Source: Desulfoscipio sp. XC116 (lineage in GTDB: Bacteria > Bacillota > Desulfotomaculia > Desulfotomaculales > Desulfallaceae). Taken from it: 64,000 bases of DNA. The stretch lies in contig NZ_CP156660.1 in NCBI RefSeq assembly GCF_039851975.1, positions 3,849,035 to 3,913,034 of the forward strand. The letters run 5' to 3'. Below, one piece after another: positions 1-64,000 of the stretch; the first letter of the stretch is position 1; every line of letters starts with the position of its first letter. The notes beneath the pieces were generated by a model. That model had not been told where the DNA came from and did not search any database. It saw nothing but the letters and a program-made list of their open reading frames with translations. The translations under genes and the position numbers were made by a program.

Positions 1-1
1 A

Positions 2-601
2 GTCACAACGATAATCTTAATTATTCTCGGGGGAATATCGGCAAAAACAATCTCGGCTGTTATAGGCACCACCGGCGGAGTTATAGTGGCGGGTTTACTT
101 GCTTTTATAGTCGGCACCGCCGCTCATTTGACCGGTTTTAGTGACGAAGAAATGCAAATGCTATTATATATCCCACAACAGGTAAACTTTGATTACAAGG
201 GTATCTTGTTTGCCGGAATGATCATTGGCGCGTTAGGCGCGGTTATGGACGTCGGTATGTCCATAGCATCGGCAGTTGAAGAAATAAAAAGGGCCAATCC
301 GCTGCTGCGGTCCGGCTCTTTAATCAGAGCAGGCATGAATGTGGGTCGTGACATCATGGGAACCATGGCCGACACTCTCATCCTGGCTTATGCCGGCAGC
401 GCCATGCCCCTGATGCTGGTTTTTATGGCCTATGACATGCCTGTAATTAAAATGATGAATCTTGACCTGATAGCTACCGAGATTGTCCGTGCTCTCGCCG
501 GCAGTGTTGGTCTGATTCTGGCTGTTCCCATTACTTCAATTACGGCCGGATTGTTGTTTGGACAGGCAAAAAATTATTCACAGTCAAACTTTAATCAGTG
601 A
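2..601 (+). CDS. YibE/F family membrane protein, C-terminal part
   Basis: The reading frame is already open at base 2, so the gene starts before the window; about 199 residues are visible. It is a chain of hydrophobic segments with the conserved stretches GAVMDVGMSIASAVEE, GRDIMGTMADTLILAYAG and LAGSVGLILAVPITSI. These are typical of the YibE/F family of multipass membrane proteins, whose function is unknown. No promoter or partner is visible. The internal GTG at 86 is only a codon inside the frame. Family assignment is firm, function is not known. Confidence 0.85.
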   Translation, partial: VTTIILIILGGISAKTISAVIGTTGGVIVAGLLAFIVGTAAHLTGFSDEEMQMLLYIPQQVNFDYKGILFAGMIIGALGAVMDVGMSIASAVEEIKRANPLLRSGSLIRAGMNVGRDIMGTMADTLILAYAGSAMPLMLVFMAYDMPVIKMMNLDLIATEIVRALAGSVGLILAVPITSITAGLLFGQAKNYSQSNFNQ

Positions 602-708
602 TATGTTTAAAGATCTTGATTATTCAATCATAACGGTTCTGCTTAGTTTTATTGTCTATCCTAAAAAAAGCTCAGGTTGCTTATCTTGCGTATGCTTTCA
701 ACTGTAAT

Positions 709-791
709 CGGAGCGCAAGCAAAAGCAATCCCAAGCTTCGCAGACGGCTCAACATGGGATTGCCACGTCGCTTCGCTCCTCGCAATAACGG
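709..791. repeat. Intergenic imperfect palindrome
   Basis: An imperfect long hairpin: arms GCAATCCCA (725-733) and TGGGATTGC (755-763), flanked by GGAGCG / CGCTCC. It belongs to the GC-rich intergenic palindromes of the type ATTGC-GAGGAGCGAAGC that occur dispersed in many genomes. A related element lies at 9178-9255. The rest of 602-882 holds nothing else I can support. Confidence 0.5.
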
Positions 792-882
792 ACTTTAAGT
801 ATCACAGGTCGATTTATAACAATAACAGACTAGGTTAATGCTCATCCTCTGATGATGCCGTGCAAGCGGCATGGATGTCTAG

Positions 883-1311
883 CTAGATGCTTATACTTTT
901 TACGGCCTTGGCCATATTTGTAACACTGGATGATGTCAGAATCTTAATCGGCTTGCCGTGTTTTCTGCATAATTTCTTGGCGCTGGCACAAGCATTATGG
1001 CTGTTACAGTCTACCGGGCAAAAAACCATGTCACATTTGATGATCTTATTCTCCAATGGTTTATCACCTTTTCTCCAGTAACCATCTAAATATATGCATT
1101 TATAGCCACAGTTTTCAATCAAGTCTGCATACAGGTGTTTAAATTTGGTTATCCCGCCAATAATCAATATTTTTTTCATGCACTGTTTACAGCTGCGACA
1201 GTCTTTATCATTTGCCGGCCTTGTACCACATTCGCAATTAACTGCCCGGCGTTTTGATTTTTTTTTATTTACCCTGTCAAAAGCAATATTTGTCCAACCC
1301 ATTTGCGCCAT
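883..1311 (-). CDS. DUF2325 domain protein
   Basis: 142 residues. The N-terminal 45 residues are basic and Cys-rich (CECG, CRSCKQC), possibly metal binding. From about residue 47 follows the DUF2325 core (ILIIGG near the start, then GYWRKGDKPLENKI and CDMVFCPVDCNSHNA), a domain of unknown function often found in firmicutes. ATG start with RBS AGGAGAG a few bases upstream. A Fur-box-like palindrome (1457-1499) sits about 150 bp upstream of the start, so iron-responsive control is possible but not shown. Confidence 0.75.
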   Translation of the reverse strand: MAQMGWTNIAFDRVNKKKSKRRAVNCECGTRPANDKDCRSCKQCMKKILIIGGITKFKHLYADLIENCGYKCIYLDGYWRKGDKPLENKIIKCDMVFCPVDCNSHNACASAKKLCRKHGKPIKILTSSSVTNMAKAVKSISI

Positions 1312-1456
1312 TAGAATCTCTCCTGTAAAATAAGATAAACAAAACCATACTGCATATAAATGTTCCAGCCGGCCATTCTTCGCGGCCGCTGCAGGTTACT
1401 TAACAATTGCTGTACCGATTCCGATTGAGCTTTTAGAGTATCCGTGGTATTGCCAA

Positions 1457-1499
1457 TGCTTAATTAGTGATAATGACATTCGTTATCACTAATTAAGCA
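1457..1499. promoter_or_regulatory. Perfect 17-bp inverted repeat containing a Fur-box-like core
   Basis: Arms 1457-1473 and 1483-1499 are perfect reverse complements with a 9-nt centre. The central 19 bp (1469-1487), GATAATGACATTCGTTATC, match the classic Fur box GATAATGATAATCATTATC at 16 of 19 positions. No T-run follows on either strand, which argues against a terminator. It lies between divergent/co-oriented small genes; the likely target is the DUF2325 gene on the minus strand. Confidence 0.55.
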
Positions 1500-1514
1500 A
1501 AAAATTGCCCCTGC

Positions 1515-1700
1515 TCAGTATCGCCGCCAACCCCCGTAATGTGAAATTAATTTAACAATAACGGGTCTTTTTTCAACCAAAGCTTGCAAAACCTCGTTAA
1601 CAAATTGGGCTTCCTTTAACCTTTTCTGTAATTCAACCTTACTCAAGCTTAAGCTGGCAGTGATGTTTGCCGCACAAAGGTTTTCTTCCGGCACAGACAT
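1515..1700 (-). CDS. Small hypothetical protein (61 aa)
   Basis: Begins MSVPEENLCAANITASLSLS and ends ISHYGGWRRY. ATG at 1700 is preceded by AAGAGGTG at good spacing, better than the GTG nine bases upstream. The centre is heptad-like (LSKVELQKRLKEAQFVNEVL), so a short amphipathic helix is likely. No family is recognised. It lies between the two Fur-box-like sites. Confidence 0.45.
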   Translation of the reverse strand: MSVPEENLCAANITASLSLSKVELQKRLKEAQFVNEVLQALVEKRPVIVKLISHYGGWRRY

Positions 1701-1900
1701 GTCACGCACCTCTTTTAACTATGCATTTAATTAACCTAACAACGATAATCTAAGCACCGCGGGACTTATTATTATCATCTATAGGTTTTTGCGGCAAATC
1801 TTCACGGCACCGGCATACGCCGCTGCAAGTATTGATAAAGTCATAACAAGCCGCACAGGGACCTTTTCATAGTATCCTTCTCTTCCGAGATACCAATATT

Positions 1901-1919
1901 GATAATGATTATCATTTTC
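1901..1919. promoter_or_regulatory. Fur-box-like site
   Basis: GATAATGATTATCATTTTC matches the 19-bp Fur consensus at 17 positions. It is the second such site within 500 bp. It could act on the small minus-strand gene at 1515-1700. The regulator itself is not in this window. Confidence 0.5.
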
Positions 1920-2115
1920 ATTACCATTATATTTCCTGTTAACTACATAGTCAAGATACATTTTAAAAGATTTTAAAAAAACCTGTTGCCCGGCAAGTGC
2001 TTCAACTCTTTATAGAATAGGCTGTTATCAGGCGAAGAAACCACGACCAATATACTAATTCTACTTTTTAAGACAAAGATCAGGAATAGGGCAAATTATA
2101 ATCATCCACGCACAT

Positions 2116-2154
2116 TGTCATTTATGCGACATATATTCTGTCACATAAATGACA
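2116..2154. promoter_or_regulatory. Two tandem CRP/FNR-family boxes
   Basis: Box 1 (2116-2131) is TGTCA-N6-CGACA, the form described for the CO sensor CooA. Box 2 (2139-2154) is the palindrome TGTCA-N6-TGACA. Together they also form an 11-bp inverted repeat (TGTCATTTATG / CATAAATGACA). They lie about 150-190 bp upstream of the exported rhodanese gene, a normal distance for an activator of this family. Confidence 0.5.
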
Positions 2155-2304
2155 TATAAATTGTCGGAAAGCTGATAAATTTATTAATAAACCAGTTATT
2201 TGCATAATCGCATATTATGTGTCAATACAAATCAGGAGGTGATATTTTTTTTCGGCGGCATTGGTTTATAAACAACTACATTTTAAGGGAGGTCAAAAAA
2301 GATT

Positions 2305-3081
2305 ATGAAAAAGAAAATTTTAGCGATCGTTTTGACAGTGTTGTTAGTTTCCGTCGCCTCCGCAGCCTTGGCCGGCGCAAGTATTAAAATGCTGGTCAAT
2401 GGCCAGGAATTAGCCTCGGATACGGCCCCCGTAATGGAAAACAACCGCGTGCTGGTACCCATTAGTTTTGTGGCCGAAGCACTTGGCTGTGATGTACAGT
2501 GGGACAAAGATAATAACGCAGTAGTAATCACCAAAAAAACGGCTGATCAATTCTTGCAGGGGAAAAACGATCCCACACAAAAAGAACCAAGCATTCATAC
2601 CAATTTTATTAAAGCTGCCGACTTATTAGCCGTTCTGGATGACGACAATGACGGGGATGTATGCGACTATCGCACAGGCCACAACGGTGGCGACAGTCTG
2701 GCTAATGACCCCCTGGTTGTTGATTTGAGAGAACAGGCGGACTATGATGCAGGTCATATTCCCGGCGCCATTTGGACTTCTCATGCTCAAAACGCAGCCC
2801 AGCCCGAAAACATTGCCAAACTGCAGGATGCTTTAAAAGCCCACGTGGACAACGGTGGCAAAGATGAAATTGTCGTATATTGCTATACATCCCATACAGC
2901 GGGTCTGGCGGCCGGAGTCCTGGGCGCTGAAGGCTTCAACGTCAAAAACATGCGCTTCGGTTATTCCATCGCCTGGGAAGGCACCAGAAGTGCAGATCCC
3001 ACAGTATTTGGAGCCAGAGAAGATAAAGACGGCAATTTAGTACCTTATGAAAACGCTGCCAAAGAAAACGCCGCAAAATAA
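2305..3081 (+). CDS. Exported rhodanese with copper-amine-oxidase N-domain
   Basis: 258 residues. A signal peptide (MKKKILAIVLTVLLVSVASA) is followed at about 28-80 by a copper amine oxidase N-terminal-like domain (NNRVLVPISFVAEALG, VQWDKDNNAVVITKK). This is a common extracellular, probably wall-associated module in clostridia. Residues ~115-235 are a rhodanese domain: VVDLREQADYDAGHIPGA, and an active-site loop with Cys193 in VVYCYTSHTAG. A sulfur-transfer or sulfur-binding role outside the cell is likely. RBS GGGAGG, ATG start, own terminator. The upstream CRP/FNR-type boxes suggest redox- or CO-linked control. Confidence 0.85.
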   Translation: MKKKILAIVLTVLLVSVASAALAGASIKMLVNGQELASDTAPVMENNRVLVPISFVAEALGCDVQWDKDNNAVVITKKTADQFLQGKNDPTQKEPSIHTNFIKAADLLAVLDDDNDGDVCDYRTGHNGGDSLANDPLVVDLREQADYDAGHIPGAIWTSHAQNAAQPENIAKLQDALKAHVDNGGKDEIVVYCYTSHTAGLAAGVLGAEGFNVKNMRFGYSIAWEGTRSADPTVFGAREDKDGNLVPYENAAKENAAK

Positions 3082-3120
3082 ACATTAAGCAAAACATCAA
3101 TACTATCGAGCATTACTGGA

Positions 3121-3156
3121 AGGAAGCAGGGGAGCGATTCCCCTGCTTCCTTTTTT
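3121..3156 (+). terminator. Rho-independent terminator
   Basis: GGAAGCAGGGGA / TCCCCTGCTTCC stem with a 4-nt loop followed by TTTTTT, 40 bp after the rhodanese stop codon. Confidence 0.9.
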
Positions 3157-3292
3157 ATGTCTTTTGCCGGCCGGCCGAATGTTTTTGAAGCAATAAATAT
3201 AGAAATTAATTCCATTAGCAAGGAATATTTGCATATATGTAGAAATTAGAGCATAGTTCCACTTTAGCCTAAAAGAAAGGGGGGTATCCTAT

Positions 3293-4678
3293 TTGAATAA
3301 AATACCTACCGGGATAAACGGCTTTGACAAGCTTGTATATGGCGGAATTGTCCCTGGCAATTCCGTTTTGGTGGAAGGGGTACCCGGTGCAGGTAAAACC
3401 ACTTTTGGTATAGAGTTTGTCTATCGTGGCATTACTGAATTTGATGAGCCGGGGGTAATTGTTACCTGTGAAGAATTACCCGAGTCCATATACCGTGATG
3501 CTCTTAACTTGGGTTGGGACCTCCGCGCTTTAGAAGAAGCCAATAAGCTGCGTATTTTATGTACGTCTCCGGAAGTTCTGCAGGATGCGGAAGTTAACCT
3601 CATTGAAGAGGTCGTTCGCGAGGTGGGCGCCAAGCGAATTCTGGTTGACAGTATCAGTCACTTCCGTAATGTTTTAAATGATCCTCTCTCACTGCGCAGG
3701 ACAGTATATAGCTTTTGTAACGGTCTGCGCCGTTTAGGCCTGACGTCTTTTTTAGTTAAAGAACGGGAAAGCGAGGGACAAAGGGAATACGCCTTTGAGG
3801 AATATGTAGTGGATACCGTGATTCGCCTGGAGAACAAAGAAAGGCCGGGCCTGCACCGCCACCGGGTACTGGAAATTTGCAAAACACGGGGACAGGAACA
3901 TATCCCCGGTCAACACACCTTTCGTATTACTGACACAGGAATCAAAGTTTTTGCCCTGAGAGGCACAACAGACGTTAACAGCAAGGCAGAAGAGGAAAAC
4001 AATTTACTGCTCACCGGCGTACCCGGGCTGGATGATTTATTACGGGGCGGACTGCCCCGGGGTGCCAGTATAGCCATAGCCGGTGATTCCGGAACCGGTA
4101 AAACAGTGCTGGGCTTACAGTACCTTACAAAGGGAGCCCTGGATTACGGTGAGAAAGGAATACTTTTATCTTTTGAAGAAACCCCGTCGCAGCTATTCAC
4201 CAACGCCCGCCGTTTTAACTGGGATCTGCGGAATCTTCAGGAACAAGACTTGCTCAAGGTTATATATACGCCTCTTTCGGAGATGGAAATTGACGAAACC
4301 ATCATCGGACTGGGCGAACAGGTGCAAAAATTCGGCGCCCGGCGTCTAGTACTGGATTCCATATATGCTTTTCTTTCCCGCATAGATAACATTGCTATTT
4401 TGCATGAGAAGTTTTATTATCTTGTCGCCTATTTAAACAAGCTGAACTGTACCACATTATTGATCAGTCCCGCCTGTGAAGTGGGAAGCGGCGGGAAATT
4501 GGAATTAATCCATTCGGTAATTCAGGGCACTATACTGCTCAAGTCAATCATGCTGCAAAATCGCCGGGTAAGACAGTTGGAACTTTATAAAATGCGGGGA
4601 GTCAACCATGCCATGGGCAACCACTTGCTTGAAATCAACGCTTTGGGTATTCAGGTATTCCCCAGGTTAGGAGGGTAG
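3293..4678 (+). CDS. KaiC-like double-domain RecA ATPase
   Basis: 461 residues in two tandem KaiC/RecA domains. Domain 1 has Walker A GVPGAGKTT (residues ~29-37), domain 2 GDSGTGKT (~263-270), each with a Walker B-type aspartate (RILVDSI, RLVLDSI). Such proteins form hexamers and act in clocks, signalling or motility; here kaiA and kaiB are absent. The start is TTG with RBS AAAGGGGGG. It opens an operon: the next gene, also KaiC-like, begins 5 bp later, then V4R, HTH and histidine-kinase genes. I infer a signalling switch, not a clock. Confidence 0.85.
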   Translation: MNKIPTGINGFDKLVYGGIVPGNSVLVEGVPGAGKTTFGIEFVYRGITEFDEPGVIVTCEELPESIYRDALNLGWDLRALEEANKLRILCTSPEVLQDAEVNLIEEVVREVGAKRILVDSISHFRNVLNDPLSLRRTVYSFCNGLRRLGLTSFLVKERESEGQREYAFEEYVVDTVIRLENKERPGLHRHRVLEICKTRGQEHIPGQHTFRITDTGIKVFALRGTTDVNSKAEEENNLLLTGVPGLDDLLRGGLPRGASIAIAGDSGTGKTVLGLQYLTKGALDYGEKGILLSFEETPSQLFTNARRFNWDLRNLQEQDLLKVIYTPLSEMEIDETIIGLGEQVQKFGARRLVLDSIYAFLSRIDNIAILHEKFYYLVAYLNKLNCTTLLISPACEVGSGGKLELIHSVIQGTILLKSIMLQNRRVRQLELYKMRGVNHAMGNHLLEINALGIQVFPRLGG

Positions 4679-4683
4679 TAATC

Positions 4684-5403
4684 ATGCATAGAGCCTATTT
4701 TGGAGTTGAAGGCCTGGACCGTATGCTGGACCAAGGGCTATCGTACGGCTCCCAAATTATGATAGAAGGGGATTCCGGTGTAGGCAAAACCGTACTGGCG
4801 GGGGAATTTATCAAGGAGGGACTGCGCTGCGGCGATACCTGCATCTATGTGGCCTGTGATGAACCTCCCACGGCAATGCGCGAGCACCTGTTAAGCTTTG
4901 AAGTAGGAACGCCCGCTTACGAAGAAACAGGCCGGCTAATTTTTATTGATGCTTACGAAGAAGACGAAAGTACGGAAAAATACGCCCTTGCCGACCTTCA
5001 TAATCTGGAAAAATATTTTGCCCTGGAGGCGGAAGTTTTGCGCGGCTGCGAGGGGCGCAAGGTACGGTTGGTGGTAGACAGTTTAAGCACTCTGTTAACT
5101 AATTTAGATATTAGCAATATCTTAAATTTCCACCGGACCCGGATTAAACAGCTCCGCAAAAAAGAAATACTGGCCATGGACGTATTTGTAAGCGGTGTTT
5201 TAGAACCCAAGCTTATTACCATAACCGGCCACCTTTATAATTTTATCCTTAAGATGAATTTCAGCGGTTCCCAAAATAATCCCGTGCGGCTGATGCGCAT
5301 TGGAAAGGTAAAAAGCCAGCAATTTATGTCCTCCAGCCACTTGTTTACCATTAGTCCTGTTTACGGTATCTTGGTGTCTGCTCACACGGGGGTGTACGAA
5401 TGA
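4684..5403 (+). CDS. KaiC-like single-domain ATPase
   Basis: 239 residues, one KaiC/RecA domain with Walker A GDSGVGKT (~residues 30-37) and Walker B LVVDSLS. RBS AGGAGGG, ATG. It starts 5 bp after the two-domain KaiC and its stop overlaps the start of the next gene by 4 bp (ATGA), so the three are translationally coupled. Single-domain partners of a double KaiC are known in archaea and some bacteria. A regulatory or partner ATPase is likely; substrate unknown. Confidence 0.8.
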   Translation: MHRAYFGVEGLDRMLDQGLSYGSQIMIEGDSGVGKTVLAGEFIKEGLRCGDTCIYVACDEPPTAMREHLLSFEVGTPAYEETGRLIFIDAYEEDESTEKYALADLHNLEKYFALEAEVLRGCEGRKVRLVVDSLSTLLTNLDISNILNFHRTRIKQLRKKEILAMDVFVSGVLEPKLITITGHLYNFILKMNFSGSQNNPVRLMRIGKVKSQQFMSSSHLFTISPVYGILVSAHTGVYE

Positions 5404-6425
5404 AAGATAACGATATTACCAGGAAAATAATGAATTATTATTGCCTGAGCGTATGCAAGACAATGAATCAAGTCCCTTTCAGCGGTCGCCACTGGATGGA
5501 ACAGATTGTATTCGGAACAACACAATACTTAATCGACAAATATTGGGATAATTCGATATTAGCATCAAAGAAACCGATAGAAATTAGCCGGGCCTTTCTC
5601 AACATCCTGGACCGCGAAAACTTATTGCATGCCGCCGATTACCGATTGGAGGAATCGGGGAATGGCCTGCTGGTATCTGTTCCAACAAGTAAATGCGTTT
5701 ACCGGGAGTACAGCCTGCGTGCCAGAGAAGAAGGCTTACCTCTTAACTATTGTATACGTCTCGGTACTTTACAGGCTATTTTACACCATGTGCTTGGCGA
5801 AAATTACTCCTCTTCAGTGGAGGTGGCCGAGAATGGATTTTGCTACGGAAAACTCTTCCCCGCTACCCGGCCGAAGGAGGAAATCGTTACCAGGGAAGGA
5901 CATATGCTGAAGATTGCCGGCCGGAGGGCAGTCCTCTTTCCCCAGGAAACATATGCCTCCCTGCTGATTTCGATCAAGGAGCACGCCCCTCATGTTTTAG
6001 AACACGTGCTTTTTGATGCCGGATACCAGTCGGGACTCAGTCTGGCCCATAAGGTCAAAGTTTTGTATCCCGAACCGCAGGAATGTCTGCAGCTGCTTCT
6101 GGAAGAGATAAACAATCAAGGGCTGGGCAAAGCCGAACTGATTTCCGTCAGCCTGCCCCGTACCAGAGCCAAGATCCGGTGTTACGAGTCGTTTCAGGTA
6201 GCCGTTGCCAATGAATATGGGCAGCTTTACCGCACTCCGCAAGTAATTTGCGATTTACTGCGAGGGTTCTTTGCCGCATATCTCAGTGTTATATTCGAAA
6301 AGGAGATCATTTGCGAAGAGATGGTTTGCCAGTCGATGGGAGCCGATTACTGCGAGTTCCTCGCCTTGCCTCTTCCGAAGAAACTATCAGGGGGGAGGAA
6401 GCCCCGTGGCCAAAAAATCAAATGA
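5400..6425 (+). CDS. V4R-domain sensor-like protein
   Basis: 341 residues, no membrane segment. The C-terminal ~140 residues (VLEHVLFDAGYQSGLSLA ... CQSMGADYCEFLALPL) have the pattern of the V4R (4-vinyl reductase) small-molecule-binding domain, including the closing G-x-x-x-C-E-F. Residues ~100-190 may be a second, degenerate copy. V4R domains bind hydrophobic ligands or iron and often sit in regulators. Its place between KaiC-like ATPases and a wHTH/kinase pair suggests the input module of the pathway. Assignment is by motif only. Confidence 0.6.
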   Translation: MKDNDITRKIMNYYCLSVCKTMNQVPFSGRHWMEQIVFGTTQYLIDKYWDNSILASKKPIEISRAFLNILDRENLLHAADYRLEESGNGLLVSVPTSKCVYREYSLRAREEGLPLNYCIRLGTLQAILHHVLGENYSSSVEVAENGFCYGKLFPATRPKEEIVTREGHMLKIAGRRAVLFPQETYASLLISIKEHAPHVLEHVLFDAGYQSGLSLAHKVKVLYPEPQECLQLLLEEINNQGLGKAELISVSLPRTRAKIRCYESFQVAVANEYGQLYRTPQVICDLLRGFFAAYLSVIFEKEIICEEMVCQSMGADYCEFLALPLPKKLSGGRKPRGQKIK

Positions 6426-6705
6426 AGAGCTGGACTCAATTTTACATAGTGTCATCCGGATAGAGATACTGGCTTTTTTTCAGGCTAATCCTCACACGCG
6501 GGATACGGCGGACGGTTTGGCCCTCCGCTTACACCGCCCCCGGCACCAGGTAGAGGCGGCTCTTAACACTCTCAGCGCCCTTGGCATTCTGGAGATTGGC
6601 GGCACAGAAAAAGTAACCATCTACCGCCTGCGCAACGGCGATTTAATTACCAATTATTTTAAAAATAAACGTTCCCAGGGCCTTTCCAAACCACCTTTGC
6701 GGTAG
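6406..6705 (+). CDS. Small winged-helix protein
   Basis: 99 residues from GTG 6406, chosen because GGGGGGAGGA lies 6 bp upstream; the longer frame would overlap the V4R gene by 150 bp. The ORF starts 20 bp inside the V4R gene, implying coupling. Sequence pattern (ILAFFQANPHTRDTADGLAL, HQVEAALNTLSALGILEIGG) is a MarR/ArsR-like winged helix. Likely DNA-binding output or a protein-interaction wHTH of the KaiC/V4R system. Confidence 0.65.
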   Translation: MAKKSNEELDSILHSVIRIEILAFFQANPHTRDTADGLALRLHRPRHQVEAALNTLSALGILEIGGTEKVTIYRLRNGDLITNYFKNKRSQGLSKPPLR

Positions 6706-6743
6706 CTTGGGGCAGCCTTTTACTGAGTGGAGGTTTAAGTTAG

Positions 6744-7796
6744 ATGGTAGAATTGGAAGATATCTGGTTTCGCCTGGCCATAGATCACTTACACTTGGGA
6801 TTATTAATTATTGACCGGAAAGGCCGGATTCAGATTTGCAACCGGGCACTGTCCGGGATGACCGGGCTTAAAGAGAATGAGATTCTGGATCGATCGCTGG
6901 CCGCTGTTTCAGGCAGCCGGGAGCACGGCCACAATAAATTGCTGCAAACTATTAACACAGGCAGGGAATTTCAAGACCTTAACCCCGAGACAGTGTTGCC
7001 TGTCACAGGCCTTTTTGCTTGTACGGTAAGTACTCGCGTCATTAGAAACCGAAGCGGTATCCCGATAGGTGCCATGGCCGTATTTATACCGGCGGGACGA
7101 CAGCAGGAATTGGAGAATGCGGTTGTTAAAGCTGAAAAGTTAGCTATTTTAGGACAAATGACGGCGGGAATGGTACACGAAATTCGCAACCCGCTTACAT
7201 CCATTAGTGGTTTTTTACAATTATTGCAGGAATACTTAAAAGGAACTCCCAAAGAAGAATATGTTACTTTAATGCTGGCTGAATTAAAGCATGTCAACAG
7301 CCTGATTGCAGATTTTTTACAGCTGTCCAAGCCCGGTTATGCCAAGCGCGCCAGATGTTCCATTTCTAAAGTAATCACCGATGTGGTCATGCTGGTGGAA
7401 AGCGAAGCATTTCTCCGTAAACTGGATATAAAACTGGACATGGCCACGGATATTCCGGCTATTTTGGGAGACAGTGACCAATTGAAACAAGTTTTCCTGA
7501 ATATCTTTAAAAACGCTTTGGACGCTCTTTCCCATGGCGGTGTGATCTTACTGCAAGCTTTGTGGAACGGGCCTGAAAAATCCGTTCAAGTTATTATCAC
7601 GGATACGGGTACGGGTATGGATGAGCAAACCATGGCCAACATTTTTGACCCTTTTTTCACCACCAAGGAAAGCGGTACCGGGCTTGGGATGTTCATAATC
7701 AAAAAAATTATCGATAATCACAACGGTCGTATTGAGATACAGAGTACGCCGGGAGAGGGCACTACTGTAACCGTGCTTTTACCGGCAGGTTTGTAG
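6744..7796 (+). CDS. Soluble PAS sensor histidine kinase (NtrB-like)
   Basis: 350 residues: PAS domain (~10-115; LGLLIIDRKGRIQICNRALS), HisKA dimerisation domain with phospho-acceptor His145 in MVHEIRNP, and a HATPase_c domain with N box FLNIFKNALDAL, G1 DTGTGMD, F box DPFFTTKESGTGLG. No transmembrane segment, so it senses a cytoplasmic signal. RBS GGAGGT, 38 bp after the wHTH gene. No response regulator is encoded in the window; the partner may be elsewhere or the wHTH may be part of the output. Confidence 0.9.
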   Translation: MVELEDIWFRLAIDHLHLGLLIIDRKGRIQICNRALSGMTGLKENEILDRSLAAVSGSREHGHNKLLQTINTGREFQDLNPETVLPVTGLFACTVSTRVIRNRSGIPIGAMAVFIPAGRQQELENAVVKAEKLAILGQMTAGMVHEIRNPLTSISGFLQLLQEYLKGTPKEEYVTLMLAELKHVNSLIADFLQLSKPGYAKRARCSISKVITDVVMLVESEAFLRKLDIKLDMATDIPAILGDSDQLKQVFLNIFKNALDALSHGGVILLQALWNGPEKSVQVIITDTGTGMDEQTMANIFDPFFTTKESGTGLGMFIIKKIIDNHNGRIEIQSTPGEGTTVTVLLPAGL

Positions 7797-7874
7797 AAAA
7801 CATTTGGCCCTGCATTGCATCCGCATTGGTCATAGACAAGAACCGTACCAACTTGCAAAAGGAGGGTTTAGGTA

Positions 7875-8135
7875 TTGGTGAATCCTAATATTATTATTGA
7901 GGTCGTGGTAACTGAGCCTTTGGGCACCAACTGCCGCAAGCTTATATACAATACCGGTCTGGTAGCTGAAAAACTTGGCTTGGAGATAAAAATAACGCGG
8001 GGCGACAGCATTAAGGAGGAATTGGGCGAACAAATTGTCCCGCCCTTTATTTTAATCGGCGAACTGGTACTGGGCAAAGATATCGCCCCGGAAAAACTGG
8101 AACAGCTTTTAACGGAGCAAAGCAGTTTAAAGTGA
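7875..8135 (+). CDS. Small thioredoxin-like-fold protein, single Cys
   Basis: 86 residues. The N-terminal strand-loop-helix (IIIEVVVTEPLGTNCRKLIY) and later VPPFILIGELVLGKDI, with the cis-Pro position before a strand and a final helix, look like a minimal thioredoxin/redox-disulfide protein. Only one Cys is present where the CxxC would be (G-T-N-C), so it cannot form the usual active-site disulfide. GTG start with RBS AAAAGGAGGG. Uncertain family; may belong to the preceding operon. Confidence 0.45.
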   Translation: MVNPNIIIEVVVTEPLGTNCRKLIYNTGLVAEKLGLEIKITRGDSIKEELGEQIVPPFILIGELVLGKDIAPEKLEQLLTEQSSLK

Positions 8136-8139
8136 ACTC

Positions 8140-8232
8140 GTTCAGCTAAAACTGAACAACGGGGCTTTAGATGGGGATGCTACCCCACCTGAAGTAAAAA
8201 TAGGAACCTCCACTATAGAAGTGGGGGTTTTG
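8140..8232 (+). other. Structured tail with terminator; possible IS200/IS605 end relic
   Basis: Contains small hairpins (GTTCAGCTAAAACTGAAC; TGGGGATGCTACCCCA) and then a terminator (8205-8232: AACCTCCAC / GTGGGGGTT stem, T-run). The hairpin series resembles, to my memory, the RNA-structured right end that follows tnpB in IS200/IS605 elements of clostridia. No tnpB is present. As a terminator it serves the 7875 gene. Confidence 0.4.
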
Positions 8233-8265
8233 GGAATTGATTAACAACCGATAGGGGGATCACTC

Positions 8266-9123
8266 ATGCAAGCACAGATAGACTGTTTTTACTGTTATTT
8301 AAAACAGGTTGTTACCTGTATGGATATTGCGGACATCGAGGAAGATAGACAATACCAAATCCTTTTCGACTTGATGGATGAAATTAAGAAAATGGACCGT
8401 ACCAAGACACCCGCGGAAAACACAACGGAAATGTTATTGCAACTATACCATAAAATCGGAAACGATGACCCTTACCAAGAAAGCAAAGTAAAATCCAATA
8501 TCCTGGCCCGTAAGCTGTACCCCGAATTAAAGGATTACCTGAAAGAATCCCCGGACAGGCTTTATGATGCTTTAAAGATATCCGTTGCCGGCAATATCAT
8601 AGACCTGGGGATAAATAAAAGTTATGATCTTGATGCCAGCTTAAAATACAGTTTAAATGCGGATTTCGCCAGGAATAATTATAAAAGGTTTGTAGAAAAA
8701 CTGAACGCCTCAGACAGTGTGGTTATTATCGGAGACAATGCCGGGGAAATTGTTTTCGACAAGCTGCTTGTTGAAGAACTAATTCGCCTGGAGAAAAAAA
8801 TTACTTATATCGTGAAAGATAGCCCCATCCTCAATGACGCTACTATGGATGATGCCCGGCAGGCCGGCATGGACAAAATTGCCGAGGTTATCACCACAGG
8901 ATCGCCTTACCTCGGCATGCCATTGTCCAAAGTCTCCGGCGAAGTTAAAAAGCTTATGGAAAAATCAAGCCTGGTCATATCCAAGGGACAGGCCAACTTC
9001 GAAACATTGGAGCACGAAAAACTGGCCAAAGACAGGATCTTCTTCCTGTTGAAAATAAAATGTGCATGTATCGGCGAGGCGGCCGGAGCAAAGCTGGGGA
9101 ACATTGTGTTTTTTACCCGGTAG
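8266..9123 (+). CDS. DUF89 / ARMT1-like damage-control phosphatase
   Basis: 285 residues. Starts with a Cys pair typical of the prokaryotic subgroup (IDCFYCYLKQ) and carries the DUF89 metal-site signature GDNAGEIVFDKLL near residue 162 and NDATMDDARQAG. Members hydrolyse phosphate from damaged or stray sugar-phosphates in a divalent-metal-dependent way. RBS AGGGGGA, ATG. Monocistronic: terminators or repeats on both sides. Confidence 0.85.
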   Translation: MQAQIDCFYCYLKQVVTCMDIADIEEDRQYQILFDLMDEIKKMDRTKTPAENTTEMLLQLYHKIGNDDPYQESKVKSNILARKLYPELKDYLKESPDRLYDALKISVAGNIIDLGINKSYDLDASLKYSLNADFARNNYKRFVEKLNASDSVVIIGDNAGEIVFDKLLVEELIRLEKKITYIVKDSPILNDATMDDARQAGMDKIAEVITTGSPYLGMPLSKVSGEVKKLMEKSSLVISKGQANFETLEHEKLAKDRIFFLLKIKCACIGEAAGAKLGNIVFFTR

Positions 9124-9177
9124 CACCTGTACTTCCACCCGTCATTGCTATTAATACAATCTGCGGCACTTGAAGTT

Positions 9178-9255
9178 CGTCGTTACGAGGGGCGAAGCGG
9201 TGAAACGATCTCAATTCGAAAGCCATGAAGATCGCTTCACCGCCCCGCAAAGACA
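9178..9255. repeat. Intergenic imperfect palindrome
   Basis: Arms GGGGCGAAGCGGTGAAACGATC and its near complement GATCGCTTCACCGCCCC around a short AT centre. Same family of element as 709-791 (GAGGGGCGAAGC core). Sits between convergent genes. Confidence 0.5.
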
Positions 9256-9347
9256 GCTGCAAAGCATCCGGAAGAAAATAACCGGAGCTTTTTCCGATAG
9301 GTTTTTAAAGCCGGCTAGCTAGCTTTAACTATTACCCACCACAGCAT

Positions 9348-9794
9348 CTAATAAAATCTCCCTTTTCCACGCCCGCGTCCTTTTCGGCCCGGGCCCCTTC
9401 CACGCCAATAACCACATCGATTGCGACCATAACCGAATTGTCTGTATGGCCCTTTTTGGCCTGAAACCCGGTTTTCTGCCATGGAAGCAATTAAATCGTA
9501 AAGCCCTGTGGCTATACCGGCGAGAACAGTGAATATACCGGAATACTTTGACTCCATTGAGAAATCCGTACCCGTTCCGGTTTGAACCGCTCTCGAATCT
9601 TTTTGATAATTTGTTGCAGGCGGTCTAACCTCGACGACAGCTCCATTAGGGCATACTTGATAACACATGCTGCAATCATTACACAGTTTGTTGTTTATAT
9701 TAGCTTTTTGATCGACAAAGCTAATCGCTCCCGACTGGCAGGTTTTCATGCATTTTCCACAACCCGCGCATCTCGTTTCGTCAATATAAAACAT
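9348..9794 (-). CDS. 2x[4Fe-4S] ferredoxin-type protein with Gly/Arg-rich tail
   Basis: 148 residues from ATG 9794, which has RBS AAGGTGG; the upstream start would add nine residues without an RBS. Two ferredoxin motifs: CAGCGKCMKTC and CNDCSMCYQVCP (residues ~9-55). The C-terminal third is rich in Gly, Arg and Tyr (GYGRNRCGYWRGRGPGRKGR) after a short hydrophobic stretch. Likely an electron carrier or scaffold; the basic tail may bind nucleic acid or metal. Preceded by a promoter and a perfect 12-bp inverted repeat. Confidence 0.75.
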   Translation of the reverse strand: MFYIDETRCAGCGKCMKTCQSGAISFVDQKANINNKLCNDCSMCYQVCPNGAVVEVRPPATNYQKDSRAVQTGTGTDFSMESKYSGIFTVLAGIATGLYDLIASMAENRVSGQKGPYRQFGYGRNRCGYWRGRGPGRKGRGRGKGRFY

Positions 9795-9805
9795 TAGTAT
9801 CGCCA

Positions 9806-9862
9806 CCTTTATTTTGAACATAGGCTCAAAATAAAGGTAACATGCTTACATTTTATTGTCAA
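9806..9862 (-). promoter_or_regulatory. Promoter with operator-like inverted repeat for the ferredoxin gene
   Basis: On the minus strand TTGACA (9862-9857), 17 bp, TACCTT (9839-9834). A perfect 12-bp inverted repeat, CCTTTATTTTGA (9806-9817) and TCAAAATAAAGG (9826-9837), overlaps the -10 and reaches the RBS. It could be a repressor operator or an mRNA hairpin that hides the RBS. Confidence 0.5.
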
Positions 9863-10128
9863 GCTGTTTCCGGTTGTTTGAGAGACGAATGGATCGGCGC
9901 CTCAGCTTGCTGGAACGCCCTTAATAGCATTGCCTCCCGTTTCTTCCAAATTTGATTTTAGAAAGACGGTTTTGCACTGCCCCATCGCCATCGTATGCCG
10001 CCCTCCCATTGCATTATGGGTTTTATTGATAATTAGCTCAGCTAATGCACAAATTTGTTGGATTACGGAAACTTTTTCGGCTCGAAAAACGTCTATATAT
10101 AAGAGAAACATGCGACGGAGGTAACTGC
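9863..10128. other. Divergent intergenic region
   Basis: Lies between the ferredoxin promoter and the 721-aa exported protein. Apart from the RBS GGAGG before ATG 10129 I see no gene, hairpin or clear promoter here. Confidence 0.4.
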
Positions 10129-12294
10129 ATGAGATTGAGAAAATTATATACCGCTTTATCCCTGGCCGCCTTACTGGCAGCTCCTTCTTTATGCCTGGCC
10201 GATACTGATGTGAACGCTCAGGAAACGGCCGATAAAAAGGTGGTATTAACCCTGGACAGCAACAGCGCGCTTGTTAATGATGTCCCTTGCCAGCTGGAGA
10301 TTCCGCCGGTAGTGGTTGAGGGAACAACATTTTTACCTGTACGCTTCGTTACAGAGGAAGTCCTTGGCGCAGCTGTTGTATGGAATACCGACGCAAAAAC
10401 AGTTGAAATAACCAAAGGCGAGGTACAAATTATATTGTCCCTGGAAACAGGACAGGCCATGGTTAACGGGGAGGAAGTGGAAATTGGCAACCCGCCTATG
10501 GTGAAAAACGGGCGCACCCTGGTGCCGCTGCGTTTTCTGGCGGAAAACTTTAATATGCAAATCGAGTTCGATCCCCTGGAAAGGAGCATTACTATCATTA
10601 ACATCGCCGAAGACACCCCGGAACCCGTTAATCTGCCTCCGGTGATAACTTCGCTGGGACTGCAGCGGGACGAAATCAAAATCGGCGAGGTCCCCAATTA
10701 TAATTTTACGTATGATAATGAAGTGGGAGAAGATATCATTGCCGAAGAGTGGAGCTGTCAATTTACGGGGGACACCCAAATTATCACGGGCAAACCCCGG
10801 GCTTTCTTCCGGCCCGGTGAATATACTTTATCTTTAAGAATAAAGGACGCTTCGGGAAAATGGAGCGAAACTTCCACCACTAGATTTACCGTATCCGATG
10901 AGAAGCTCATAAGTGAAATGGACTTCAAGTTCTCCAAACCCATTTACGGTGAATTATATGAAAACATGGAGGAGGTTAATTTTAACCATTATCCGGCCAA
11001 TGAACAAGTAACCTTTGAGCGTACCGGACCGACACTGCATATAAGCAACAGCCCGGAGGTGGCAGCTCAGCCCGGCATTCTTTATCAAAGTGAAGCATCC
11101 GGCGATTTCAGGCTTTTTTATCACCACCTGAACGGCTCCGCCGAAAGGATGTACTTATATGTTATAGCGGAAAATAACGGAGCGGAACCGGTTGCTTTAA
11201 CGACCTTAAAATCCGGGGTGGGCGGCCCCACCAGCGATTACATGAATCTCGGACAAACAGTAGCCATGCGCTATCTGCCGTCCAAGCAATCGGGTACGAT
11301 CACCATTATGCCGGGGAAAAAGGTCATACTAAACCCTGGCCTGCGACACCTGAATAAGGGGGAAGCAGTCACAGGCATGCAGGACTTTTTGGCAAACGGC
11401 ACCATTACTATTAGCGTGGTCATGGGCCCCGAAAAAGCGCCGGAACCGGAAACCCCACTTGACCCCGGGCAAAATCCGGCCGAGACCCCGATGCAGGATG
11501 ATTCACCAATACCACCGAACAGCGCACAAACGAATAATGACGATTTGAATTCAAATAATACCGGTGAGACATTTCAGGCAGAGGATTTGACTAATATTAG
11601 CTCACTGCTGGCAGATAAGGACTTCGACCCCGCCAGGGTATTTATAGAAATAAATGTGGATAACGACAACAAGTCCGACGACAATAAGTCCGACTCGAAT
11701 GTGGATTCCGGTGAAATGAATGTAAATTCCGATGAAATCAATGAACCGACTAAAGTCAGCAAGCCGGCTCCAGCTAAAACAGCGGAGGAAATACTAAAAG
11801 AAAAAATTGAATACCTGTTATCCCTGCCCGTTCTACCGCGGAACTCGCAGCAAATAAGAGGCGTTTTTTCCAACGGGGACTGTTTGATCGATATTAAGGC
11901 AAACGACGGGCAACTTGCAAAAATAACCTTGGGCAAGGAAGATCCCGGCTTTGACAGCTGGATGGAAGGCACAGATCCGCTTACCGGCGATAATATAAAA
12001 AACATCGGCAATTACGGAGTAGTCTACCGGATCAAATTAACCGCCCCGGTTAAAACAGGGCTTTTGTTAAACCCCCGGGGCAGCATATTTAAGGGAGCTT
12101 TTCTGGGCTCTGACAACCAAGTCTACAAGGCCCCGCATATCAATTTCTTTAGCGGACTGCAAAAAGCCGCCGTACTGGGCGTACTGGAAGCAAGTCAAAC
12201 AGCGAACTTTATCTATACTCCCCCCAGCGGTTCCGATACACCGCTGGTAATTGCCCTGATACCGGAGGAATTCTGGGAAACAGACGGCAAGTAA
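10129..12294 (+). CDS. Large exported protein with copper-amine-oxidase N-domain
   Basis: 721 residues from ATG 10129 (RBS GGAGG at 7 bp). Signal peptide to about residue 25 (LAALLAAPSLCLA). Residues ~38-170 hold a paired copper amine oxidase N-like module (TTFLPVRFVTEEVLGA; RTLVPLRFLAENFNM). A PKD/Ig-like stretch follows (FFRPGEYTLSLRIKDASGKW). An acidic, Asn/Asp-rich linker lies near 480-565 (DNDNKSDDNKSDSNVDSGE), then a C-terminal domain of unknown type. Probably a cell-surface or spore/wall protein. No enzymatic motif seen. Confidence 0.75.
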   Translation: MRLRKLYTALSLAALLAAPSLCLADTDVNAQETADKKVVLTLDSNSALVNDVPCQLEIPPVVVEGTTFLPVRFVTEEVLGAAVVWNTDAKTVEITKGEVQIILSLETGQAMVNGEEVEIGNPPMVKNGRTLVPLRFLAENFNMQIEFDPLERSITIINIAEDTPEPVNLPPVITSLGLQRDEIKIGEVPNYNFTYDNEVGEDIIAEEWSCQFTGDTQIITGKPRAFFRPGEYTLSLRIKDASGKWSETSTTRFTVSDEKLISEMDFKFSKPIYGELYENMEEVNFNHYPANEQVTFERTGPTLHISNSPEVAAQPGILYQSEASGDFRLFYHHLNGSAERMYLYVIAENNGAEPVALTTLKSGVGGPTSDYMNLGQTVAMRYLPSKQSGTITIMPGKKVILNPGLRHLNKGEAVTGMQDFLANGTITISVVMGPEKAPEPETPLDPGQNPAETPMQDDSPIPPNSAQTNNDDLNSNNTGETFQAEDLTNISSLLADKDFDPARVFIEINVDNDNKSDDNKSDSNVDSGEMNVNSDEINEPTKVSKPAPAKTAEEILKEKIEYLLSLPVLPRNSQQIRGVFSNGDCLIDIKANDGQLAKITLGKEDPGFDSWMEGTDPLTGDNIKNIGNYGVVYRIKLTAPVKTGLLLNPRGSIFKGAFLGSDNQVYKAPHINFFSGLQKAAVLGVLEASQTANFIYTPPSGSDTPLVIALIPEEFWETDGK

Positions 12295-12453
12295 GCAAAC
12301 CCAAGCGCGCAGACATTTAATTCGGTCCCGCGCGCTAAATCATCTGTTTGTTGACTTCATAAATATCTATAAGTCTATGCCTATTTCGGGCAGGAAGCAT
12401 AGCCGCTATCACATTCTATACCATAACTAAAGTACAATGTATTAGTCTCCCTT

Positions 12454-12500
12454 TAAAAGACCAAGGAACTGCCGCTAGATGCAGCAACTCCTTGGTCTTA
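12454..12500. terminator. Bidirectional terminator between convergent genes
   Basis: AAGACCAAGGAA-CTGC and GCAG-AACTCCTTGGTCTT form a long stem with A/T runs on both sides, so it can stop transcripts of both the exported-protein gene (+) and the RiPP operon (-). Confidence 0.75.
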
Positions 12501-12546
12501 TCTTTGGGGAATAAGCAATACCCGCCATTATAGATTAATCACGCAG

Positions 12547-15500
12547 TCACTCAAAAGCAAGAACAGACGGCAATCGCCGGTCAATAAGTCTTAGCATGAC
12601 ATAGCCTATACCGGATATTCCATTGAAGAACGAAAGGTCATGTATAGTATCATCAAAACATTCCCGATACCGGGCCGCCCTTTTTAAAGCTTCGTTATAA
12701 AGCTCCGCATCGTCAAGTCTGTTTGATACGGTAAGCAGTACATCAATCAACCCGAAGTTGCCCCAACCGAGATCGTTTTTGCTCAAATCAACGGCGTTCC
12801 TGATAAGGTTAAGGACAGCTTTCAAATCACTGTTCCGCTGCCCCAATCCTATAATATCGCCGGCTTCCAGCCTGTTTAAGCAGATACCCGCGGCTCCGGT
12901 ACACCATGAAAGCTGAATTTCAGCACTTTGGCCCTCTAAACCCGGCCAGGCGTACTCTCTATCCCGAAGTATATCGTTTTCATAGCAAACGGCTTCACGG
13001 GCAGCCTGCATATATCTGGCCTCGCCTGAAACCTTATAAAGTCTGCCAAGCGCCATCGCAATACCCGAAGCCCCCCTGGAGAAAGCCGGAACAGGCCGGT
13101 TAGCAAGAGTAAACATACCCGAGGGCTTCCAGGCCTTTAAACCGTTAGCACCTTCCACCCTGCATGCCAACAAGTGATCCGCGCATTTTACGGCCCGCCG
13201 CAAAACCTCGTCGAAGGGACATGCTCCATATAGAGCTAAGAGACCGAGTATGGCGCCCGCAGAGCCGGATATCACGTCATACTCATCATCATTGGCAATC
13301 AACCGGTCGCTGATAGTCCGAGACAACTGCAATGCCTTGCGCAATAGCAATTCATCGGCGGTCAACTCCCATATCTTTACAAGTACATAAACAATTCCGC
13401 CCAGCCCTTTACCCGCTCCGATACGCCCGGTTCCCGAGACTCCTTTCTGAACCCGATCCGCAGTTTTAATCATTTCATTAACCAGTTCAGCTGGGGGAAA
13501 TTTCATATCCGCTTGATCACCCAGGATTTTTCGGCAGGCTGATAAAAACAGGCATACACCCGCTTTTCCGTTATACAGGTTGTCATTCATAATATTCAAT
13601 TCTATGTACGGATTAATCCCTTTAACAATGTTCGGCCAGGTCACGCTTGTATCAGTTATTATAGCCCGGTCACAAATATAACCGGCTATCGTCTCCGCCG
13701 CCTCCGGCAAGCGTTCCCGGTTGATCATACCAACGTGCTGCTTTCTGTTTATTATATTCCCTTCCGCAGTCCGACCCCTGCTATCTTGCACTACCGCATC
13801 CTTAACTCTGAATGACTCTCCGATCAGTGCACACTGCTTGGCCAGGTCATCTTCACTCATGCCGTAGATCCTGCATTTCGCAACCGCCATGGGTGTATCC
13901 GTGAAAAAGTTTTCTATAACCCGGCCATTTTCATTCTCCAGCCGGCGGTTGCAGGTGTTAATATAAAATATGGGGATATCACCCCGATCGAAAGCTTCGT
14001 GTTCCAGCCTGACAATGTCCCAATGCGCGGGTTTTTTACTGTCGGCCAGCAGCGTCCGGCTGATTTTGTCCAGCCTGATGCTGCGCAATATACCATTTTC
14101 CAAATACTGTGGCCGCATTGAATTGTAAAGAATAGTAAAATACAGGTTTGTTCTCCTGAATACATACCGGACCCTTTTATCTTCAAACATACTTAACGAA
14201 CCGGCTGCGGAAAGAAGCCTGTCTCTGTGACGCAGTATCGCATTGTAGGCTTTTTTAAAGCCCGCCTCAATGTCTTTCAAATACTCCCCGGGTTCTACCC
14301 GCTTACCGTCAAGATATACGCAGCTCTTGCTTTCAGCCGCACCCCGAGCAGCAACGGCCTGTTCATCATTATGCCCGCCCCCAAGACCGGCAAGAGAAAA
14401 GCAACCGTTACGGTCCCTAAAAAACTGGACAGGTAAAAGTGACGTTTCCAACACAGTGTGCTCGCCCGGCTTTGATTTTTCATGTTCGGGCGAAGGCTGC
14501 AGTATCACTTCCAGATCGACAGCTACCGGGTATTCCCCTTGAGCGATTATATTTTCGTGATGCAAGTCGCCGCCGGCAAGAAGATACATTATACAAAGCA
14601 GCATACCGCCGCGCCTGTAATAACCGACTACCTCCCGTTCATTCCGGCACGGAAGGTGCTCGCAGTATTCAACCCAGCCATGACTTCCCCGGTTCAGGAT
14701 TTTCAATACCCTGAACATGTCCTCATTCTCCAAGGCATTTATTTGCGCGACAAGATGAAAGAAGCTTTCCTCTATCCCCAGGTCGCGCGGTTTGAATATA
14801 AGCTTAAGCTTGCTCTCAAATGCCAGTTTTATTACACTTCGTCCTCCGCTATGCGGGTCAGAGAGACCGCATTCAATCCGGTTGACCCTGCCCGGATGCC
14901 ACTGTTCCCCGAAAACCCCGCCGATGAGATCCATATCGTCGGCAAGCGCGTTCAGGAGCTGAGCCGAAGCATCAACCCAGAATAATGTAAATTGAGACAT
15001 CAACCTGGCCATGACCGGATATTTCCCGAATACTTTGAGTATCTCTCCTTTAAGCAGGGCATCAATAAAGACAGGGTATCTGCTGTTCCCAAGCTCCATT
15101 TCCGCATGTAAAACATCAACCGAAACAAAGCTAAGCCGCAAAAGCAGGAAACGTACCAGGCCGGTAAATGCCTGCAGGGTAAACAAATCGTTTATTTTTC
15201 CGCTCCGCTCGTAAAGCCGCTTAATACCTGTATTGGCAAAGAGCATCTGAATTTCTTCAAACGGGTGTTTTTCATCCTTGAAGGCATGAGGGCTTTTGCA
15301 AAGCTCACTGGCAGTGGTACGGCCGGCCAGCTCCAGCACCTCCCCCAGCAGCACCGCCCACGGGGAGTCCTGCTCTCCTTGCCCCGTTACGGCATCCGCC
15401 ATCAGCCCCAGCGCCGTTTGATTATCAATACCGTCCCAGGTTAACCTTTTTTTAAAAACCAGGTTATCATTGGCGGCCGCATACTCTTTCCACTGCTTTA

Positions 15501-15624
15501 ACCTTCGCTCCGCATTTTCCGTATCCAGCGCATGTATAGTTTTGCCTGAAACAACGTCCAGTCTTTCATATAATGTTTGCGCATGCCAAGCCATGTCTTG
15601 CACATACTTGCCGACAGTTCCCAT
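12547..15624 (-). CDS. lanM: LanM-type lanthipeptide synthetase, dehydratase intact, cyclase zinc site lost
   Basis: 1025 residues from ATG 15624, 1 bp after the radical SAM stop (TGATATG) with RBS AAGGAT; the longer frame would overlap the rSAM gene by 80 bp. LanM dehydrates Ser/Thr in the core by phosphorylation and elimination. All dehydratase motifs are visible: SDPHSGGR (D256, H258), IFKPR (K278), GDLHHEN (D353, H355, N358), VDLE (D370), RRTN (T492). In the LanC-like half (~650-1025) only WCTG (C908) remains. The catalytic His motif (HG) is SRG (Arg850), and the usual CHG is GWG (Gly953-Trp954). Ring formation by zinc-activated Cys should therefore fail. Last gene of the RiPP biosynthetic run. 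Confidence 0.88.
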   Translation of the reverse strand: MGTVGKYVQDMAWHAQTLYERLDVVSGKTIHALDTENAERRLKQWKEYAAANDNLVFKKRLTWDGIDNQTALGLMADAVTGQGEQDSPWAVLLGEVLELAGRTTASELCKSPHAFKDEKHPFEEIQMLFANTGIKRLYERSGKINDLFTLQAFTGLVRFLLLRLSFVSVDVLHAEMELGNSRYPVFIDALLKGEILKVFGKYPVMARLMSQFTLFWVDASAQLLNALADDMDLIGGVFGEQWHPGRVNRIECGLSDPHSGGRSVIKLAFESKLKLIFKPRDLGIEESFFHLVAQINALENEDMFRVLKILNRGSHGWVEYCEHLPCRNEREVVGYYRRGGMLLCIMYLLAGGDLHHENIIAQGEYPVAVDLEVILQPSPEHEKSKPGEHTVLETSLLPVQFFRDRNGCFSLAGLGGGHNDEQAVAARGAAESKSCVYLDGKRVEPGEYLKDIEAGFKKAYNAILRHRDRLLSAAGSLSMFEDKRVRYVFRRTNLYFTILYNSMRPQYLENGILRSIRLDKISRTLLADSKKPAHWDIVRLEHEAFDRGDIPIFYINTCNRRLENENGRVIENFFTDTPMAVAKCRIYGMSEDDLAKQCALIGESFRVKDAVVQDSRGRTAEGNIINRKQHVGMINRERLPEAAETIAGYICDRAIITDTSVTWPNIVKGINPYIELNIMNDNLYNGKAGVCLFLSACRKILGDQADMKFPPAELVNEMIKTADRVQKGVSGTGRIGAGKGLGGIVYVLVKIWELTADELLLRKALQLSRTISDRLIANDDEYDVISGSAGAILGLLALYGACPFDEVLRRAVKCADHLLACRVEGANGLKAWKPSGMFTLANRPVPAFSRGASGIAMALGRLYKVSGEARYMQAAREAVCYENDILRDREYAWPGLEGQSAEIQLSWCTGAAGICLNRLEAGDIIGLGQRNSDLKAVLNLIRNAVDLSKNDLGWGNFGLIDVLLTVSNRLDDAELYNEALKRAARYRECFDDTIHDLSFFNGISGIGYVMLRLIDRRLPSVLAFE

Positions 15625-15625
15625 A

Positions 15626-17620
15626 TCAAATATCCTTAAGCCATGTAAATGATGGTATGGGCTTACCAGCCCTTTTTTTATTGTAAACGGTTTCGCGAGT
15701 TGCAAGGCTCAAAACCCGTCCGCCCAAATTCAATACCAATTTCCATTCCTTAAGCCTGCCGATAACATCATTCAATTCCAGTCGTCTTATGTTCAGCCCG
15801 TAATGCCGGTTGAAGTTTTCCAACAACTGAACAGCCGGCCTAGGCCGCCTGCAAAATTGATGCACTTTATGTTCAAGCCCTTCCAGGTAGTATTCATGTT
15901 GGCAGGCACAATCCCTGGTGTCTGTTATAATAGTCATATCCTCCAGTTCACACATGATAAGCTGCGGCTTGCCATCTTTCTTGCAGGCGATTGGCAGGCC
16001 ACCACTTAAGTCCGAGCTCCAGCCTGAATAAAAGGCCCTGTTCCACTCGTCAAAACATGCCTTAATCCGCTGCGCGCCCGAGCCCGCACCTCTTCCCTCC
16101 CGCGTATAATCTTCAAAAAAACAGGCCATATTTTCAATTTCACAGCTATCAAGCGGATATATATAGGCATATGTTTTATACGGCGACAAATTAAGCCCAT
16201 ACTTGTCTTGCCGGTTGTAATAAGAGCTGAAACGGTCAAATCTTATTTTGCTGATACTGTCCGGCGGTTCAAGATGGTAAATCAAAGGAAGCCACTGCGA
16301 TGTTTCATCATTCCAGGCATCATCTTCTCCCGGTATACCAATAAGGTAATTCCACGACACCTTGATGCCGTTTTCCATAGCATATTTAAGCAAAGCTATA
16401 TTCCAAGCCGCAAAATTCCCCTTGTTCATTAGCTTCAGCGAGTTGTCGTTAAGACTTTCAATGCCCGGCTGAATCCAGGTGATGCCGGCTCGTTTCAACG
16501 CCACAACCTGTTGTTCATTTAAATTGGCTTTGGTCTCGAAAAAAAATGTATTCAACGGCCTGCTTGCCGATATACGGGGCAGAAGCTCCTTGAAATGGTT
16601 CATGTCCATAATGTTGTCCGAAGCAAAAAACCTGTGCAGCGAATACTTTTGCGACAGCGCGGCAATCTCATCAATTACCCTGTCTGCCGACTTCCTTCTG
16701 AACTTCACATTTTTTCCGTTGAGCCCGCAAAAATTGCACTTATGTTTTTGCCCCCACCAGCAGCCCCTTGATGTTTCGATCATTAAAACAGGGGTTATGC
16801 CTTCCCTTGCCGATAATCTTCCCAGTTCCGCAAAGTAATCCGCATAATCAGGTACGGGAACACTATCCAAATCATCTATCATCGCCACGGGTGAAGTTAA
16901 GTCGTTATCCCTCACCGCACGCACATATTCCCGGGAAATCACGCCATAAGGCAAAACCTCCTGCTTTACAGCAGTCCCGTCAGCCAGTATCTTTTCGCAA
17001 AAATCAGGAAAATTTAAGTCCGCTTCCCCCGACATGACAAAATCCAGCCACGGAAAACACCTTAATGTTGTCTGCCCCATGACCCCTTCGCAATTCGCCC
17101 CACCCATAATCGTAATCACTTCGGGATTCAGTTCCTTCAGTTTTCTGAGCAGGGCCAGTGAGGAACAGTGCTGCTGGAACATTGAACTGCAGCCGGCAAT
17201 ACGGGGGTTCATTGCCAGTATCCTTTCGGCCGCCTCATTGATAAAAACACCGGCTTTTTCCCTCATTTCCAGCAGGAATTCAACGATATTTTTATGTTCA
17301 CTGAATTTATTAAGGATAATGTCTATAAAACCCTCTTCATGATATGATGCCGCCAGGGCCAGATACTCGTCATCACCGGCGTGAAAACCCGGAAAAGCGG
17401 CCCTTGAAAACGTCCATTCAGCCAAAAGACTTGCCGGATTTAACAAACGACAGATTAGATTATAATTTTTAATGCCGATTTTCTCTGCAAACCAAAACTT
17501 CGCATAAACCGCCCCGGCATCTATCCCTTTTCCTTTTGCTGCCGCAACCAACTGTCCGATACCAATGGAAGGCATGTGCAATAAATCGTACGGCATTGAA
17601 ATAATACATACATCCGGCAT
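15626..17620 (-). CDS. Cobalamin-binding radical SAM RiPP maturase (C-methyltransferase type)
   Basis: 664 residues. N-terminal B12-binding-like domain (MPDVCIISMPYDLLHMPSIG; GGANCEG near 173), then a radical SAM core with the unusual C-x7-C-x2-C cluster motif RGCWWGQKHKCNFCGLNG (C287, C295, C298). That motif and the overall plan are those of the RiPP maturation radical SAM protein 1 family, associated with C-methylation of Nif11/NHLP-type peptides. RBS GGATAGGGG, 37 bp after the YcaO gene. Here the likely substrates are Thr/Val/Ala carbons of the core at 22402-22713. Confidence 0.88.
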   Translation of the reverse strand: MPDVCIISMPYDLLHMPSIGIGQLVAAAKGKGIDAGAVYAKFWFAEKIGIKNYNLICRLLNPASLLAEWTFSRAAFPGFHAGDDEYLALAASYHEEGFIDIILNKFSEHKNIVEFLLEMREKAGVFINEAAERILAMNPRIAGCSSMFQQHCSSLALLRKLKELNPEVITIMGGANCEGVMGQTTLRCFPWLDFVMSGEADLNFPDFCEKILADGTAVKQEVLPYGVISREYVRAVRDNDLTSPVAMIDDLDSVPVPDYADYFAELGRLSAREGITPVLMIETSRGCWWGQKHKCNFCGLNGKNVKFRRKSADRVIDEIAALSQKYSLHRFFASDNIMDMNHFKELLPRISASRPLNTFFFETKANLNEQQVVALKRAGITWIQPGIESLNDNSLKLMNKGNFAAWNIALLKYAMENGIKVSWNYLIGIPGEDDAWNDETSQWLPLIYHLEPPDSISKIRFDRFSSYYNRQDKYGLNLSPYKTYAYIYPLDSCEIENMACFFEDYTREGRGAGSGAQRIKACFDEWNRAFYSGWSSDLSGGLPIACKKDGKPQLIMCELEDMTIITDTRDCACQHEYYLEGLEHKVHQFCRRPRPAVQLLENFNRHYGLNIRRLELNDVIGRLKEWKLVLNLGGRVLSLATRETVYNKKRAGKPIPSFTWLKDI

Positions 17621-17657
17621 TTTAATCCCCCTATCCTTTTCCGTCGTCGTCAGCCGT

Positions 17658-19541
17658 TTAAATATGGACTTGCTTTCGTTGATCTATCCGGTTTTCAAGC
17701 TGTTTTTCCTTCAACCTCATCCGCATCTTCCTTATTGCATCATACGAACAGCGGCTTGAGGCATGACATGCTTGACAATTAAAGCAATTAAGAGATGTGT
17801 AAAGCCGTTTCAGAATCTCACGAGGCTCCCCGGCATGCCGCATAACCTGATCCCAAATATCACAGGTATAAAACTTATTCAAGAATCCAATGGCTTTCTC
17901 ATCCCCGATACCTCTCGTTAACGCACCGGCATAATCCCTCAGGCAGGCATAATAAGCCGCGTTAGCGTCATTACGGCTCTTCATGCGCGCGGCGACATAT
18001 CCGAATCCCCTGTACGCTTCATTATATTTGCCCAACCTGTAATAACAGGCGGCCAGCAGAAAATCCCAAGCCGATTGTCCGCCGGGAAAATCAGGCTTTA
18101 ACGGCAATCCGGCGCTAAACTCCAGACTGTTCTCAAGAGCCCAGTTCCTTTTATATGACATATATCTGACTAATTTTTGCACATCTTCTTCAGAGGCCTC
18201 AGGCAGCTTTCTGATGATATTTTTAACAACATCCAGAGTGCTTTTTTCTCTTAGCCTTTGGGTACCGAAATTAAAAATCTCACTGTAACCGGGCACAACT
18301 ATTTGAAAGCTGTGAAATCCCAGATATGAAACATCGCGAATCATTATTTCATGACCTTGACCTGCCAATTGGCTGATTGCATACTCTAAAAGCTCACCGT
18401 TGGTTTCCCCGCCATGGTCATTAAACGGAGTGAACTCATAACTGTACTTTTCGGAAAAGAACTGTTCCGGATACTGCCCTGACGCCACCTTTAAAATATT
18501 GTGCAGATTGTCCGGTCCGCCGACCTGCTCAAATCCGTTGGCAATACGGCAAACTTGGGCCGCGGTTGAGATATCCCGCCCCTGGAACATCTCGGTAAGC
18601 GTCCTTTCCAAGGCTATTTCGAACACCGGGTGAGCTCCGAACTTGACGACATAAGCCCGGGCATCCAGATTAATCAGGACAGAAGCGATAACCGGGAATC
18701 CGCTGTCCAAAGAGCAGTCTTTAATGATCAACTTGTAATTTCCCTTGCTTTCTATCTGCCTGATAATACCGTAAAGACGTTCATATCGGCGCAAATACCA
18801 TTCAGGGATGGTGGGAGGGGTTAATCTTTCAGTAATGATTCGCACATTGGCATGGCGTTCGAACAGCTCCGACAATCCCTGTAACAGCGCTTCCTCACGG
18901 GTATTCCCGGCGCATGTCCCGTTGCTGCCGTATATGGCTCTGAGAATGGATACCGGCATATAGTACAAGTCACCGGTCCGCAAGCTGCAAAATGGGATGG
19001 CCACAAAATCATGGCCGCAGCCCCGGGGTACGGCAAAACTCCACCGTTTAAGCAATGCATACCTCTCACCGATTGCTCCGTCAGGATCGAGAAGCCTTGC
19101 CGCAAGTGAACCGAGCATACCGCTTCCGGGCTTGATTTGCTCATCTTTATGCCTGATTATATCAAGCAACTTATCCACCCACGGGTTATCTTCCCGGGCC
19201 AGTTCCTTGATACCCATCAGTCTCTCGTCCGGTGCATAATAAAAGCCGCAGTGCTTCCACACCTCTTCATCATAATCGCCGGAATAAAGCAAGTCGTTCT
19301 GGATTCGCTCCATTAACTCCGCATAGGCACTGGCCAGAGCAAATTCAGACGTTGCCCCCTTGCCGTTCTGCCCCATACCTGTTCCCGCAATTTCCACCCT
19401 CAACGAGTAACACCCGTCGACCTTGGAGTCCGTCCATTTATCAATAGTGGATATCCCTAATCCATGCAAGATGTTTCTTATCTCATATACCGTGTCCAAC
19501 GGAGGAGTTTCTTTGAACTTGTTTCGCAGCAAAAAGCTCAT
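17658..19541 (-). CDS. YcaO protein 1 (E. coli YcaO subtype, C-terminal 4-Cys motif)
   Basis: 627 residues. The YcaO ATP-binding glutamates are in SAYAELMER (S71-R79) and GLSELFERH (~225). Stretches GSNGTCAGNTREEALLQGL and FGAHPVFEIALERTLTE follow the E. coli YcaO protein (RimO accessory, TPR-like tail), not azoline cyclodehydratases. The C-terminal region is TPR-like (LLAACYYRLGKYNEAY) and ends with C586-x2-C589-x2-C592-x5-C598, which E. coli YcaO lacks. YcaO enzymes phosphorylate backbone amides (azoline, thioamide, amidine chemistry); which applies here is unknown. ATG overlaps the previous stop by 4 bp. No E1-like partner, TfuA or flavin dehydrogenase in the cluster. Confidence 0.85.
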   Translation of the reverse strand: MSFLLRNKFKETPPLDTVYEIRNILHGLGISTIDKWTDSKVDGCYSLRVEIAGTGMGQNGKGATSEFALASAYAELMERIQNDLLYSGDYDEEVWKHCGFYYAPDERLMGIKELAREDNPWVDKLLDIIRHKDEQIKPGSGMLGSLAARLLDPDGAIGERYALLKRWSFAVPRGCGHDFVAIPFCSLRTGDLYYMPVSILRAIYGSNGTCAGNTREEALLQGLSELFERHANVRIITERLTPPTIPEWYLRRYERLYGIIRQIESKGNYKLIIKDCSLDSGFPVIASVLINLDARAYVVKFGAHPVFEIALERTLTEMFQGRDISTAAQVCRIANGFEQVGGPDNLHNILKVASGQYPEQFFSEKYSYEFTPFNDHGGETNGELLEYAISQLAGQGHEIMIRDVSYLGFHSFQIVVPGYSEIFNFGTQRLREKSTLDVVKNIIRKLPEASEEDVQKLVRYMSYKRNWALENSLEFSAGLPLKPDFPGGQSAWDFLLAACYYRLGKYNEAYRGFGYVAARMKSRNDANAAYYACLRDYAGALTRGIGDEKAIGFLNKFYTCDIWDQVMRHAGEPREILKRLYTSLNCFNCQACHASSRCSYDAIRKMRMRLKEKQLENRIDQRKQVHI

Positions 19542-21388
19542 AAAACACCCCCGGTATTAAAGATTTCAGCCAGTCTTTCCTGATTGATCGGATTGGCGGC
19601 ATACCTCTCCTTCAACACCTTAAGCACCTTCTCGGTCCCTTTGTAGCAGCAGTATTCTCCGGCCTGACAACTTTCGCAATCCCAACAGGTGAATTTAGGA
19701 TAAATGCGCTCAAAAACCTGCTCCGGCTCATGCAATTGGCGAATAACCTTTTGGGCAATTTCCAGCGGGTATATTTGCCGCAAAATAGCTTGAATTTCTT
19801 CTTGGGCCAAGCCGGCAGACCTTGCTTCGGCATAATCCGCCAGGCATTTGTAATAGCAATATTGCTCATCTTCACCGCCGTCATGAACAGCGGCCACATT
19901 TCTCAATACCCGGCAGGCTTCGTCCAATCTGCCAAGCTTGTACAGGCATACAGCCATAAGCAAGTCCACATCGGCTAAGCCGCCGGGCAGCGCTTTAACA
20001 AGCGGTCGCCCGATGATCAGGTGCATCCGGTTTTCCAGCAGTGAATACCTCTTAAATCGGATATATCTAACAACTCTTTCCAGTTCTTCATCGGAAGCCC
20101 GGCCAAGATTACCGATGGTTTTTGACATAGCCGTGTACGTCTTTAGTTCCTTGACCCTCATTAAGTCTGCAGGATACATTTCACTAAAACCCGGAACAAT
20201 GATTTGGTAACTGGGAAAACCAAGAAATGAAACATCCCTCACCAGCAGGTCATAACCTTGATCAACCAGAAGCTTAACCATGTGCTGAAGCATTATTTTA
20301 TTTAAACGCACATGACGGTCATCCATAAATGGCTTGAATTCATAGCTGAATTTATCTGCAAGCAATTCCGCGGGATATTGACCCGCACCGACTTTAGCGA
20401 TATTAACAGCGTTATCTCTGTGATAAAGGAATTCGTCCTTAAATCCTATTCTGCAGCTTTGGGTAAAGCTTTCAATATTTTGCCCCTGGAAGGCTTCGGT
20501 AATCGTCCTTTCCAGAGCAATCCGGAATGATGGGTGAACGCCCAGCTTCATACCAAAGGTACCCTTGCGGGTATCTATGATCATAGTTCCTACCACAGGG
20601 TATTTTTCCCCCAGGGAGCAGTCTTTTACCACTACCCGGTAGCGTCCGCTTTGCCGGATGGCCCGGATGATCCTGTACAAGCCGGGATAGTTCATCAGGT
20701 AACTGTCCGGTATGGTTGGGGGAGTTATCCGATCGGTAATCAGTTTTTTATTAACATAACGTTCGAATATTTCCGATAACCCCTGCACCAGAGCTTCCTC
20801 CGGGGTATTCCCCGCGCACATCCCATTGCTTCCATATATAGAGCAGTACATGTCATGCAACAAATATTGAATATCATTTCTTTTAATACTGTAAAACGGG
20901 ATAGTAATCGCGCCGGAGGGATAACCGGGGGGATTGAATACCGTCCAGTTTTTTATGCACTCCAGCCTGTCGTTACTTTTAATTTCAGGCATATGTCCCA
21001 TGGTCTCAGAAAGGACATAATTCAACATGTCATTATCCATTTCGGCTATTTCATTATAAGAGCAATATTTCTCATCAGGAGCAGCCACAAACCCGGCATG
21101 GGTTGCGGCCTCATCGGTTAAGCCGCCAAGATACAGTATCTTATTCTGCATACGCTCCATAAGCTCCGCGTAGGCACTGGCCAGCGCGTAAACCGGGTCG
21201 GTTCCCTTACCATTCGAGCCCATGCCCGTACCGGCAATAGAAACCCTCAGGGCATGGCATCCTTCAATTCCGGAATCTATCCAATCATCAATGGTCGGGA
21301 TACCCAAACCGTAGAGAATATTTCTTATTTTATGTACCGTATCCGCCGGTAAGGCATCTTTAAACCTGTTATAACTTAAATTATCCAT
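19538..21388 (-). CDS. YcaO protein 2 (paralogue of YcaO 1)
   Basis: 616 residues from ATG 21388, chosen because MDNLSYNRFKDALPADTVHK aligns with the start of YcaO 1 and because it overlaps the methyltransferase stop by 8 bp (ATGGATAA). ATP-site motifs SAYAELMER and GLSEIFERYV are present; FGMKLGVHPSFRIALERTIT matches the paralogue. It ends with the same spacing C568-x2-C571-x2-C574-x5-C580. The two paralogues are clearly diverged, so they may form a heterodimer or act in sequence. The four-Cys tail could hold zinc or an Fe-S cluster. Confidence 0.85.
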   Translation of the reverse strand: MDNLSYNRFKDALPADTVHKIRNILYGLGIPTIDDWIDSGIEGCHALRVSIAGTGMGSNGKGTDPVYALASAYAELMERMQNKILYLGGLTDEAATHAGFVAAPDEKYCSYNEIAEMDNDMLNYVLSETMGHMPEIKSNDRLECIKNWTVFNPPGYPSGAITIPFYSIKRNDIQYLLHDMYCSIYGSNGMCAGNTPEEALVQGLSEIFERYVNKKLITDRITPPTIPDSYLMNYPGLYRIIRAIRQSGRYRVVVKDCSLGEKYPVVGTMIIDTRKGTFGMKLGVHPSFRIALERTITEAFQGQNIESFTQSCRIGFKDEFLYHRDNAVNIAKVGAGQYPAELLADKFSYEFKPFMDDRHVRLNKIMLQHMVKLLVDQGYDLLVRDVSFLGFPSYQIIVPGFSEMYPADLMRVKELKTYTAMSKTIGNLGRASDEELERVVRYIRFKRYSLLENRMHLIIGRPLVKALPGGLADVDLLMAVCLYKLGRLDEACRVLRNVAAVHDGGEDEQYCYYKCLADYAEARSAGLAQEEIQAILRQIYPLEIAQKVIRQLHEPEQVFERIYPKFTCWDCESCQAGEYCCYKGTEKVLKVLKERYAANPINQERLAEIFNTGGVL

Positions 21389-22301
21389 TTCGGTCACTCT
21401 TTTCCCCGACAACCAGCGCATTAGCGCCCCCATGCCATTCCCAGATGAGGTTTTCTCCAATATTCCGGAGCAGATAATCCCGCCTGGCAAGCAGGAGCCT
21501 CAGATAGCGGTCACACTCGTCCCGGCTGAAATATTTTCCTGTCTCCCCCAGCTCCATATAGTTCAGCAGCTTTTGTCTTTCGGCTTCATACATGCCCATG
21601 ATATATTCCTGCTTCTCACCGGCAGGCACAGCCGCATTACTGAGAGAGAAAGCCTTGCCTATCGGATAAAGACAAACGTTGTTCAAACCGGCCTCGGCAA
21701 AGAAATGGGGTATTTCGGATGTAGGGAGCCCCCCGGTGTAATTTGACAGAGGATTAATTGATTGGTACATGTTCCATACTTTCGCTTCCAACTCAAGCAA
21801 TTCTTTATGCCAGGCGCACTCAACCGGGTAGTAGCCCTTATGCCAGGTCTGATTGACAAAAGACATGGCGGTGATGGATGCAATCATACCTCCGGGTCTG
21901 GTTACCCGCATCATCTCGGATAACGCTTTTTTCGGATCTTCCACACTGGTAAAAAAAGTATGGCTCACCACAATATCAAAACTGTTTTCGGTAAAGGGCA
22001 ACTTACAGGCATCCCCGACAATAAATTCAAAACTGCCCTTCACACCTTTATCTTGAACCGCCCTCCCGGCTTGCTGTATAAATACGGCATCGGTATCAAT
22101 GCCTGTAATTTTCAAGTTTTCCGCCCCATCAGCAAGATAACGGGCAAAGCAGCCTGTCCCGCAGCCTACGTCCAGCAGTTCCATTCCCTGTGTAATACAG
22201 CAGTATTTCATAATTAAAGGCCTTAAATCATCGCTCAATAATGCTTTTCTTGTCATTTCCATATAGGTGGGATTCTGAAAATATTTAGACCATCTCATCA
22301 T
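21381..22301 (-). CDS. Class I SAM-dependent methyltransferase
   Basis: 306 residues. Rossmann SAM-binding motifs LDVGCGTGCFARYLA (motif I, ~43-57), TGIDTD (II), VGDACKLPFTENSFDIVVSH (III/IV) and RVTRPGGMI. Soluble. 100 bp downstream of the precursor gene and overlapping YcaO 2. Likely an N-, O- or S-methyltransferase that tailors the peptide; the target cannot be read from sequence. Confidence 0.85.
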   Translation of the reverse strand: MMRWSKYFQNPTYMEMTRKALLSDDLRPLIMKYCCITQGMELLDVGCGTGCFARYLADGAENLKITGIDTDAVFIQQAGRAVQDKGVKGSFEFIVGDACKLPFTENSFDIVVSHTFFTSVEDPKKALSEMMRVTRPGGMIASITAMSFVNQTWHKGYYPVECAWHKELLELEAKVWNMYQSINPLSNYTGGLPTSEIPHFFAEAGLNNVCLYPIGKAFSLSNAAVPAGEKQEYIMGMYEAERQKLLNYMELGETGKYFSRDECDRYLRLLLARRDYLLRNIGENLIWEWHGGANALVVGEKSDRNG

Positions 22302-22401
22302 TCAAGCCCGCCTTCTGATGTAAAAACTGGTAATTAACCGCGACGGGCAGAGCGATTGCACTGCCCTGCCCGTTATCACGTTTAAATCCGGCCGCTCAAA
22401 C

Positions 22402-22713
22402 TTATATGGCAGCTGCGGCCGCAGGTCCTGCCGCACCAATGGTAGCGGTAACAACAGTAACTGTATTATCATCGCTCCAGCCGCCCGCCACTTGCTCCAG
22501 ATCGTCATCCGAAAGCTCGCCTTTGTTTTTCGTGATCGACTCGTTCAGCTTCTTCATGGTGGAAGTAAACTCATCAAAACTTAATCCGTCAACCGCACCC
22601 TTGGCAACCTCAAAAGCTTCCTCCGGGCTCTTGCATGCTTTCAGCTTATTCTGCAAAGCCTCATCCTTGCCCAGCTTTTCGATAAAACTCTTCATTGCCT
22701 CTGTCATGTCCAT
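22402..22713 (-). CDS. RiPP precursor, Nif11-type leader with Cys-free core
   Basis: 103 residues, RBS GGGAGGT, ATG. Leader residues 1-78 have the Nif11-like pattern (FIEKLGKDEALQNKLKAC, SPEEAFEVAKGAVDGLSFDE) and end ELSDDDLEQVAGG, a double-Gly site for C39 peptidases. The 25-residue core is WSDDNTVTVVTATIGAAGPA followed by AAAAI. It has one Ser and four Thr for dehydration, no Cys at all, and a poly-Ala tail. It lies directly upstream of methyltransferase, YcaO, radical SAM and LanM genes on the same strand. The only clear precursor in the cluster. Confidence 0.9.
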   Translation of the reverse strand: MDMTEAMKSFIEKLGKDEALQNKLKACKSPEEAFEVAKGAVDGLSFDEFTSTMKKLNESITKNKGELSDDDLEQVAGGWSDDNTVTVVTATIGAAGPAAAAAI

Positions 22714-22844
22714 AACCTCCCATTTTTTAATTTATCAATAGGTCTGACGACCTTATGACCGATGGAACCATTACTCTCTCGCCTTGCAACTGTTTATACA
22801 AAAAACGATAAAAAGTAGCACATAAAAATGCAAATATAATCAAT

Positions 22845-24002
22845 TTACCGGTAAACTTCATCGGTTACCATGATTAATTCAAACGGTATTTTAAAACCTA
22901 TTTTCCCGGCAACCTTGGCGTTAAATGCGATTCTCGGCGCGGATTGAAATGCCTGAGTTAATTCCCGGGGCTTAGCTCCTCTCAGACATTTTATTATAGT
23001 GTCGGCTCCGAAACGCCCCACGTTTAATTCATCCATTACAGATACTGTCATCAGTGCCCCGTTTTCGACTTCCACATTTCCCAGCTGTGAAAAAACAGGT
23101 ACACTATTTTTATAAAACGGAGTAAATAACTCCGGCAGCTTTGCGCTTTCCAGTGAAGCAATGGTAACAAACATGGCATCCACCCGGGGCGCCAGCTTGG
23201 CATATGCTTCCCGGACCTCCCGATAGTACCGCTGATAATCCTCCGGATTACGGGGTTCATCCACATAATACCGTACTATTTCAAAGCCTTTTTCCACAGC
23301 CAAGGCCTCAACCTCATTTACCGCCGAGTAAACCCTTGCTATATCGGAATCCTCGTAAACCATGCCCAGCTTTTTAAATTTCACGATGTCGTAAAACACA
23401 TTGAGCTGGCGTTCAAAACGATTCGGGTCCATATGAGCCCATACGTGATCACGTCCTGAATCTTGCACCGAATCAATAATCCCCGCCCGCACAGCATTAG
23501 AGGCGGCAAAAACAAAAATATCGGTATCATGGCGGCTATCGTTGCCTAATACAACGCCCGCCTCTGTCCCCATCACCACCATGAGATCCAAATCATCCGG
23601 TTTATTTAAACGCTCAATTATATCCGCATTATTGTCGCCTTTTTTTAAGTTATAAAAGGCATCATCCACAAATTCGATATAAGGGCTTACCTCCCTGGCT
23701 GCCAACCAGCGCCAGATATTCCTGGCGTCATTACTGTTGCCGACGCTGTCAAACCCTTTAAGGTCGGTGAGCCAACCCCTTTCATACAAACCATTAACAA
23801 TCCCCGCCAGCGTTTTAGAGTAAGTAATAAATTCCTCGCTTTCACAATAGCCGATTCGCCACTTGCCGCCGTCTTCTCCGGCAGCGGGAATAAGAGCATC
23901 GTCCTCACCCGTGGCCCGGGAAATATTAAAGGCAATTGACCCATTGAAATTCATGGTTAACAAACAAATGACAATGAAAGAAATTATTACTATTCTTTTC
24001 AG
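22845..24002 (-). CDS. ABC-type solute-binding protein without cognate permease
   Basis: 385 residues if the start is CTG at 24002. The frame is closed by TGA 6 bp further up, and only this codon gives a complete signal peptide (LKRIVIISFIVICLLTMNFN) behind GGGTGAGG. Without it the first usable codon (TTG 23963) cuts into the hydrophobic stretch. The mature part has the ABC_sub_bind/TrpX-like periplasmic-binding fold (KLGMVYEDSDIARVYSAVNE, VDAMFVTIASLE, FSQLGNVE). No permease/ATPase pair is near. It may sense a ligand or the product rather than import. Confidence 0.7.
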   Translation of the reverse strand: MKRIVIISFIVICLLTMNFNGSIAFNISRATGEDDALIPAAGEDGGKWRIGYCESEEFITYSKTLAGIVNGLYERGWLTDLKGFDSVGNSNDARNIWRWLAAREVSPYIEFVDDAFYNLKKGDNNADIIERLNKPDDLDLMVVMGTEAGVVLGNDSRHDTDIFVFAASNAVRAGIIDSVQDSGRDHVWAHMDPNRFERQLNVFYDIVKFKKLGMVYEDSDIARVYSAVNEVEALAVEKGFEIVRYYVDEPRNPEDYQRYYREVREAYAKLAPRVDAMFVTIASLESAKLPELFTPFYKNSVPVFSQLGNVEVENGALMTVSVMDELNVGRFGADTIIKCLRGAKPRELTQAFQSAPRIAFNAKVAGKIGFKIPFELIMVTDEVYR

Positions 24003-24078
24003 TGCGCCTCACCCTTCTCTGTAATTAGAAAAACAATTAGAAAAACGAGTTCAGCCCCGGCTTGTTTATCCCCTTGGA

Positions 24079-24813
24079 TCAACCTTCTTGAGATAAAATT
24101 CGATAACTGTGAATTTTTTTGGCAAACATTATTTTTATACCCTCTTCATCCTTAAACTGGGAGAAGCCCAGATATCCATTGTTTAATAACTCCCGCTGTT
24201 TTTCAAAAAAAGTACCGGGAACATGAATTGTGCTGCTTTTATCCAACCGCACAGGATTAACCAAATTTTTATATACAACATATCTATCCCATTGGCAATA
24301 CATTTTACATAATTTAACAATATTTAAGCCCATTGAGGTAACGGTTTTAATACTGGGATAGTTATAAGGCGATACTGTGGTAAACAAGTACCTGTAATTT
24401 TTTTTCTTTTTTGCCCGCCGGGCCAGCATACCCGCCATCCTTTTTTGCAAGTTATTTCCCCGCCAATCGGGATGAACCAGCGACAATTCCAGCTGCGCCA
24501 CATGCGTTAATTCTTGATCATCAAAACCAAGCTGCCGGGCCATATTATCCTCGCGGCGGCCGGGAAATAAAATTGAACAAACGGCGCACAGCTTACCCTG
24601 AACAAATAGCCCGATGCTCTCACCATTACCGTCCATTATTTCATAATGTTCCTCCGGAGTTAAGGAAACGCAGAAACTCTTGTTTTCCATTAAATTGATT
24701 ACAAAATTTTGCAAACCTATAACTTGTGGCATATCATCACGATCAAGAACCCTGATTATGTAAGGGTAGAGCTGCAAATCCCGGCGTTTAATTATTTCTC
24801 CCTTTTCTATCAC
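24079..24813 (-). CDS. GNAT-family acetyltransferase
   Basis: 244 residues, GTG start after GAGGTGG. Motif A of GNAT enzymes is visible as LELSLVHPDWRGNNLQKRMA, followed by YRYLFTTVSPYNYPSIKT and MGLNIV. Could acetylate the processed peptide N-terminus or give self-protection, or be unrelated metabolism. It is co-directional in the RiPP cluster, 76 bp before the solute-binding protein gene. Confidence 0.75.
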   Translation of the reverse strand: MIEKGEIIKRRDLQLYPYIIRVLDRDDMPQVIGLQNFVINLMENKSFCVSLTPEEHYEIMDGNGESIGLFVQGKLCAVCSILFPGRREDNMARQLGFDDQELTHVAQLELSLVHPDWRGNNLQKRMAGMLARRAKKKKNYRYLFTTVSPYNYPSIKTVTSMGLNIVKLCKMYCQWDRYVVYKNLVNPVRLDKSSTIHVPGTFFEKQRELLNNGYLGFSQFKDEEGIKIMFAKKIHSYRILSQEG

Positions 24814-25002
24814 TCACGCCAACCACCTCAAAAGTAAAAATCAACCATATTTACCGCGTTCTTGGCATATAATTGATATGCCGGGTGCACAACCAATTAT
24901 CAACTGGGAACATAAAGGTAATGCTCACAATCAATATCGCTGCTTTTTTATACAATAAAAGCTAATAAGTATCACAAAACAATTTCACATCAGCTTAACA
25001 GC

Positions 25003-25299
25003 CTATATACCGTCCTTTTTATCTAATATATCGTTCAAATTAACCCCACCGGCAACCATATCCAATTCATCATCCTCTATTTCACCGTTTTCCGGAATAG
25101 CCGACAGCATCTTTTTTATTCGGTTTATCCGCTCCCGGTTTTCCGGGGTATAATCCGCTTTCGCCAGCATCTGAGCAAGGAATAATAATTCTTTGTATTC
25201 TTCATCACAGCCCTCGTACTCAGATGAGCTGCCTGACTCCCCGGATACGATCTTGTCTATATCTGCAATGAATGACTCCAAGGAATGTTTATCGCACAT
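25003..25299 (-). CDS. Small protein ending in a GG leader-like motif
   Basis: 98 residues. The middle (EYKELLFLAQMLAKADYTPE, then NRERINRIKKML) resembles the helical body of small anti-sigma-like proteins. The end, EIEDDELDMVAGG followed by 13 residues VNLNDILDKKDGI, looks like a double-Gly leader junction (compare ELSDDDLEQVAGG in the precursor). The 13-residue tail has no Ser, Thr or Cys, so LanM cannot modify it. The start follows the sigma factor stop by 29 bp. It could be an anti-sigma factor, a signal peptide precursor, or both. Confidence 0.6.
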   Translation of the reverse strand: MCDKHSLESFIADIDKIVSGESGSSSEYEGCDEEYKELLFLAQMLAKADYTPENRERINRIKKMLSAIPENGEIEDDELDMVAGGVNLNDILDKKDGI

Positions 25300-25328
25300 T
25301 TGCTTTACACCTCAAATCACAATTTGGC

Positions 25329-25862
25329 TTAATATACAACTCCCTGCTCCTTTAAAATGTCCTTTAACTTTTTTAAGGACCTGTAGAGAATTGTTCCGAC
25401 ATTACTTTCCGTTATGTTCACCATCCGGGCGATTTGGCGGTTGGTTAGGCAAGCTCCGAATTTCAGCGCAATTACATTTCTTTGCCTGTCGTCCAGGCCC
25501 ATAATTGCCTTAAGAAGAAGTTCTTTTAATTCCCGGTCGATAATCAAATCCTCCAGCCGGTATTTTGATTCCACTTTCTCCAAGTCGATAGGCTCCGTAT
25601 GCCGGTTATTCTTCTTGAAGTAATTGATTATAGTATTGTTGGCTATAGTAAACAGCCACGTGCTGAACTTGCCTTTACCCGGGTTGTATGTATTAAACTT
25701 TACCAGCACTTTTTCAAACACTTCACTGACCAGGTCTTCCGCCGTACTAATGTCGCCTACTCTGTAAAGAATGTATTTGTAAACTTTGGGAAAGTATTCA
25801 TTATATACTTCGGAATATAAATCCGAATGTATTGTTTGTACGGGAATACCGTTAAAGTTCAA
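25329..25862 (-). CDS. ECF-type sigma factor
   Basis: 177 residues: region 2 (YFPKVYKYILYRVGDISTAE, DLVSEVFEKV, FSTWLFTIANNTIINYFKK) and region 4 (LDDRQRNVIALKFGACLTNR then QIARMVNITESNVGTILYRS). Lacks regions 1 and 3, so it is an extracytoplasmic-function type. Starts 2 bp after the preceding gene and is followed by the small GG protein, a position typical of an anti-sigma factor. Likely controls the RiPP cluster. Confidence 0.88.
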   Translation of the reverse strand: MNFNGIPVQTIHSDLYSEVYNEYFPKVYKYILYRVGDISTAEDLVSEVFEKVLVKFNTYNPGKGKFSTWLFTIANNTIINYFKKNNRHTEPIDLEKVESKYRLEDLIIDRELKELLLKAIMGLDDRQRNVIALKFGACLTNRQIARMVNITESNVGTILYRSLKKLKDILKEQGVVY

Positions 25863-25864
25863 TT

Positions 25865-26980
25865 TCAGCGCACCTCTTCCCCTAAAAAGGCTTCCAAACC
25901 GTTTTCCAGCAACTTTTTCTCCATATTTTCCGACGCCAGCTCAACTAAATTCATCTTGGACATGGCTAACAGCATTTGATATTTTCCCTCACCCTGATAA
26001 AAACACGGAGCATACTTGTCACTGAATATTTCCAGATTACAAGCCGCGTTATAAATATAAAACTTTAATTTTTCAAAGGCCCGACCCGATAATTCCTTGT
26101 CTTTTAAGTAGTTGGCCAGCCTGCCTCCGGTGCGATAAACGGGGTAATCCTCCAGGCCCATAAAACAAAGAAACCAGTGCGCCCTGTAGCTGCCTGTGGC
26201 AGCTGCCAAGCCCATGTAATCGGCAATCAGTTCATCCAATAAATGATTGCGGGCCGAATTCCAAAAACGCAGCGTGCAATAATGCGTAGCCTCATGTTCC
26301 CGGCGAATATCCAGGGATAAACGCCTCCACCGCTCACCGGATATACCCAGCATCTCAGCGGGAACATTGCTATATTCCTTGTCACTGAGTATTAAAAATG
26401 TATCCCTGTAAAACTCCGTTTGGGACTTCATCTTTTCAAATTCCAGTTGCCATAATAAGTCCGGGTTTTCTTTATGACCGTTGGCACTGTGCCATTTTTC
26501 TTTGTACTTTTTTACCCGGTCCCAATTGTTATAACCCTTAATCATACAGGCGCCCATAGAAGGTGGTATCAATACCGGCTCGTTTCTGTGGGCAAATACG
26601 CGCACTAAAGTTTCAAAATCACTCCTGTTCCCAATCTGCATTACCGGTATTCCGCCGGCAAGCGTTTGATAAAGATATACTTCAATATTACCGGGCTCTT
26701 CCAGTCTAACCCCCGTTGCTTCAGGCATTGCAGAAGTCTCGGCCCCTTTCCGGGCAGCCGAACGGTAATTGGAATTTTGGCTCATTCCTTCTCTAACCGG
26801 AAAATTAAGCTGTATCAACCTTTGTTGCAGGGAAGCGAGAAAGCCATGTTGAGGAATATCCTTTATATATTCCTCCCAATCCCGGACAAAGAGTTCATCC
26901 GGCAGGGGTATTCCCTGCCGGGGTTTAAAATGGGTATGATCGAAATAATTTTCCAGCAGAAATGACAATTGTTCCTGCAT
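25865..26980 (-). CDS. Unknown protein with HExxH motif
   Basis: 371 residues, soluble, no signal peptide. Contains RREHEATHYCTLRFW (H229-E230-x-x-H233) and 17 residues later DELIADYMG (E250), the arrangement of a zinc metallopeptidase active site (HExxH...E). I do not recognise the family with certainty; proteins of this kind occur beside NHLM export genes. It may be a peptidase acting on the leader, on the anti-sigma-like neighbour, or in immunity. Placed between the exporter and the sigma factor with short gaps (2 and 23 bp). Confidence 0.55.
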   Translation of the reverse strand: MQEQLSFLLENYFDHTHFKPRQGIPLPDELFVRDWEEYIKDIPQHGFLASLQQRLIQLNFPVREGMSQNSNYRSAARKGAETSAMPEATGVRLEEPGNIEVYLYQTLAGGIPVMQIGNRSDFETLVRVFAHRNEPVLIPPSMGACMIKGYNNWDRVKKYKEKWHSANGHKENPDLLWQLEFEKMKSQTEFYRDTFLILSDKEYSNVPAEMLGISGERWRRLSLDIRREHEATHYCTLRFWNSARNHLLDELIADYMGLAAATGSYRAHWFLCFMGLEDYPVYRTGGRLANYLKDKELSGRAFEKLKFYIYNAACNLEIFSDKYAPCFYQGEGKYQMLLAMSKMNLVELASENMEKKLLENGLEAFLGEEVR

Positions 26981-27003
26981 GGTCCCACTCCCTTGATAAT
27001 TTA

Positions 27004-29691
27004 CTAAGCAAGTTGTCTTTTAGCTAACTGGGTGAACACGCCATTTTGTTCAAACAATTCATCATAGGTGCCGCATTCGATTACCCGGCCCCGATCCAAA
27101 ACAATTATCTTGTTGCAATCGGCAATTGTGCTTAACCGGTGAGCTATGACTACTCGCGTTGCATTTAATCCGGATAAGCTTTTGCCCACGATTCTTTGGG
27201 TTTTATTATCCAAAGCACTGGTAGCTTCATCAAAATAAACGATCTTGGGTCCGGAGATAATCGCCCGGGCAATTAAAAGCCGCTGTTTTTGTCCCCCGGA
27301 AAGTGTGCCGCCACTCTCACTGACCATGGTGTGCATGCCCATGGGCATACTTTTAATATCCTCTTCCATACCCGCCATGCGGGCCGCTTCCCAAGCGTCG
27401 TCAATGGTTAAGCCCGGGTTCGCCCCGATAATGTTATCAAATATACTCCCGGACATTAATTGTCCGCCCTGAAGCACCACACCCAGTTGACGGCGAACGG
27501 CACGTATGTCGACATTTGCTAAATCCTGTTGATCGTAATAAACCTGCCCGGCTTCCGGCTTCTCAAAACCCAGTAATACCCTGAATAAGGTTGATTTTCC
27601 GCTGCCCGAAGGCCCTACTATACCCACATAGTCCCCCTGTTTGATTTCCAGCGTAACATCGTCTAAAATTAATGGACCGTCTTTTTCATAGCGGAAACTG
27701 ACATGGCTGACTTCAATATTGCCCCGGAGCTCTCCGGGATCCGCCTTTTCCTGGTCAAACTCGGGCAGAGTTACCAGAATAGGCTTGGTTCTTTCATATA
27801 ATGGCTTAATAATATTGAGCTGCAGGATCACAGTGGATATTTCAAGCATGGAGCTTAGGAATTTGGTAAACGCCGAGTTAAAAGCAATAAACTTGCCCGC
27901 AACCAGATTTACATCTTGCATTTTCAAAACCGCAAAGAAGATAATCCCCGATGCAATTACATTGACGGTGGAATTGAAAACCGCCATATAGTTACCCAAG
28001 TTTTCCTTTTTATATGTAACGTCCCTGACCTGGCTGAATTGCCGGGCCCAGTTATGGAAAGCCCGTTTTTCAGCCCCCGCGGTTTTTATTTTGCTCACAC
28101 CGCTGAGCAGGTTAAAAATCTTTCCTGAAAGCTTATTTTGCAAATCCACCAATTGGCGCTCATAGCGGATTTGTAAATACCCGCATGAAAGAGATATGGC
28201 CATAACAAATATAACAATAGCCAAGCAAATAAGGGCCAGTTTCCAGCTATAATAAAACAACAGGAAAAAATAAAATATCGAGAAGATACCGGAAATGACC
28301 GTGTTGGAAACAGCACCCGATAAAATAGCCCTGATCTGGCTCACGCCCATGGCCCGTTCGGCCAGCTCACCGGCAGTGTAATCCTTAAAAAAGGGTACGG
28401 GCAGACTCAATAACCGGTCCCAGATAGCCGCCTGCAAATCAGACTCCGTTCTTCCTTCTATCCGGTGCATAGCAAAAGCTCGGGTCAGGTTAAAAGCAAA
28501 AGTAGCTGTCGCAATTGCTATGAGTAAGAAACCAATCTGTGTGAGCAGCACTCTTTCACCGTCGGGAATGACGCTGTCAAAGATTATCCCCGTCACCACG
28601 GGAGTCAGCATGCCTAATAATCCACCCAGAATGCCCATAAGTAAAACGGTGGTAAGGTCCCTCTTCCGTATCCCACCGGCTAAAAAACCAAGTAATTCTT
28701 TATAACCGATCACCTTTGGGGGAAGAGGACGATAAAAAGTAAAAGCGTACGGTTTCAGAAGATCCGCTGCCTTACTGTCTACAACAGCCATGGTCTCGTC
28801 TGAAGGGTCATATAACTCGTACTTGGTTGGCGACAGCGGCAATAATGCCAGCGGCCGCCCGTCTTCTTCCCTGTAAACCAGCAGGGCGCCGTTGTCTTCT
28901 TTCCACCATTGATCTTTTAAGATAATTTGTCTCATTCTAATTTGTGACGCCCTGGCGATATCACCCAGCAAGTCCTTGGATGCCGCGTTTCCTTTACTAA
29001 GCTCGTTAGAAGGGACAATTTTAATATTCTTGGCCTTGCCCACCGCTGCGCAGGCCTTAAACAGCAAATTATCCACCAATGATTCTTGCACACCATCATC
29101 AGGCTTTTGTTTTAAGTTCATAGAGTTGACAAGACTGTGCAATCCGCTGCTCATTGAATAGTTGTCTGTCTCTTCTCTTGCTTGACATCTTAATACCTCT
29201 TCTTTTTTTTCGGCCAGAAGCAGCTCGACAACCCGGTTAAAAGCAGTTTTATTAAAGCCGGCCAGGTTATCTAATATGGCGCTGAGTTCAATATCCCGGC
29301 CAAAGTGCCGTTCTTCTTTAATCCCGGTACCGGTCCAATTTTTAGTCCATTTTTCCAGTAAGCCGGACAGCTTTTTCATATCTTCTCCGTCAGTCCCTTT
29401 CAATAACTGCCGGATTTCAGCCGCCAGTAATCTGGTTCCCGTGCACCCCACTGCCAGTAACCCGTACTGCGTCTCTCCCCTGACAACGGGCTCGGCCCCT
29501 AATAAGAGGTCCCCTTTTCCCGCGGTAAATAAATATTTTCTGCGGCCGGCCGCTTCACCGGCTGAGATTTTGGCGGCAAACAGATCAACCTGTCCCTCTT
29601 TAACTACCCATACTTTACCTGCGCCCAGAATTACAGGGTTGTTCCCCTCAGCTTTTATTTCTTTATGCTCCAAGCCTCTTAAAAAGTTCAC
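27004..29691 (-). CDS. NHLM-type ABC transporter, permease/ATPase without peptidase
   Basis: 895 residues. A long N-terminal cytoplasmic region (~1-330) precedes a type-I exporter membrane domain (DLTTVLLMGILGGLLGMLTP onward) and an ABC ATPase with Walker A GPSGSGKST, signature LSGGQKQR and Walker B IVYFDEATSALD. The long N-domain with no C39 Cys/His is the mark of the second ABC protein of NHLM peptide export systems. Works with the C39-ABC protein and HlyD partner just upstream. Confidence 0.88.
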   Translation of the reverse strand: MNFLRGLEHKEIKAEGNNPVILGAGKVWVVKEGQVDLFAAKISAGEAAGRRKYLFTAGKGDLLLGAEPVVRGETQYGLLAVGCTGTRLLAAEIRQLLKGTDGEDMKKLSGLLEKWTKNWTGTGIKEERHFGRDIELSAILDNLAGFNKTAFNRVVELLLAEKKEEVLRCQAREETDNYSMSSGLHSLVNSMNLKQKPDDGVQESLVDNLLFKACAAVGKAKNIKIVPSNELSKGNAASKDLLGDIARASQIRMRQIILKDQWWKEDNGALLVYREEDGRPLALLPLSPTKYELYDPSDETMAVVDSKAADLLKPYAFTFYRPLPPKVIGYKELLGFLAGGIRKRDLTTVLLMGILGGLLGMLTPVVTGIIFDSVIPDGERVLLTQIGFLLIAIATATFAFNLTRAFAMHRIEGRTESDLQAAIWDRLLSLPVPFFKDYTAGELAERAMGVSQIRAILSGAVSNTVISGIFSIFYFFLLFYYSWKLALICLAIVIFVMAISLSCGYLQIRYERQLVDLQNKLSGKIFNLLSGVSKIKTAGAEKRAFHNWARQFSQVRDVTYKKENLGNYMAVFNSTVNVIASGIIFFAVLKMQDVNLVAGKFIAFNSAFTKFLSSMLEISTVILQLNIIKPLYERTKPILVTLPEFDQEKADPGELRGNIEVSHVSFRYEKDGPLILDDVTLEIKQGDYVGIVGPSGSGKSTLFRVLLGFEKPEAGQVYYDQQDLANVDIRAVRRQLGVVLQGGQLMSGSIFDNIIGANPGLTIDDAWEAARMAGMEEDIKSMPMGMHTMVSESGGTLSGGQKQRLLIARAIISGPKIVYFDEATSALDNKTQRIVGKSLSGLNATRVVIAHRLSTIADCNKIIVLDRGRVIECGTYDELFEQNGVFTQLAKRQLA

Positions 29692-29775
29692 GGCTCAACC
29701 ATCCTTTACTCCGATACTACAACTTAATATTGTTTGCTTTACTGCGCCCGCCAATCTTTTGATTATGCTGTAGTA

Positions 29776-31938
29776 TTAACTGGCACGTATTAAATCCGCG
29801 TAAAGTCCACCCATGTTTTTTAATCCCTCGTGAGTACCGCGCTGAACAATTTTACCCTTATCCATGACGATTATTTCATCACAATCCCGGATGGTACTCA
29901 AACGGTGAGCGACAATAACGCAGGTACAACCGCGCCGGCGAATATTTTCATCAACCGTTTTTTCCGTTTGCACGTCCAGAGCACTGGTTGCCTCGTCTAA
30001 AATTAATATTGAAGGGTTGCCGGTTAACGCTCTGGCTATTTCGAACCTTTGCCGCTGCCCGCCGCTAAAGTTCGCACCGCCCTCACGTACTTTGTGCTCA
30101 TATCCTTTATCCCGGGTAGTTATAACATCATGTATGCAGGCATCCTTGGCGGCGCGTATAATACCGGTTTCCGGTATTGTATTATCCCACATGGTCAGGT
30201 TCTCCCTGATGGTCCCGTCAAACATATTGATATCCTGGTCAACCACAGCCAACGAATTGGTTATTACATCTCGGGGCAGCTTGTCTTTAGTTACCCCGTC
30301 AAGAAGCACTTCTCCCGACCAGGGTTGGTAAATGCCGGTAATCAACCTGGCCACCGTACTTTTACCGCTGCCGGAACCGCCTACCAGAGCCACCCGGGCA
30401 CCCGGCCTTAAAGTTAAGTTAAAATTTTCAATTAGAGGAGGGTCCCAGGGATTATAGCCAAAGGTTAGGTCTTTTATTTCCAAATACCCTTCCAGCTTTT
30501 TGTATTTATCTTCCTCGTTATCAACAGTTATTTCCCGGCTGACATTCTCGTCAACCTTGTATTTAAAAACATCCTCCAGGCGGTTTATATCCCCCTGCAC
30601 TTGTTTTATCCGCATGCCCATTTGCGTCAAACTGTTGACCGGGTTCATAAAGCTCGCCAACAAACCCTGGAAAGCAATTAAAGAACCTATGGTCAGGTTG
30701 CCGTTAATAATGATCAGGCCGCCCACAAACAGGATAACCACGTCGGCAAATTCCCTTAGAAAATTAGGCAGGTGAAACAGAATTTGCGTGGTTTGGCCCA
30801 ACTTCTGCTGGGCATTAATCTGCTTGGCATGGTAGCCCGACCATTTGGCAAAAAAGTCCGATTCGGAACCGGTGGCCTTTAATGTTTCAATAATGTATAA
30901 CCCCGAAATGGAAAAACCCCTTACTTTGCCCGCATCCTGCAATAATTTTTTATTCATGGTTTCGATCTTGTTGGACGAATAAACCAGATAGACAATACTT
31001 ATCCCGCCGAGAAGCAGGGAGATAAGGGTCAGATAAAAGCTATACTGCAGCATAACAATCAAGTAAAAGACCAGCGTCAGCATACCGATTGCCGTCTCAG
31101 CCAGTTCCCTCGATAAAAAGGCGGCTACCTGGTCATTGCTCCGCATTCTGTTGGCGATATCGCCGGCGGAACGCTGTTGGAAAAAAAGCACCGGCAACCT
31201 AAAAATATGCCAGAAAAATTTTCCCGCATTGGTCAGGGCGATTTTTGTTTCCATCCGCAATAAGTAATGCTGTTGCAGCCAGGTAAGCGTGGCCTGTAAA
31301 ATAACCACCGCCCCCATCACCCAGAGTAAGGGTTTGAGCCAGTCACTCTTCCCGCCCAGCAGGATATTGTCGATAAATATCTTGGAAAATGTGGGTATAA
31401 TGAGCCCCGGTATAACCATTAACAATCCTACAATAACTAAATAGACCAGTGCCGTTTGTGAACCTTGAACCCAGTTTTTCAAAGAAACTATAAAACTGCT
31501 TTTTTGACCACTGGGCTTAAAGTCCGGCCCGGGCCGAAACGCCAAAATTACCCCGGTAAAAGACAGGTCAAACTCCTCTTCTGTAACCACTTTGGGACCA
31601 CTGCCGGGATCGTTGATATACACCTTGTCCTTGTCAAAACCCTCCAAAACAACAAAATGGTTAAAATTCCAGTGGATAATAGCAGGCAGGTGCATCTCCC
31701 TCAGGTCCCGCGGTTCTTTGCGATAGCCTTTAGCCTCAAAACCGTATCTTCGGGCCGCCTTGAGTATATTGCTTGCTTTTACACCGTCGCGGGTAACCCC
31801 GCAATCAACCCTCAGCTGCTCAAGAGAGGTAAACTTTTTATAAAAAGCAAAAATCATCGCCAGGGAAGCGGCGCCGCATTCCACCGCTTCCATTTGTAGT
31901 ATGGACGGAACCTTTTTTCTCTCACTTTTTGTCCCCAA
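29776..31938 (-). CDS. NHLM-type peptidase-containing ABC transporter (C39)
   Basis: About 720 residues from TTG 31938 (GGGGTGA upstream); TTG 31959 is an alternative. An N-terminal C39 peptidase domain has the catalytic Cys in QMEAVECGAASLAMI, and the His/Asp motif in IIHWNFNHFVVLEGF and INDPGSGPK. Next come an exporter membrane domain and an ATPase (GGSGSGKST, FSGGQRQR, ILILDEATSALD). It cuts after GG and exports the peptide; its substrates here should be the precursor at 22402-22713 and perhaps the GG protein at 25003-25299. Confidence 0.9.
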   Translation of the reverse strand: MGTKSERKKVPSILQMEAVECGAASLAMIFAFYKKFTSLEQLRVDCGVTRDGVKASNILKAARRYGFEAKGYRKEPRDLREMHLPAIIHWNFNHFVVLEGFDKDKVYINDPGSGPKVVTEEEFDLSFTGVILAFRPGPDFKPSGQKSSFIVSLKNWVQGSQTALVYLVIVGLLMVIPGLIIPTFSKIFIDNILLGGKSDWLKPLLWVMGAVVILQATLTWLQQHYLLRMETKIALTNAGKFFWHIFRLPVLFFQQRSAGDIANRMRSNDQVAAFLSRELAETAIGMLTLVFYLIVMLQYSFYLTLISLLLGGISIVYLVYSSNKIETMNKKLLQDAGKVRGFSISGLYIIETLKATGSESDFFAKWSGYHAKQINAQQKLGQTTQILFHLPNFLREFADVVILFVGGLIIINGNLTIGSLIAFQGLLASFMNPVNSLTQMGMRIKQVQGDINRLEDVFKYKVDENVSREITVDNEEDKYKKLEGYLEIKDLTFGYNPWDPPLIENFNLTLRPGARVALVGGSGSGKSTVARLITGIYQPWSGEVLLDGVTKDKLPRDVITNSLAVVDQDINMFDGTIRENLTMWDNTIPETGIIRAAKDACIHDVITTRDKGYEHKVREGGANFSGGQRQRFEIARALTGNPSILILDEATSALDVQTEKTVDENIRRRGCTCVIVAHRLSTIRDCDEIIVMDKGKIVQRGTHEGLKNMGGLYADLIRAS

Positions 31939-31967
31939 GGCAATCACCCCAATATTCAAGCACTGAA

Positions 31968-33353
31968 TTATTCAAACAAAATCTTTTTAATAAAGGGAAT
32001 AACCATATTGATTGGTCGCTGTTCACTTACTTTTGCTTCCCCGATGCATAAAGTTCCGCTATCTATGATCATTTTCGGCCCATCGGGCGTGGACCATTTA
32101 TACCCGCTAACCGTACCGCTATTCCTGATTAGTTCCACCCTGACCTCCACGGGCGAACTTTGACCCAACAACTTGTTGACCAATTCCGCATTGCCCAGGG
32201 TAAGCATCATACCCTGGGAACTGACGGGATATTCGGAAACTGATTTAACGTTTCCCAGCATATACCCGTCCTCTTCTTTTTTAACAGTGGTGGGAGAAAT
32301 GTTAACCTCCATGCCCGGGTGTACCTTTTTCCCTTGCTCCACCGGTATAAATACCACCGCCTCCAACGATTCGGCTTCATTTTCTTCTTTGGCAATACTG
32401 CAAACACTGCTGCCTGCCTGTACCAGGTCGCCTTTTTTAACCTGCAGCTCCAATACACGCCCCGCAACATCCGATGTAATATCGCTGTTAATAACAAGCT
32501 GCTCCTGCAGCCTGGCAATTTCGGTTTCCAGTTCCTTTTCTTTTGAAAACTTGATTTTATTTAATGTCTGTATCAAAACTTCTAAATTTTCCTCGGCCTG
32601 TTGCACTTGGGACCGGGTATATTCATTACCTTCCAATTGCAGATTCCGCAGCTGCTCTTTCTTGTTTTGCAGATTTGATTCGCTCAATATAAAATTACGC
32701 TCAGCTTCTTTAAAATCTTGTTCGGATACAGCGCCATTATCAAACAAGTACTTTAAGTTTTCATAGTTTTCCTTTGTTTTTTCCAGCTGCAGCGTCGCCT
32801 GGTTCAGTTCCGATTTAGCCTGCTCCAGCTCTATAGCCCGGGTTTTTTCGGCAGAGCTTAGATTAGCTCTCTGGACATCAAGGCTTGTCCTGGCATATCC
32901 TATATCCCGAAAAAATTCAGCTATTTGCCCGTAAGTATTTAGATCCAGCTTATCATCTTCCTGCAGGGGGTTATTCGGGTCCAATTCCTTTATAACTTTC
33001 AGATCCACTTTAAGTTTATTGATCTCTTCGATAATATCCGTTTGTTCCGCCCTGGCGATTACATCACCTTTTTCCACGTAATCGCCCTCCCGGACACTAA
33101 CATCGGTTATCTGGCCGCTGACGCGGGGAATTACGCCGGAGACACCACCGCTGGATATAATAATCCCCTGGCCCACGGCCTTGTCGGGTATTTTCCCGAA
33201 AATTCCCCAAATAATGCCCGTTACAACCAGCATAATAACAGCCAGGCAGGCCAACCAGCCTGTTGGCGATGTAACTGTTAACCGCTGATCCAATTCTTCC
33301 GGTGAAGACAAACGATCCAGGGATACTTTTCGGAAAACCTTATTTTCAGCCAT
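31968..33353 (-). CDS. NHLM-type HlyD-family adaptor
   Basis: 461 residues from ATG 33353 behind GGAGGGAGGT; the TTG 21 bp upstream overlaps that RBS. One N-terminal membrane segment (WLACLAVIMLVVTGIIWGIF), a biotinyl-lipoyl-like half motif (GVIPRVSGQITDVSVREGDY), a long coiled coil (~130-290) and the second lipoyl half (SDVAGRVLELQVKKGDLVQA). Links the ABC exporters across the wall. Ends 29 bp before the C39-ABC start. Confidence 0.88.
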   Translation of the reverse strand: MAENKVFRKVSLDRLSSPEELDQRLTVTSPTGWLACLAVIMLVVTGIIWGIFGKIPDKAVGQGIIISSGGVSGVIPRVSGQITDVSVREGDYVEKGDVIARAEQTDIIEEINKLKVDLKVIKELDPNNPLQEDDKLDLNTYGQIAEFFRDIGYARTSLDVQRANLSSAEKTRAIELEQAKSELNQATLQLEKTKENYENLKYLFDNGAVSEQDFKEAERNFILSESNLQNKKEQLRNLQLEGNEYTRSQVQQAEENLEVLIQTLNKIKFSKEKELETEIARLQEQLVINSDITSDVAGRVLELQVKKGDLVQAGSSVCSIAKEENEAESLEAVVFIPVEQGKKVHPGMEVNISPTTVKKEEDGYMLGNVKSVSEYPVSSQGMMLTLGNAELVNKLLGQSSPVEVRVELIRNSGTVSGYKWSTPDGPKMIIDSGTLCIGEAKVSEQRPINMVIPFIKKILFE

Positions 33354-33383
33354 AATGCCGTTACCTCCCTCCAAGGGTTCTCG

Positions 33384-34529
33384 TCAATCAATATATTTCA
33401 ATTCGCCGTTCACTATTTTTTTCTTATATACTTCCCTGCCCTGAACTTCCCCGTAATCGTTAAAGGAAATATCTCCGGCAACCAGACGCATGGATTTCAT
33501 ATTCCGCAAATAATCAGCCAGCACCGCCGGTGAACAACTATCCGTTTCTTCAATTGCCCGGGTAATCAGCTGCAAAGAATCGTAACCCTGTATGGCCCAC
33601 ACATCGGGTTCTTCACCGTACTTTTGCCTGTATCGTTCTTTAAACTCCTTTAATTCCGGTCTCCCGTCAAGAGGGTTATATATAGTGGCCATCACAACTC
33701 CCTCGCCATCCCCCCCCAGCGCTTCGGCTATGTTGCTTACATCCAGGCCGTCACCGGATAAGATGGGGGTACGAGGATCAAGCTTCCTGAATTCCTTTAT
33801 GAATTGGCCTCCTTCCGGCATGTTCAGAGCCAGGAATACCGCATCAAAATCCAGGGCGGTCCATTTATCATGTGCCCTTCTTAGATCGATTTCACTTATC
33901 ATGTCGGAACATCGGTCAACTATTTTGATGCCGTTATTTTTGGCCTCTTTTTCAAAGGCATCCGCCAAATTCCACCCGTAGGAGCTATCCTCGTAATAAA
34001 TTACCATATGCTTAAAACCCTCGTTTTTAGCGTGCAGGCATATGTGCTCGGCCACTTTTTTATCGCTGGGCACGTTTTGGAATATGTAACGGTAATTATT
34101 TTCGGCCAGCTCCGTGTTGGATACGGTGGGGACTACTACCAACAAGCCCGATTCTTCATATATCGACGATACCGGGATACAAATATCCGAAAACCAATGC
34201 CCGATTACTGCCGTCATGCGGGTGTTTTCCGAAAAGCCCTGGGCTATATCCACCGCGTTTTTAAAGACTCCCCGGTCATCAACAATCTCCAACTTAACTT
34301 TTTTATTATTTACGCCACGGGAGTTGATATCCTCAAGCGCTAGTTCCAGCCCCTTTAAAAAACCGGTGTTCTTTTCCGTAAAATCACGGGGAACGGGAAC
34401 CCCGATAATAATGTCGTCCCCTTGGCCGGCTTCCTTTGCTCTCTGTTTTGCCAGGTCAGCGTCCCAACAACCGGTTAACGTACCTAAAGACAACATAAAA
34501 ACCAAAAGTATTTTGACAATTCTTTTCAT
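33384..34529 (-). CDS. Lipoprotein, branched-chain-amino-acid type solute-binding protein
   Basis: 381 residues; lipobox LGTLTGC (Cys21). Periplasmic-binding fold type I (IIIGVPVPRDFTEKNTGFLK, VIGHWFSDICIPVSSIYEES, GYDSLQLITRAIEE) of the Leu/Ile/Val receptor family. There are no livHMGF-like transport genes nearby, so import is unlikely; it sits between the sensor-MFS fusion and the peptide exporter. Sensing or product binding at the cell surface is a reasonable inference. Confidence 0.8.
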   Translation of the reverse strand: MKRIVKILLVFMLSLGTLTGCWDADLAKQRAKEAGQGDDIIIGVPVPRDFTEKNTGFLKGLELALEDINSRGVNNKKVKLEIVDDRGVFKNAVDIAQGFSENTRMTAVIGHWFSDICIPVSSIYEESGLLVVVPTVSNTELAENNYRYIFQNVPSDKKVAEHICLHAKNEGFKHMVIYYEDSSYGWNLADAFEKEAKNNGIKIVDRCSDMISEIDLRRAHDKWTALDFDAVFLALNMPEGGQFIKEFRKLDPRTPILSGDGLDVSNIAEALGGDGEGVVMATIYNPLDGRPELKEFKERYRQKYGEEPDVWAIQGYDSLQLITRAIEETDSCSPAVLADYLRNMKSMRLVAGDISFNDYGEVQGREVYKKKIVNGELKYID

Positions 34530-34553
34530 ATCACCGACCTCATTTCCCCTTTA

Positions 34554-36938
34554 TTAATTAATTTGTTGCTGATATCTGTTAGAGATAAGGATAAATGCCA
34601 TCAGCAAAGCCAACAGAACTCCGGTTATCAATCCCACTCCCATTCTCATGCCCAGGGTCAGGGTAAAACCAAAAATAATGGGCCCGGCCATCATGCTTGC
34701 ATTAACCATCACGCTGAAATAAGCAATAGCCTTGTTTATCTCCAAATCCCGTACCGGCTTTAAGTTTAAAAAATAAGTCGTCTGCATGGCCAACCCGAAA
34801 CTCTCGGCAATACCCAGCAAAATAACCGTTACAAAAGCTGCGGGAATAGTACCCCAGAACATAAAAACAGCCAGTGCACAAGCAATTATAAACAAAGAGA
34901 ATATTATACCTTTTTTATCTCCCAGGTAACGGGTCGCCAACCTGGTCAAAACCGGTCCAAGATAAATAATGCACAAACCTTTTAGCAGAAAAGCCCGGCT
35001 GATATCGCCCTGGGTAAGGTCATGTCCCTTAGCAAAAAGCGGGAAATAATAATCTAAAAACGCCCCGGCAATAAAGAAAGGGGCAAATATTAACAACAAA
35101 AACAAGAGCGCTCTTTTGTCGGATATGAAATTGACAAACTTGTTCCAGGCAGAAACCGCACTGGTTATCCTGCGCTCAATTTCCAGACCCGCCATTAACT
35201 TGTAAACATAAGCGCAGGAAAAAATTACCATCATAGCCGATAGGCAAAAAACCGTTTGATATCCTATTCTATCGGCCAGCATGCCCCCGATAACCGCGCC
35301 GCAATTCAATCCGGCTATGGAACCCGCTGAAAACTCCGCAATGGCAAAATTCCTTTCCGGCAAAGAGACCGCTAAACTACGCAAAGTCATTAATATAAAT
35401 CCGATGCCTAAACCGGCTATCATTCTGGAAAGAATAAAGGGAATAACATTGGAACTTAGCCCGGAAAACAAATTTCCCACTGCTAAAAATAACACGCCCG
35501 TATAAAAAATAGTTCTCCAGCCCCGTTTATCTATCAGCAGTCCGGCCACGACAATGGCCAGTATCCCCCCCAGCATTTCGGCGGAAATAGGCAGCCCCAG
35601 CACCACATCCCGGGGCATGCCCCAAATGGGTTGGTATAGATTCTGCATAACTATGGGAACAAAGGTAATGGACATATAAACGCAAATATTTACAACAAAT
35701 ATTAATCCTCTAATTAACTCGGAAGTATGGGAGATTGCCGGGCTAAACTTTTTGTTTGCACCCGGGATACTACCGCTGCTCATGACCATTGTCGCCAGCA
35801 GGGTTAATTCGATCATGAAAAAGAAAGAAATTATCAGGACAGTTAGCATGTCCAATAGAATTTCGAGCATCAACCGGTCAATATAAGCAGAGGAGATTCG
35901 GGCACTGACCGAAGCAACCGCCCGGGAATTGACAGAATCCATCACAACGGCGCCGGTACCCGATCCGGGTTCAGTAATAGCTATACTTTCCAACAGAGGC
36001 AGCCCGGATTTAATTTTTCCCAAATATTCATCTACGCCGTCCACATCTTCCAGACCGATCCCCATACGGTAAACATTTTCTATGTTTTGGGCCACCATGT
36101 TCTCTACAAAGCTTTTACTCTGCAGGGCCAGATCCCCGTAAGCGTTTTTAAAAAGATGATAGTTAATGCCGCAATATAACAACTGAGCCGAACCTAAAAC
36201 GGCAATGAAAATAATTAAGATCCTTTTCCTGTTTACTTGGCCGTCCGAGGTTAAAAGTTCGGTCTTTAATAAAATTATGTATAATAAAAAAAATGTCGCT
36301 AACACTACCCCCGCCAGATAGACAACTAATTTATTCTTATTATCGTTGTTTAAATTTTGGAACAAATTCCCCGGAAGGGCCATGCCCAGAGTAGCGACCC
36401 AATTGGCATCGGAGCCGAGAATTTTTAAAAATATGTAATGTTTTCCTTCAAAAGATTGGTAGCTGCATTTTTCATTTATCGTACCCTGCTGAAAAACAGC
36501 TGTTGTTAATAACTCTTCAGGTAATGTTTCGTTATTAACAAAACCGTGCAAATCATATAGGATTTCTCCGCGAGGCGAAATTATATTTATATAGTCGACC
36601 TCTTTAACAATTTTCTTTAACTCGTTCAGGGTATCGCTCATGCCGTAAAAATTGTCGATTGATTTACCGTAATGCAGAGCATATTCAATTTTTCTAACCA
36701 GTTCATCGCCGGCAATGGAATAAGTATTTACCAGAGATTTATTATAATTATCCACGAAGGTCATGTAGTTAAGTGTTCCGGTATAAGCCATAATTATCAC
36801 TAACAGGATCACAGCCAGCAATAACATTTTGGCGTTTGCCTTTTCCGTTGGTGCGGTGGAATGACCGGCCCGATAGTTATGGGGAAAATTATTGGTTTTT
36901 GTGGGAATCATTTCTGCACCATCCATTTTGGCCAACAT
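34554..36938 (-). CDS. Sensor-MFS fusion transporter
   Basis: 794 residues. TM1 at ~38-58; an extracellular segment ~60-200 with a Cache-like pattern (VDYINIISPRGEILYDLHGF); two TMs near 205-230 and 240-262; a second extracellular segment ~263-365 (ESIAITEPGSGTGAVVMDSV); a TM near 370-392; then a complete MFS domain of about 12 helices (IPFILSRMIAGLGIGFILMT; GYQTVFCLSAM). Normal MFS proteins have 400-450 residues; two added ligand-binding segments are unusual. May export the product or sense it. First gene of the export block. Confidence 0.75.
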   Translation of the reverse strand: MLAKMDGAEMIPTKTNNFPHNYRAGHSTAPTEKANAKMLLLAVILLVIIMAYTGTLNYMTFVDNYNKSLVNTYSIAGDELVRKIEYALHYGKSIDNFYGMSDTLNELKKIVKEVDYINIISPRGEILYDLHGFVNNETLPEELLTTAVFQQGTINEKCSYQSFEGKHYIFLKILGSDANWVATLGMALPGNLFQNLNNDNKNKLVVYLAGVVLATFFLLYIILLKTELLTSDGQVNRKRILIIFIAVLGSAQLLYCGINYHLFKNAYGDLALQSKSFVENMVAQNIENVYRMGIGLEDVDGVDEYLGKIKSGLPLLESIAITEPGSGTGAVVMDSVNSRAVASVSARISSAYIDRLMLEILLDMLTVLIISFFFMIELTLLATMVMSSGSIPGANKKFSPAISHTSELIRGLIFVVNICVYMSITFVPIVMQNLYQPIWGMPRDVVLGLPISAEMLGGILAIVVAGLLIDKRGWRTIFYTGVLFLAVGNLFSGLSSNVIPFILSRMIAGLGIGFILMTLRSLAVSLPERNFAIAEFSAGSIAGLNCGAVIGGMLADRIGYQTVFCLSAMMVIFSCAYVYKLMAGLEIERRITSAVSAWNKFVNFISDKRALLFLLLIFAPFFIAGAFLDYYFPLFAKGHDLTQGDISRAFLLKGLCIIYLGPVLTRLATRYLGDKKGIIFSLFIIACALAVFMFWGTIPAAFVTVILLGIAESFGLAMQTTYFLNLKPVRDLEINKAIAYFSVMVNASMMAGPIIFGFTLTLGMRMGVGLITGVLLALLMAFILISNRYQQQIN

Positions 36939-37351
36939 CTAGTTTAAGACACCCAATAACATCGACTTAAAAACCTACTCTCTTACAACAAAATTAGCTT
37001 TTTTATGACAAATTAGTTTTTATTTCATATATTAGCACTAATAACCTGAAAATACTAGCAGGGGCAAAAAAATTACCATTTTAGCTAACAACACATACCA
37101 TTGACTTTCATGCGTACTTGAAAGTATTTCTATTGGTTATTACAACTAAAGCTCCATTTCATTACAGATCAAAAATAATATGTATTTTGACTTTAAATTG
37201 CAACATGCGGGTAAATAGCATTCTTTTTCTACATAATATTTTACGGTATGACTCCAAACATTTTCTAAACAAAAAAGGACACCTTTAAGTGTCCGAATAA
37301 GGATATCCTTTCAAGTTAAAGAAGTTGATGAGTTTTCTTCGTAAAATATTC
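36939..37351. other. Intergenic region upstream of the export block
   Basis: AT-rich. Holds the terminator of the MalT-like regulator gene at its right end and must hold the promoter of the export block, but I cannot pick a convincing -35/-10 pair. No gene seen. Confidence 0.4.
37271..37294 (-). terminator. Terminator of the MalT-like regulator gene
   Basis: On the minus strand GGACAC-TTAAAG-GTGTCC followed by TTTTTT, about 60 bp after the stop codon at 37352. Confidence 0.85.
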
Positions 37352-40300
37352 TTATTCCTGTTCCAGTTCCGCTCGCCTGTCCACCGGCCAATCGGAATAA
37401 ATATCCTCAAGGTATACGCCCCTGCATCCTTCAGCACCCATATGCCATACATCACAGACCATTCCCCGTGTATCCAACGCATATCCGGATTGACGTTTCT
37501 GCAGGTTTCCTTCCAGTCCGCAGTGATTCAGCAGACTTTTGACATTAGTAAGATTGGTATGGAAAAGATTGCGGGCTTTTTTAATATTTAAATCCGGCCA
37601 CAGATCAGCCAGGATTCTTTCGGTTAAAACCGGCCTTCCTTTCCAGTGCAAAAGATAAGCAAAAAGCTCTTTTGCTTTTAACGTGCGCCAGAGCAGGGGC
37701 TTATTCCAGTCACTGTACAGGTATACTTCGAAGTTCCCCAAACAGCGAATAAAAAGTTTTATCCGGGTTTGTTCCCCTTCCATAATTAGCTCTTTCAATA
37801 TAGCAAATCCCGCTTCTCTCACCAACTCGTCGGGGTCAAAGAAAAGCGACTCTATTTCCCTCCATGGTCTGTAGTTGCCAATTTTAAAGAGCTTTACCGC
37901 CTTGCCCCGGACTTGAGAATCCGGATGCCTTAATAGTTTTAAAAGCAAGGGAACCGCCCGCGCATCCAAACGCAAAATAATTCTTTCAACAAATTCCTGT
38001 TCTATCTCATTTACTACAGCGGTTTCAAGACAGGGAAGCAATTCGGGAAAAATCAGAAAAAATCGCTCGTACCGTTCGGCCGCAGCCAATTTTAAACTTT
38101 GCCCGGCAAATGCAATCATACCTATCTTGTTACCATACTCATTTGAGATCACTGATTTTAATCCATAGAGCATGGATAGCTGGAATTTTATTCCGGTGGA
38201 TTCACCTATAGGTATAGCTAGTTTTAACAGTTTATCAGCTTTTTGATACTGTTTGTATTTAATATAATAAAGTACGAAATAGGGCGACATATAAACAAGC
38301 AGATAGCGTGATTCGGCCTTAAGATTAATAATCGTTTGTTTCATTAGGGATTCCGCCTCCGGCGAAGCTTCACCCTTAAAGTATGCTACAATTACTATAT
38401 GAAAAGCTTTCAGCATCATTTCATAATAGGCAAGATGCCCTCCGGTCTGTTTAAAAGCATTCTGCGCCAACCGGCAGTAATAGTCAATTTCTTGCAAATC
38501 CCCATGTCCAAGTAAGGTTACTGCTATATTAAAGTAAACCAGATGCAAATCCTCGGTAAAACCGACCCGCTGTTTCCTTTCCACCGAATGTTTCAGCATA
38601 TCAAGCGCTTTAGCAAGATCGCCCCGCTCTCTGTATATACAAGACATATAGAGCGGAATAGACCCTTGCTCAAGGGTATCTTCATTACCGTTACAGGAAT
38701 TCAAAATCTGCTTATAAAGCTCCTGCGCAGCCGAATAATTCCCCCGCAGGAAATATAGAACAGTCATATACCTGAAAAGTCTCTCTGCCGACTGCTTATT
38801 CTCCCATCTTTTCCTCCGGCTAAGAGCCTGTTCGGCAGTTTCTATAGCTGCCGGAATGTCTCCCGCCAACCATTGACTGTAAACCTTTTCAGCAGCCAGC
38901 TCCAGGCTATACCTGGATGGAAAATCCCCCCCATCCTCTAAAAATTGGTTTATAAATCTGGTACTTTCCATAAAGGAGGCTTTATACCTTAAAATCCTGG
39001 CCTTGTGGATTGCAGCTCTGAACAGCATATCCTTGTCGCCGGTTCCCTTAAATAAACTAAAAGCCTTGTCTATCCACTCCCCGGCTTCCGCAAAACTTCC
39101 GCTGTAAGATAGCAACTCACCCTTTAGCATGATTAGTACGGGACTTTCCAAAAGTCCTCTTTCCTCCAAAGTGGCAAGCCAACCTTCGACAGTCTTCAAT
39201 CTTCCTTGCTGAAGCATTTGCTGTCCCGCCTGTTCTATCGATTGTACCAGCATTACGTTATCCTCAGCTAATCTAAAGCATTCAACCGCTTGTTCAAAAG
39301 CGCCGCTTTGCAGATAATAATTTCCGGCTCGGTCAAAAGCCCCAGACTTTTTATCTGCAAGCAGACCAAGTAAAAAATCTCTAAAAATATGATGATACCG
39401 GTATGAAATCACGTCTCCCGTGCCCATAGCAGTAATGAATAAACTTTTTCTTTCAATATATTTCAGCTTCTTCGCGGCATCCTGCAAATTAAGCATATAA
39501 TTGCAAGCTTCCGGAGTTATATTTTCCAGTACGGAAGTATAAAGCAGAAATTTTTGAATTTCAGGCGCAAGTCCAATGAACAATTCATCGAAAATGTAAT
39601 CGAATATATCGTTTTTAGCCCTTAAAAATGCGGCCTCCGTTGAACCGCCCATTGAGCCTCCGAAGGCCAGTTTAAACAATTTAAGTCCCAAGGCCCACCC
39701 GTTCAGCTTGCTGTGAATTGCCTCAACATATTCTTCATCCAGGTAATTTTCATCAATTACACGAAACAGCATTATGGCCTCTGATCGGTTGAATTCAAGA
39801 TCCCGCTGATTTATTTCCATAATGCTCCCACTTGCTTTCAGCCTTAAAAGCTGCAAATCCGGCTGATGCCTGCAAGATATTATGACATGAACAGAGCCGG
39901 GAATGTAGCTTATAAAATGCTCCATAAACTTTAATATTGCCTTATCATTTATTAAATGGAAATCGTCAAAAACAATAATTAATCCTTTTCCCGCCGTATT
40001 CTCCAACTCATTAATTACTGATACCATTAGACTGTAGTATTTTTTATCGCCTTTTACATCTTCCGGGTTAAATCGGGGTAAATTTACCTGAAAATCAGGT
40101 ACCGCCGCTGAAATTCCGCTAATGAGATACTGAAAAAACTGCACCGGATCATTGTCGGAGGAGTCAAGCTGGTACCATACAAAGGGTACCTCCGTACCGT
40201 TAACGAATTGATTAATAAAAACTGTTTTACCATATCCCGCAGGAGCGACAACAAAGGTGGCTTTTCTCTCCTTATAGCTTTCCATCTTTAGTAAAATTCT

Positions 40301-40372
40301 GCTTCTATTAATAATTTCTTGACCTAAACGCGGCAATCGCAGCTTGGCCGTAATTATATTATTGTTATTCAA
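37352..40372 (-). CDS. MalT-like STAND regulator with SARP/BTAD-type C-terminal DNA-binding domain
   Basis: 1006 residues, TTG start behind GGGGTGAG. The N-terminal STAND ATPase has Walker A APAGYGKT (~43-50) and Walker B GLIIVFDDFHLI. Then a long helical repeat region (TPR-like, ~350-850), and near the end an OmpR-like winged helix of the SARP kind (RCLGNFEVYLY, LKAKELFAYLLHWKGRPVLT). MalT itself ends in a LuxR helix-turn-helix, so this is the SARP-tailed variant. Position upstream of the RiPP export block suggests it activates the cluster in response to a ligand bound by the helical repeats. Confidence 0.82.
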   Translation of the reverse strand: MNNNNIITAKLRLPRLGQEIINRSRILLKMESYKERKATFVVAPAGYGKTVFINQFVNGTEVPFVWYQLDSSDNDPVQFFQYLISGISAAVPDFQVNLPRFNPEDVKGDKKYYSLMVSVINELENTAGKGLIIVFDDFHLINDKAILKFMEHFISYIPGSVHVIISCRHQPDLQLLRLKASGSIMEINQRDLEFNRSEAIMLFRVIDENYLDEEYVEAIHSKLNGWALGLKLFKLAFGGSMGGSTEAAFLRAKNDIFDYIFDELFIGLAPEIQKFLLYTSVLENITPEACNYMLNLQDAAKKLKYIERKSLFITAMGTGDVISYRYHHIFRDFLLGLLADKKSGAFDRAGNYYLQSGAFEQAVECFRLAEDNVMLVQSIEQAGQQMLQQGRLKTVEGWLATLEERGLLESPVLIMLKGELLSYSGSFAEAGEWIDKAFSLFKGTGDKDMLFRAAIHKARILRYKASFMESTRFINQFLEDGGDFPSRYSLELAAEKVYSQWLAGDIPAAIETAEQALSRRKRWENKQSAERLFRYMTVLYFLRGNYSAAQELYKQILNSCNGNEDTLEQGSIPLYMSCIYRERGDLAKALDMLKHSVERKQRVGFTEDLHLVYFNIAVTLLGHGDLQEIDYYCRLAQNAFKQTGGHLAYYEMMLKAFHIVIVAYFKGEASPEAESLMKQTIINLKAESRYLLVYMSPYFVLYYIKYKQYQKADKLLKLAIPIGESTGIKFQLSMLYGLKSVISNEYGNKIGMIAFAGQSLKLAAAERYERFFLIFPELLPCLETAVVNEIEQEFVERIILRLDARAVPLLLKLLRHPDSQVRGKAVKLFKIGNYRPWREIESLFFDPDELVREAGFAILKELIMEGEQTRIKLFIRCLGNFEVYLYSDWNKPLLWRTLKAKELFAYLLHWKGRPVLTERILADLWPDLNIKKARNLFHTNLTNVKSLLNHCGLEGNLQKRQSGYALDTRGMVCDVWHMGAEGCRGVYLEDIYSDWPVDRRAELEQE

Positions 40373-40402
40373 TTAATTACTCACCCCTGTTGAAGCATCT
40401 GC

Positions 40403-40434
40403 GTTATTATAAATGTCATTATTTCTATAATAAC
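40403..40434. promoter_or_regulatory. 9-bp inverted repeat upstream of the regulator gene
   Basis: GTTATTATA (40403-40411) and TATAATAAC (40426-40434), perfect arms, 30 bp before the TTG start of the MalT-like gene. The minus-strand TATAAT inside could be a -10 element. Candidate autoregulatory site. Confidence 0.4.
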
Positions 40435-40492
40435 ACAAGGTTCACAGGGGTTACCAGGCGGATTGCAACTACAAAACTGTTGTACCAATTAT

Positions 40493-41200
40493 CTAGCATT
40501 TTTGTTCAAAGTAACTCAGCTGACACTTTTCCGAAAGGCTGCAGAAATCGCAATGGGTTTTGCCATGAAAGTCGGGCAGGTTGTAACCCGCTCCAATAAC
40601 CATAGCCAATGATTTACGGGGCAGCATTAAGCTGGAGTCCGTCAGGTGCAGGCCAATTTGTTCCGCCGGAAGAAAATAAAAGATCGTTTGCATATCTCCC
40701 AAAGACGGCCAGTACGAATGCCCGGGCCCCATGGGAAAGGTAGTCTTTAAACCTGCGGCACGGCAATGCTTCTTTATCTTTTGCATGGCTGAGATGCCGC
40801 TTTTCACAATGTATGCCGTCCCGGCTGTATCCAAAACAAAAGCTTCCAGTGTTTTTCCGGCTTTGCTGTAATATTGCTCACGCCGATCTAAAGCGTTCCC
40901 GATAGTCATAGCGTATAAGATTAACTTATCTGCTTTTCCCGCTATAGTTGCAAGAAGGCGGCTGGTTAGCTTCCGGCCACCTTCCAAAAAAAGCTCCCGC
41001 ACCCCGGCCCCCTGTATATCCACCTCCCGCCAAATGATAGTCGGGCGAGCCAACAGGGCCGCTTCCGCCAATACCTGCCTGTATAATTCAACTGTAACGG
41101 GGCGGGGAGAACGTTTGCCGTAATCAGCTCCCTGGGCCTGAAAAATATTTTCCACTGTCACATCCGGCAAATCCAATTCCCAAATAATTGGCTCTGTCAT
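40493..41200 (-). CDS. MetH-activation-domain-like protein
   Basis: 235 residues from ATG 41200 (RBS AAGGTGG), rather than an upstream ATG without RBS. Resembles the vitamin-B12-dependent methionine synthase activation domain found as a free protein in anaerobes (FPMGPGHSYWPSLGDMQTIF; SLMLPRKSLAMVIGAG) and ends in a Cys cluster (CDFCSLSEKC). Such proteins help reactivate or bind SAM for corrinoid proteins. Follows the RACo-like activator by 63 bp. Confidence 0.8.
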   Translation of the reverse strand: MTEPIIWELDLPDVTVENIFQAQGADYGKRSPRPVTVELYRQVLAEAALLARPTIIWREVDIQGAGVRELFLEGGRKLTSRLLATIAGKADKLILYAMTIGNALDRREQYYSKAGKTLEAFVLDTAGTAYIVKSGISAMQKIKKHCRAAGLKTTFPMGPGHSYWPSLGDMQTIFYFLPAEQIGLHLTDSSLMLPRKSLAMVIGAGYNLPDFHGKTHCDFCSLSEKCQLSYFEQKC

Positions 41201-41263
41201 TGCTTTACTGCCACCTTTTTGCCTTTTGGGGCTAAATTTCAAGTACCGCTGCATGCTATGGGG

Positions 41264-43096
41264 CTAAAAGTATGTGTTCCTGGCAAAAATACCGTTAAAT
41301 CCGGGATAACTGCCCAGCTCCACGAATTCAACAAATTCGGCAATTTGTGCCGCCTTACGGTATTCACTTGACGAAAGCAAGGCCAATTTAGCCCCTGTAC
41401 CGGCGGCATTGCCGATCATTTTAATTTTATTTTCCAGTTCCGGCGGAATCAGTCCGATTACACAGGCGCTGCGCGGGTTCAAATAATTGCCGAAGGCCCC
41501 GGCCAGCAGCACTTCCCGAATATCGCCCGGTCCAATGCCCAAGGTTTCCATCAGCACCCTGATACCTGCCGCTATGGCGCCTTTAGCCAGCTGCAATTCC
41601 CTTATATCACTCTGGGTAATCATAACCGGCCTGCCGTGGCCGGTTTTATCCGCGCCCGCCAGTAAAAATGCCGACTGCCCCTCCTGCTCAACCAAACGAT
41701 CTTTCAACTCGGCCGCGGCATTTGTTAATTGATCTCGGGGCAATAATTTACCCCGCTTATTAATTATACCCAGCTCCAGCAAACCGGCCACCGCATCCAG
41801 CAAGGCGGAACCGCAAATACCCAATGGGCGGCCTCCCCCGATCACCGAATAGGCCAGTCCCGCCTCGAATCGCACATGATCAATAGCCCCGGCGGCCCCC
41901 CGCATGCCGCCGCTTATCTGGGCACCCTCAAAAGCAGGCCCGGCCGCGGCGGAGCAGGCCGCCATCCTTTCCCTTGATCCCAGAGCAATCTCCCCGTTAG
42001 TACCGATATCTATTACCAGCTTGATATCTTGACTCTTGTTTAATTCCGTGGCTAATAGCACCGCCGAGGTATCCGCTCCGACAAAACCCGCGATATTCGG
42101 CAGCATAAAAATTTTGCCGGACGGGTTAATGTCGATATTTAAATCGCGGGCACCGGTCACCAGGGGTTCGCTAACGGCCGAAACGTAGGGTGATACCGCA
42201 ATGTTCCGAGGGTTGACGCCCAAAAAAAGATGGTGCATGCAGGTGTTGGCGGCAATGGACACGCCATAAACCTGTTCTCTGCCGACCCCGGCTTTTCCCG
42301 CCGCTTCTCCGATTAGCTTGTTAACAGCTTCCAGCACCGCTTTATGAAGCTTATCAAGACCGCCATCCTCCCGGTTGGCAAAGTTGATGCGGGAAATAAC
42401 ATCCGCGCCGAACCTGGTTTGCGGATTAAGCATGGATACCGCACACAACTCCTTCCCGGAATAAAGATCCAGCAGATAACCCACTATGGTGGTGGTGCCA
42501 ATATCCAAGGCCATACCCAGCATAGCGGCCGTGGTATCATGCTCCTCTATGCCCGCCGCTTCCGAGCCGTGCATTACCACGGTAAGGCAATGATCCGCCC
42601 TGCGCATGGTTTCCGGCAGCCGGCGCAGCAGGGCAACCGGTATATCCAAATGCGCCGTGCCATAGCCATATTGGGCCAGGCTATCCTTAAGGCGGCGCCA
42701 ATCCGAACGCTGAGCGCTTAATGACGGTTTTTCTACATTAACAAATATCTTTTTTAAATGCGGTTCAATCCGGCAGTTCCTTTCCCCGGAGGCCATTAAA
42801 ACATTGTGTTCCAGCCTTTGGGGAAGTTCTACGGACATATGGCCGTGCACTTTGGCCGCACAAGCCAGGCGTGTGCCGGCGCTCAGCTCCCGCGGCCCCA
42901 GAATTTCCCGCTCGGCGGCGGTCGGCCCGCCTGCTCCCGATAAGACCCGCACCCGGCATTTTCCGCACTTTCCCCGGCCTCCGCATGGAAAATCAAAATC
43001 AATACCGGCCTTGTCCATAGCCTCCATAATAGTACTGGCTGCCGACACTTCCACAGCCGCGTCCCCGGGCTGAAAGACTACTGTATATTCCTTCAA
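41264..43096 (-). CDS. Reductive activator of corrinoid proteins (RACo/RamA-like, DUF4445)
   Basis: 610 residues from TTG 43096 behind GGGGGGAT. N-terminal plant-type [2Fe-2S] domain: CGGRGKCGKC plus a later Cys (RLACAAKVHG). Then an ASKHA-fold ATPase/DUF4445 region with GMALDIGTTTIVGYLLDLYS, LVIDIGTNGEIALGS and VLLAGAFGNYLNPRSA. These proteins use ATP to reduce inactive cob(II)alamin to cob(I)alamin in methyltransferase corrinoid proteins. Partners: the corrinoid proteins at 43884-44564 and 46555-47193. Confidence 0.88.
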   Translation of the reverse strand: MKEYTVVFQPGDAAVEVSAASTIMEAMDKAGIDFDFPCGGRGKCGKCRVRVLSGAGGPTAAEREILGPRELSAGTRLACAAKVHGHMSVELPQRLEHNVLMASGERNCRIEPHLKKIFVNVEKPSLSAQRSDWRRLKDSLAQYGYGTAHLDIPVALLRRLPETMRRADHCLTVVMHGSEAAGIEEHDTTAAMLGMALDIGTTTIVGYLLDLYSGKELCAVSMLNPQTRFGADVISRINFANREDGGLDKLHKAVLEAVNKLIGEAAGKAGVGREQVYGVSIAANTCMHHLFLGVNPRNIAVSPYVSAVSEPLVTGARDLNIDINPSGKIFMLPNIAGFVGADTSAVLLATELNKSQDIKLVIDIGTNGEIALGSRERMAACSAAAGPAFEGAQISGGMRGAAGAIDHVRFEAGLAYSVIGGGRPLGICGSALLDAVAGLLELGIINKRGKLLPRDQLTNAAAELKDRLVEQEGQSAFLLAGADKTGHGRPVMITQSDIRELQLAKGAIAAGIRVLMETLGIGPGDIREVLLAGAFGNYLNPRSACVIGLIPPELENKIKMIGNAAGTGAKLALLSSSEYRKAAQIAEFVEFVELGSYPGFNGIFARNTYF

Positions 43097-43192
43097 GGCA
43101 AAATCCCCCCGCAACGATAAGCAGTCTTAGGAAAACCTGCCGACTGCTCAAAAAAATTAAACTGCACCGGCCATGATGCAGCTTTGCAACGA

Positions 43193-43891
43193 CTACTGAC
43201 TAATTCCCCGCAGCTTGATATAGTCGCCACGGTAATAAGTGACGCCCAAACCCATGGGTTTGTTTGCACTGTTATATAATTTCTGCTCTATAACCAACAA
43301 AGCCAGCTCATGGTAAATATTTAAGTGCCTTTTTATATCCTCGTCAGGTACCGCGGCACAAATCGATAAATCTTTCCGAAGCGCAAAAAGCGGCACGCTC
43401 TTGGACAGCATTTCAGGGAAAGTAGCCTGCTCAATTTCTTTTTCAACAATAGGCATTCCCTTTTGATAAAGCAGGTATTTTATGTCGTAGGCCACGGGGA
43501 TACCGTCAGTGTAAAACAGCCTGCGAATCATAATTACATTTTTATTTCTGGTTATCTGCAGTTCACCGGCCAGCTTGTCATCAGGCATAATGATATTTAC
43601 TTCCAAAAGCTTGGATTTATCCACACTGTTAATTGAGTTATTCATCTCATCATAGTAAATGGTATATTTGTTAAGCTCAGGCTTTTGGACAAAATTACCC
43701 TTCCCGGGGATGGAATAAATGTACCCTTCATTGGTTAAAATGGCCAAACCTCTTCTAACAGTCATCCGGCTGGCTCCATATTCTTCACCCAACGTCTTTT
43801 CAGAAGCAATGGCATCACCCGGTTTTAGCGCTGCGCGGTTGATCTTTTGCCTAATATCTTCGACAATTCTCATATAAACCGGACTAACCAT
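43193..43891 (-). CDS. GntR-family regulator, HutC/UTRA type
   Basis: 232 residues: N-terminal GntR winged helix (IRQKINRAALKPGDAIASEK, YGASRMTVRRGLAILTNEGY) and a C-terminal UTRA ligand domain (NVIMIRRLFYTDGIPVAYDI; YYRGDYIKLRG). ATG overlaps the corrinoid gene stop by 8 bp (ATGGTTAG). The HutC-group operator core GT-N-TA-N-AC occurs as GTATATAC upstream of both methyl-transfer operons (45031-45038 and 48114-48121), so it very likely controls both, including itself. Confidence 0.88.
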   Translation of the reverse strand: MVSPVYMRIVEDIRQKINRAALKPGDAIASEKTLGEEYGASRMTVRRGLAILTNEGYIYSIPGKGNFVQKPELNKYTIYYDEMNNSINSVDKSKLLEVNIIMPDDKLAGELQITRNKNVIMIRRLFYTDGIPVAYDIKYLLYQKGMPIVEKEIEQATFPEMLSKSVPLFALRKDLSICAAVPDEDIKRHLNIYHELALLVIEQKLYNSANKPMGLGVTYYRGDYIKLRGISQ

Positions 43892-44564
43892 TAGCTGATT
43901 CTCCCACCCATTTCTTGCAAATCTTTACCCCCACCGAGGCATCGTTGGAAAAACCATCCGCGCCTATATACATGGAAGTCTCTTTAGTAAGATGGTTGCC
44001 GCCCACAATAATCTTAACTTTGTCCCTAAGCCCGGCCTCCCCAAAAGCGGTTACTACTTCCTTCATTGTTTCTACGGTGTTGGTTAATACGCCGCTAAGC
44101 CCCAAAATATCCGGATGATATTCAGTAATTTTTTTTACAAACGATTCCTTGGGGACATCCACCCCGAGGTCAACAACCTCGAAACCGTTGGCTTCCAACA
44201 TGCCCCTTATGATATCCTTGCCAATATCATGAATATCACCTTTTACAGTGCCCAAAACAACTTTGCCTATTTTATTAATATGGCTGGCATGAAAATGGGC
44301 TGTCATTTGGTCCAATTCCAGCACTTGCCTAAAGATAAGCCCGGCCATGATTAAATCGGCTATATAGTATTCTTTATTTTCGTAAAGCTTACCCACCCGG
44401 TTCATACCCTCGTTAACCAGATCCAGCAGGTACAGTGGTTCCATGCCCCCATTAAGCAACTCGCCGGCCGTTTTAAGCACTTTTTCTTCGTCCAGCTGTT
44501 CCACCCACTTAATTAACAACTGCTCCCCTTCACTTGAGCCTTTCACTTTTATTTCAACCCCCAA
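43884..44564 (-). CDS. Methyltransferase corrinoid protein 2
   Basis: 226 residues: N-terminal helical cap (~20-95) and a B12-binding domain with the cobalt-ligand motif GDIHDIGKD and later LSGVLTNTVE. TTG at 44564 is used here; GTG at 44546 behind GGGGG is an alternative. Accepts a methyl group on cobalt from a substrate-specific methyltransferase. It is separated from the MT1/MT2 pair, so it may serve a second substrate or a methyltransferase encoded elsewhere. Confidence 0.88.
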   Translation of the reverse strand: MGVEIKVKGSSEGEQLLIKWVEQLDEEKVLKTAGELLNGGMEPLYLLDLVNEGMNRVGKLYENKEYYIADLIMAGLIFRQVLELDQMTAHFHASHINKIGKVVLGTVKGDIHDIGKDIIRGMLEANGFEVVDLGVDVPKESFVKKITEYHPDILGLSGVLTNTVETMKEVVTAFGEAGLRDKVKIIVGGNHLTKETSMYIGADGFSNDASVGVKICKKWVGESANG

Positions 44565-44724
44565 AGCCCTTCAGCATATTAATAAAAATAAACCCGCTCT
44601 GTTGCGTCATGTGACCATATCTAGCGCCGATGCTCTCAAGCGGGGAGATCCCCGCTTAAGTCCACCTGTTAGCTGATTGTTAAAACATAATACCCGGCGC
44701 CGCTTAGTATTTACCGGATCAGTA

Positions 44725-44991
44725 TTATATCCCGCCTTGGACAAACTGCCGTGCCGACACATCCTGTGCCGGCCCAAAGTGACTGATATCCACTTTGCCG
44801 CCTTTGGGAATCACACAAAAGCCCTGCTCATACGGCCCTGTAAACAGTTTTTTTAGGAACCGGAGGCCGCCTTCGGCCACCACAAGCTGCAGACCGGTGT
44901 TTTGGGCCAGTTCCCGTACCTTATCCAGACAGCCCTGCACATGATAAGCTCCGGTATCAATAAGCATAAAATACCGGTAATGTTTAAGCAT
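44725..44991 (-). CDS. Hypothetical protein (88 aa)
   Basis: Begins MLKHYRYFMLIDTGAYHVQG and has KKLFTGPYEQGFCVIPKGG and SHFGPAQDVSARQFV. No family recognised and a weak RBS. It is the first frame after the promoter/operator at 45031-45083 and precedes the corrinoid protein gene by 160 bp; in between is a small hairpin (AAGCGGGG/CCCCGCTT). Probably real because of its placement. Confidence 0.5.
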   Translation of the reverse strand: MLKHYRYFMLIDTGAYHVQGCLDKVRELAQNTGLQLVVAEGGLRFLKKLFTGPYEQGFCVIPKGGKVDISHFGPAQDVSARQFVQGGI

Positions 44992-45030
44992 TACATCAAA
45001 CAGCCGTTGAGTCCTTTTTTCACCATAGCG

Positions 45031-45083
45031 GTATATACAACCATATACTAAACTATCTTAAATTTAGTATGGCTTTTTGTCAA
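45031..45083 (-). promoter_or_regulatory. Promoter and GntR/UTRA operator of the second methyl-transfer operon
   Basis: Minus strand: TTGACA (45083-45078), 17 bp, TAAGAT (45060-45055). An 8-bp inverted repeat ATACTAAA / TTTAGTAT (45045-45070) covers the spacer and -10. Just downstream is GTATATAC (45031-45038), the HutC-type GntR core, the same octamer as in the other operon. Confidence 0.65.
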
Positions 45084-45125
45084 CTCGGAAGCCGTTTCAT
45101 TCTTGTTGAAGAGCTATTGAAGCAA

Positions 45126-45174
45126 GTTCTGAAATTCAGGGGGGAGATTCAACTCCCCCTGAATTTCAGAACTG
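45126..45174. terminator. Long hairpin after the 51-aa gene
   Basis: An almost perfect ~19-bp stem, AGTTCTGAAATTCAGGGGG with its complement, 8-nt loop, one extra G. No T-run on either side, so it may be a transcript-end stabiliser rather than an intrinsic terminator. Confidence 0.5.
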
Positions 45175-45228
45175 CAAAATACATAACTTAGTTGGCGCTG
45201 TACTCCCATCTATGGAAGTAGAATACTA

Positions 45229-45384
45229 TTACAGCAGCAGGTATATTACAAATTCAAACATCATATCTTCGTAGCTTTGCATTTTGGGAGCCATTACCCC
45301 GGCTTGCTTGTCCTCTATTTCCGGGTGCTGCGCTTTGTATTCTTCCCAGGTTTTATAATACTTGGTATTCATCTTTGCACTCAT
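45229..45384 (-). CDS. Small protein of the methyl-transfer operon (51 aa)
   Basis: Starts MSAKMNTKYYKTWEEYKAQH and ends MMFEFVIYLLL. ATG 45384 follows TAGGGGG, and it lies 12 bp after the UROD-type methyltransferase, so it is the last gene of that operon. Charged N-terminal half, hydrophobic last 8 residues. No family recognised. The close spacing and RBS support it being translated. Confidence 0.65.
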   Translation of the reverse strand: MSAKMNTKYYKTWEEYKAQHPEIEDKQAGVMAPKMQSYEDMMFEFVIYLLL

Positions 45385-45396
45385 TTACACAACCCC

Positions 45397-46554
45397 CTAA
45401 TAATTAGCATTGGCAGCTACATAATCCAACACCGCGCGCGCGTTTTCCACGTTGATGCTATCCAGCGTAACCGGTGATTTATCAAAATCAAAGAAGTACC
45501 TGCCGCCCGGCGCCAGTATATCGATAAGTTCTTTGGCTTTATCAATACACTGCTGTTTGGTCCCGGTTTTTAACAATGAAATGGGATAGAAACCGGATAT
45601 GATATGTTTTTTACCCAGCTTTTCCTTAACCAGTTTGGGATCACCGTATTCAAATCTCATGATGGTGTTCTCCGGCAGCTCATAAAGGTGGTCAAGATAG
45701 CGCATCCAGTCCTGCTCAACAAAAAGATTTGACGGATACCCGGCCTCGGCCAACGCATCAACCAGTTTCTTAAAGGTTGGCCAGTAGAATCTTTCAAAAT
45801 CAGAAGTGCGCATGAATGGCGCCATATGCAGTGGTATAAAGGTAGCATTGTATTTGGATGGCGGAACCGGCGGCAGGCCTTTTTTAATCATGATGGGGAC
45901 AGCGGCTTCCGCGGCTGCTTCCACTTTATCGGGTATCCTTCTTATATCAGTTGAGATACCTTTAAAACCCCTTAACTGGTCGGCCACGAAATCCAGCGGA
46001 GCTTCGGTAAATCCGGCAAAAAAGTTCACTTCGCCATAACCGTATTTTTGAATTAATCTTCCATAGACCATCAGCGCATTGCCCATCTCATCGTAAAAAG
46101 CTTTAAAAGCTTTGGCCATGGTCAATGCTTTGGTATTGACATCAGTGTTCAGTTCAGTGTATATGCGGGGCAATATCTTTTCCACTATACAATTGTAGGG
46201 AGAAGCAATAAAATCATCGTAATCTTCTTGGGCCATACCTTCAATTTCCGGGTGCTGCAAAAAGCCGCCGGATCCCATGACAAAGTTCCTTGCCCCCAAC
46301 AGCTTATAAAAAGAAGGAAATCTAAAAGCGTTTACCGGCAATAAATCTGAGAAGAAGTCCTGACATACTTTATCAAATGTTTCTTCCAAATCAGAGGTAT
46401 CCCACTGTGCTTCGGCCAAATCTTTTCCCGCATACTTAATGGCGAATTCAATGGGAAAGCCCATCATAACAGGTACTCTCTTGGGTATTTTGCCGTCTAC
46501 CAAATCATGAAACAATTGGGTTCTCTCCCGGGTCAGAGCATTGGTATCGGTCAT
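45397..46554 (-). CDS. UROD-family corrinoid methyltransferase (MT1)
   Basis: 385 residues, uroporphyrinogen-decarboxylase fold (RVPVMMGFPIEFAIKYAG; GGFLQHPEIEGM; APFMRTSDFERFYWPTFKKL; IISGFYPISLLKTGT). In this setting such proteins transfer a methyl group from a substrate to the cob(I) protein. The H-x-C zinc motif of MtaA/MtbA is not present, which fits the O-demethylase and other divergent members. ATG follows the corrinoid gene stop directly (TAAATG). Substrate unknown; methoxylated aromatics or a methylamine are possible. Confidence 0.82.
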   Translation of the reverse strand: MTDTNALTRERTQLFHDLVDGKIPKRVPVMMGFPIEFAIKYAGKDLAEAQWDTSDLEETFDKVCQDFFSDLLPVNAFRFPSFYKLLGARNFVMGSGGFLQHPEIEGMAQEDYDDFIASPYNCIVEKILPRIYTELNTDVNTKALTMAKAFKAFYDEMGNALMVYGRLIQKYGYGEVNFFAGFTEAPLDFVADQLRGFKGISTDIRRIPDKVEAAAEAAVPIMIKKGLPPVPPSKYNATFIPLHMAPFMRTSDFERFYWPTFKKLVDALAEAGYPSNLFVEQDWMRYLDHLYELPENTIMRFEYGDPKLVKEKLGKKHIISGFYPISLLKTGTKQQCIDKAKELIDILAPGGRYFFDFDKSPVTLDSINVENARAVLDYVAANANY

Positions 46555-47193
46555 TTAACTCACCCACCCTCGACATATTTTTACGCCTTCCGCGGCGTTG
46601 GTTGTAAACGCGTCTGCGCCAATCATTTGACATGCTTGCTCCGTAACGGGGTTTCCGCCGATAATCACTTTCACCTCATCGCGCAGCCCCGCTTCCCTAA
46701 GCGCATCCACCGTGTTTTTCATGGAATCCAGGGCCAGTGTGAGCACACCGCTCATACCCAGTATTTCCGGCTTAATTTCTTTAATTTTAGCTATAAATGC
46801 GCCGGCCGGCACATCAATGCCCAGGTCATATACTTCAAAGCCGGCTGCCTCCGACATGCTCTTAAAAATATTTTTACCAATGTCATGCAAATCGCCCTCC
46901 ACTGTGGCCAGGACAATTTTACCTGTCTTGCCGCTGCTTTCAGCACTCATAACCGGTTTTAAAATTTCAAGAGCCGAATTCAACAATTCCCCGGCAAATA
47001 TTAAGTCACCCACAAAATATTCCTTAGTATCGAACAAGTTGCCCACAATAGCCATACCTTTTTGACAAGCGCTTACCACCGCCTCGGTTTCTTCACTGCC
47101 GGGATTAGTGGCGACAAATTCCTTTAGCATGTCTAATACCTTGGGCTCGTCGAGATCTCCCACCGCTTTGGTTAATGCCTGCATGTCCAACAT
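46555..47193 (-). CDS. Methyltransferase corrinoid protein 1
   Basis: 212 residues, helical cap and B12-binding domain with GDLHDIGKNIF and LGMSGVLTLALDSMKNTVDA. RBS AAAGGAGG. It lies between the pterin methyltransferase and the UROD-type MT1, so it should shuttle the methyl group from MT1 to MT2. About the same length as MtaC/MtmC-type proteins. Confidence 0.9.
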   Translation of the reverse strand: MLDMQALTKAVGDLDEPKVLDMLKEFVATNPGSEETEAVVSACQKGMAIVGNLFDTKEYFVGDLIFAGELLNSALEILKPVMSAESSGKTGKIVLATVEGDLHDIGKNIFKSMSEAAGFEVYDLGIDVPAGAFIAKIKEIKPEILGMSGVLTLALDSMKNTVDALREAGLRDEVKVIIGGNPVTEQACQMIGADAFTTNAAEGVKICRGWVS

Positions 47194-47250
47194 AAAATCC
47201 GTCCTCCTTTAATGTTTGTTCGCGAATCAGTCTGTCCTAAAGCAATCGGT

Positions 47251-48066
47251 TTAGTTATGTCCGCTTCTGTCCGGGCCGATTTTATTTTTTCGATAAGCGT
47301 TGGCAAAGTTCCGGCAGTACCTGTCACGGCCCAGCAATGCCTCGGTAGCTAAAAGAGTGGTTAAAATATCCCTGTTGCAGGGGTCCAGGATAGCGGAGTC
47401 CATACCCGCATAGGCCGCAACAGTCAAAAAATGCTGGTTGATGATTTTTCTCAAAGGCATACCAAAAGAAATATTGCTTAAACCTGAAGTTACTTTAATC
47501 GTGGGATACACTTCTTTTACCGCTTTCAAGGTCTCGATAAAGTTTAAAAGGGACTGGTTATCGGCTGATATAGCCATTACCAGCGGGTCGATATGAATCC
47601 TGTCGGGAGTGATATCGTACCGTCGGGCCTTTTGCACCATTATTTTGGTTATCTCAACTCTGGTTTGCACATCGGACGGAATACCCTTTTGATCACAAGT
47701 TAGGGCGATCACCTGCCACCGGGTGTCCCGGATCATAGGATAAATTATTTCACATTTATCGCCTTCTTCGGATACCGAGTTAATAATACCGGGTGCTTTG
47801 GCATACTTAAAAACTTGTTCAATAGCCCTGGGATTGGGACTGTCAATACACAGCGGTGTATCAACGGCAGCTTGTACAATTTCCATCAGCCATTTTAAAG
47901 TTTGCACTTCAAACTCCGGCGCTGTACCGGCACATACATCTATATAGTCAGCGCCTGCCTCAACCTGCTTGACAGCCAGATCGCGGATAAATTGTGCATC
48001 CTTATTTTCGATAGCTTTTTTTACGCCCGGAATGGTTCCGTTGATTTTTTCCCCAATAATTATCAA
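47251..48066 (-). CDS. Pterin-binding methyltransferase (MT2, MeTHF:corrinoid type)
   Basis: 271 residues, TTG start behind AAGGAGG. Pterin-binding TIM barrel: MIIIGEKINGTIPGVKKAIE, EAGADYIDVCAGTAPE, PLCIDSPNP, VTSGLSNISFGMPLR. This is the AcsE/MtgA-like family that moves methyl between corrinoid protein and tetrahydrofolate. First gene of the MT2-CP-MT1-51aa operon and directly downstream of the promoter/operator at 48110-48165. Confidence 0.88.
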   Translation of the reverse strand: MIIIGEKINGTIPGVKKAIENKDAQFIRDLAVKQVEAGADYIDVCAGTAPEFEVQTLKWLMEIVQAAVDTPLCIDSPNPRAIEQVFKYAKAPGIINSVSEEGDKCEIIYPMIRDTRWQVIALTCDQKGIPSDVQTRVEITKIMVQKARRYDITPDRIHIDPLVMAISADNQSLLNFIETLKAVKEVYPTIKVTSGLSNISFGMPLRKIINQHFLTVAAYAGMDSAILDPCNRDILTTLLATEALLGRDRYCRNFANAYRKNKIGPDRSGHN

Positions 48067-48109
48067 TTGCGAACATTCCCTCCTTTTGTAACCGCATGCT
48101 CATGTTCTT

Positions 48110-48165
48110 ACATGTATATACATGTGTATTTACATATATACTATCATCTGTATTCTCTTTGTCAA
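48110..48165 (-). promoter_or_regulatory. Promoter and GntR/UTRA operator of the MT2-CP-MT1 operon
   Basis: Minus strand: TTGACA (48165-48160) and a TATATA-type -10 at about 48140-48135 (spacing 18-19). Downstream is the perfect 16-bp palindrome ACATGTATATACATGT (48110-48125), whose centre GTATATAC (48114-48121) is the HutC-type GntR core. A repressor bound here would block initiation. Confidence 0.7.
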
Positions 48166-48303
48166 TAGTTAACTATCCAGACAAATAAAAATTTTTTGTT
48201 TATTGGCTTTTAAAGGGAAAAGCAGCTCTACCGCAGAAAATAACCTGCAAGTTATATTGCTATGCTAAGGTGGAAACTGCTCCAAGTTCAAAAAGAAAGG
48301 TGC

Positions 48304-48501
48304 GTGGGGAAGATCTTTTGGTTTTACATGTTGCTGATCAGCTTATCAGCGTTTCCCTTAACACTAATTGCCACTATTATATTCTTTATTAAGAGGGATC
48401 CGGTTTGGAAAAAATGGCTTATCGGTTTTCTAATAACAGCCGCTGCCCTGCTTATTACCATTATCGCTTATCCGGTCCCCGACCATCCGACATTTCTCTA
48501 A
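48304..48501 (+). CDS. Small membrane protein (65 aa)
   Basis: Two hydrophobic segments (IFWFYMLLISLSAFPLTLIA and WLIGFLITAAALLITIIAYP) joined by a basic loop. GTG 48304 is favoured because AAAGG lies just upstream; ATG 48262 in frame has no RBS. No family recognised. It precedes the tetR promoter and is probably its own unit. Confidence 0.5.
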   Translation: MGKIFWFYMLLISLSAFPLTLIATIIFFIKRDPVWKKWLIGFLITAAALLITIIAYPVPDHPTFL

Positions 48502-48552
48502 AGCACGGACACCCGGCCGCATGGAACGATCATCTAATAGGCCATTGTTTAA

Positions 48553-48602
48553 TTGACACCATAAAGATAAGCACTTATAATTAGCATACCGACTGGTCGG
48601 TA
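48553..48602 (+). promoter_or_regulatory. Consensus sigma-A promoter with TetR operator
   Basis: TTGACA (48553-48558), 17 bp, TATAAT (48576-48581): a perfect consensus. Immediately downstream, over the expected +1, is the palindrome TACCGAC-TG-GTCGGTA (48587-48602), a TetR-type operator. Points to tight autorepression of the following tetR/dehydratase unit. Confidence 0.85.
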
Positions 48603-48643
48603 CTTGCTGTCCAATATCAGCACTTATATCTGCAAGGAGAATA

Positions 48644-49231
48644 TTGAAAATTATGAACACTCGGGAACAAATACTGCATTCCGCCGTACAATTATTTGGC
48701 ACCAAAGGATATCACGCCACTTCCATACAAGACATTTGTCAGCTCGCGGGAGTCAGCAAAGGGGCTGTTTTTCACTACTTTAGCAATAAAATCGAGTTAT
48801 TATTTGAAATTCACGAAGTAATCATAGATATCTTATTAACCCAATACGAGAGCGTATTAAAGAATGATCAAACCAATTCGGCCGTTAAATTGCGCCAATT
48901 AATAAATATATCAGTTGAACTAATGGTTAAATATAAACCCTACATAGCGGTACTATTTCGTGAATACAAAAATTTACAAGACCATTACTATACAATTACC
49001 AAAGACAAGCGCGACAGGTGCGAAGCTATTGTTACGGAGGTTATTAAACAAGGAATGCTTAATGGAGAATTTCGCCGCGATTTGGAGTTTTCCATATTAG
49101 CCAAGTTATTTTTCGGCATATGCAATTGGACATATGTGTGGTTAAATCCCGAAGGGATGCTTACACCCCAACAAATATCCGATAATATTTGGAAATTATT
49201 CATTGGAGGTTTGGCCGCCGGCGCCCAATAA
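48644..49231 (+). CDS. TetR-family regulator
   Basis: 195 residues. N-terminal TetR helix-turn-helix: REQILHSAVQLFGTKGYHAT, DICQLAGVSKGAVFHYFSNK. The C-terminal ligand domain is helical (LRQLINISVELMVKYKPYIA). TTG 48644 sits close to AAGGAGA; ATG 48653 is the alternative. Downstream of its own consensus promoter and palindromic operator. Followed 46 bp later by the dehydratase gene, the likely target. Confidence 0.85.
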   Translation: MKIMNTREQILHSAVQLFGTKGYHATSIQDICQLAGVSKGAVFHYFSNKIELLFEIHEVIIDILLTQYESVLKNDQTNSAVKLRQLINISVELMVKYKPYIAVLFREYKNLQDHYYTITKDKRDRCEAIVTEVIKQGMLNGEFRRDLEFSILAKLFFGICNWTYVWLNPEGMLTPQQISDNIWKLFIGGLAAGAQ

Positions 49232-49277
49232 CCGGGCAGGCCCTAATTTATGCAGCCAAAGCGAAAGGGGAATGAAC

Positions 49278-50750
49278 ATGAGAACAAGAGAGCAGTACAT
49301 TGAAAGGTTAGGCAAGATGAACCGCAACCTCTACTGCAACGGAGAAACAATTGACAGGCTGGATGAACGTCAGCAAGGTGCCATAAACGTTATGGGCCTC
49401 ACCTTTGACGCGGTCTGGGACCCTCAAGGCCGGGACCTCTGCACCGCAACCTCGCATCTCACCGGAGAGACTATCAACCGTTTCAATCATATTCACCAAA
49501 ACCCGGAAGACCTGCACAAAAAGCAAGACATGACCCGTTTTCTCTGCAACAAGGTTGGCCAGTGCATCCAGCGCTGCATGGGCATTGACGCCGCCAACGC
49601 CATTCATACGGTTTCCTTTGAGGCGCAGAAGTCCCCCAAGGCGAAAACCGCTTACCACGATAACTGGCTAAAGTGGCTGGAACGCTTCCAAAGAGAAGAC
49701 CTGGTGGCCAGCTGTGCGCAAACCGACGTTAAAGGTGAACGACTGAAGCGGCCGTCCGAACAAACCGACCCCGACATGTATGTGCGCGTGGTGGAAGAAC
49801 GGAGCGACGGTATCATCGTCCGCGGTTCCAAAGTCCATATCTCGGAAGCATCTATTTCCGACGAGATATTGGTAGTGCCGAACCGGGCTTTGAAAAAAGG
49901 TGAGGAGACCTACGCCCTGTGCTTCGCGGTCCCTTCAGATTACGAAGGGGTAAAGCAGGTGGTCCACTTCCACAACTACCGCAAGCGCGACCACTATCAG
50001 AGGGGGATTGACATAGGCTTCACGGACTCTTATGTCATTTTTGACGACTGCTTTATTCCCTGGGAACGCGTATTTTTGTGCGGAGAAACCATCCACGGCG
50101 GTATAGCGGCCTTGCTGTTTGCCCTGTTCCACCGGCATTCCTATTCCGGGTGCAAACCCGCCATGCTGGACTATGTTATCGGCCTGGCTGCCCTGGCTGC
50201 CGAAATAAACGGCATTGAAAAGACTCCGCACGTGCGTGAAATGCTATCCAAGCTGATCATGACCGGCGAGTTGGGCTATGCGGCCGGTTATACGGCATCC
50301 GCCATGGGTAAACCGGTGGTATATATGCCCGGCATGGGCAACGTTCCTTATGGACCGGGCAACTGCATACCTCATTCCATCTACGCCAACGTGGGCAGGT
50401 GCCTGACCGGCGAGGCCGTGTTCCACGAGCAAGAAATACTATGCAACATTGCCGGCGGCATGCCCGCGACCTTCCCGTTTGAAAAGGATCTGGCCAATCC
50501 GGAAACCAAAGCACTGCTGGAGAAATATCTCAACCGGAATCCCAAAATACCCATTGAGGATCAAATTAAGTTCTGGCTTAGTTTTGTTGACTTCACTTTA
50601 TCCGGCTCCGCGGGCTCGGCTACCTATGGCGCATACCACGGCGGCGGCTCTCCGATTATGGAGCAAATCGCCATCACCAGTCAGTACGACATCGAGTCCA
50701 AAAAGGACATCGTCAGAGCAATCGCCGGCATGTCACCCGGGAAGAAGTAG
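49278..50750 (+). CDS. 4-hydroxybutyryl-CoA dehydratase-type Fe-S/flavin enzyme
   Basis: 490 residues from ATG 49278 (RBS AAGGGGA). Belongs to the 4-hydroxyphenylacetate-3-hydroxylase / AbfD family. All four [4Fe-4S] ligands known from AbfD can be placed: C96 and C100 in CIQRC, and H285 and C292 in HRHSYSGC, the same H-x6-C spacing. This argues for the dehydratase branch and against the flavin mono-oxygenase branch. Reaction expected: 4-hydroxybutyryl-CoA to crotonyl-CoA, or a related radical dehydration. Under TetR control; no other 4-hydroxybutyrate gene is visible nearby. Confidence 0.85.
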   Translation: MRTREQYIERLGKMNRNLYCNGETIDRLDERQQGAINVMGLTFDAVWDPQGRDLCTATSHLTGETINRFNHIHQNPEDLHKKQDMTRFLCNKVGQCIQRCMGIDAANAIHTVSFEAQKSPKAKTAYHDNWLKWLERFQREDLVASCAQTDVKGERLKRPSEQTDPDMYVRVVEERSDGIIVRGSKVHISEASISDEILVVPNRALKKGEETYALCFAVPSDYEGVKQVVHFHNYRKRDHYQRGIDIGFTDSYVIFDDCFIPWERVFLCGETIHGGIAALLFALFHRHSYSGCKPAMLDYVIGLAALAAEINGIEKTPHVREMLSKLIMTGELGYAAGYTASAMGKPVVYMPGMGNVPYGPGNCIPHSIYANVGRCLTGEAVFHEQEILCNIAGGMPATFPFEKDLANPETKALLEKYLNRNPKIPIEDQIKFWLSFVDFTLSGSAGSATYGAYHGGGSPIMEQIAITSQYDIESKKDIVRAIAGMSPGKK

Positions 50751-50901
50751 CGCAGCAAACCGATCTCAGTATGCTAACAATACCAATATGAGATTACCAC
50801 GCCATTTTCATTACCCACAATGACGGACCGGAACTTTGGTTTTCATATCTTTGTAAGCCTGCCTCCGGCAGCACGGTATGTACATCTGTTATATATTTTG
50901 C

Positions 50902-50930
50902 AAGGGACCTGCCAACAGCAAGTCCCTTTT
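50902..50930 (+). terminator. Terminator of the TetR/dehydratase unit
   Basis: AAGGGACCT / AGTCCCTT stem followed by TTTT, about 150 bp after the dehydratase stop. Confidence 0.7.
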
Positions 50931-51054
50931 CCTGTGGGATAATTTACCATACCCGTTAACAAGGCGCTCTCAGTATTACAGCGAAAAGTATAGTTCACCA
51001 AACTATTGAGATAGACTTGCAGCCACCTAAGCGCACTAAAGTATGCCACTTTAA

Positions 51055-51180
51055 ATAACCGGTACCGTTTAGCCGGCGCCAGGTGTTGATAGTTTGAATC
51101 TTAAATTTTCGCCTTTCAACACCCGGCACTCATCAAAGCGACGGAAGCTTTCCCAAAAGTAATTTTCGCCGTAATATTAG
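51055..51180. repeat. Intergenic repeat, copy A
   Basis: Shares with copy B (52463-52593) the order ACCGTTTAGCCGGCGCCAGG / hairpin around GTGTTGA...TCAACAC / ATCAAAGCGACGG / CCAAAAGTAATTTTCGC. Same orientation as copy B; the two flank the aminopeptidase gene. 50751-51229 holds only this repeat and the terminator. Confidence 0.65.
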
Positions 51181-51229
51181 GTTATTTGCCCGACCATTAA
51201 ACAAGAACCGCCCGCCGGTCACCCGCTTG

Positions 51230-52345
51230 TCACTTTAAATTTTCAGGATTTAAACCTTCAAGCCGCTTTAATGTAAATCTGCCGTCCTTTCTTATCAGCA
51301 CATCATCAAAATAGATCTCCCCGCCGCCATAAGCAGGTGTTTGGATACAGACCAAATCCCAGTGTATAGCGGATTTATTGCCATTAAAACAGCTGTCGTA
51401 TGAACTCCCCGGAGTGAAGTGGAAAGAGCCGGAGATCTTCTCATCAAATAAAATATCTTTCATGGGGGTAGTAATATATGGGTTAACACCCAGAGCAAAC
51501 TCGCCGACATACCTGGCCCCTTCATCAGTATCCAAAACCTTGTTGATCCGCTCCGCATCATTGGCCACCGCTTTGACAATTCTACCATTACTGAATTCAA
51601 GCCTGATATGCTCGTAAACAAACCCCTGGAACTGAGACGGCGTGTTATAGGTTATATAACCGTTTACCGAATCTTTAACCGGCGCCGAGTAAACCTCGCC
51701 GTCCGGAATGTTTCTTTTCCCCGCACATTTAATGGCCGGCAGCCCCTTGACAGAGAAATTCAGATCAGTGTCACGCCCCACGATTCTAACCCTGTCGGTA
51801 CGGTTCATTAATTCAACCAGCGGGTCCATAGCCCTGGACATGCGGGCATAATCCAGATTACATACATTAAAATAATATTCTTCGAAGGCCTCTGTGCTGC
51901 TGCCGGCCTGTTGAGCCATGGACGGTGACGGATATCTTAAGATCACCCATTTTGTTTTGGCTACCCTGATTTTTTCGTGCACGGTTTGGAAAAAAAATTT
52001 ATTGTATAAATCCATCTTATCCGCGGGCACATCCGATAGCTCGGCACTGTTATCCCCCGACCGAAGACCGATATAGGCATCCATTTCATTCATCCTGGCC
52101 GCCTCGTGCCGGGCACGCATTTTAACCTGGTCTTCTCCCGCTCCCAACAGCCAGGCTCGTTCAACAGAGCTGTCCTTGATCGAAACAAAGGGCACACCGC
52201 CGGCCCGGTATGCCTCTTTAATCAGTTCCTTGACTAACGGCGCCTCAAAACCCGTATTTTCTATCAAAATTTTTTCTCCGCGCTGTAATGCGCAGGAATA
52301 CCGGATAAGGTTTTGAGCAAGTGCAGTAATTCTCGGATCAACCAT
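51230..52345 (-). CDS. M29-family aminopeptidase
   Basis: 371 residues, RBS GGGAGG, ATG. Thermophilic-aminopeptidase (AmpS/PepS) family: GEKILIENTGFEAPLVKELI near the N-terminus, and the metal-site stretches GEFALGVNP and the C-terminal SAIHWDLVCIQTP with a following acidic FDDVLIRKDG. Cytosolic, broad-specificity, metal-dependent. Stands alone between two copies of the same intergenic repeat. Confidence 0.85.
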   Translation of the reverse strand: MVDPRITALAQNLIRYSCALQRGEKILIENTGFEAPLVKELIKEAYRAGGVPFVSIKDSSVERAWLLGAGEDQVKMRARHEAARMNEMDAYIGLRSGDNSAELSDVPADKMDLYNKFFFQTVHEKIRVAKTKWVILRYPSPSMAQQAGSSTEAFEEYYFNVCNLDYARMSRAMDPLVELMNRTDRVRIVGRDTDLNFSVKGLPAIKCAGKRNIPDGEVYSAPVKDSVNGYITYNTPSQFQGFVYEHIRLEFSNGRIVKAVANDAERINKVLDTDEGARYVGEFALGVNPYITTPMKDILFDEKISGSFHFTPGSSYDSCFNGNKSAIHWDLVCIQTPAYGGGEIYFDDVLIRKDGRFTLKRLEGLNPENLK

Positions 52346-52462
52346 AAAAAAACCTCCCTCAATCTAAAATATTATATTACGCCTATTACTATAGCAAAAG
52401 TATAGCTTATCGAACTTTAAGATGGGTTTGCCGCTCCTCGCCGCAGTGGAGTGCACTGCCTC

Positions 52463-52593
52463 AATAACGGTGCCGTTTAACTGGCGCCAGGTGTTGAAAG
52501 TTGGAGATCCTGGATTTTGAACTTCCAACACCTGGCGCCTATCAAGACGGCGAAAACTTTGCTCCAAAACTAATTTACGCTGTAGTTCTATTA
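52463..52593. repeat. Intergenic repeat, copy B
   Basis: Second copy of the ~130-bp element: GTGCCGTTTAACTGGCGCC, a strong hairpin with arms CCAGGTGTTG and CAACACCTGG (arms ~50 bp apart), then ATCAAGACGGCGAAAAC and CTAATTTACGC. Less decayed than copy A because its hairpin arms still pair fully. The rest of 52346-52750 shows no gene. Confidence 0.65.
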
Positions 52594-52750
52594 TATTACC
52601 GCAAATCATAGGCGGCGCTTGTCTTTTACCCGCCATGCCCGGATTGTTTCCGGCCCCCGGAACATAGACGATAAAAATTGTTGGATAATACTAGTTTAAC
52701 CTATATAATTTGTTGAAGCGATATTTTTACGCATTAAAATAGAACGAGAG

Positions 52751-52933
52751 GTGGGAAAAAATGCCGAGAAAAGCACCCGGCACTTTATGAGGCTGGGCAA
52801 TTCCTTACTTATCCAGGCCAGGTTGGAGGCTAGGCTGAGGGAATTAACCATCCTACGGATGGCCACTCTTTGCCGCTCACATTACGAATGGTATCGGCAT
52901 GAAAGCATAACCAGGCAGGTGGGGTACCAATAA
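52751..52933 (+). pseudogene. Carboxymuconolactone-decarboxylase-family fragment
   Basis: About 60 codons; RLRELTILRMATLCRSHYEW followed by YRHESITRQVGYQ is the CMD core (normally ...YEW..H...A...G). The protein stops where a normal CMD protein continues for 50-100 residues, and the catalytic Cys pair is missing. A 5' piece of a decayed gene. Confidence 0.6.
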
Positions 52934-53049
52934 GCAAATCGCTATACCCCAGCGCAGACACCACATTTTTGCCCGTCGATCTCCGGTAAACAGGACAAAC
53001 AATTATATTGTCGAACAATCAATTAATATAATATTGGTGGGTGGTAATT

Positions 53050-53517
53050 ATGAAGGCCAAAGATATAATGGTTCATCCTCCTCTTGTACTCAAAGGGTCC
53101 ACTTCTGTTGCCACAGCGTTAAAGTCCCTGGTTTGTCAGGATGAGGATGGCGCGGTTGTTGTTGACAGTAACGACAATTTTACAGGCATGGTTTCAACGA
53201 AAGACTTGGCCGGGGCCTTGGCAAACAGGGAAAGCCCGCATGGATCACTGGAAGGGTACACTAAAAGTGATCACTCCGCAGTATCACCTGATATCGACAT
53301 AAAGGAACTGACGGGCAGGGGCCCGTGGGCCGTGGTTTATGATAGACGAGTGAAAGGCATCATAACCCGCAATATGCTTAACGAGCGTCTTTTGGCCAAA
53401 AGCATAAAAAAGGCGGAAAAGCTGGAAGCAATAATTAATTCCTCCTTATTTGTCTTGTTTCTTGGGTTGATTATACTAAACTCAACTTTCACAGAACAAA
53501 AACCCCCTTCAGGCTAG
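53050..53517 (+). CDS. CBS-domain protein with IS-derived C-terminus
   Basis: 155 residues from ATG 53050 behind GGTGGGTGG. A CBS pair: MKAKDIMVHPPLVLKGSTSV, AVVVDSNDNFTGMVSTKDLA, and a short second half (GIITRNMLNERL). Near residue 144 the frame runs into the terminal inverted repeat of the IS at 53479, so the last ~11 residues (STFTEQKPPSG) are IS-coded. The original gene probably had a short C-terminal tail with a membrane-like segment (SSLFVLFLGLII). Confidence 0.75.
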   Translation: MKAKDIMVHPPLVLKGSTSVATALKSLVCQDEDGAVVVDSNDNFTGMVSTKDLAGALANRESPHGSLEGYTKSDHSAVSPDIDIKELTGRGPWAVVYDRRVKGIITRNMLNERLLAKSIKKAEKLEAIINSSLFVLFLGLIILNSTFTEQKPPSG

Positions 53518-55121
53518 GCACAGCCTGAATTAAAGAACATTAATTACTTATGTTGACATTTAAAAAGCATTAGCAACAGCGGGCAACAACCGTTTCCTTA
53601 TATATATTGGCAATTGTTGTAACCACTCACCAACTTTCTCGGCAATGACAATAGATCTTGCCTGGGGCTCTACCTTATCGGCAACAACCATGACAGAACT
53701 CATGATGGTTAATAGTTGGGTTAGAGCTGTCCGGTAATCGAGGTCTTTTACCTCATCACACATTATGAAGAACAGTTCCCCTAAAGATTTAGGGTCAGTG
53801 TTTAACCTTGACTCCCATGACAATACAATGTATCTGGTAAAAATAATGCTGGTATGAGCTATCATCATATCGTAGGAACGTCCTTGAAACTCTTTTGCCA
53901 ACTGTAGATAAGACTTGGCAACCTTAAAAAATGTCTCTATATCCCAACGCATTCCGTAGCAACGAACAATTTCCTCGCTGGATAAAGTGTAATCGGTGCT
54001 AAGCAAAGCTAACCACTGGCGCTTCTGGTGTATATTTCTTACAAACACAACCTTGGCTTTGATACCCGGCTCGATTTGAACGATAACCGAAGATAGTATC
54101 CGTTTATCGGCATAATTGGCGACAAGATTCGATTTTTGGTAGAGGTCTTTTAGGGTCACAAAAGTTAGCCATTTGCCACCAACAACATACTTTTGTTTGA
54201 GGTCCTTAACCATCCCAACAACGGTAAGGCGCTCGTTGTGCAGGGATTTAATTAAAGGCGGCAGCATAAACCAACTATCCATTAAAATGGTATCTGCCTG
54301 AACGCCGGATTTAAGCGTGCGACGAACAAGCGATGCCACAACCTCCGAAGTGCTTTGAATCGCTTCCCGGCGGCGTTTGTAACCATGTGTGCGTTTATCT
54401 ATGCATGAAGATGTTTCGCAATAGCGGTTTTTGGGTTTACTTGAACTTAGCAGTGAAAAATCAATTGGTACAAAAGAGTGCCCGTCCGACCAACCCAATG
54501 TTAGCATGCGAAATCCTTTAACAGATTTACCGCTGGTATGGTCAAAAACATTGGCAAGCAACTCCACCTTTTGGCTTCTACCGCGGCTATAAAGAGAATC
54601 GTCAATGATTAAACACCCGTTTTCTAGTGGGGGTCGTAAGCTTGGCCATTTTGGATATTACATCCTGGCTAACGGCCAATAAAAAGTTCCTCCAACCAAA
54701 CCGTGGGTTATTTAAAAACCGATAAACTACATTTTTACCGGGCAGGTCTTCTCTCCTAGAACGTTGCAGTAACCTAAACCAGTTTTTATTTGCAAAAACC
54801 ATCAAGAAAACCAAACAAAAGACTGTTAGGCTCGAAAATCCAAGGCCTTTAACTATGCCGGCTTTGCGCAGGTAATTTGCTATATTAAATTCCGAAAAAA
54901 CAAATTGAAGACTTTTTGGTAGTTGCTTAACCCCTAAATTTTTTGTTATCATGATCTTGGACACCTTCCTTGGTCTGGTAATTTGGTTTGGGCAATTCCA
55001 TTTTACCAAAAGGATTGGTGTCTATTCTACTTTTTCAAAGATTTCAAGGGTTATTTTATTTACCCGCAGGGCCATTTAATTGTTGGCTTAATGGCCATTT
55101 TGTAAGTGGGAAAGTTGAGTT
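53479..55121 (-). mobile_element. IS4-like insertion sequence, copy 1
   Basis: Inverted repeats AACTCAACTTTCACA (53479 on) and its near complement at the right end (to 55121; AACTCAACTTTCCCA on the minus strand). Encodes one DDE transposase on the minus strand, broken by a frameshift. Left end lies in the CBS gene, right end 5 bp from the phosphopantetheinyl transferase stop. No clear target duplication, so it may be a recombination junction. A truncated copy in the opposite orientation is at 60086-60455. Confidence 0.8.
53560..54952 (-). pseudogene. IS4-family transposase, frameshifted
   Basis: Two frames: start MITKNLGVKQLPKSLQFVFS to ...TPTRKRVFNH (stop near 54602), and MELLANVFDHTSGKSV onward. 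Reading +1 inside the C5 run at about 54632 gives TTPLENGCLIIDDSLYSRG, the expected first-Asp (DDS) region that joins both frames. DDE residues DSW and later E in YGMRWDIETFFKVAK are visible. One extra C is the simplest explanation; ~465 aa if repaired. Confidence 0.8.
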
Positions 55122-55126
55122 GAGTA

Positions 55127-55897
55127 CTAAATTGAAACATTCCCATTAAAACTAATTTCAGTACTCCTGGGATAAACAATTGTACATACGTAACAGCCTA
55201 ATATAAAGGAAATGCTATTGTATTGGATAAACTGTTTAAAATAACTAACAATATAACTGTGCTTTATTTTAAGTTGATTTATTTCATAAACTTGAAATGG
55301 AGTTGCCATACCGGTTTTTAAAATTTTAGATAATGCCTCTTTAGCAGTCCATAAAACAATTAACATGATGCTGTTAGAAAAGGGAAGTGTCTTAATTAGT
55401 TCTTTTTCCTTTTCAGTTATTGGGAGCTCCAATAAATTGTTTTTATTGAAATCTATCTGCTCAATATCAATTCCCATAGGAAGGCTTTCAGGAAACGCAA
55501 CAGCCGCACCAATATTATCACAATGGCTAATGCTGACTTGAATATTTTGATTTTTTTTATTTATTACAATGGGGTGATTAAAAATACCTTGCTTTATATG
55601 AACATCCCAGAGATTTGTTTCTCCAGTCAAGATGGATAAAGCATGTTTGGCCGAATATCTTCCTAACAAATAACTTCTTTTTCTTTTTTCAAAAGTAAGT
55701 GTTTCAAAATATCTTAGTTCTTGTGGATGCAGATATTGTACTACTTCTAAATAATCTGAGATAAAAGGTAAACAACATATACATATACTTGCTCTAAACA
55801 CTCTTTCTTGATCCTTTAGCAATAATTTGCTGGTGCAAGTCCTTTGCATATCAGAATTGGCACAGTTAAATAAATCATTCATTTGATTATCAAACAT
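55127..55897 (-). CDS. Sfp-type 4'-phosphopantetheinyl transferase
   Basis: 256 residues from ATG 55897, picked because AGAGGAGAA precedes it; the longer frame runs back into an IS fragment. Motifs of the Sfp family: LGRYSAKHALSILTG, PMGIDIEQID (Mg-binding Asp) and WTAKEALSKILKTG (W-x-x-K-E-A). Converts apo carrier proteins to the holo form; the NRPS at 61574 onward would need it. AT-rich, isolated by IS elements on both sides. Confidence 0.88.
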   Translation of the reverse strand: MFDNQMNDLFNCANSDMQRTCTSKLLLKDQERVFRASICICCLPFISDYLEVVQYLHPQELRYFETLTFEKRKRSYLLGRYSAKHALSILTGETNLWDVHIKQGIFNHPIVINKKNQNIQVSISHCDNIGAAVAFPESLPMGIDIEQIDFNKNNLLELPITEKEKELIKTLPFSNSIMLIVLWTAKEALSKILKTGMATPFQVYEINQLKIKHSYIVSYFKQFIQYNSISFILGCYVCTIVYPRSTEISFNGNVSI

Positions 55898-55970
55898 TAA
55901 ACTAATTCTCCTCTTATAATTGTGTACTGCTAATCTAAACGGACTGCTTTGCGAAGTGTAACAGATATTA

Positions 55971-56878
55971 GAGCCAATTGAGAATATCAATCCCATAAAC
56001 ATCATGGCTTCTAAGACATACAAAAAACGCCATACCCAAAACAAAAGATAACTCGAATTATGGCACAGCAAGAAAGCATGAGCTTGTTTGAATTTCAACA
56101 ACGTTTTAATAGTGAAGAAGCTTGCCAAGAACACCTTTTTAATATGCGTTGGCCCGAAGGATTTTCATGTCCCCGCTGTGGTTGCAAGGAATATTACCAT
56201 ATATCATCGCGTTGGCATTATCAATGTCAAAGCTGCAATTATCAAGCACTCTTGACAGCGGGAACTATGTTCACAAAACTTGCACACTATTGCAGAAGTG
56301 GTTCTGGTCCATATTCCTGGTTGCTAACGATAAGCGAGGCTTCTCTGCCCTTTCTTTAAAGGATACAATTAACGTAAGTTATCCCACTGCATGCCTGGCT
56401 TATGCTGCATAAGATCCGAAATGCAATGTCTGGCCGATCAGCTTTATCAGCTTTCCGGATTGGTTTAATTAGATTATGCCTTCTTTGGTGGGCCAAACGG
56501 TTTCCAAGGCCGTGGTACTGAAAAAAAACCTGTCTACGTTGCAATATCAACAGATAATCAGGGCAAACCGCTTTACTTGAAAATGAAAGTAGTAGACCGA
56601 ATTAATAAAGAAACGACGTTAGATTTTGCAACCATAGTCATTGCCTCAGGGTGCACAATTACAACAGATGGATTCACCGTGTATCCCTAAGTTAAAGTCG
56701 AAGGTTACACCCATAATCGGGTTGTATCTTCTACTCCTGAAGCTGAGGAAAAACTTCACTGGGTACACGCTATCATTTCCAAAGCTAAGGCTTTTATCGT
56801 TGGCACTTTCTGGGCATGGCGTTTTTTGTATGTCTTAGAAGCCATGATGTTTATGGGGTTGATATTCTGCAATTAGCC
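55971..56878. mobile_element. Decayed IS1595-like element with ~65-bp inverted copies at its ends
   Basis: 55971-56037 is the reverse complement of 56811-56878 with only a few mismatches (CGTTTTTTGTATGTCTTAGA shared). The right copy is the 3' part of the transposase gene, so the left one is an inverted duplicate of that part. Between them lies the broken transposase frame and, near 56046, the end-like GAATTATGGCACAGC. Confidence 0.6.
56060..56878 (+). pseudogene. IS1595-family transposase remnant
   Basis: Starts MAQQESMSLFEFQQRFNSEE with the zinc-ribbon FSCPRCGCKEYYHISS / WHYQCQSCNYQ typical of IS1595 transposases. The frame is broken at least three times: LTAGTMFTK shifts to TLLQKWFWSIFLVANDKRGF near 56270, then stops. 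The C-terminal portion (ISKAKAFIVGTF, near 56780) is recognisable only in another frame. Non-functional. Confidence 0.75.
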
Positions 56879-57315
56879 CTTGTATATTTATACCCTATTA
56901 GTTTTTTTCATATATTTTTTTCCGGCTTACTTTTCCATCATGTTATCATTAAATACCTTACCATATTTTATATCTATCCTACAATTATATGCTATAGGTT
57001 ATTTTCTTACATAAAGTGATAAAAAATTTTATTTCTTTACATATGATGACAAAATAGTAAAAAAGCAAAATTAATGTAAAGCAATTAACAGAAAAACCTT
57101 AACATGGTAATATTGATCTTAATTTATAAAGAGCCAATTGCAAAATTAAGGTTTTCGCCCTGGAAACAAAAGGATATTGGCAAGATAAATGCAATTAATT
57201 TACAAAGATAAACAAATAGAGTCTGATGGAATTTATTGGTGCAAATATTAGCCTAAAAAAGCACAGAGATATCCTATACAAGTAAAATGCACAAAAAGAA
57301 AGATATAATTTGATA
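56879..57315. other. AT-rich spacer without a gene
   Basis: Strongly AT-rich, several poly-A/T runs, no ORF with an RBS. Likely eroded DNA between two insertion sequences. Confidence 0.5.
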
Positions 57316-58535
57316 TTACGCTACATTCGGTAACGCCTTATCTTTGAGCTGAACAATGGTTCCAGCAAGAAACGTTATCAAACAAATCATAATATCAGTA
57401 AACGCTTTATCTATACCCCTTTTAGTTAGCCGGTCCATATATAGATGGCCCTTTAACACGGAAAATAATCTTTCAATTGAAGTGCGATGCCTATAAAGCT
57501 TATGCCAGGTACGGCTTCCACGGTGGGGCTACAGAACATTCGCGGGTTTTCATTAATGGATACCCTTTTGACATACCCATAAGAACTAGTGCACCCGCAT
57601 TCACATTGGCAATCTACTGGTTGACCGAAAATCCTGGGGCAGCGAAACTTGTTGGTTAAAATTTTCTTTTCAGTGCTCCGATAAACCATAGCATTTTTAC
57701 CCGGGCATAAAGGCGTACCATAATCAGTATGTTCCTTATATGTGCCCTTTTTACCGCGGTGATTCAATTTAACTATTGCCTGGCCACGCAACTTTAAAGC
57801 TTGTGAATATATGTATTCAGCGTCATAACCAGCATCCATAAGGTAATAACTAGGGGCAAAACCAAACGCTTTATTGTGGAAATAATAGCCTTCATTCATT
57901 AAAGTTTCAGCAAACTCAAAATCAGAGTAGTTAGCTGGAGCAATCCTGGCGGCTACAGGTATCGGGCCGTGATTAGTATTAACAGCTGCCAAGTGAAGTT
58001 TATAACCATAAAAAATATCCGTTTCCCCGCTGGAAGCAGTACGGTGCCCAAAAGCGGCACCGGTTTCTCCATCCTTGCGAGGGCGTTCTTTAGCTGTAAT
58101 ATCCGTGCTATCAATAGCAATTTCTCCGGTGGAGATTGTCATTGATAAGACCTGACTTGAAAGGCTATTGCACAAATCACCAAGATCCTTTTGAAAGTTC
58201 GGACCAGTAAGTTCTTTTTCGAAACGGGAGAACACGCTTTCAGAGGGTGTAGGTTTCATGATATCGAAGCCACACCAATGGGCTAACATCGGCGAATAAG
58301 CCAAGCATTTAACTAATGCTTTTGTAGTGGTTAGCCCCATCAGCTTTTTAAGTACCAGAGCGCGAAATAATGCTTGCCTGTCGTACCCCTTGCGGCCAGG
58401 ACCGCTATAACAGGCATGAAATTCATCTAATTTTCCCCATTTAATTTGGGTAATAACTTGGTATATTTTATCTTGCTCATTAAAATTTTCTATAAAAATT
58501 TCAAAGGGAAAAAGTACTCCTTCAAGAATATACAT
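57316..58535 (-). pseudogene. DDE transposase (IS5/IS1182-like), frameshifted near the C-terminus
   Basis: The open part (57453-58535) has a helical N-domain (GRKGYDRQALFRALVLKKLM), DDE motifs AIDSTDITAK and YYLMDAGYDAEYIY, and GKKGTYKEH. Around 57525 the frame changes; in the next frame the expected C-terminus RGSRTWHKLYRHRTSIERLF (with the catalytic Glu) reads on to a stop at 57316. A 1-bp loss inactivates the protein. A GTTTCACCT/AGGTGAAAC inverted pair lies just upstream (58550-58608). Confidence 0.8.
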
Positions 58536-58673
58536 ATTAGGGTTTCACCTCGCTTGCGTTTTTTGTAGGGGTACAAAGAACATTTCTGCAAGCTAACAGG
58601 TGAAACTTTTTAATTTTGCTAGAATTTATGAGATATTTAAGCTTTTTTAATTTGGGTATGTTGCTTTTTACAT

Positions 58674-59857
58674 GTGCTAAAAGCCTTGTGGTTGGCGGGG
58701 TGTAGATTATGCAATTGGCTCTCGTATTGTAATAAGTTAAGTGATAGTCATCAAATTAATAATGAAGATGCATTAAAAAATAAATTGTCAGTAGCAGCAT
58801 CTGAAAAAACAAAATTTAATGTGATTGTTCCGTTTAGTGGCGGTAAGGATAGTACGTATGCATTGTTTCTAATGAAGGAGATCTATCAAATGCGACCCCT
58901 AGCGATAAATTTCGATAATGGTTTTCGTTCTGAATATGCAATAAAAAATTTGCATCATATAACAAATCTACTAGAAGTTGATTTAGTAACCATAAAGCCA
59001 GACTGGGGCTTAATGAGAAAACTATATAAGTGCTTTTTAAAATACACTGGAAAGTTTTGCACGGTGTGCAATGCAATAGGTTATTTAACTATTTTTAACT
59101 ATGTTCTTCAGCTTGGACATTTAATTGGGTGTTCACCGCTAGTAGTTGGTGCATGGGTGTCTAAGATTGAAGAACAACCAGATGTTTATTCCTTTGATAT
59201 GAAATATTTTATCAATACAATAAAAGAAGAAAATAATCTTTATGAGGAACTAATCAATAATTGTTTTATAGATGAAGATTTACTCTGCGCTCTAATGAAT
59301 AACCCTGACCCTAGGGTTGTAACTTCTTATGATGAATCTTTAATTGTTAATTTTATTCAATTGCCAGATTATTTAAATTGGGATATTAAAAAAAGATGAT
59401 TATAAAGTTTAATCAGGCGCCCTCTTTTCGATGCAGAACATACGCATTTGCAGGCTTGCCTTGATAAATTTTGCTACCGCTTCAATCGCAAATATTGGTG
59501 TAATCAGCTTTTTAACAGATTATTAGATACTTGTATAACCAGGCCGGTTTTAACTATGCTGAGCTAACTTTATAATCATGTAAAAAAATTACAAGTTTGT
59601 TGTGTGACAAGTTATCCTGGAAAGTTCCTGAAGGAATTGAAAGAACTCACTTTGACTGTATTGTTCATCCTGTTTCTGAGTATATTCAAATTAAAAAATA
59701 TGGATTTGGACAAAAAGATATAAGCTATTCAAATATGATTAGAGATGGCCAAATATCTAGAAATGAAGCAATAGAAATGATAAGGAAACAATCTCGCGAT
59801 GAGCCAAAAGAAATGGAAGTTTTTTTAAGGCTCATCAATATTACAAGGATGATATAA
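58674..59857 (+). pseudogene. PP-loop ATP pyrophosphatase (N-acetyl-sugar amidotransferase-like), interrupted by a small insertion
   Basis: The N-part has the PP-loop PFSGGKDSTYALFLMKEIY, then NFDNGFRSEYAIKNLHHI and KFCTVCNAIG. The C-part (59597-59857) has EYIQIKKYGFGQKDISYS and SRNEAIEMIRK. The pieces are separated by a 186-bp insertion (59395-59580) with an 8-bp target duplication. Deleting the insertion and one duplicate (194 bp) rejoins the frame exactly (330 codons). The N-terminal Cys motif of the family seems cut by upstream rearrangement. The intact enzyme would transfer ammonia or sulfur after adenylation. Confidence 0.8.
59395..59580. mobile_element. IS1595-derived mini-element with 8-bp target duplication
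   Basis: Ends ATGATTATAAAGTT (59396-59409) and AACTTTATAATCAT (59566-59579) are perfect inverted repeats. It is flanked by TAAAAAAA on both sides (59387-59394, 59581-59588). Inside is the C-terminal stretch of an IS1595 transposase (HTHLQACLDKFCYRFNRKYW and later LTYAEL-like). IS1595 elements make 8-bp duplications, so this is a deletion derivative moved in trans. Its first bases create the premature TGA at 59397. Confidence 0.85.
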
Positions 59858-60085
59858 ATTGGCATGGAGGGTGGCATGTAAGGTCTTAAAGTTTGGTGGT
59901 AAACGAATGATAATTTAATTTAGAAATGTGAAATAAATTGTGTTTTTATTCTCGCATGATAAATTTTATTCATGGCCAGTTAACTAGAAATATTGATAGC
60001 TAAAAAAGTTTTCTATTGTCCTGGAAAGTTGTGCTTTTGCGCAAGGAGTGTATCTGTTTTTATTCTTTTTATTATATATCATAAA

Positions 60086-60455
60086 TAACTCAACTTTCCC
60101 ACTTGCAAAATGGCCATTAAACCAACAATTAAGTGGCCCTGCGGGTAAATAAAATAACCCTTGAAATCTCTGAAAAAAAAATAGAATAGACACCAATCCT
60201 TTTGGTAAAATGGAATTGCCCAAACCAAATTACCAGACCAAGGAAGGTGTCCAAGATCATGATAACAAAAAATTTAGGGGTTAAGCAACTACCAAAAAGT
60301 CTTCAATCTGTTTTTTCGGAATTTAATATAGCAAATTACCTGCGCAAAGCCGGCATAGTTAAAGGCCTTGGATTTTCGAGCCTAACAGTCTTTTGTTTGG
60401 TTTTTTTGATGGTTTTTGCAAATAAAAACTGGTTTAGGTTACTGCAACGTTCTAG
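60086..60455 (+). mobile_element. IS4-like element, copy 2 (5' part only)
   Basis: Nearly the same sequence as 54765-55121 (complement): inverted repeat AACTCAACTTTCCCA, the leader, and the transposase start. It breaks off at TTCTAG (60455), where a different sequence starts. Orientation opposite to copy 1, so the two bracket 55122-60085. Confidence 0.85.
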
Positions 60456-60468
60456 AGCTGTGCCATAA
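60259..60468 (+). pseudogene. Truncated IS4-family transposase
   Basis: MITKNLGVKQLPKSLQSVFS then through FANKNWFRLLQRSR, one substitution from copy 1 over this part, then three foreign codons and a stop. No DDE motif left. Confidence 0.85.
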
Positions 60469-60509
60469 TTCAGGCTACCTCCCATTCGATATTGTTTCAA
60501 TTATGGCAC
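60460..60509. repeat. Inverted repeat resembling an IS1595 end
   Basis: GTGCCATAATT (60460-60470) and AATTATGGCAC (60499-60509) are perfect arms 28 bp apart. The same GAATTATGGCACAGC occurs at the 5' side of the IS1595 remnant near 56050. Probably what is left of the element that cut IS4 copy 2. Confidence 0.5.
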
Positions 60510-60660
60510 ATGTGTTTGGAAGCGGGAAGAGATTCCTGATTAAGCTTTATAATCATGATTAAAGTCGGCCAAGAATTATCAATGGGCTTATAATAAATTT
60601 GAATTCATGGTTAGTCTTTTGGGGGGATTGTAAATTAAATTTAAAGAAAGTGAAAAATAC

Positions 60661-61392
60661 ATGAAACATCGTAAAGAATGGATTACAAAAAAAAATAAAC
60701 TACGTATTTTGAAAATATCAAGTATTAAGTGTAATTGCTATCTTGTCACAAACGGTCAATCGACAATTTTGGTTGATACTAATATAACTTTGAAACGAAA
60801 ACAGATGCTCCGAAACTTAAATGAGCTGGGTTTTCACCAGTTGAACGCGATCGTGCTGACGCATACGCACTTTGATCATGCAGGTAATGTTGCCTTTTTA
60901 CGAAACAAATTTAGGTGCGCTGTTTTTGTTCATGATGCCGAAGAAGAAAAGTTGGCTGTTGGCTGTACCCCTTTACCTTTGGGGGCAATCTTTCCTTTGA
61001 GCATTCTAACAAGATACGTCAACAAACATCATATTGTATTGCCATTCCAAAAATATGAGCCTTGTAAAGCAACAACCATAATTCATGATATTTATAATTT
61101 AAACGCTATTGGTTTAGCAGCGTATATTTTGCATACACCCGGCCATACGTTTGGTTCCGTGAGTATCATTGTTGACGAGGAAATCGCTTTGGTTGGGGAC
61201 ACCATGGTTCATGGTGTAGGTGGTAGTATTTACCCACCGTTTGTTGATAATCCCAAACTGTTATTAAATTCCTGGCAAAAGCTATTAAATACCGGATGTA
61301 GACTCTTTTTGCCGGCTCATGGCGGTGAAAATACACGAATTGTAGTCAGCCGTTGCTTTGACCGCTATACTAAAAAGCAAAATGATTGCTAA
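60661..61392 (+). CDS. MBL-fold metallo-hydrolase
   Basis: 243 residues. Metallo-beta-lactamase fold: VLTHTHFDHAGNVAFL (H-x-H-x-D-H, residues ~67-73), LHTPGHTFGSVSIIVDE, ALVGDTMVHG and a final LPAHGGE. Glyoxalase II/lactonase-like subgroup. It lies just upstream of the NRPS in the same direction and in the same AT-rich context, so a thioesterase- or lactonase-like tailoring role is possible. ATG; RBS weak. Confidence 0.8.
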   Translation: MKHRKEWITKKNKLRILKISSIKCNCYLVTNGQSTILVDTNITLKRKQMLRNLNELGFHQLNAIVLTHTHFDHAGNVAFLRNKFRCAVFVHDAEEEKLAVGCTPLPLGAIFPLSILTRYVNKHHIVLPFQKYEPCKATTIIHDIYNLNAIGLAAYILHTPGHTFGSVSIIVDEEIALVGDTMVHGVGGSIYPPFVDNPKLLLNSWQKLLNTGCRLFLPAHGGENTRIVVSRCFDRYTKKQNDC

Positions 61393-61573
61393 TAATTATT
61401 ACTTGAGAGTCAAAAATCCTAAATCAGTATCCTATTTGCGCAAAGACCTACTTGAAGACGAAAGCTGTATCATGAGCTGCGGTTTATGCTTATGAAATAT
61501 GATGCATAGACCCGAGCATATCGCTGGAATAGACAATTTCATCGTTTATAACTAATGAAAATTTTGTAAACAG

Positions 61574-64000
61574 GTGGTGTGTTTGGCTGTGAAAATAAAA
61601 TTAACAAAAGCTCAAGAAAAAATTTATAATTTTATAAGATTGAATAAAAATGATGCTTCGTATAATATTACGTATTTGTGTGAAATTCTAGGAGAGCTTA
61701 ACGTAGAACGGTATAAATATATCTATGAAGGTTATATAAATGCACTTGATGTGGCCAAGGTAAACATTGTCGTGGAGGAAAAAATTCCTTATCACAACGT
61801 AGACGAAAACCGTAAGAATCAGTTAAGAATTATTGATTTCACAGATAAGGATCGTGCTGCTTTTCAAAAAAAAGTTAAAGCCATTGCGAATATGCGTAAA
61901 TCAACGCCAATTGATCTGAGCAAATGGCCATTGTTGGAATTTGAATTGTATAAGAATGCTGAAAAATTATCATATGTTACTGATCAATATGTCACACATT
62001 ATTACAGATGTTTATAGTTGTTATCATATGATTTCTTTGATCAGTAATTTATATAATTCTGATTTATCATATAATGCCATTAAGTCCAAATTACAAAAGG
62101 AAATAGGTTCCTTCTTTTCTTTAAGAGAGCAGCTAGATCAGCTTCGTTATAATGACAGAGCTATTAATTTTTTCAATAGCGAATTACAAGATGTTGAAAA
62201 ATATGAAGTTGAAGCAATACGGCAAGCCCGAAACTATCGTGGCGTCCTCGAAGGTAGCAGTTGTAATTTTGCTTTGGATCGAATTCTAAATCATAGGATC
62301 AAAAACTTTATTCAAGAGCATCATGTCACGGAGTTTTCGTTTTTTTTATCAGTCTATATCCTTATGCTAGCAAAACTAACAGCTACAAAAGATTTAATCG
62401 TAGGAATTCCCTTGGCGAACCGGCTTGATAAGTCCATTCGAAATATATTTGGTTATTTTGTAAATACTTTGCCCATGAGAGTCTACTTAAATGAAAATGA
62501 AACATTCAACAGTTTTTGTAATAATATCTTAAGTAAAGCTTTTAAACTCGTAAGGTATCAAGATTTTTCCATCGAACATCTGAGTAGAAAAACCATGGGC
62601 TATATCAATAATATTTTTACTTTTTATAATCAAGAATTAGTCCTTAAATTAAATAACTGTAAAGTAAGAAAAATAGCACTAAACACAGAAACAGTTATGT
62701 TCGAGCTTACGAATCAGGTAGAGTCTGGTAGCAATTATTATATTAATTTTGAACACGGGAAATTCTTTACAGAAATCGCGATGGAGGAAGTATATCATAG
62801 TATTTTAGAACAGGTGTTGGAGAATAAAATTATCAAGGAGATACAGCTTGTCCCCAATCTGGGAAAAAGCTATATGAACATCAATGCGTATGAAGAAAAT
62901 ATGTCTACAAAACATGAACATATTATGGATCTTTTTTATCAGATTGTTGAGGACTATCCCGTTCACATTGCTGTGCAGTGTCATGGTGTTTGCTGGACTT
63001 ATCGTGAACTTGACAGAAAATCAAATCAGGTCGCACGGTTGCTATTAAATCATTATCCAGAAGAAAAGTATATTGCCTTTTCTAGTTATCGTAAAAATGA
63101 ACTCATTGCTTTGATTTTAGGCATTATCAAAGCGGAAAAAACATATGTTCCCATTGATATAAATACTCCTACCAAACGTTTAGAATATATTCTAGAAAAT
63201 TTGGGGCAGGTACCTTATATTGCTGAAACAGAAGTGATTCAACGATTCAACTGCGATTATACAAAAATTATGGATATCGCGGAAATGTTTCATTGTCTTG
63301 AGTTATATTCGACCGACAAAATCACTATTAACCTTTCTTTTGATCATGAGTTATATACGATTTATACTTCAGGCTCTACAGGAGAACCTAAAGGGGTATC
63401 TGTCAGCAATAAAAATTTGCTTAGTCTGATTGAGGCAACAAGGGAACAGTTTGATTTTAACAGTCGTGATGTTTGGACATTATTTCATTCTTATAGTTTC
63501 GACTTTTCTGTTTGGGAGATCTTTGGTTGCCTGCTGACGGCAGGAAAACTAATCATTGTCGATCCGTTGGTATGTAAATCTCCAGAGCAATTTTATAATT
63601 TGGTATCACGAGAGAAAGTAACAATTTTAAATCAAACCCCGACAGCTTTCAAAGGTTTTATCAAAGCCGACAATTTGATTCGTTACACCTTAAATCTCAG
63701 ATATGTTATTTTTGGTGGTGAAGCGCTGTATTTCAATATGCTGAGAAATTGGGAAATTAACCATCCACTGACAACAACAAAGCTGATTAACATGTACGGT
63801 ATCACTGAAACAACGATTCATGTAACATATTATGAAATTACTCATAAAGATATTTACAAAAATGATAAAAGCATAATTGGTGTTCCACTTAGAAACCTTG
63901 TTGTTTATGTCACAGATCAAGAGCTGAATATTCTGCCGAAAGGTGTAAAAGGAGAACTCTTGGTATGTGGGAATGGCGTTGTGAAAGGATATTTTCGTAA
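61574..64000 (+). pseudogene. Non-ribosomal peptide synthetase (C-A start), frameshifted in the condensation motif, runs off the window
   Basis: Frame 1 (61574-62017) is the N-terminal half of a condensation domain (LTKAQEKIYNFIRLNKND to SYVTDQYVTHYY). It shifts at about 61995; the next frame reads HIITDVYSCYHM, the place of HHxxxDG, and stays open to 64000. It shows C-domain GIPLANRLDKS and FGYFVNTLPMRVYL, then adenylation motifs YTIYTSGSTGEPKGVSVSN (A3), FDFSVWEIFGCLLTAGKLII (A4), NMYGITETT (A5) and KGELLVCGNGVVKGY (A7 area). Unless recoded or a sequencing error, the C domain is dead. Amino-acid specificity cannot be judged safely. Confidence 0.82.

What the first reader, a model, noticed from the sequence alone, without database searches (positions are those of the whole stretch)
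12547..22713. Dehydratase-only LanM paired with a Cys-free Nif11 core: a lanthionine-free dehydropeptide pathway
Seen: in LanM the three key cyclase sites are changed (catalytic His to Arg850; Cys-His zinc pair to Gly953-Trp954), while the dehydratase residues D256, H258, K278, D353, H355, N358, D370 and T492 are all present. Seen: the only clear core peptide has Ser and Thr but no Cys. Known: zinc-bound Cys/His in LanC domains activates core Cys for ring closure; in polytheonamide biosynthesis a LanM-like dehydratase lacks the cyclase domain. Inference: enzyme and substrate have co-evolved to give a linear peptide with Dha/Dhb residues.
Basis: partly seen in the sequence, partly recalled or inferred. 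Interest (0 to 1): 0.93.

Follow-up and report, generated by a model that had tools for sequence, protein, structure and literature searches.

The report
Peptide-modifying enzyme with a dead ring-closer
This bacterium has a gene cluster that should turn a short cysteine-free peptide into a heavily modified linear one, using a lanthipeptide-type enzyme that keeps its dehydrating half but has lost the zinc site of its ring-forming half; comparison shows the cluster is a variant of the known but little-understood 'lah' type, in which such losses happened more than once.

Summary
The LanM (ATG 15624 to 12547, -) keeps every dehydratase residue named. Its cyclase half has catalytic His->Arg850 and the last two zinc positions Gly953-Trp954; the first zinc Cys (908) remains. 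The genome's only Nif11 precursor over cut-off has a Cys-free core, WSDDNTVTVVTATIGAAGPAAAAAI. A same-genus orthologue shares these features (72% identity), and its 'dead' cyclase half is the best conserved part (78%), so it is not decaying.

LanM is the last gene of an operon with a LahSB-like C-terminal methyltransferase, two YcaO proteins and a B12 radical-SAM methylase: a variant of the published lah type (Lachnospiraceae C6A11), whose LanMs also lack zinc ligands and whose cores are mostly Cys-free. The window LanM is of another lineage, among zinc-bearing LanMs; a single clade of zinc-less LanMs is rejected (AU p = 4e-5), so the loss was independent.

LanM is an accessory: two relatives have the methyltransferase-YcaO-YcaO module without a neighbouring LanM, one with a core lacking Ser, Thr and Cys, where YcaO cannot be making azolines. 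Most likely product: a linear peptide with Dhb/Dha, C-methyl groups, a YcaO backbone change and a C-terminal methyl ester. No chemistry was tested.

The parts
22402..22713 (-). Nif11-leader precursor peptide, 103 aa; GG cleavage site after residue 78
   Evidence: TIGR03798 E 1e-11, above cut-off; 85% identical in L007
22405..22479 (-). Core WSDDNTVTVVTATIGAAGPAAAAAI: no Cys, 1 Ser, 4 Thr, Ala-rich C-terminus ending in Ile
   Evidence: Translation; relatives' cores all end in Ile, Val or Met
21381..22301 (-). SAM methyltransferase, LahSB family; predicted C-terminal carboxyl methylation of the core
   Evidence: phmmer to 6UAK LahSB E 5e-82, next hit 3e-15; 45% identity
19538..21388 (-). YcaO protein 1 (YcaO domain plus C-terminal CxxCxxCx5C motif); start overlaps the end of the methyltransferase gene
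   Evidence: PF02624 E 2e-45; motifs compared; closest solved structure E. coli YcaO 4Q84
17658..19541 (-). YcaO protein 2, about 44% identical to YcaO 1, same motifs
   Evidence: PF02624 E 1e-53
15626..17620 (-). B12-binding radical-SAM RiPP C-methyltransferase (rSAM_ocin_1)
   Evidence: TIGR03975 E 3e-197, 657 bits against a cut-off of 282
12547..15624 (-). LanM, 1025 aa: intact DUF4135 dehydratase half, LANC-like half without a usable zinc site
   Evidence: TIGR03897 E 1e-196; residues; model pLDDT 79, cyclase half Z 31.9 to NisC
13075..13077 (-). Codon of Arg850, in place of the catalytic His
   Evidence: Alignment; Arg also in the orthologue L007
12901..12903 (-). Codon of Cys908, the one zinc ligand that is kept
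12763..12768 (-). Codons of Gly953-Trp954, in place of the other two zinc ligands (Cys-Cys in the nearest relatives)
   Evidence: Ser-Trp in the orthologue L007
25003..25862 (-). ECF sigma factor (25329-25862) and a 98-aa protein with a leader-like end ...EIEDDELDMVAGG and a tail without Ser, Thr or Cys (25003-25299); probable regulators
   Evidence: Sigma70 r2/r4 in Pfam; no family for the small protein; same pair in L007
27004..33374 (-). Export set: NHLM ABC transporter 2 (27004-29691), C39-peptidase ABC transporter 1 (29776-31959), HlyD-like adaptor (31968-33374)
   Evidence: TIGR03797, TIGR03796 and TIGR03794, all above cut-off; PF03412 E 2e-37

Best explanation
A lah-type RiPP cluster makes a linear, lanthionine-free peptide. 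Steps inferred from the families: (1) the Nif11 leader is recognised; (2) the YcaO pair changes backbone amides of the core, probably in the Ala-rich C-terminal part, most likely to thioamides; (3) LanM phosphorylates and eliminates Thr/Ser to Dhb/Dha with its intact N-terminal half, while its zinc-less LanC half no longer closes rings and serves as a substrate-positioning scaffold that the dehydratase still needs; (4) the B12 radical-SAM enzyme adds C-methyl groups; (5) the LahSB-like enzyme methylates the C-terminal Ile carboxylate; (6) the C39 transporter cuts after GG and exports. The LanM was recruited from a zinc-bearing Cys-Cys-type lineage and lost its zinc site on its own, separately from the LanMs of the lah cluster. 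Shown here: gene content, residue states, conservation, independent loss, and the recurrence of Cys-free cores. Inferred: every chemical step and the order of the steps.
For: Residue states. Same operon and same losses in a second genome. Identity to the orthologue by part: cyclase half 78%, dehydratase half 75%, N-terminus 69%; dN/dS 0.15-0.27 in all parts by NG86. The model keeps the LanC toroid. LahSB match; lah cluster fetched, with two YcaO, two zinc-less LanMs and Nif11 cores. Tree: window LanM with zinc-bearing LanMs (97/98), one zinc-less clade rejected, AU p 4e-5. Cys in 1 of 13 lah-like cores against 12 of 13 at zinc-intact loci. Module with no LanM in G471, core DAIDNLKQLAGLFAI, no LanM match and no other Nif11 precursor above cut-off in that genome. 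Precedent: CcaM has a zinc-less cyclase domain that makes no ring but is required for dehydration (PMC10676384).
Against: No product, mass or structure exists. No TfuA in any of six genomes tested, so thioamide formation would need a TfuA-free route. The orthologue genome has other Nif11 precursors on other contigs, one with a Cys in its core, and the window genome has a distant NHLP precursor, core FWCISFSANW, with its own DUF4135 protein; a substrate in trans is unlikely but not excluded. BICA1-7 has a Ser/Thr-rich core of this kind but no LanM beside it. Only two genomes carry this exact LanM.
Confidence: 0.6

Rival explanations
1. The LanC half still catalyses a zinc-independent addition, as class III LanKC cyclases do, but to a nucleophile other than a core Cys: a Cys of another peptide, a small thiol, or an amine.
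For: The half is the best conserved part of the protein and keeps the toroid fold; zinc-free class III cyclases exist (general knowledge; CuvL and ThurKC are among the fold matches).
Against: The catalytic His is Arg and two zinc ligands are gone; the core has no Cys; no other precursor with Cys lies in the cluster.
Confidence: 0.12
2. The YcaO pair makes azolines from Ser/Thr of the core and LanM dehydrates what is left, giving a dehydrazole-like peptide.
For: Dehydrazole clusters pair a zinc-less LanM with a YcaO, and CcaM acts on Ser before an azole (PMC10676384). The window core has Ser and Thr.
Against: No dehydrogenase or cyclodehydratase partner among the operon genes; a module relative (G471) has a core without Ser, Thr or Cys yet keeps both YcaO genes; the YcaOs match E. 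coli YcaO better than azoline-forming ones.
Confidence: 0.2
3. LanM is a relic: the operon works without it and the enzyme is on the way out.
For: Two relatives lack a neighbouring LanM.
Against: Open frame in both genomes, all dehydratase residues kept, dN/dS well below 1, cyclase half 78% identical.
Confidence: 0.06

Closest known systems
lah cluster of Lachnospiraceae bacterium C6A11 (LahA, LahM1/M2, LahSB, LahT)
   Same: Nif11 precursors with mostly Cys-free cores ending in Ile/Val/Met; LahSB methyltransferase; two YcaO proteins; LanMs without zinc ligands; C39 transporter.
   Different: The window LanM is only 20-24% identical to the lah LanMs and of another lineage; one LanM and one precursor instead of two and several; an added B12 radical-SAM methylase; YcaOs 28-34% identical.
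Dehydrazoles (carnazolamide, CcaM 'LanMbC')
   Same: DUF4135 dehydratase fused to a zinc-less cyclase domain, with YcaO; no lanthionine; cyclase domain needed for dehydration (PMC10676384).
   Different: NHLP leader and Ser/Thr/Cys-rich core there, Nif11 and Cys-free here; dehydrogenase and epimerase there; here one zinc Cys is kept and the nearest relatives carry zinc ligands, so the domain looks like a class II cyclase that lost its site.
Polytheonamide-type proteusins (PoyF)
   Same: LanM-type dehydration without lanthionine, plus B12 radical-SAM methylation (general knowledge).
   Different: PoyF has no cyclase domain at all; NHLP leader; epimerase (general knowledge).
ProcM-like class II synthetases with Cys-Cys-Gly zinc motif
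   Same: Closest LanM relatives in the sample keep Cys + Cys-Cys and the His.
   Different: Zinc pair and catalytic His lost here.
Thioamitides (YcaO-TfuA)
   Same: YcaO with Ala-rich core.
   Different: No TfuA match in the genome.

Membership tests
Class II lanthipeptide synthetase (LanM) | DUF4135 dehydratase domain fused to LanC-like domain, TIGR03897 above cut-off | tested here: met
   655 bits against 304
Class II lanthipeptide synthetase (LanM) | Dehydratase catalytic residues | tested here: met
   All present
Class II lanthipeptide synthetase (LanM) | Zinc ligands and catalytic His of the cyclase | tested here: not met
   Only Cys908 kept; Gly953-Trp954, Arg850
Class II lanthipeptide synthetase (LanM) | Precursor core with Cys for thioether rings | tested here: not met
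   Core has no Cys; only Nif11 precursor of the genome above cut-off
lah-type cluster | LahSB-type C-terminal methyltransferase | tested here: met
   6UAK E 5e-82
lah-type cluster | Two YcaO proteins beside it | tested here: met
lah-type cluster | Nif11 precursors, cores ending in Ile/Val/Met | tested here: met
lah-type cluster | LanM of the LahM lineage | tested here: not met
   One clade rejected, p 4e-5; long branches present
lah-type cluster | Product with C-terminal methyl ester | not testable with these tools
   Needs mass spectrometry
Dehydrazole (LanMbC) | YcaO plus zinc-less LanM | tested here: met
Dehydrazole (LanMbC) | NHLP leader and Ser/Thr/Cys-rich core with dehydrogenase | tested here: not met
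   Nif11 leader; core without Cys; no dehydrogenase among the operon genes
Dehydrazole (LanMbC) | Cyclase domain of class III type | tested here: inconclusive
   One zinc Cys kept and nearest relatives are zinc-bearing class II, but no CcaM sequence was held to compare
Thioamitide | YcaO with TfuA partner | tested here: not met
   No TfuA match in six genomes, own genome included

The most novel reading that the evidence does not exclude
A two-YcaO/LahSB module installs a YcaO modification on the Ala-rich C-terminus of Nif11 cores without using Ser, Thr or Cys and without TfuA. Dehydratases are added to this module repeatedly, and each recruited LanM loses its zinc site independently and turns its cyclase half into a device that reads or holds the already modified core.
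Probability: 0.33. Interest if true: 0.75.

Novelty: new variant of a known kind. Interest (0 to 1): 0.52.

Why it matters
The lah pathway has an unusual enzyme set and, in the literature held here, no known end product. The window and its relatives turn that into testable comparisons: the same module with and without LanM, a core with no Ser/Thr/Cys that isolates the YcaO reaction, and a LanM whose closest relatives still have their zinc ligands. That lets one ask what a LanC fold does after it stops making rings, and what a YcaO pair without TfuA or cyclodehydratase partner makes.

Tried and rejected
A second precursor with Cys in the cluster: none found among ORFs of 25 aa or more with leader-like GG motifs from 8 to 42 kb; the only other hit is the sigma-linked 98-aa protein, whose tail has no Ser, Thr or Cys. 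TTG start at 15705: rejected, the orthologue aligns from the ATG at 15624. Sequencing error or pseudogene: rejected by the orthologue. Shared ancestry with zinc-less LahM: rejected, with the caution that some branches are long. Decay of the cyclase half: rejected by conservation. TfuA partner: none. Other YcaO hits of the C6A11 order (L096-L101) have no LahSB, Nif11 or LanM beside them and were left out. A plasmid search with YcaO 1 gave only distant YcaO proteins, under 29% identity in the rows shown. The main lah paper (PMC6980331) is not held; its content is taken from PMC10373908, PMC11285071, PMC6363468 and from reading the lah locus itself. Zinc geometry could not be measured because model coordinates are not given.

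Full report
What was checked. The LanM reads from an ATG at 15624 to 12547 on the minus strand (1025 aa). In the cyclase half Arg850 replaces the catalytic His, and Gly953-Trp954 replace the last two zinc ligands, while the first, Cys908, is kept. The precursor at 22402-22713 is a Nif11-leader peptide whose core, WSDDNTVTVVTATIGAAGPAAAAAI, has no Cys. It is the only Nif11 precursor over cut-off in the whole genome. A second RiPP locus 2.9 Mb away has an NHLP precursor (core FWCISFSANW) and its own DUF4135 protein without any cyclase domain.

The operon. In order: precursor, methyltransferase, YcaO 1, YcaO 2, B12 radical SAM, LanM. The methyltransferase matches LahSB (6UAK) at E 5e-82, the next structure at 3e-15. 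LahSB methylates the C-terminal carboxyl of LahA peptides ending in Met, Ile or Val, without needing the leader (PMC11285071); the window core ends in Ile. The radical-SAM protein is a RiPP C-methyltransferase by TIGR03975. Both YcaOs keep the conserved Glu/Arg motifs (AYAELMER, QGLSEhhER) of the other YcaOs compared and carry a C-terminal CxxCxxCx5C motif; the closest solved structure is E. coli YcaO. Upstream lie an ECF sigma factor with a small GG-tailed protein and a full NHLM export set with a C39 peptidase.

Relatives. Peptococcaceae BICA1-7 has methyltransferase-YcaO-YcaO-radical SAM-precursor with core LSKEEEIAYSTSTTTAAVPAAAAAI and no LanM beside it. Its only DUF4135 protein is on another contig, has all zinc ligands and sits beside precursors whose cores nearly all carry a Cys. 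G471 has methyltransferase, two YcaOs and a Nif11 precursor with core DAIDNLKQLAGLFAI: no Ser, Thr or Cys, no LanM match in the genome, no other Nif11 precursor above cut-off. The lah cluster itself (L031/L102) has two zinc-less LanMs and cores that are Cys-free in four of five cases within the operon; a rumen relative (L030) has a zinc-less LanM and three Cys-free cores, a second (L029) a Cys-free core on a contig too short to show the LanM, and a third (L032) a zinc-less LanM without a visible precursor. All these cores end in Ile, Val or Met.

How the LanM came about. In a maximum-likelihood tree the window LanM and its orthologue join the zinc-bearing BICA1-7 LanM (97/98), inside a larger set with zinc-bearing members; the lah LanMs lie elsewhere. 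Holding all lah-like zinc-less LanMs together is rejected (AU p 4e-5). Some branches are long, so this is good but not final evidence. The cyclase half is the most conserved part between the orthologues (78% against 75% for the dehydratase domain), with dN/dS about 0.2. The predicted model keeps the LanC toroid (Z 31.9 to NisC over the cyclase half, 36.1 to LicM2 over the whole protein). So the half has a use that is probably not ring closure. The published precedent is CcaM, whose zinc-less cyclase domain makes no ring but is required for dehydration (PMC10676384).

Does a Cys-free core go with zinc loss? Across the loci fetched, 1 of 13 cores in lah-like modules has a Cys against 12 of 13 at zinc-intact LanM loci (Fisher p 3e-5; by locus 0.015). 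The counts are not independent, and Cys-free cores occur in the module even without LanM (BICA1-7, G471). The simplest reading is therefore that the module comes with Cys-free cores, and that a LanM recruited to it is then freed from keeping a zinc site. It is an inference from few loci.

What the YcaO pair does. G471 shows that the pair is kept where nothing in the core could become an azoline. Backbone thioamidation in the Ala-rich end is the best guess, by analogy with thioamitides, but no TfuA is present, so another YcaO chemistry is possible. This is inference.

Verdict. New here, as far as the held literature shows: the independent zinc loss, the conservation of the non-cyclising half, and the LanM-free and Ser/Thr/Cys-free relatives that separate the module from the dehydratase.

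Noticed in passing
window 25003-25862; L007 1186-2063; L009 11253-12120; L113 1898-2764; compare L021 8244-8576 and L030 516-1357: ECF sigma factor paired with a small protein whose end mimics a RiPP leader (EIEDDELDMVAGG plus a short hydrophilic tail). The pair recurs at RiPP loci; the small protein could be a leader-mimic anti-sigma that senses the protease/exporter.
   Followed up: partly
own genome, L009 6740-12120: Second RiPP locus: NHLP precursor with core FWCISFSANW, a DUF4135 protein without a cyclase domain and with changed dehydratase residues (H to T, T to V), and two radical-SAM proteins.
   Followed up: partly
L086 7720-13114: Minimal module: LahSB-like methyltransferase, two YcaOs and a Nif11 precursor whose core has no Ser, Thr or Cys.
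   Followed up: yes
L023 9944-13276: Another LanM without any zinc ligand, beside a 62-aa precursor-like peptide with one Cys in its C-terminal part.
   Followed up: no
L097 9199-11396: YcaO beside a small Ala-rich, Cys-free peptide (PVAAAAAGPEGAALAAGAPESFAIPGGQALL), in a YcaO subtype without the C-terminal Cys motif.
   Followed up: no
window 25865-26980: DUF7005 protein of unknown function between sigma factor and transporter, 76% identical in the orthologous cluster (L007 68-1156).
   Followed up: no

What the first reader, a model, noticed from the sequence alone, without database searches (positions are those of the whole stretch)
17658..21388. Two tandem E. coli-YcaO-type proteins with an identical extra C-terminal four-Cys motif in a RiPP cluster
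Both paralogues follow the E. coli YcaO (RimO accessory) architecture with TPR-like tail, not the azoline cyclodehydratase architecture. Both end in C-x2-C-x2-C-x5-C. The cluster lacks E1-like, TfuA and dehydrogenase partners, and the core has no Cys. E. coli YcaO works beside a radical SAM methylthiotransferase, and here a radical SAM gene is adjacent. This suggests backbone thioamidation or another sulfur insertion, with the Cys motif as Fe-S or sulfur-carrier site. The chemistry is inference.
Basis: partly seen in the sequence, partly recalled or inferred. Interest (0 to 1): 0.88.

Follow-up and report, generated by a model that had tools for sequence, protein, structure and literature searches.

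The report
Paired YcaO enzymes on alanine-rich peptides
A sulfide-making bacterium carries a gene set for a modified peptide in which two enzymes of the E. coli YcaO kind, which in E. coli swaps an oxygen of a protein backbone for sulfur, are paired with an enzyme that caps the peptide's end; the same set recurs in distant bacteria and is probably an unstudied route to sulfur-containing peptide products.

Summary
The adjacent radical SAM enzyme is a cobalamin-type RiPP C-methyltransferase, not RimO (RimO lies 2.4 Mb away). The four-Cys tail is an old trait of this YcaO group, found in many loci without a Nif11 gene, so it does not mark RiPP clusters. Published work now shows E. coli YcaO thioamidates ribosomal protein uL16 with sulfide and without TfuA, which strengthens the thioamide idea. 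Nif11 precursors with small-residue-rich cores, a LahSB-type methyltransferase and EcYcaO-type YcaO recur in eight loci, tandem YcaOs in seven, with one methyltransferase-YcaO fusion. Eleven of 12 cores lack Cys; one lacks Ser and Thr too, so azoline formation cannot be the general reaction. Best reading: TfuA-independent backbone thioamidation plus C-terminal methyl ester in a sulfidogenic host. A new variant of known RiPP chemistry; the reaction and the metal of the Cys site are untested.

The parts
22402..22713 (-). Nif11-leader precursor peptide; core after GG: WSDDNTVTVVTATIGAAGPAAAAAI (no Cys)
   Evidence: TIGR03798 44.8 bits, cut-off 32.3; sister precursor 84.5% identical with dN/dS 0.22
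21381..22301 (-). LahSB-type class I SAM methyltransferase, inferred C-terminal carboxyl O-methyltransferase; overlaps the YcaO-1 start by 8 nt
   Evidence: 6uak LahSB 278.8 bits; AlphaFold model matches 6uak TM 0.84, 44% identity
19538..21388 (-). YcaO-1 (P0002), E. coli YcaO type with TPR tail; ATP-site residues intact
19649..19687 (-). four-Cys motif of YcaO-1, residues 568-580 CWDCESCQAGEYC, in the loop before the last long helix
17658..19541 (-). YcaO-2 (P0001), paralogue, 43% identical to YcaO-1 (alignment A1); 4-nt overlap with YcaO-1
17748..17786 (-). four-Cys motif of YcaO-2, residues 586-598 CFNCQACHASSRC
15626..17620 (-). cobalamin-binding radical SAM RiPP C-methyltransferase (rSAM_ocin_1)
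   Evidence: TIGR03975 656.7 bits, cut-off 281.9; Radical_SAM and weak B12-binding
12547..15624 (-). LanM-type synthetase with dehydratase domain; cyclase zinc site lost 2 of 3 ligands, so probably a dehydratase only
   Evidence: DUF4135 332 bits, LANC_like 158 bits; TIGR03897 656 bits; alignment with LicM2 6st5
29776..31959 (-). NHLP-family export ABC transporter with C39 peptidase, expected to cut at GG
   Evidence: TIGR03796 1092 bits, cut-off 853
27004..29691 (-). NHLP-family export ABC transporter, second subunit
   Evidence: TIGR03797 955 bits, cut-off 709
31968..33374 (-). NHLP-system HlyD-like secretion protein
   Evidence: TIGR03794 359 bits, cut-off 156
25003..25299 (-). second small ORF with a leader-like GEIEDDELDMVAGG end and a short charged tail; possible extra precursor
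   Evidence: conserved in the sister locus L007; no family match

Best explanation
This is a RiPP cluster whose conserved core is a Nif11-leader precursor with a small-residue-rich core, a LahSB-type methyltransferase and two EcYcaO-type YcaO proteins, exported by an NHLP transporter. Steps: (1) the Nif11 leader recruits the enzymes (inferred). (2) One or both YcaOs activate backbone amides with ATP and, using free sulfide of this sulfite-reducing host and no TfuA, replace carbonyl oxygen by sulfur, giving backbone thioamides in the Ala/Val/Ile-rich core (inferred). (3) The LahSB-type enzyme methylates the C-terminal carboxylate of Ile (inferred from a close characterised homologue). (4) In this genome LanM dehydrates Thr/Ser without closing lanthionine rings, since the core has no Cys and the cyclase zinc site is lost, and the B12 radical SAM enzyme C-methylates the core (inferred). 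(5) The C39 peptidase cuts at GG during export (inferred). The four-Cys tail is a metal site, Zn or Fe-S, in the C-terminal helical part of the YcaOs, more likely structural than a sulfur donor (inferred). Shown here: gene identities, architecture, recurrence of the module, TfuA absence, zinc-site loss, Cys-poor cores. Not shown: any chemistry.
For: EcYcaO-type by HMM, phylogeny and fold: 347-bit profile match over EcYcaO residues 8-535, Z 39.6, separation from azoline YcaOs on a 100/97 branch; catalytic Glu/Arg/Gln positions invariant or nearly so. After EcYcaO the next structural matches are the methanogen YcaOs (6pe3, 6ci7; Z 22-23), ahead of azoline LynD 20, TruD 16, McbD 15. EcYcaO thioamidates uL16 with Na2S, ATP and Mg2+ in vitro, no TfuA (PMC13063428); two methanogens without TfuA also carry thioglycine (PMC5589413). 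Non-acidic members of the EcYcaO group were predicted there to serve RiPPs; pI here 6.0 and 6.9 against 4.4. TfuA absent in own genome and in 42 relatives; host has dsrA (591 bits). Module recurs in L008-L011, L015, L020 (MTase-YcaO fusion) and a Lachnospiraceae-group genome G621. Eleven of 12 cores lack Cys, one (L010) has no Cys, Ser or Thr, so azolines cannot be the general product. LahSB methylates C-terminal Met/Ile/Val, matching the core ends in 11 of 12.
Against: No mass or enzymology data. Thioamidation in bacterial RiPPs has so far been tied to YcaO-TfuA pairs, and EcYcaO reads a folded protein rather than a linear peptide. The YcaO fold also makes amidines, and one YcaO (ItfB) acts on the last two residues of its peptide, as the conserved C-termini here could suggest. 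EcYcaO is only about 22% identical. Why two YcaOs are needed is not explained. Not every host in the set is known to be sulfidogenic. The MTase model is of middling confidence (pLDDT 73.5), although its sequence match is strong.
Confidence: 0.5

Rival explanations
1. The YcaOs install backbone amidines (a nitrogen in place of the carbonyl oxygen), for instance at the C-terminal residues, rather than thioamides.
For: [quoted passage not shown] core C-termini here are conserved as small residue plus Ile/Val/Met; cores lack Cys.
Against: The C-terminal conservation is already explained by LahSB-type specificity. EcYcaO, the nearest characterised relative by whole-chain fold, makes thioamides.
Confidence: 0.2
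2. Ordinary azoline/azole formation on Thr and Ser of the core by a stand-alone YcaO pair.
For: Azoline formation is the commonest YcaO role; four Thr and one Ser in the window core; LanM-YcaO hybrids (dehydrazoles) make azoles (PMC10676384).
Against: No PxPxP C-terminus as seen in azoline YcaOs, no E1/Ocin-ThiF or dehydrogenase gene, SagD scores far below cut-off, separate clade, L010 core without Cys, Ser or Thr.
Confidence: 0.1
3. The four-Cys tail is the sulfur source: an Fe-S or persulfide carrier that takes the place of TfuA and hands sulfur to the active site.
For: Four Cys mostly kept or lost together (24 of 34 have all four); no TfuA in 43 genomes; the family also has frequent Cys near the ATP motif and in the KDCSL stretch.
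Against: Homologues without the tail persist with intact active sites (L014, L016, L028); one YcaO of the pair in each of L020 and G621 lacks the full motif; EcYcaO works with free sulfide and no tail; tail and Cys191 are not linked (p 0.14).
Confidence: 0.12
4. One YcaO is catalytic and the other is a scaffold or leader-binding partner in a heterodimer.
For: Strict tandem arrangement, 4-nt overlap; EcYcaO TPR part mediates dimerisation (PMC13063428); in L020 and G621 only one of the pair keeps the full Cys motif.
Against: Both window copies keep all catalytic positions; L015 and L028 show one YcaO (L015 is cut by its contig start).
Confidence: 0.3

Closest known systems
E. coli YcaO (EcYcaO, uL16-Met82 thioamidating enzyme; PDB 4q84-86; PMC13063428)
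   Same: Full-length fold with TPR tail, ATP-site residues, no TfuA partner, profile match 347 bits.
   Different: About 22% identity, not acidic (pI 6-7 against 4.4), four-Cys tail, tandem pair, in a RiPP cluster with its own precursor; well below the NF040716 cut-off.
lah cluster of Lachnospiraceae C6A11 (LahA/LahM/LahSB/LahT)
   Same: Nif11 precursors with small-residue-rich C-termini ending Ile/Val/Met, LahSB-type methyltransferase, unusual LanM-type enzymes, C39 peptidase transporter.
   Different: Whether lah contains EcYcaO-type YcaOs could not be checked here: genome not reached and the original paper not held. The clusters found here are defined by that YcaO pair; most lack LanM next to it.
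YcaO-TfuA thioamidation systems (thioamitides, thiopeptins, most methanogens)
   Same: Predicted product, backbone thioamides; Cys-independent; thiostreptamide S4 carries its thioamides in an Ala/Ile-containing tail (PMC8153245).
   Different: No TfuA anywhere in the genome; different YcaO clade with TPR tail and Cys site.
Dehydrazoles (carnazolamide; LanMbC plus YcaO)
   Same: LanM-like enzyme with a zinc-less cyclase domain next to a YcaO.
   Different: Azoline-type YcaO with dehydrogenase and a Cys-rich core there; here EcYcaO-type, no dehydrogenase, no Cys.

Membership tests
E. coli YcaO type (EcYcaO architecture) | YcaO fold plus C-terminal TPR part matching EcYcaO over full length | tested here: met
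   Z 39.6 over 561 residues, model 6-600 on chain 5-584; profile match to residues 8-535
E. coli YcaO type (EcYcaO architecture) | Phylogenetic placement with EcYcaO, apart from azoline YcaOs | tested here: met
   100/97 branch
EcYcaO equivalog NF040716 (uL16-modifying enzyme) | Score above curated cut-off of 700 bits | tested here: not met
   249 and 243 bits
EcYcaO equivalog NF040716 (uL16-modifying enzyme) | Strongly acidic protein (pI about 4.4) suited to basic uL16 | tested here: not met
   pI 6.9 and 6.0; EcYcaO 4.38
Azoline cyclodehydratase YcaO (SagD/LynD type) | Pro-rich PxPxP C-terminus | tested here: not met
   Tails end in ...QRKQVHI and ...IFNTGGVL; azoline references L055, L057-L059 and L032 end in PHPFP or PHPLP
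Azoline cyclodehydratase YcaO (SagD/LynD type) | SagD model above cut-off; E1/Ocin-ThiF partner gene | tested here: not met
   52 and 36 bits against 219; no ThiF match among cluster proteins
YcaO-TfuA thioamidation system | TfuA partner | tested here: not met
   0 in own genome and 0 of 42 relatives, control genome rings
Thioamide-forming YcaO (by function) | O-to-S exchange at a backbone amide | not testable with these tools
   needs mass spectrometry
LahSB C-terminal methyltransferase | Sequence and fold relation to LahSB | tested here: met
   278.8 bits, TM 0.84
LahSB C-terminal methyltransferase | Substrate C-terminus Ile, Val or Met | tested here: met
   11 of 12 cores; L011 ends in Ala
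RimO/MiaB methylthiotransferase (adjacent rSAM) | TIGR01125/MTTase relation | tested here: not met
   The rSAM matches TIGR03975 C-methyltransferase; RimO model not among its matches; RimO at C1:1479110
Class II lanthipeptide synthetase LanM | Dehydratase plus cyclase domains | tested here: met
   TIGR03897 655.6 bits, cut-off 304
Class II lanthipeptide synthetase LanM | Three cyclase zinc ligands | tested here: not met
   WCTG keeps the first Cys; LCHG of LicM2 aligns with LGWG
Nif11-leader RiPP precursor | TIGR03798 above cut-off and GG site | tested here: met
   44.8 against 32.3 bits

The most novel reading that the evidence does not exclude
A bacterial RiPP thioamidation route that needs no TfuA, in which the tandem YcaOs carry their own Cys-ligated Fe-S or persulfide site that feeds sulfur to the active site, on Ala-rich peptides that end as methyl esters.
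Probability: 0.1. Interest if true: 0.85.

Novelty: new variant of a known kind. Interest (0 to 1): 0.58.

Why it matters
How YcaO enzymes get sulfur without TfuA is stated as open for E. coli YcaO (PMC13063428). A RiPP cluster gives this YcaO type a small, co-encoded, expressible substrate, so the question becomes directly testable, and the Cys tail offers a defined feature to mutate. It would also point to a peptide class with thioamides and a methyl ester cap that searches keyed on TfuA would miss, and it extends the LahSB module from gut Lachnospiraceae to sulfidogenic Desulfotomaculia.

Tried and rejected
Viral contigs with the YcaO alignment: no relatives. Four-Cys tail against Pfam and PDB: no convincing family, only chance-level zinc-knuckle-like matches. 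A link between the tail and Cys191 of the ATP motif: not significant (p 0.14), although C515 shows a weak unadjusted association (p 0.02). The tail as a Nif11 marker: rejected. RimO analogy: rejected. First tree with poorly aligned azoline references gave long misplaced branches (L057, L060) and was rebuilt without them. Finding the lah cluster of strain C6A11: not reached in about 1,187 sampled genomes, some sampled more than once; the LahSB paper is not held. Two weaker MTase hits (G1041, G1506) proved unrelated and without YcaO. No coordinates of the model were available, so the Cys-Cys distances could not be measured. The supplement of PMC13063428 (its RiPP-associated examples) could not be read.
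Full report
What is there. On the minus strand from 22713 down to 12547 lie, in order, a Nif11-leader precursor, a class I methyltransferase, two YcaO proteins, a radical SAM protein and a LanM-type protein. The three subunits of an NHLP-family export system lie upstream at 27004-33374. The methyltransferase and YcaO-1 overlap by 8 nt and YcaO-1 and YcaO-2 by 4 nt, which suggests translational coupling (sequence). A sister genome of the same genus carries the same six genes in the same order, with 73-85% protein identity and dN/dS (YN00) of 0.16-0.29 for every gene, so the cluster is maintained.

The YcaO pair. Both proteins are of the E. coli YcaO type: NF040716 is the best model though far below its cut-off, SagD is far weaker, and EcYcaO is the best PDB sequence match. 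AlphaFold on an alignment of 34 relatives gave pLDDT 90.7. Against the PDB the whole chain, TPR part included, fits EcYcaO at Z 39.6; then come methanogen YcaOs (22-23), LynD (20), MusD (19), TruD (16) and McbD (15). In the tree EcYcaO and 47 family members lie together on one side of a 100/97 branch, with azoline YcaOs and the methanogen enzyme on the other. Catalytic positions are kept in both copies.

The four-Cys tail. It is real and exact in both copies. It is not confined to RiPP clusters. In a scan of about 85,000 species genomes, 42 loci with EcYcaO-type proteins were read; of 48 such proteins including EcYcaO, 26 have the full motif and the tree needs 8 changes of state. In the 34-row alignment 24 have all four Cys, seven lack the motif entirely, and only three show part of it; one of those has His in place of the first Cys. 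Such all-or-none behaviour is what a metal site would show, but the metal is not known and no library names the motif. Since homologues without it remain, it is unlikely to be essential to catalysis in the family as a whole.

What surrounds the pair elsewhere. A Nif11 gene adjoins the YcaO in the window, L008, L009, L010, L011, L015, L020 and L028 (in L009 it follows the radical SAM gene) and in genome G621, which has five precursors. The methyltransferase is in all of these except L028. Each of these eight methyltransferase loci has an EcYcaO-type YcaO; seven have two, and L015 shows one but its contig begins inside the methyltransferase gene. In L020 methyltransferase and YcaO are one 903-aa protein. 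LanM adjoins the pair only in the window genome and its sister, and the B12 radical SAM only there and in L009, so these are additions to a common core module. Within the window's class, 4 of 113 genomes have intact copies of the YcaO pair and one has only fragments.

The methyltransferase. It is a homologue of LahSB, which methylates the C-terminal carboxylate of Met, Ile or Val without needing the leader (PMC11285071, PMC10952241). Eleven of the 12 cores collected end in Ile, Val or Met after small residues, as do LahA peptides whose primers are printed in PMC6363468. That it makes a C-terminal methyl ester is therefore a strong inference.

What the YcaOs do. Cores are 29% Ala and 13% Gly; 11 of 12 have no Cys and the L010 core has no Cys, Ser or Thr. 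Azoline formation therefore cannot be the shared reaction, assuming the L010 peptide is that cluster's substrate. EcYcaO has been shown to thioamidate uL16 directly with sulfide, ATP and Mg, with no TfuA, and its RimO link is described as indirect at best; the same paper predicts that its few non-acidic relatives serve RiPPs (PMC13063428). The window proteins are not acidic. Two methanogens have thioglycine without TfuA (PMC5589413). The host carries dsrA and so should make sulfide. In L032 an EcYcaO-type protein with the Cys tail sits in a thiopeptide-like cluster that already has its own azoline YcaO, dehydrogenase-like proteins and a Lant_dehydr_C protein, without TfuA in the genome: a second YcaO with a different job. 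All this favours thioamidation, at about even odds; backbone amidine formation, known for ItfB, is the main rival.

LanM and radical SAM. The LanM has a dehydratase domain but its cyclase keeps only one of three zinc ligands when aligned with LicM2 (identity of the ligands from established knowledge of LanC enzymes); with no Cys in the core, dehydrated Thr/Ser without rings is expected, similar to the zinc-less LanMbC enzymes of dehydrazoles (PMC10676384). The radical SAM protein scores 657 bits to the RiPP C-methyltransferase model; RimO is a separate gene far away.

Verdict. A well conserved RiPP module with EcYcaO-type enzymes: a new variant of known chemistry rather than a new kind. Its chief interest is that it gives the TfuA-free YcaO type a co-encoded peptide substrate. 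Gene identities, fold, distribution and module are shown; every chemical step is inference.

Noticed in passing
L032:2250-11734 (Ruminococcus flavefaciens MAG): Thiopeptide-like cluster with azoline YcaO (PHPFP end), two nitroreductase-type proteins, Lant_dehydr_C, ThiF and an additional EcYcaO-type YcaO with the four-Cys tail; no TfuA in the genome.
   Followed up: partly
L037, L038, L040-L045, L047, L048: EcYcaO-type YcaO in a conserved neighbourhood with a PPDK_N/PEP-utiliser-type phosphotransferase, SPASM radical SAM proteins and, in most, a B12-like radical SAM protein and an aminotransferase; purpose unknown.
   Followed up: partly
L018, L019, L024: EcYcaO-type YcaO with a ThiF/E1-like protein and an M50-peptidase-like protein; L018 and L019 also have an ABC transporter and a B12 radical SAM; another possible peptide cluster type.
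   Followed up: partly
P0002 residue 191, P0001 residue 210: The Ser of the YcaO ATP-binding motif (Sx6-7Ex3Qx3ExxER) is Cys in both window proteins and in 30 of 48 family members; not linked to the tail (p 0.14).
   Followed up: yes
window 25003-25299 (-); L007:4743-5063 and 5168-5374: Further small ORFs with leader-like EDDELDMVAGG or TDDQLEDVAGG ends, possible extra precursors with unrelated cores.
   Followed up: no
window 25329-26980 (-): ECF sigma factor and a 371-aa protein without family match; a homologue of the latter recurs in the G621 cluster next to a sigma-like ORF.
   Followed up: no
G397:C14:10244-12097: YcaO of this type broken into at least four reading-frame pieces, a decayed copy or assembly errors.
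   Followed up: no
L012, L013, L014, L016, L017, L023, L026, L027, L035: Solitary EcYcaO-type genes in housekeeping surroundings, most with the four-Cys tail; they may modify a cellular protein as EcYcaO does.
   Followed up: no
L015:2316-2600: Nif11 precursor with an in-frame TAA in the leader in a rumen MAG (sequencing error or pseudogene).
   Followed up: no
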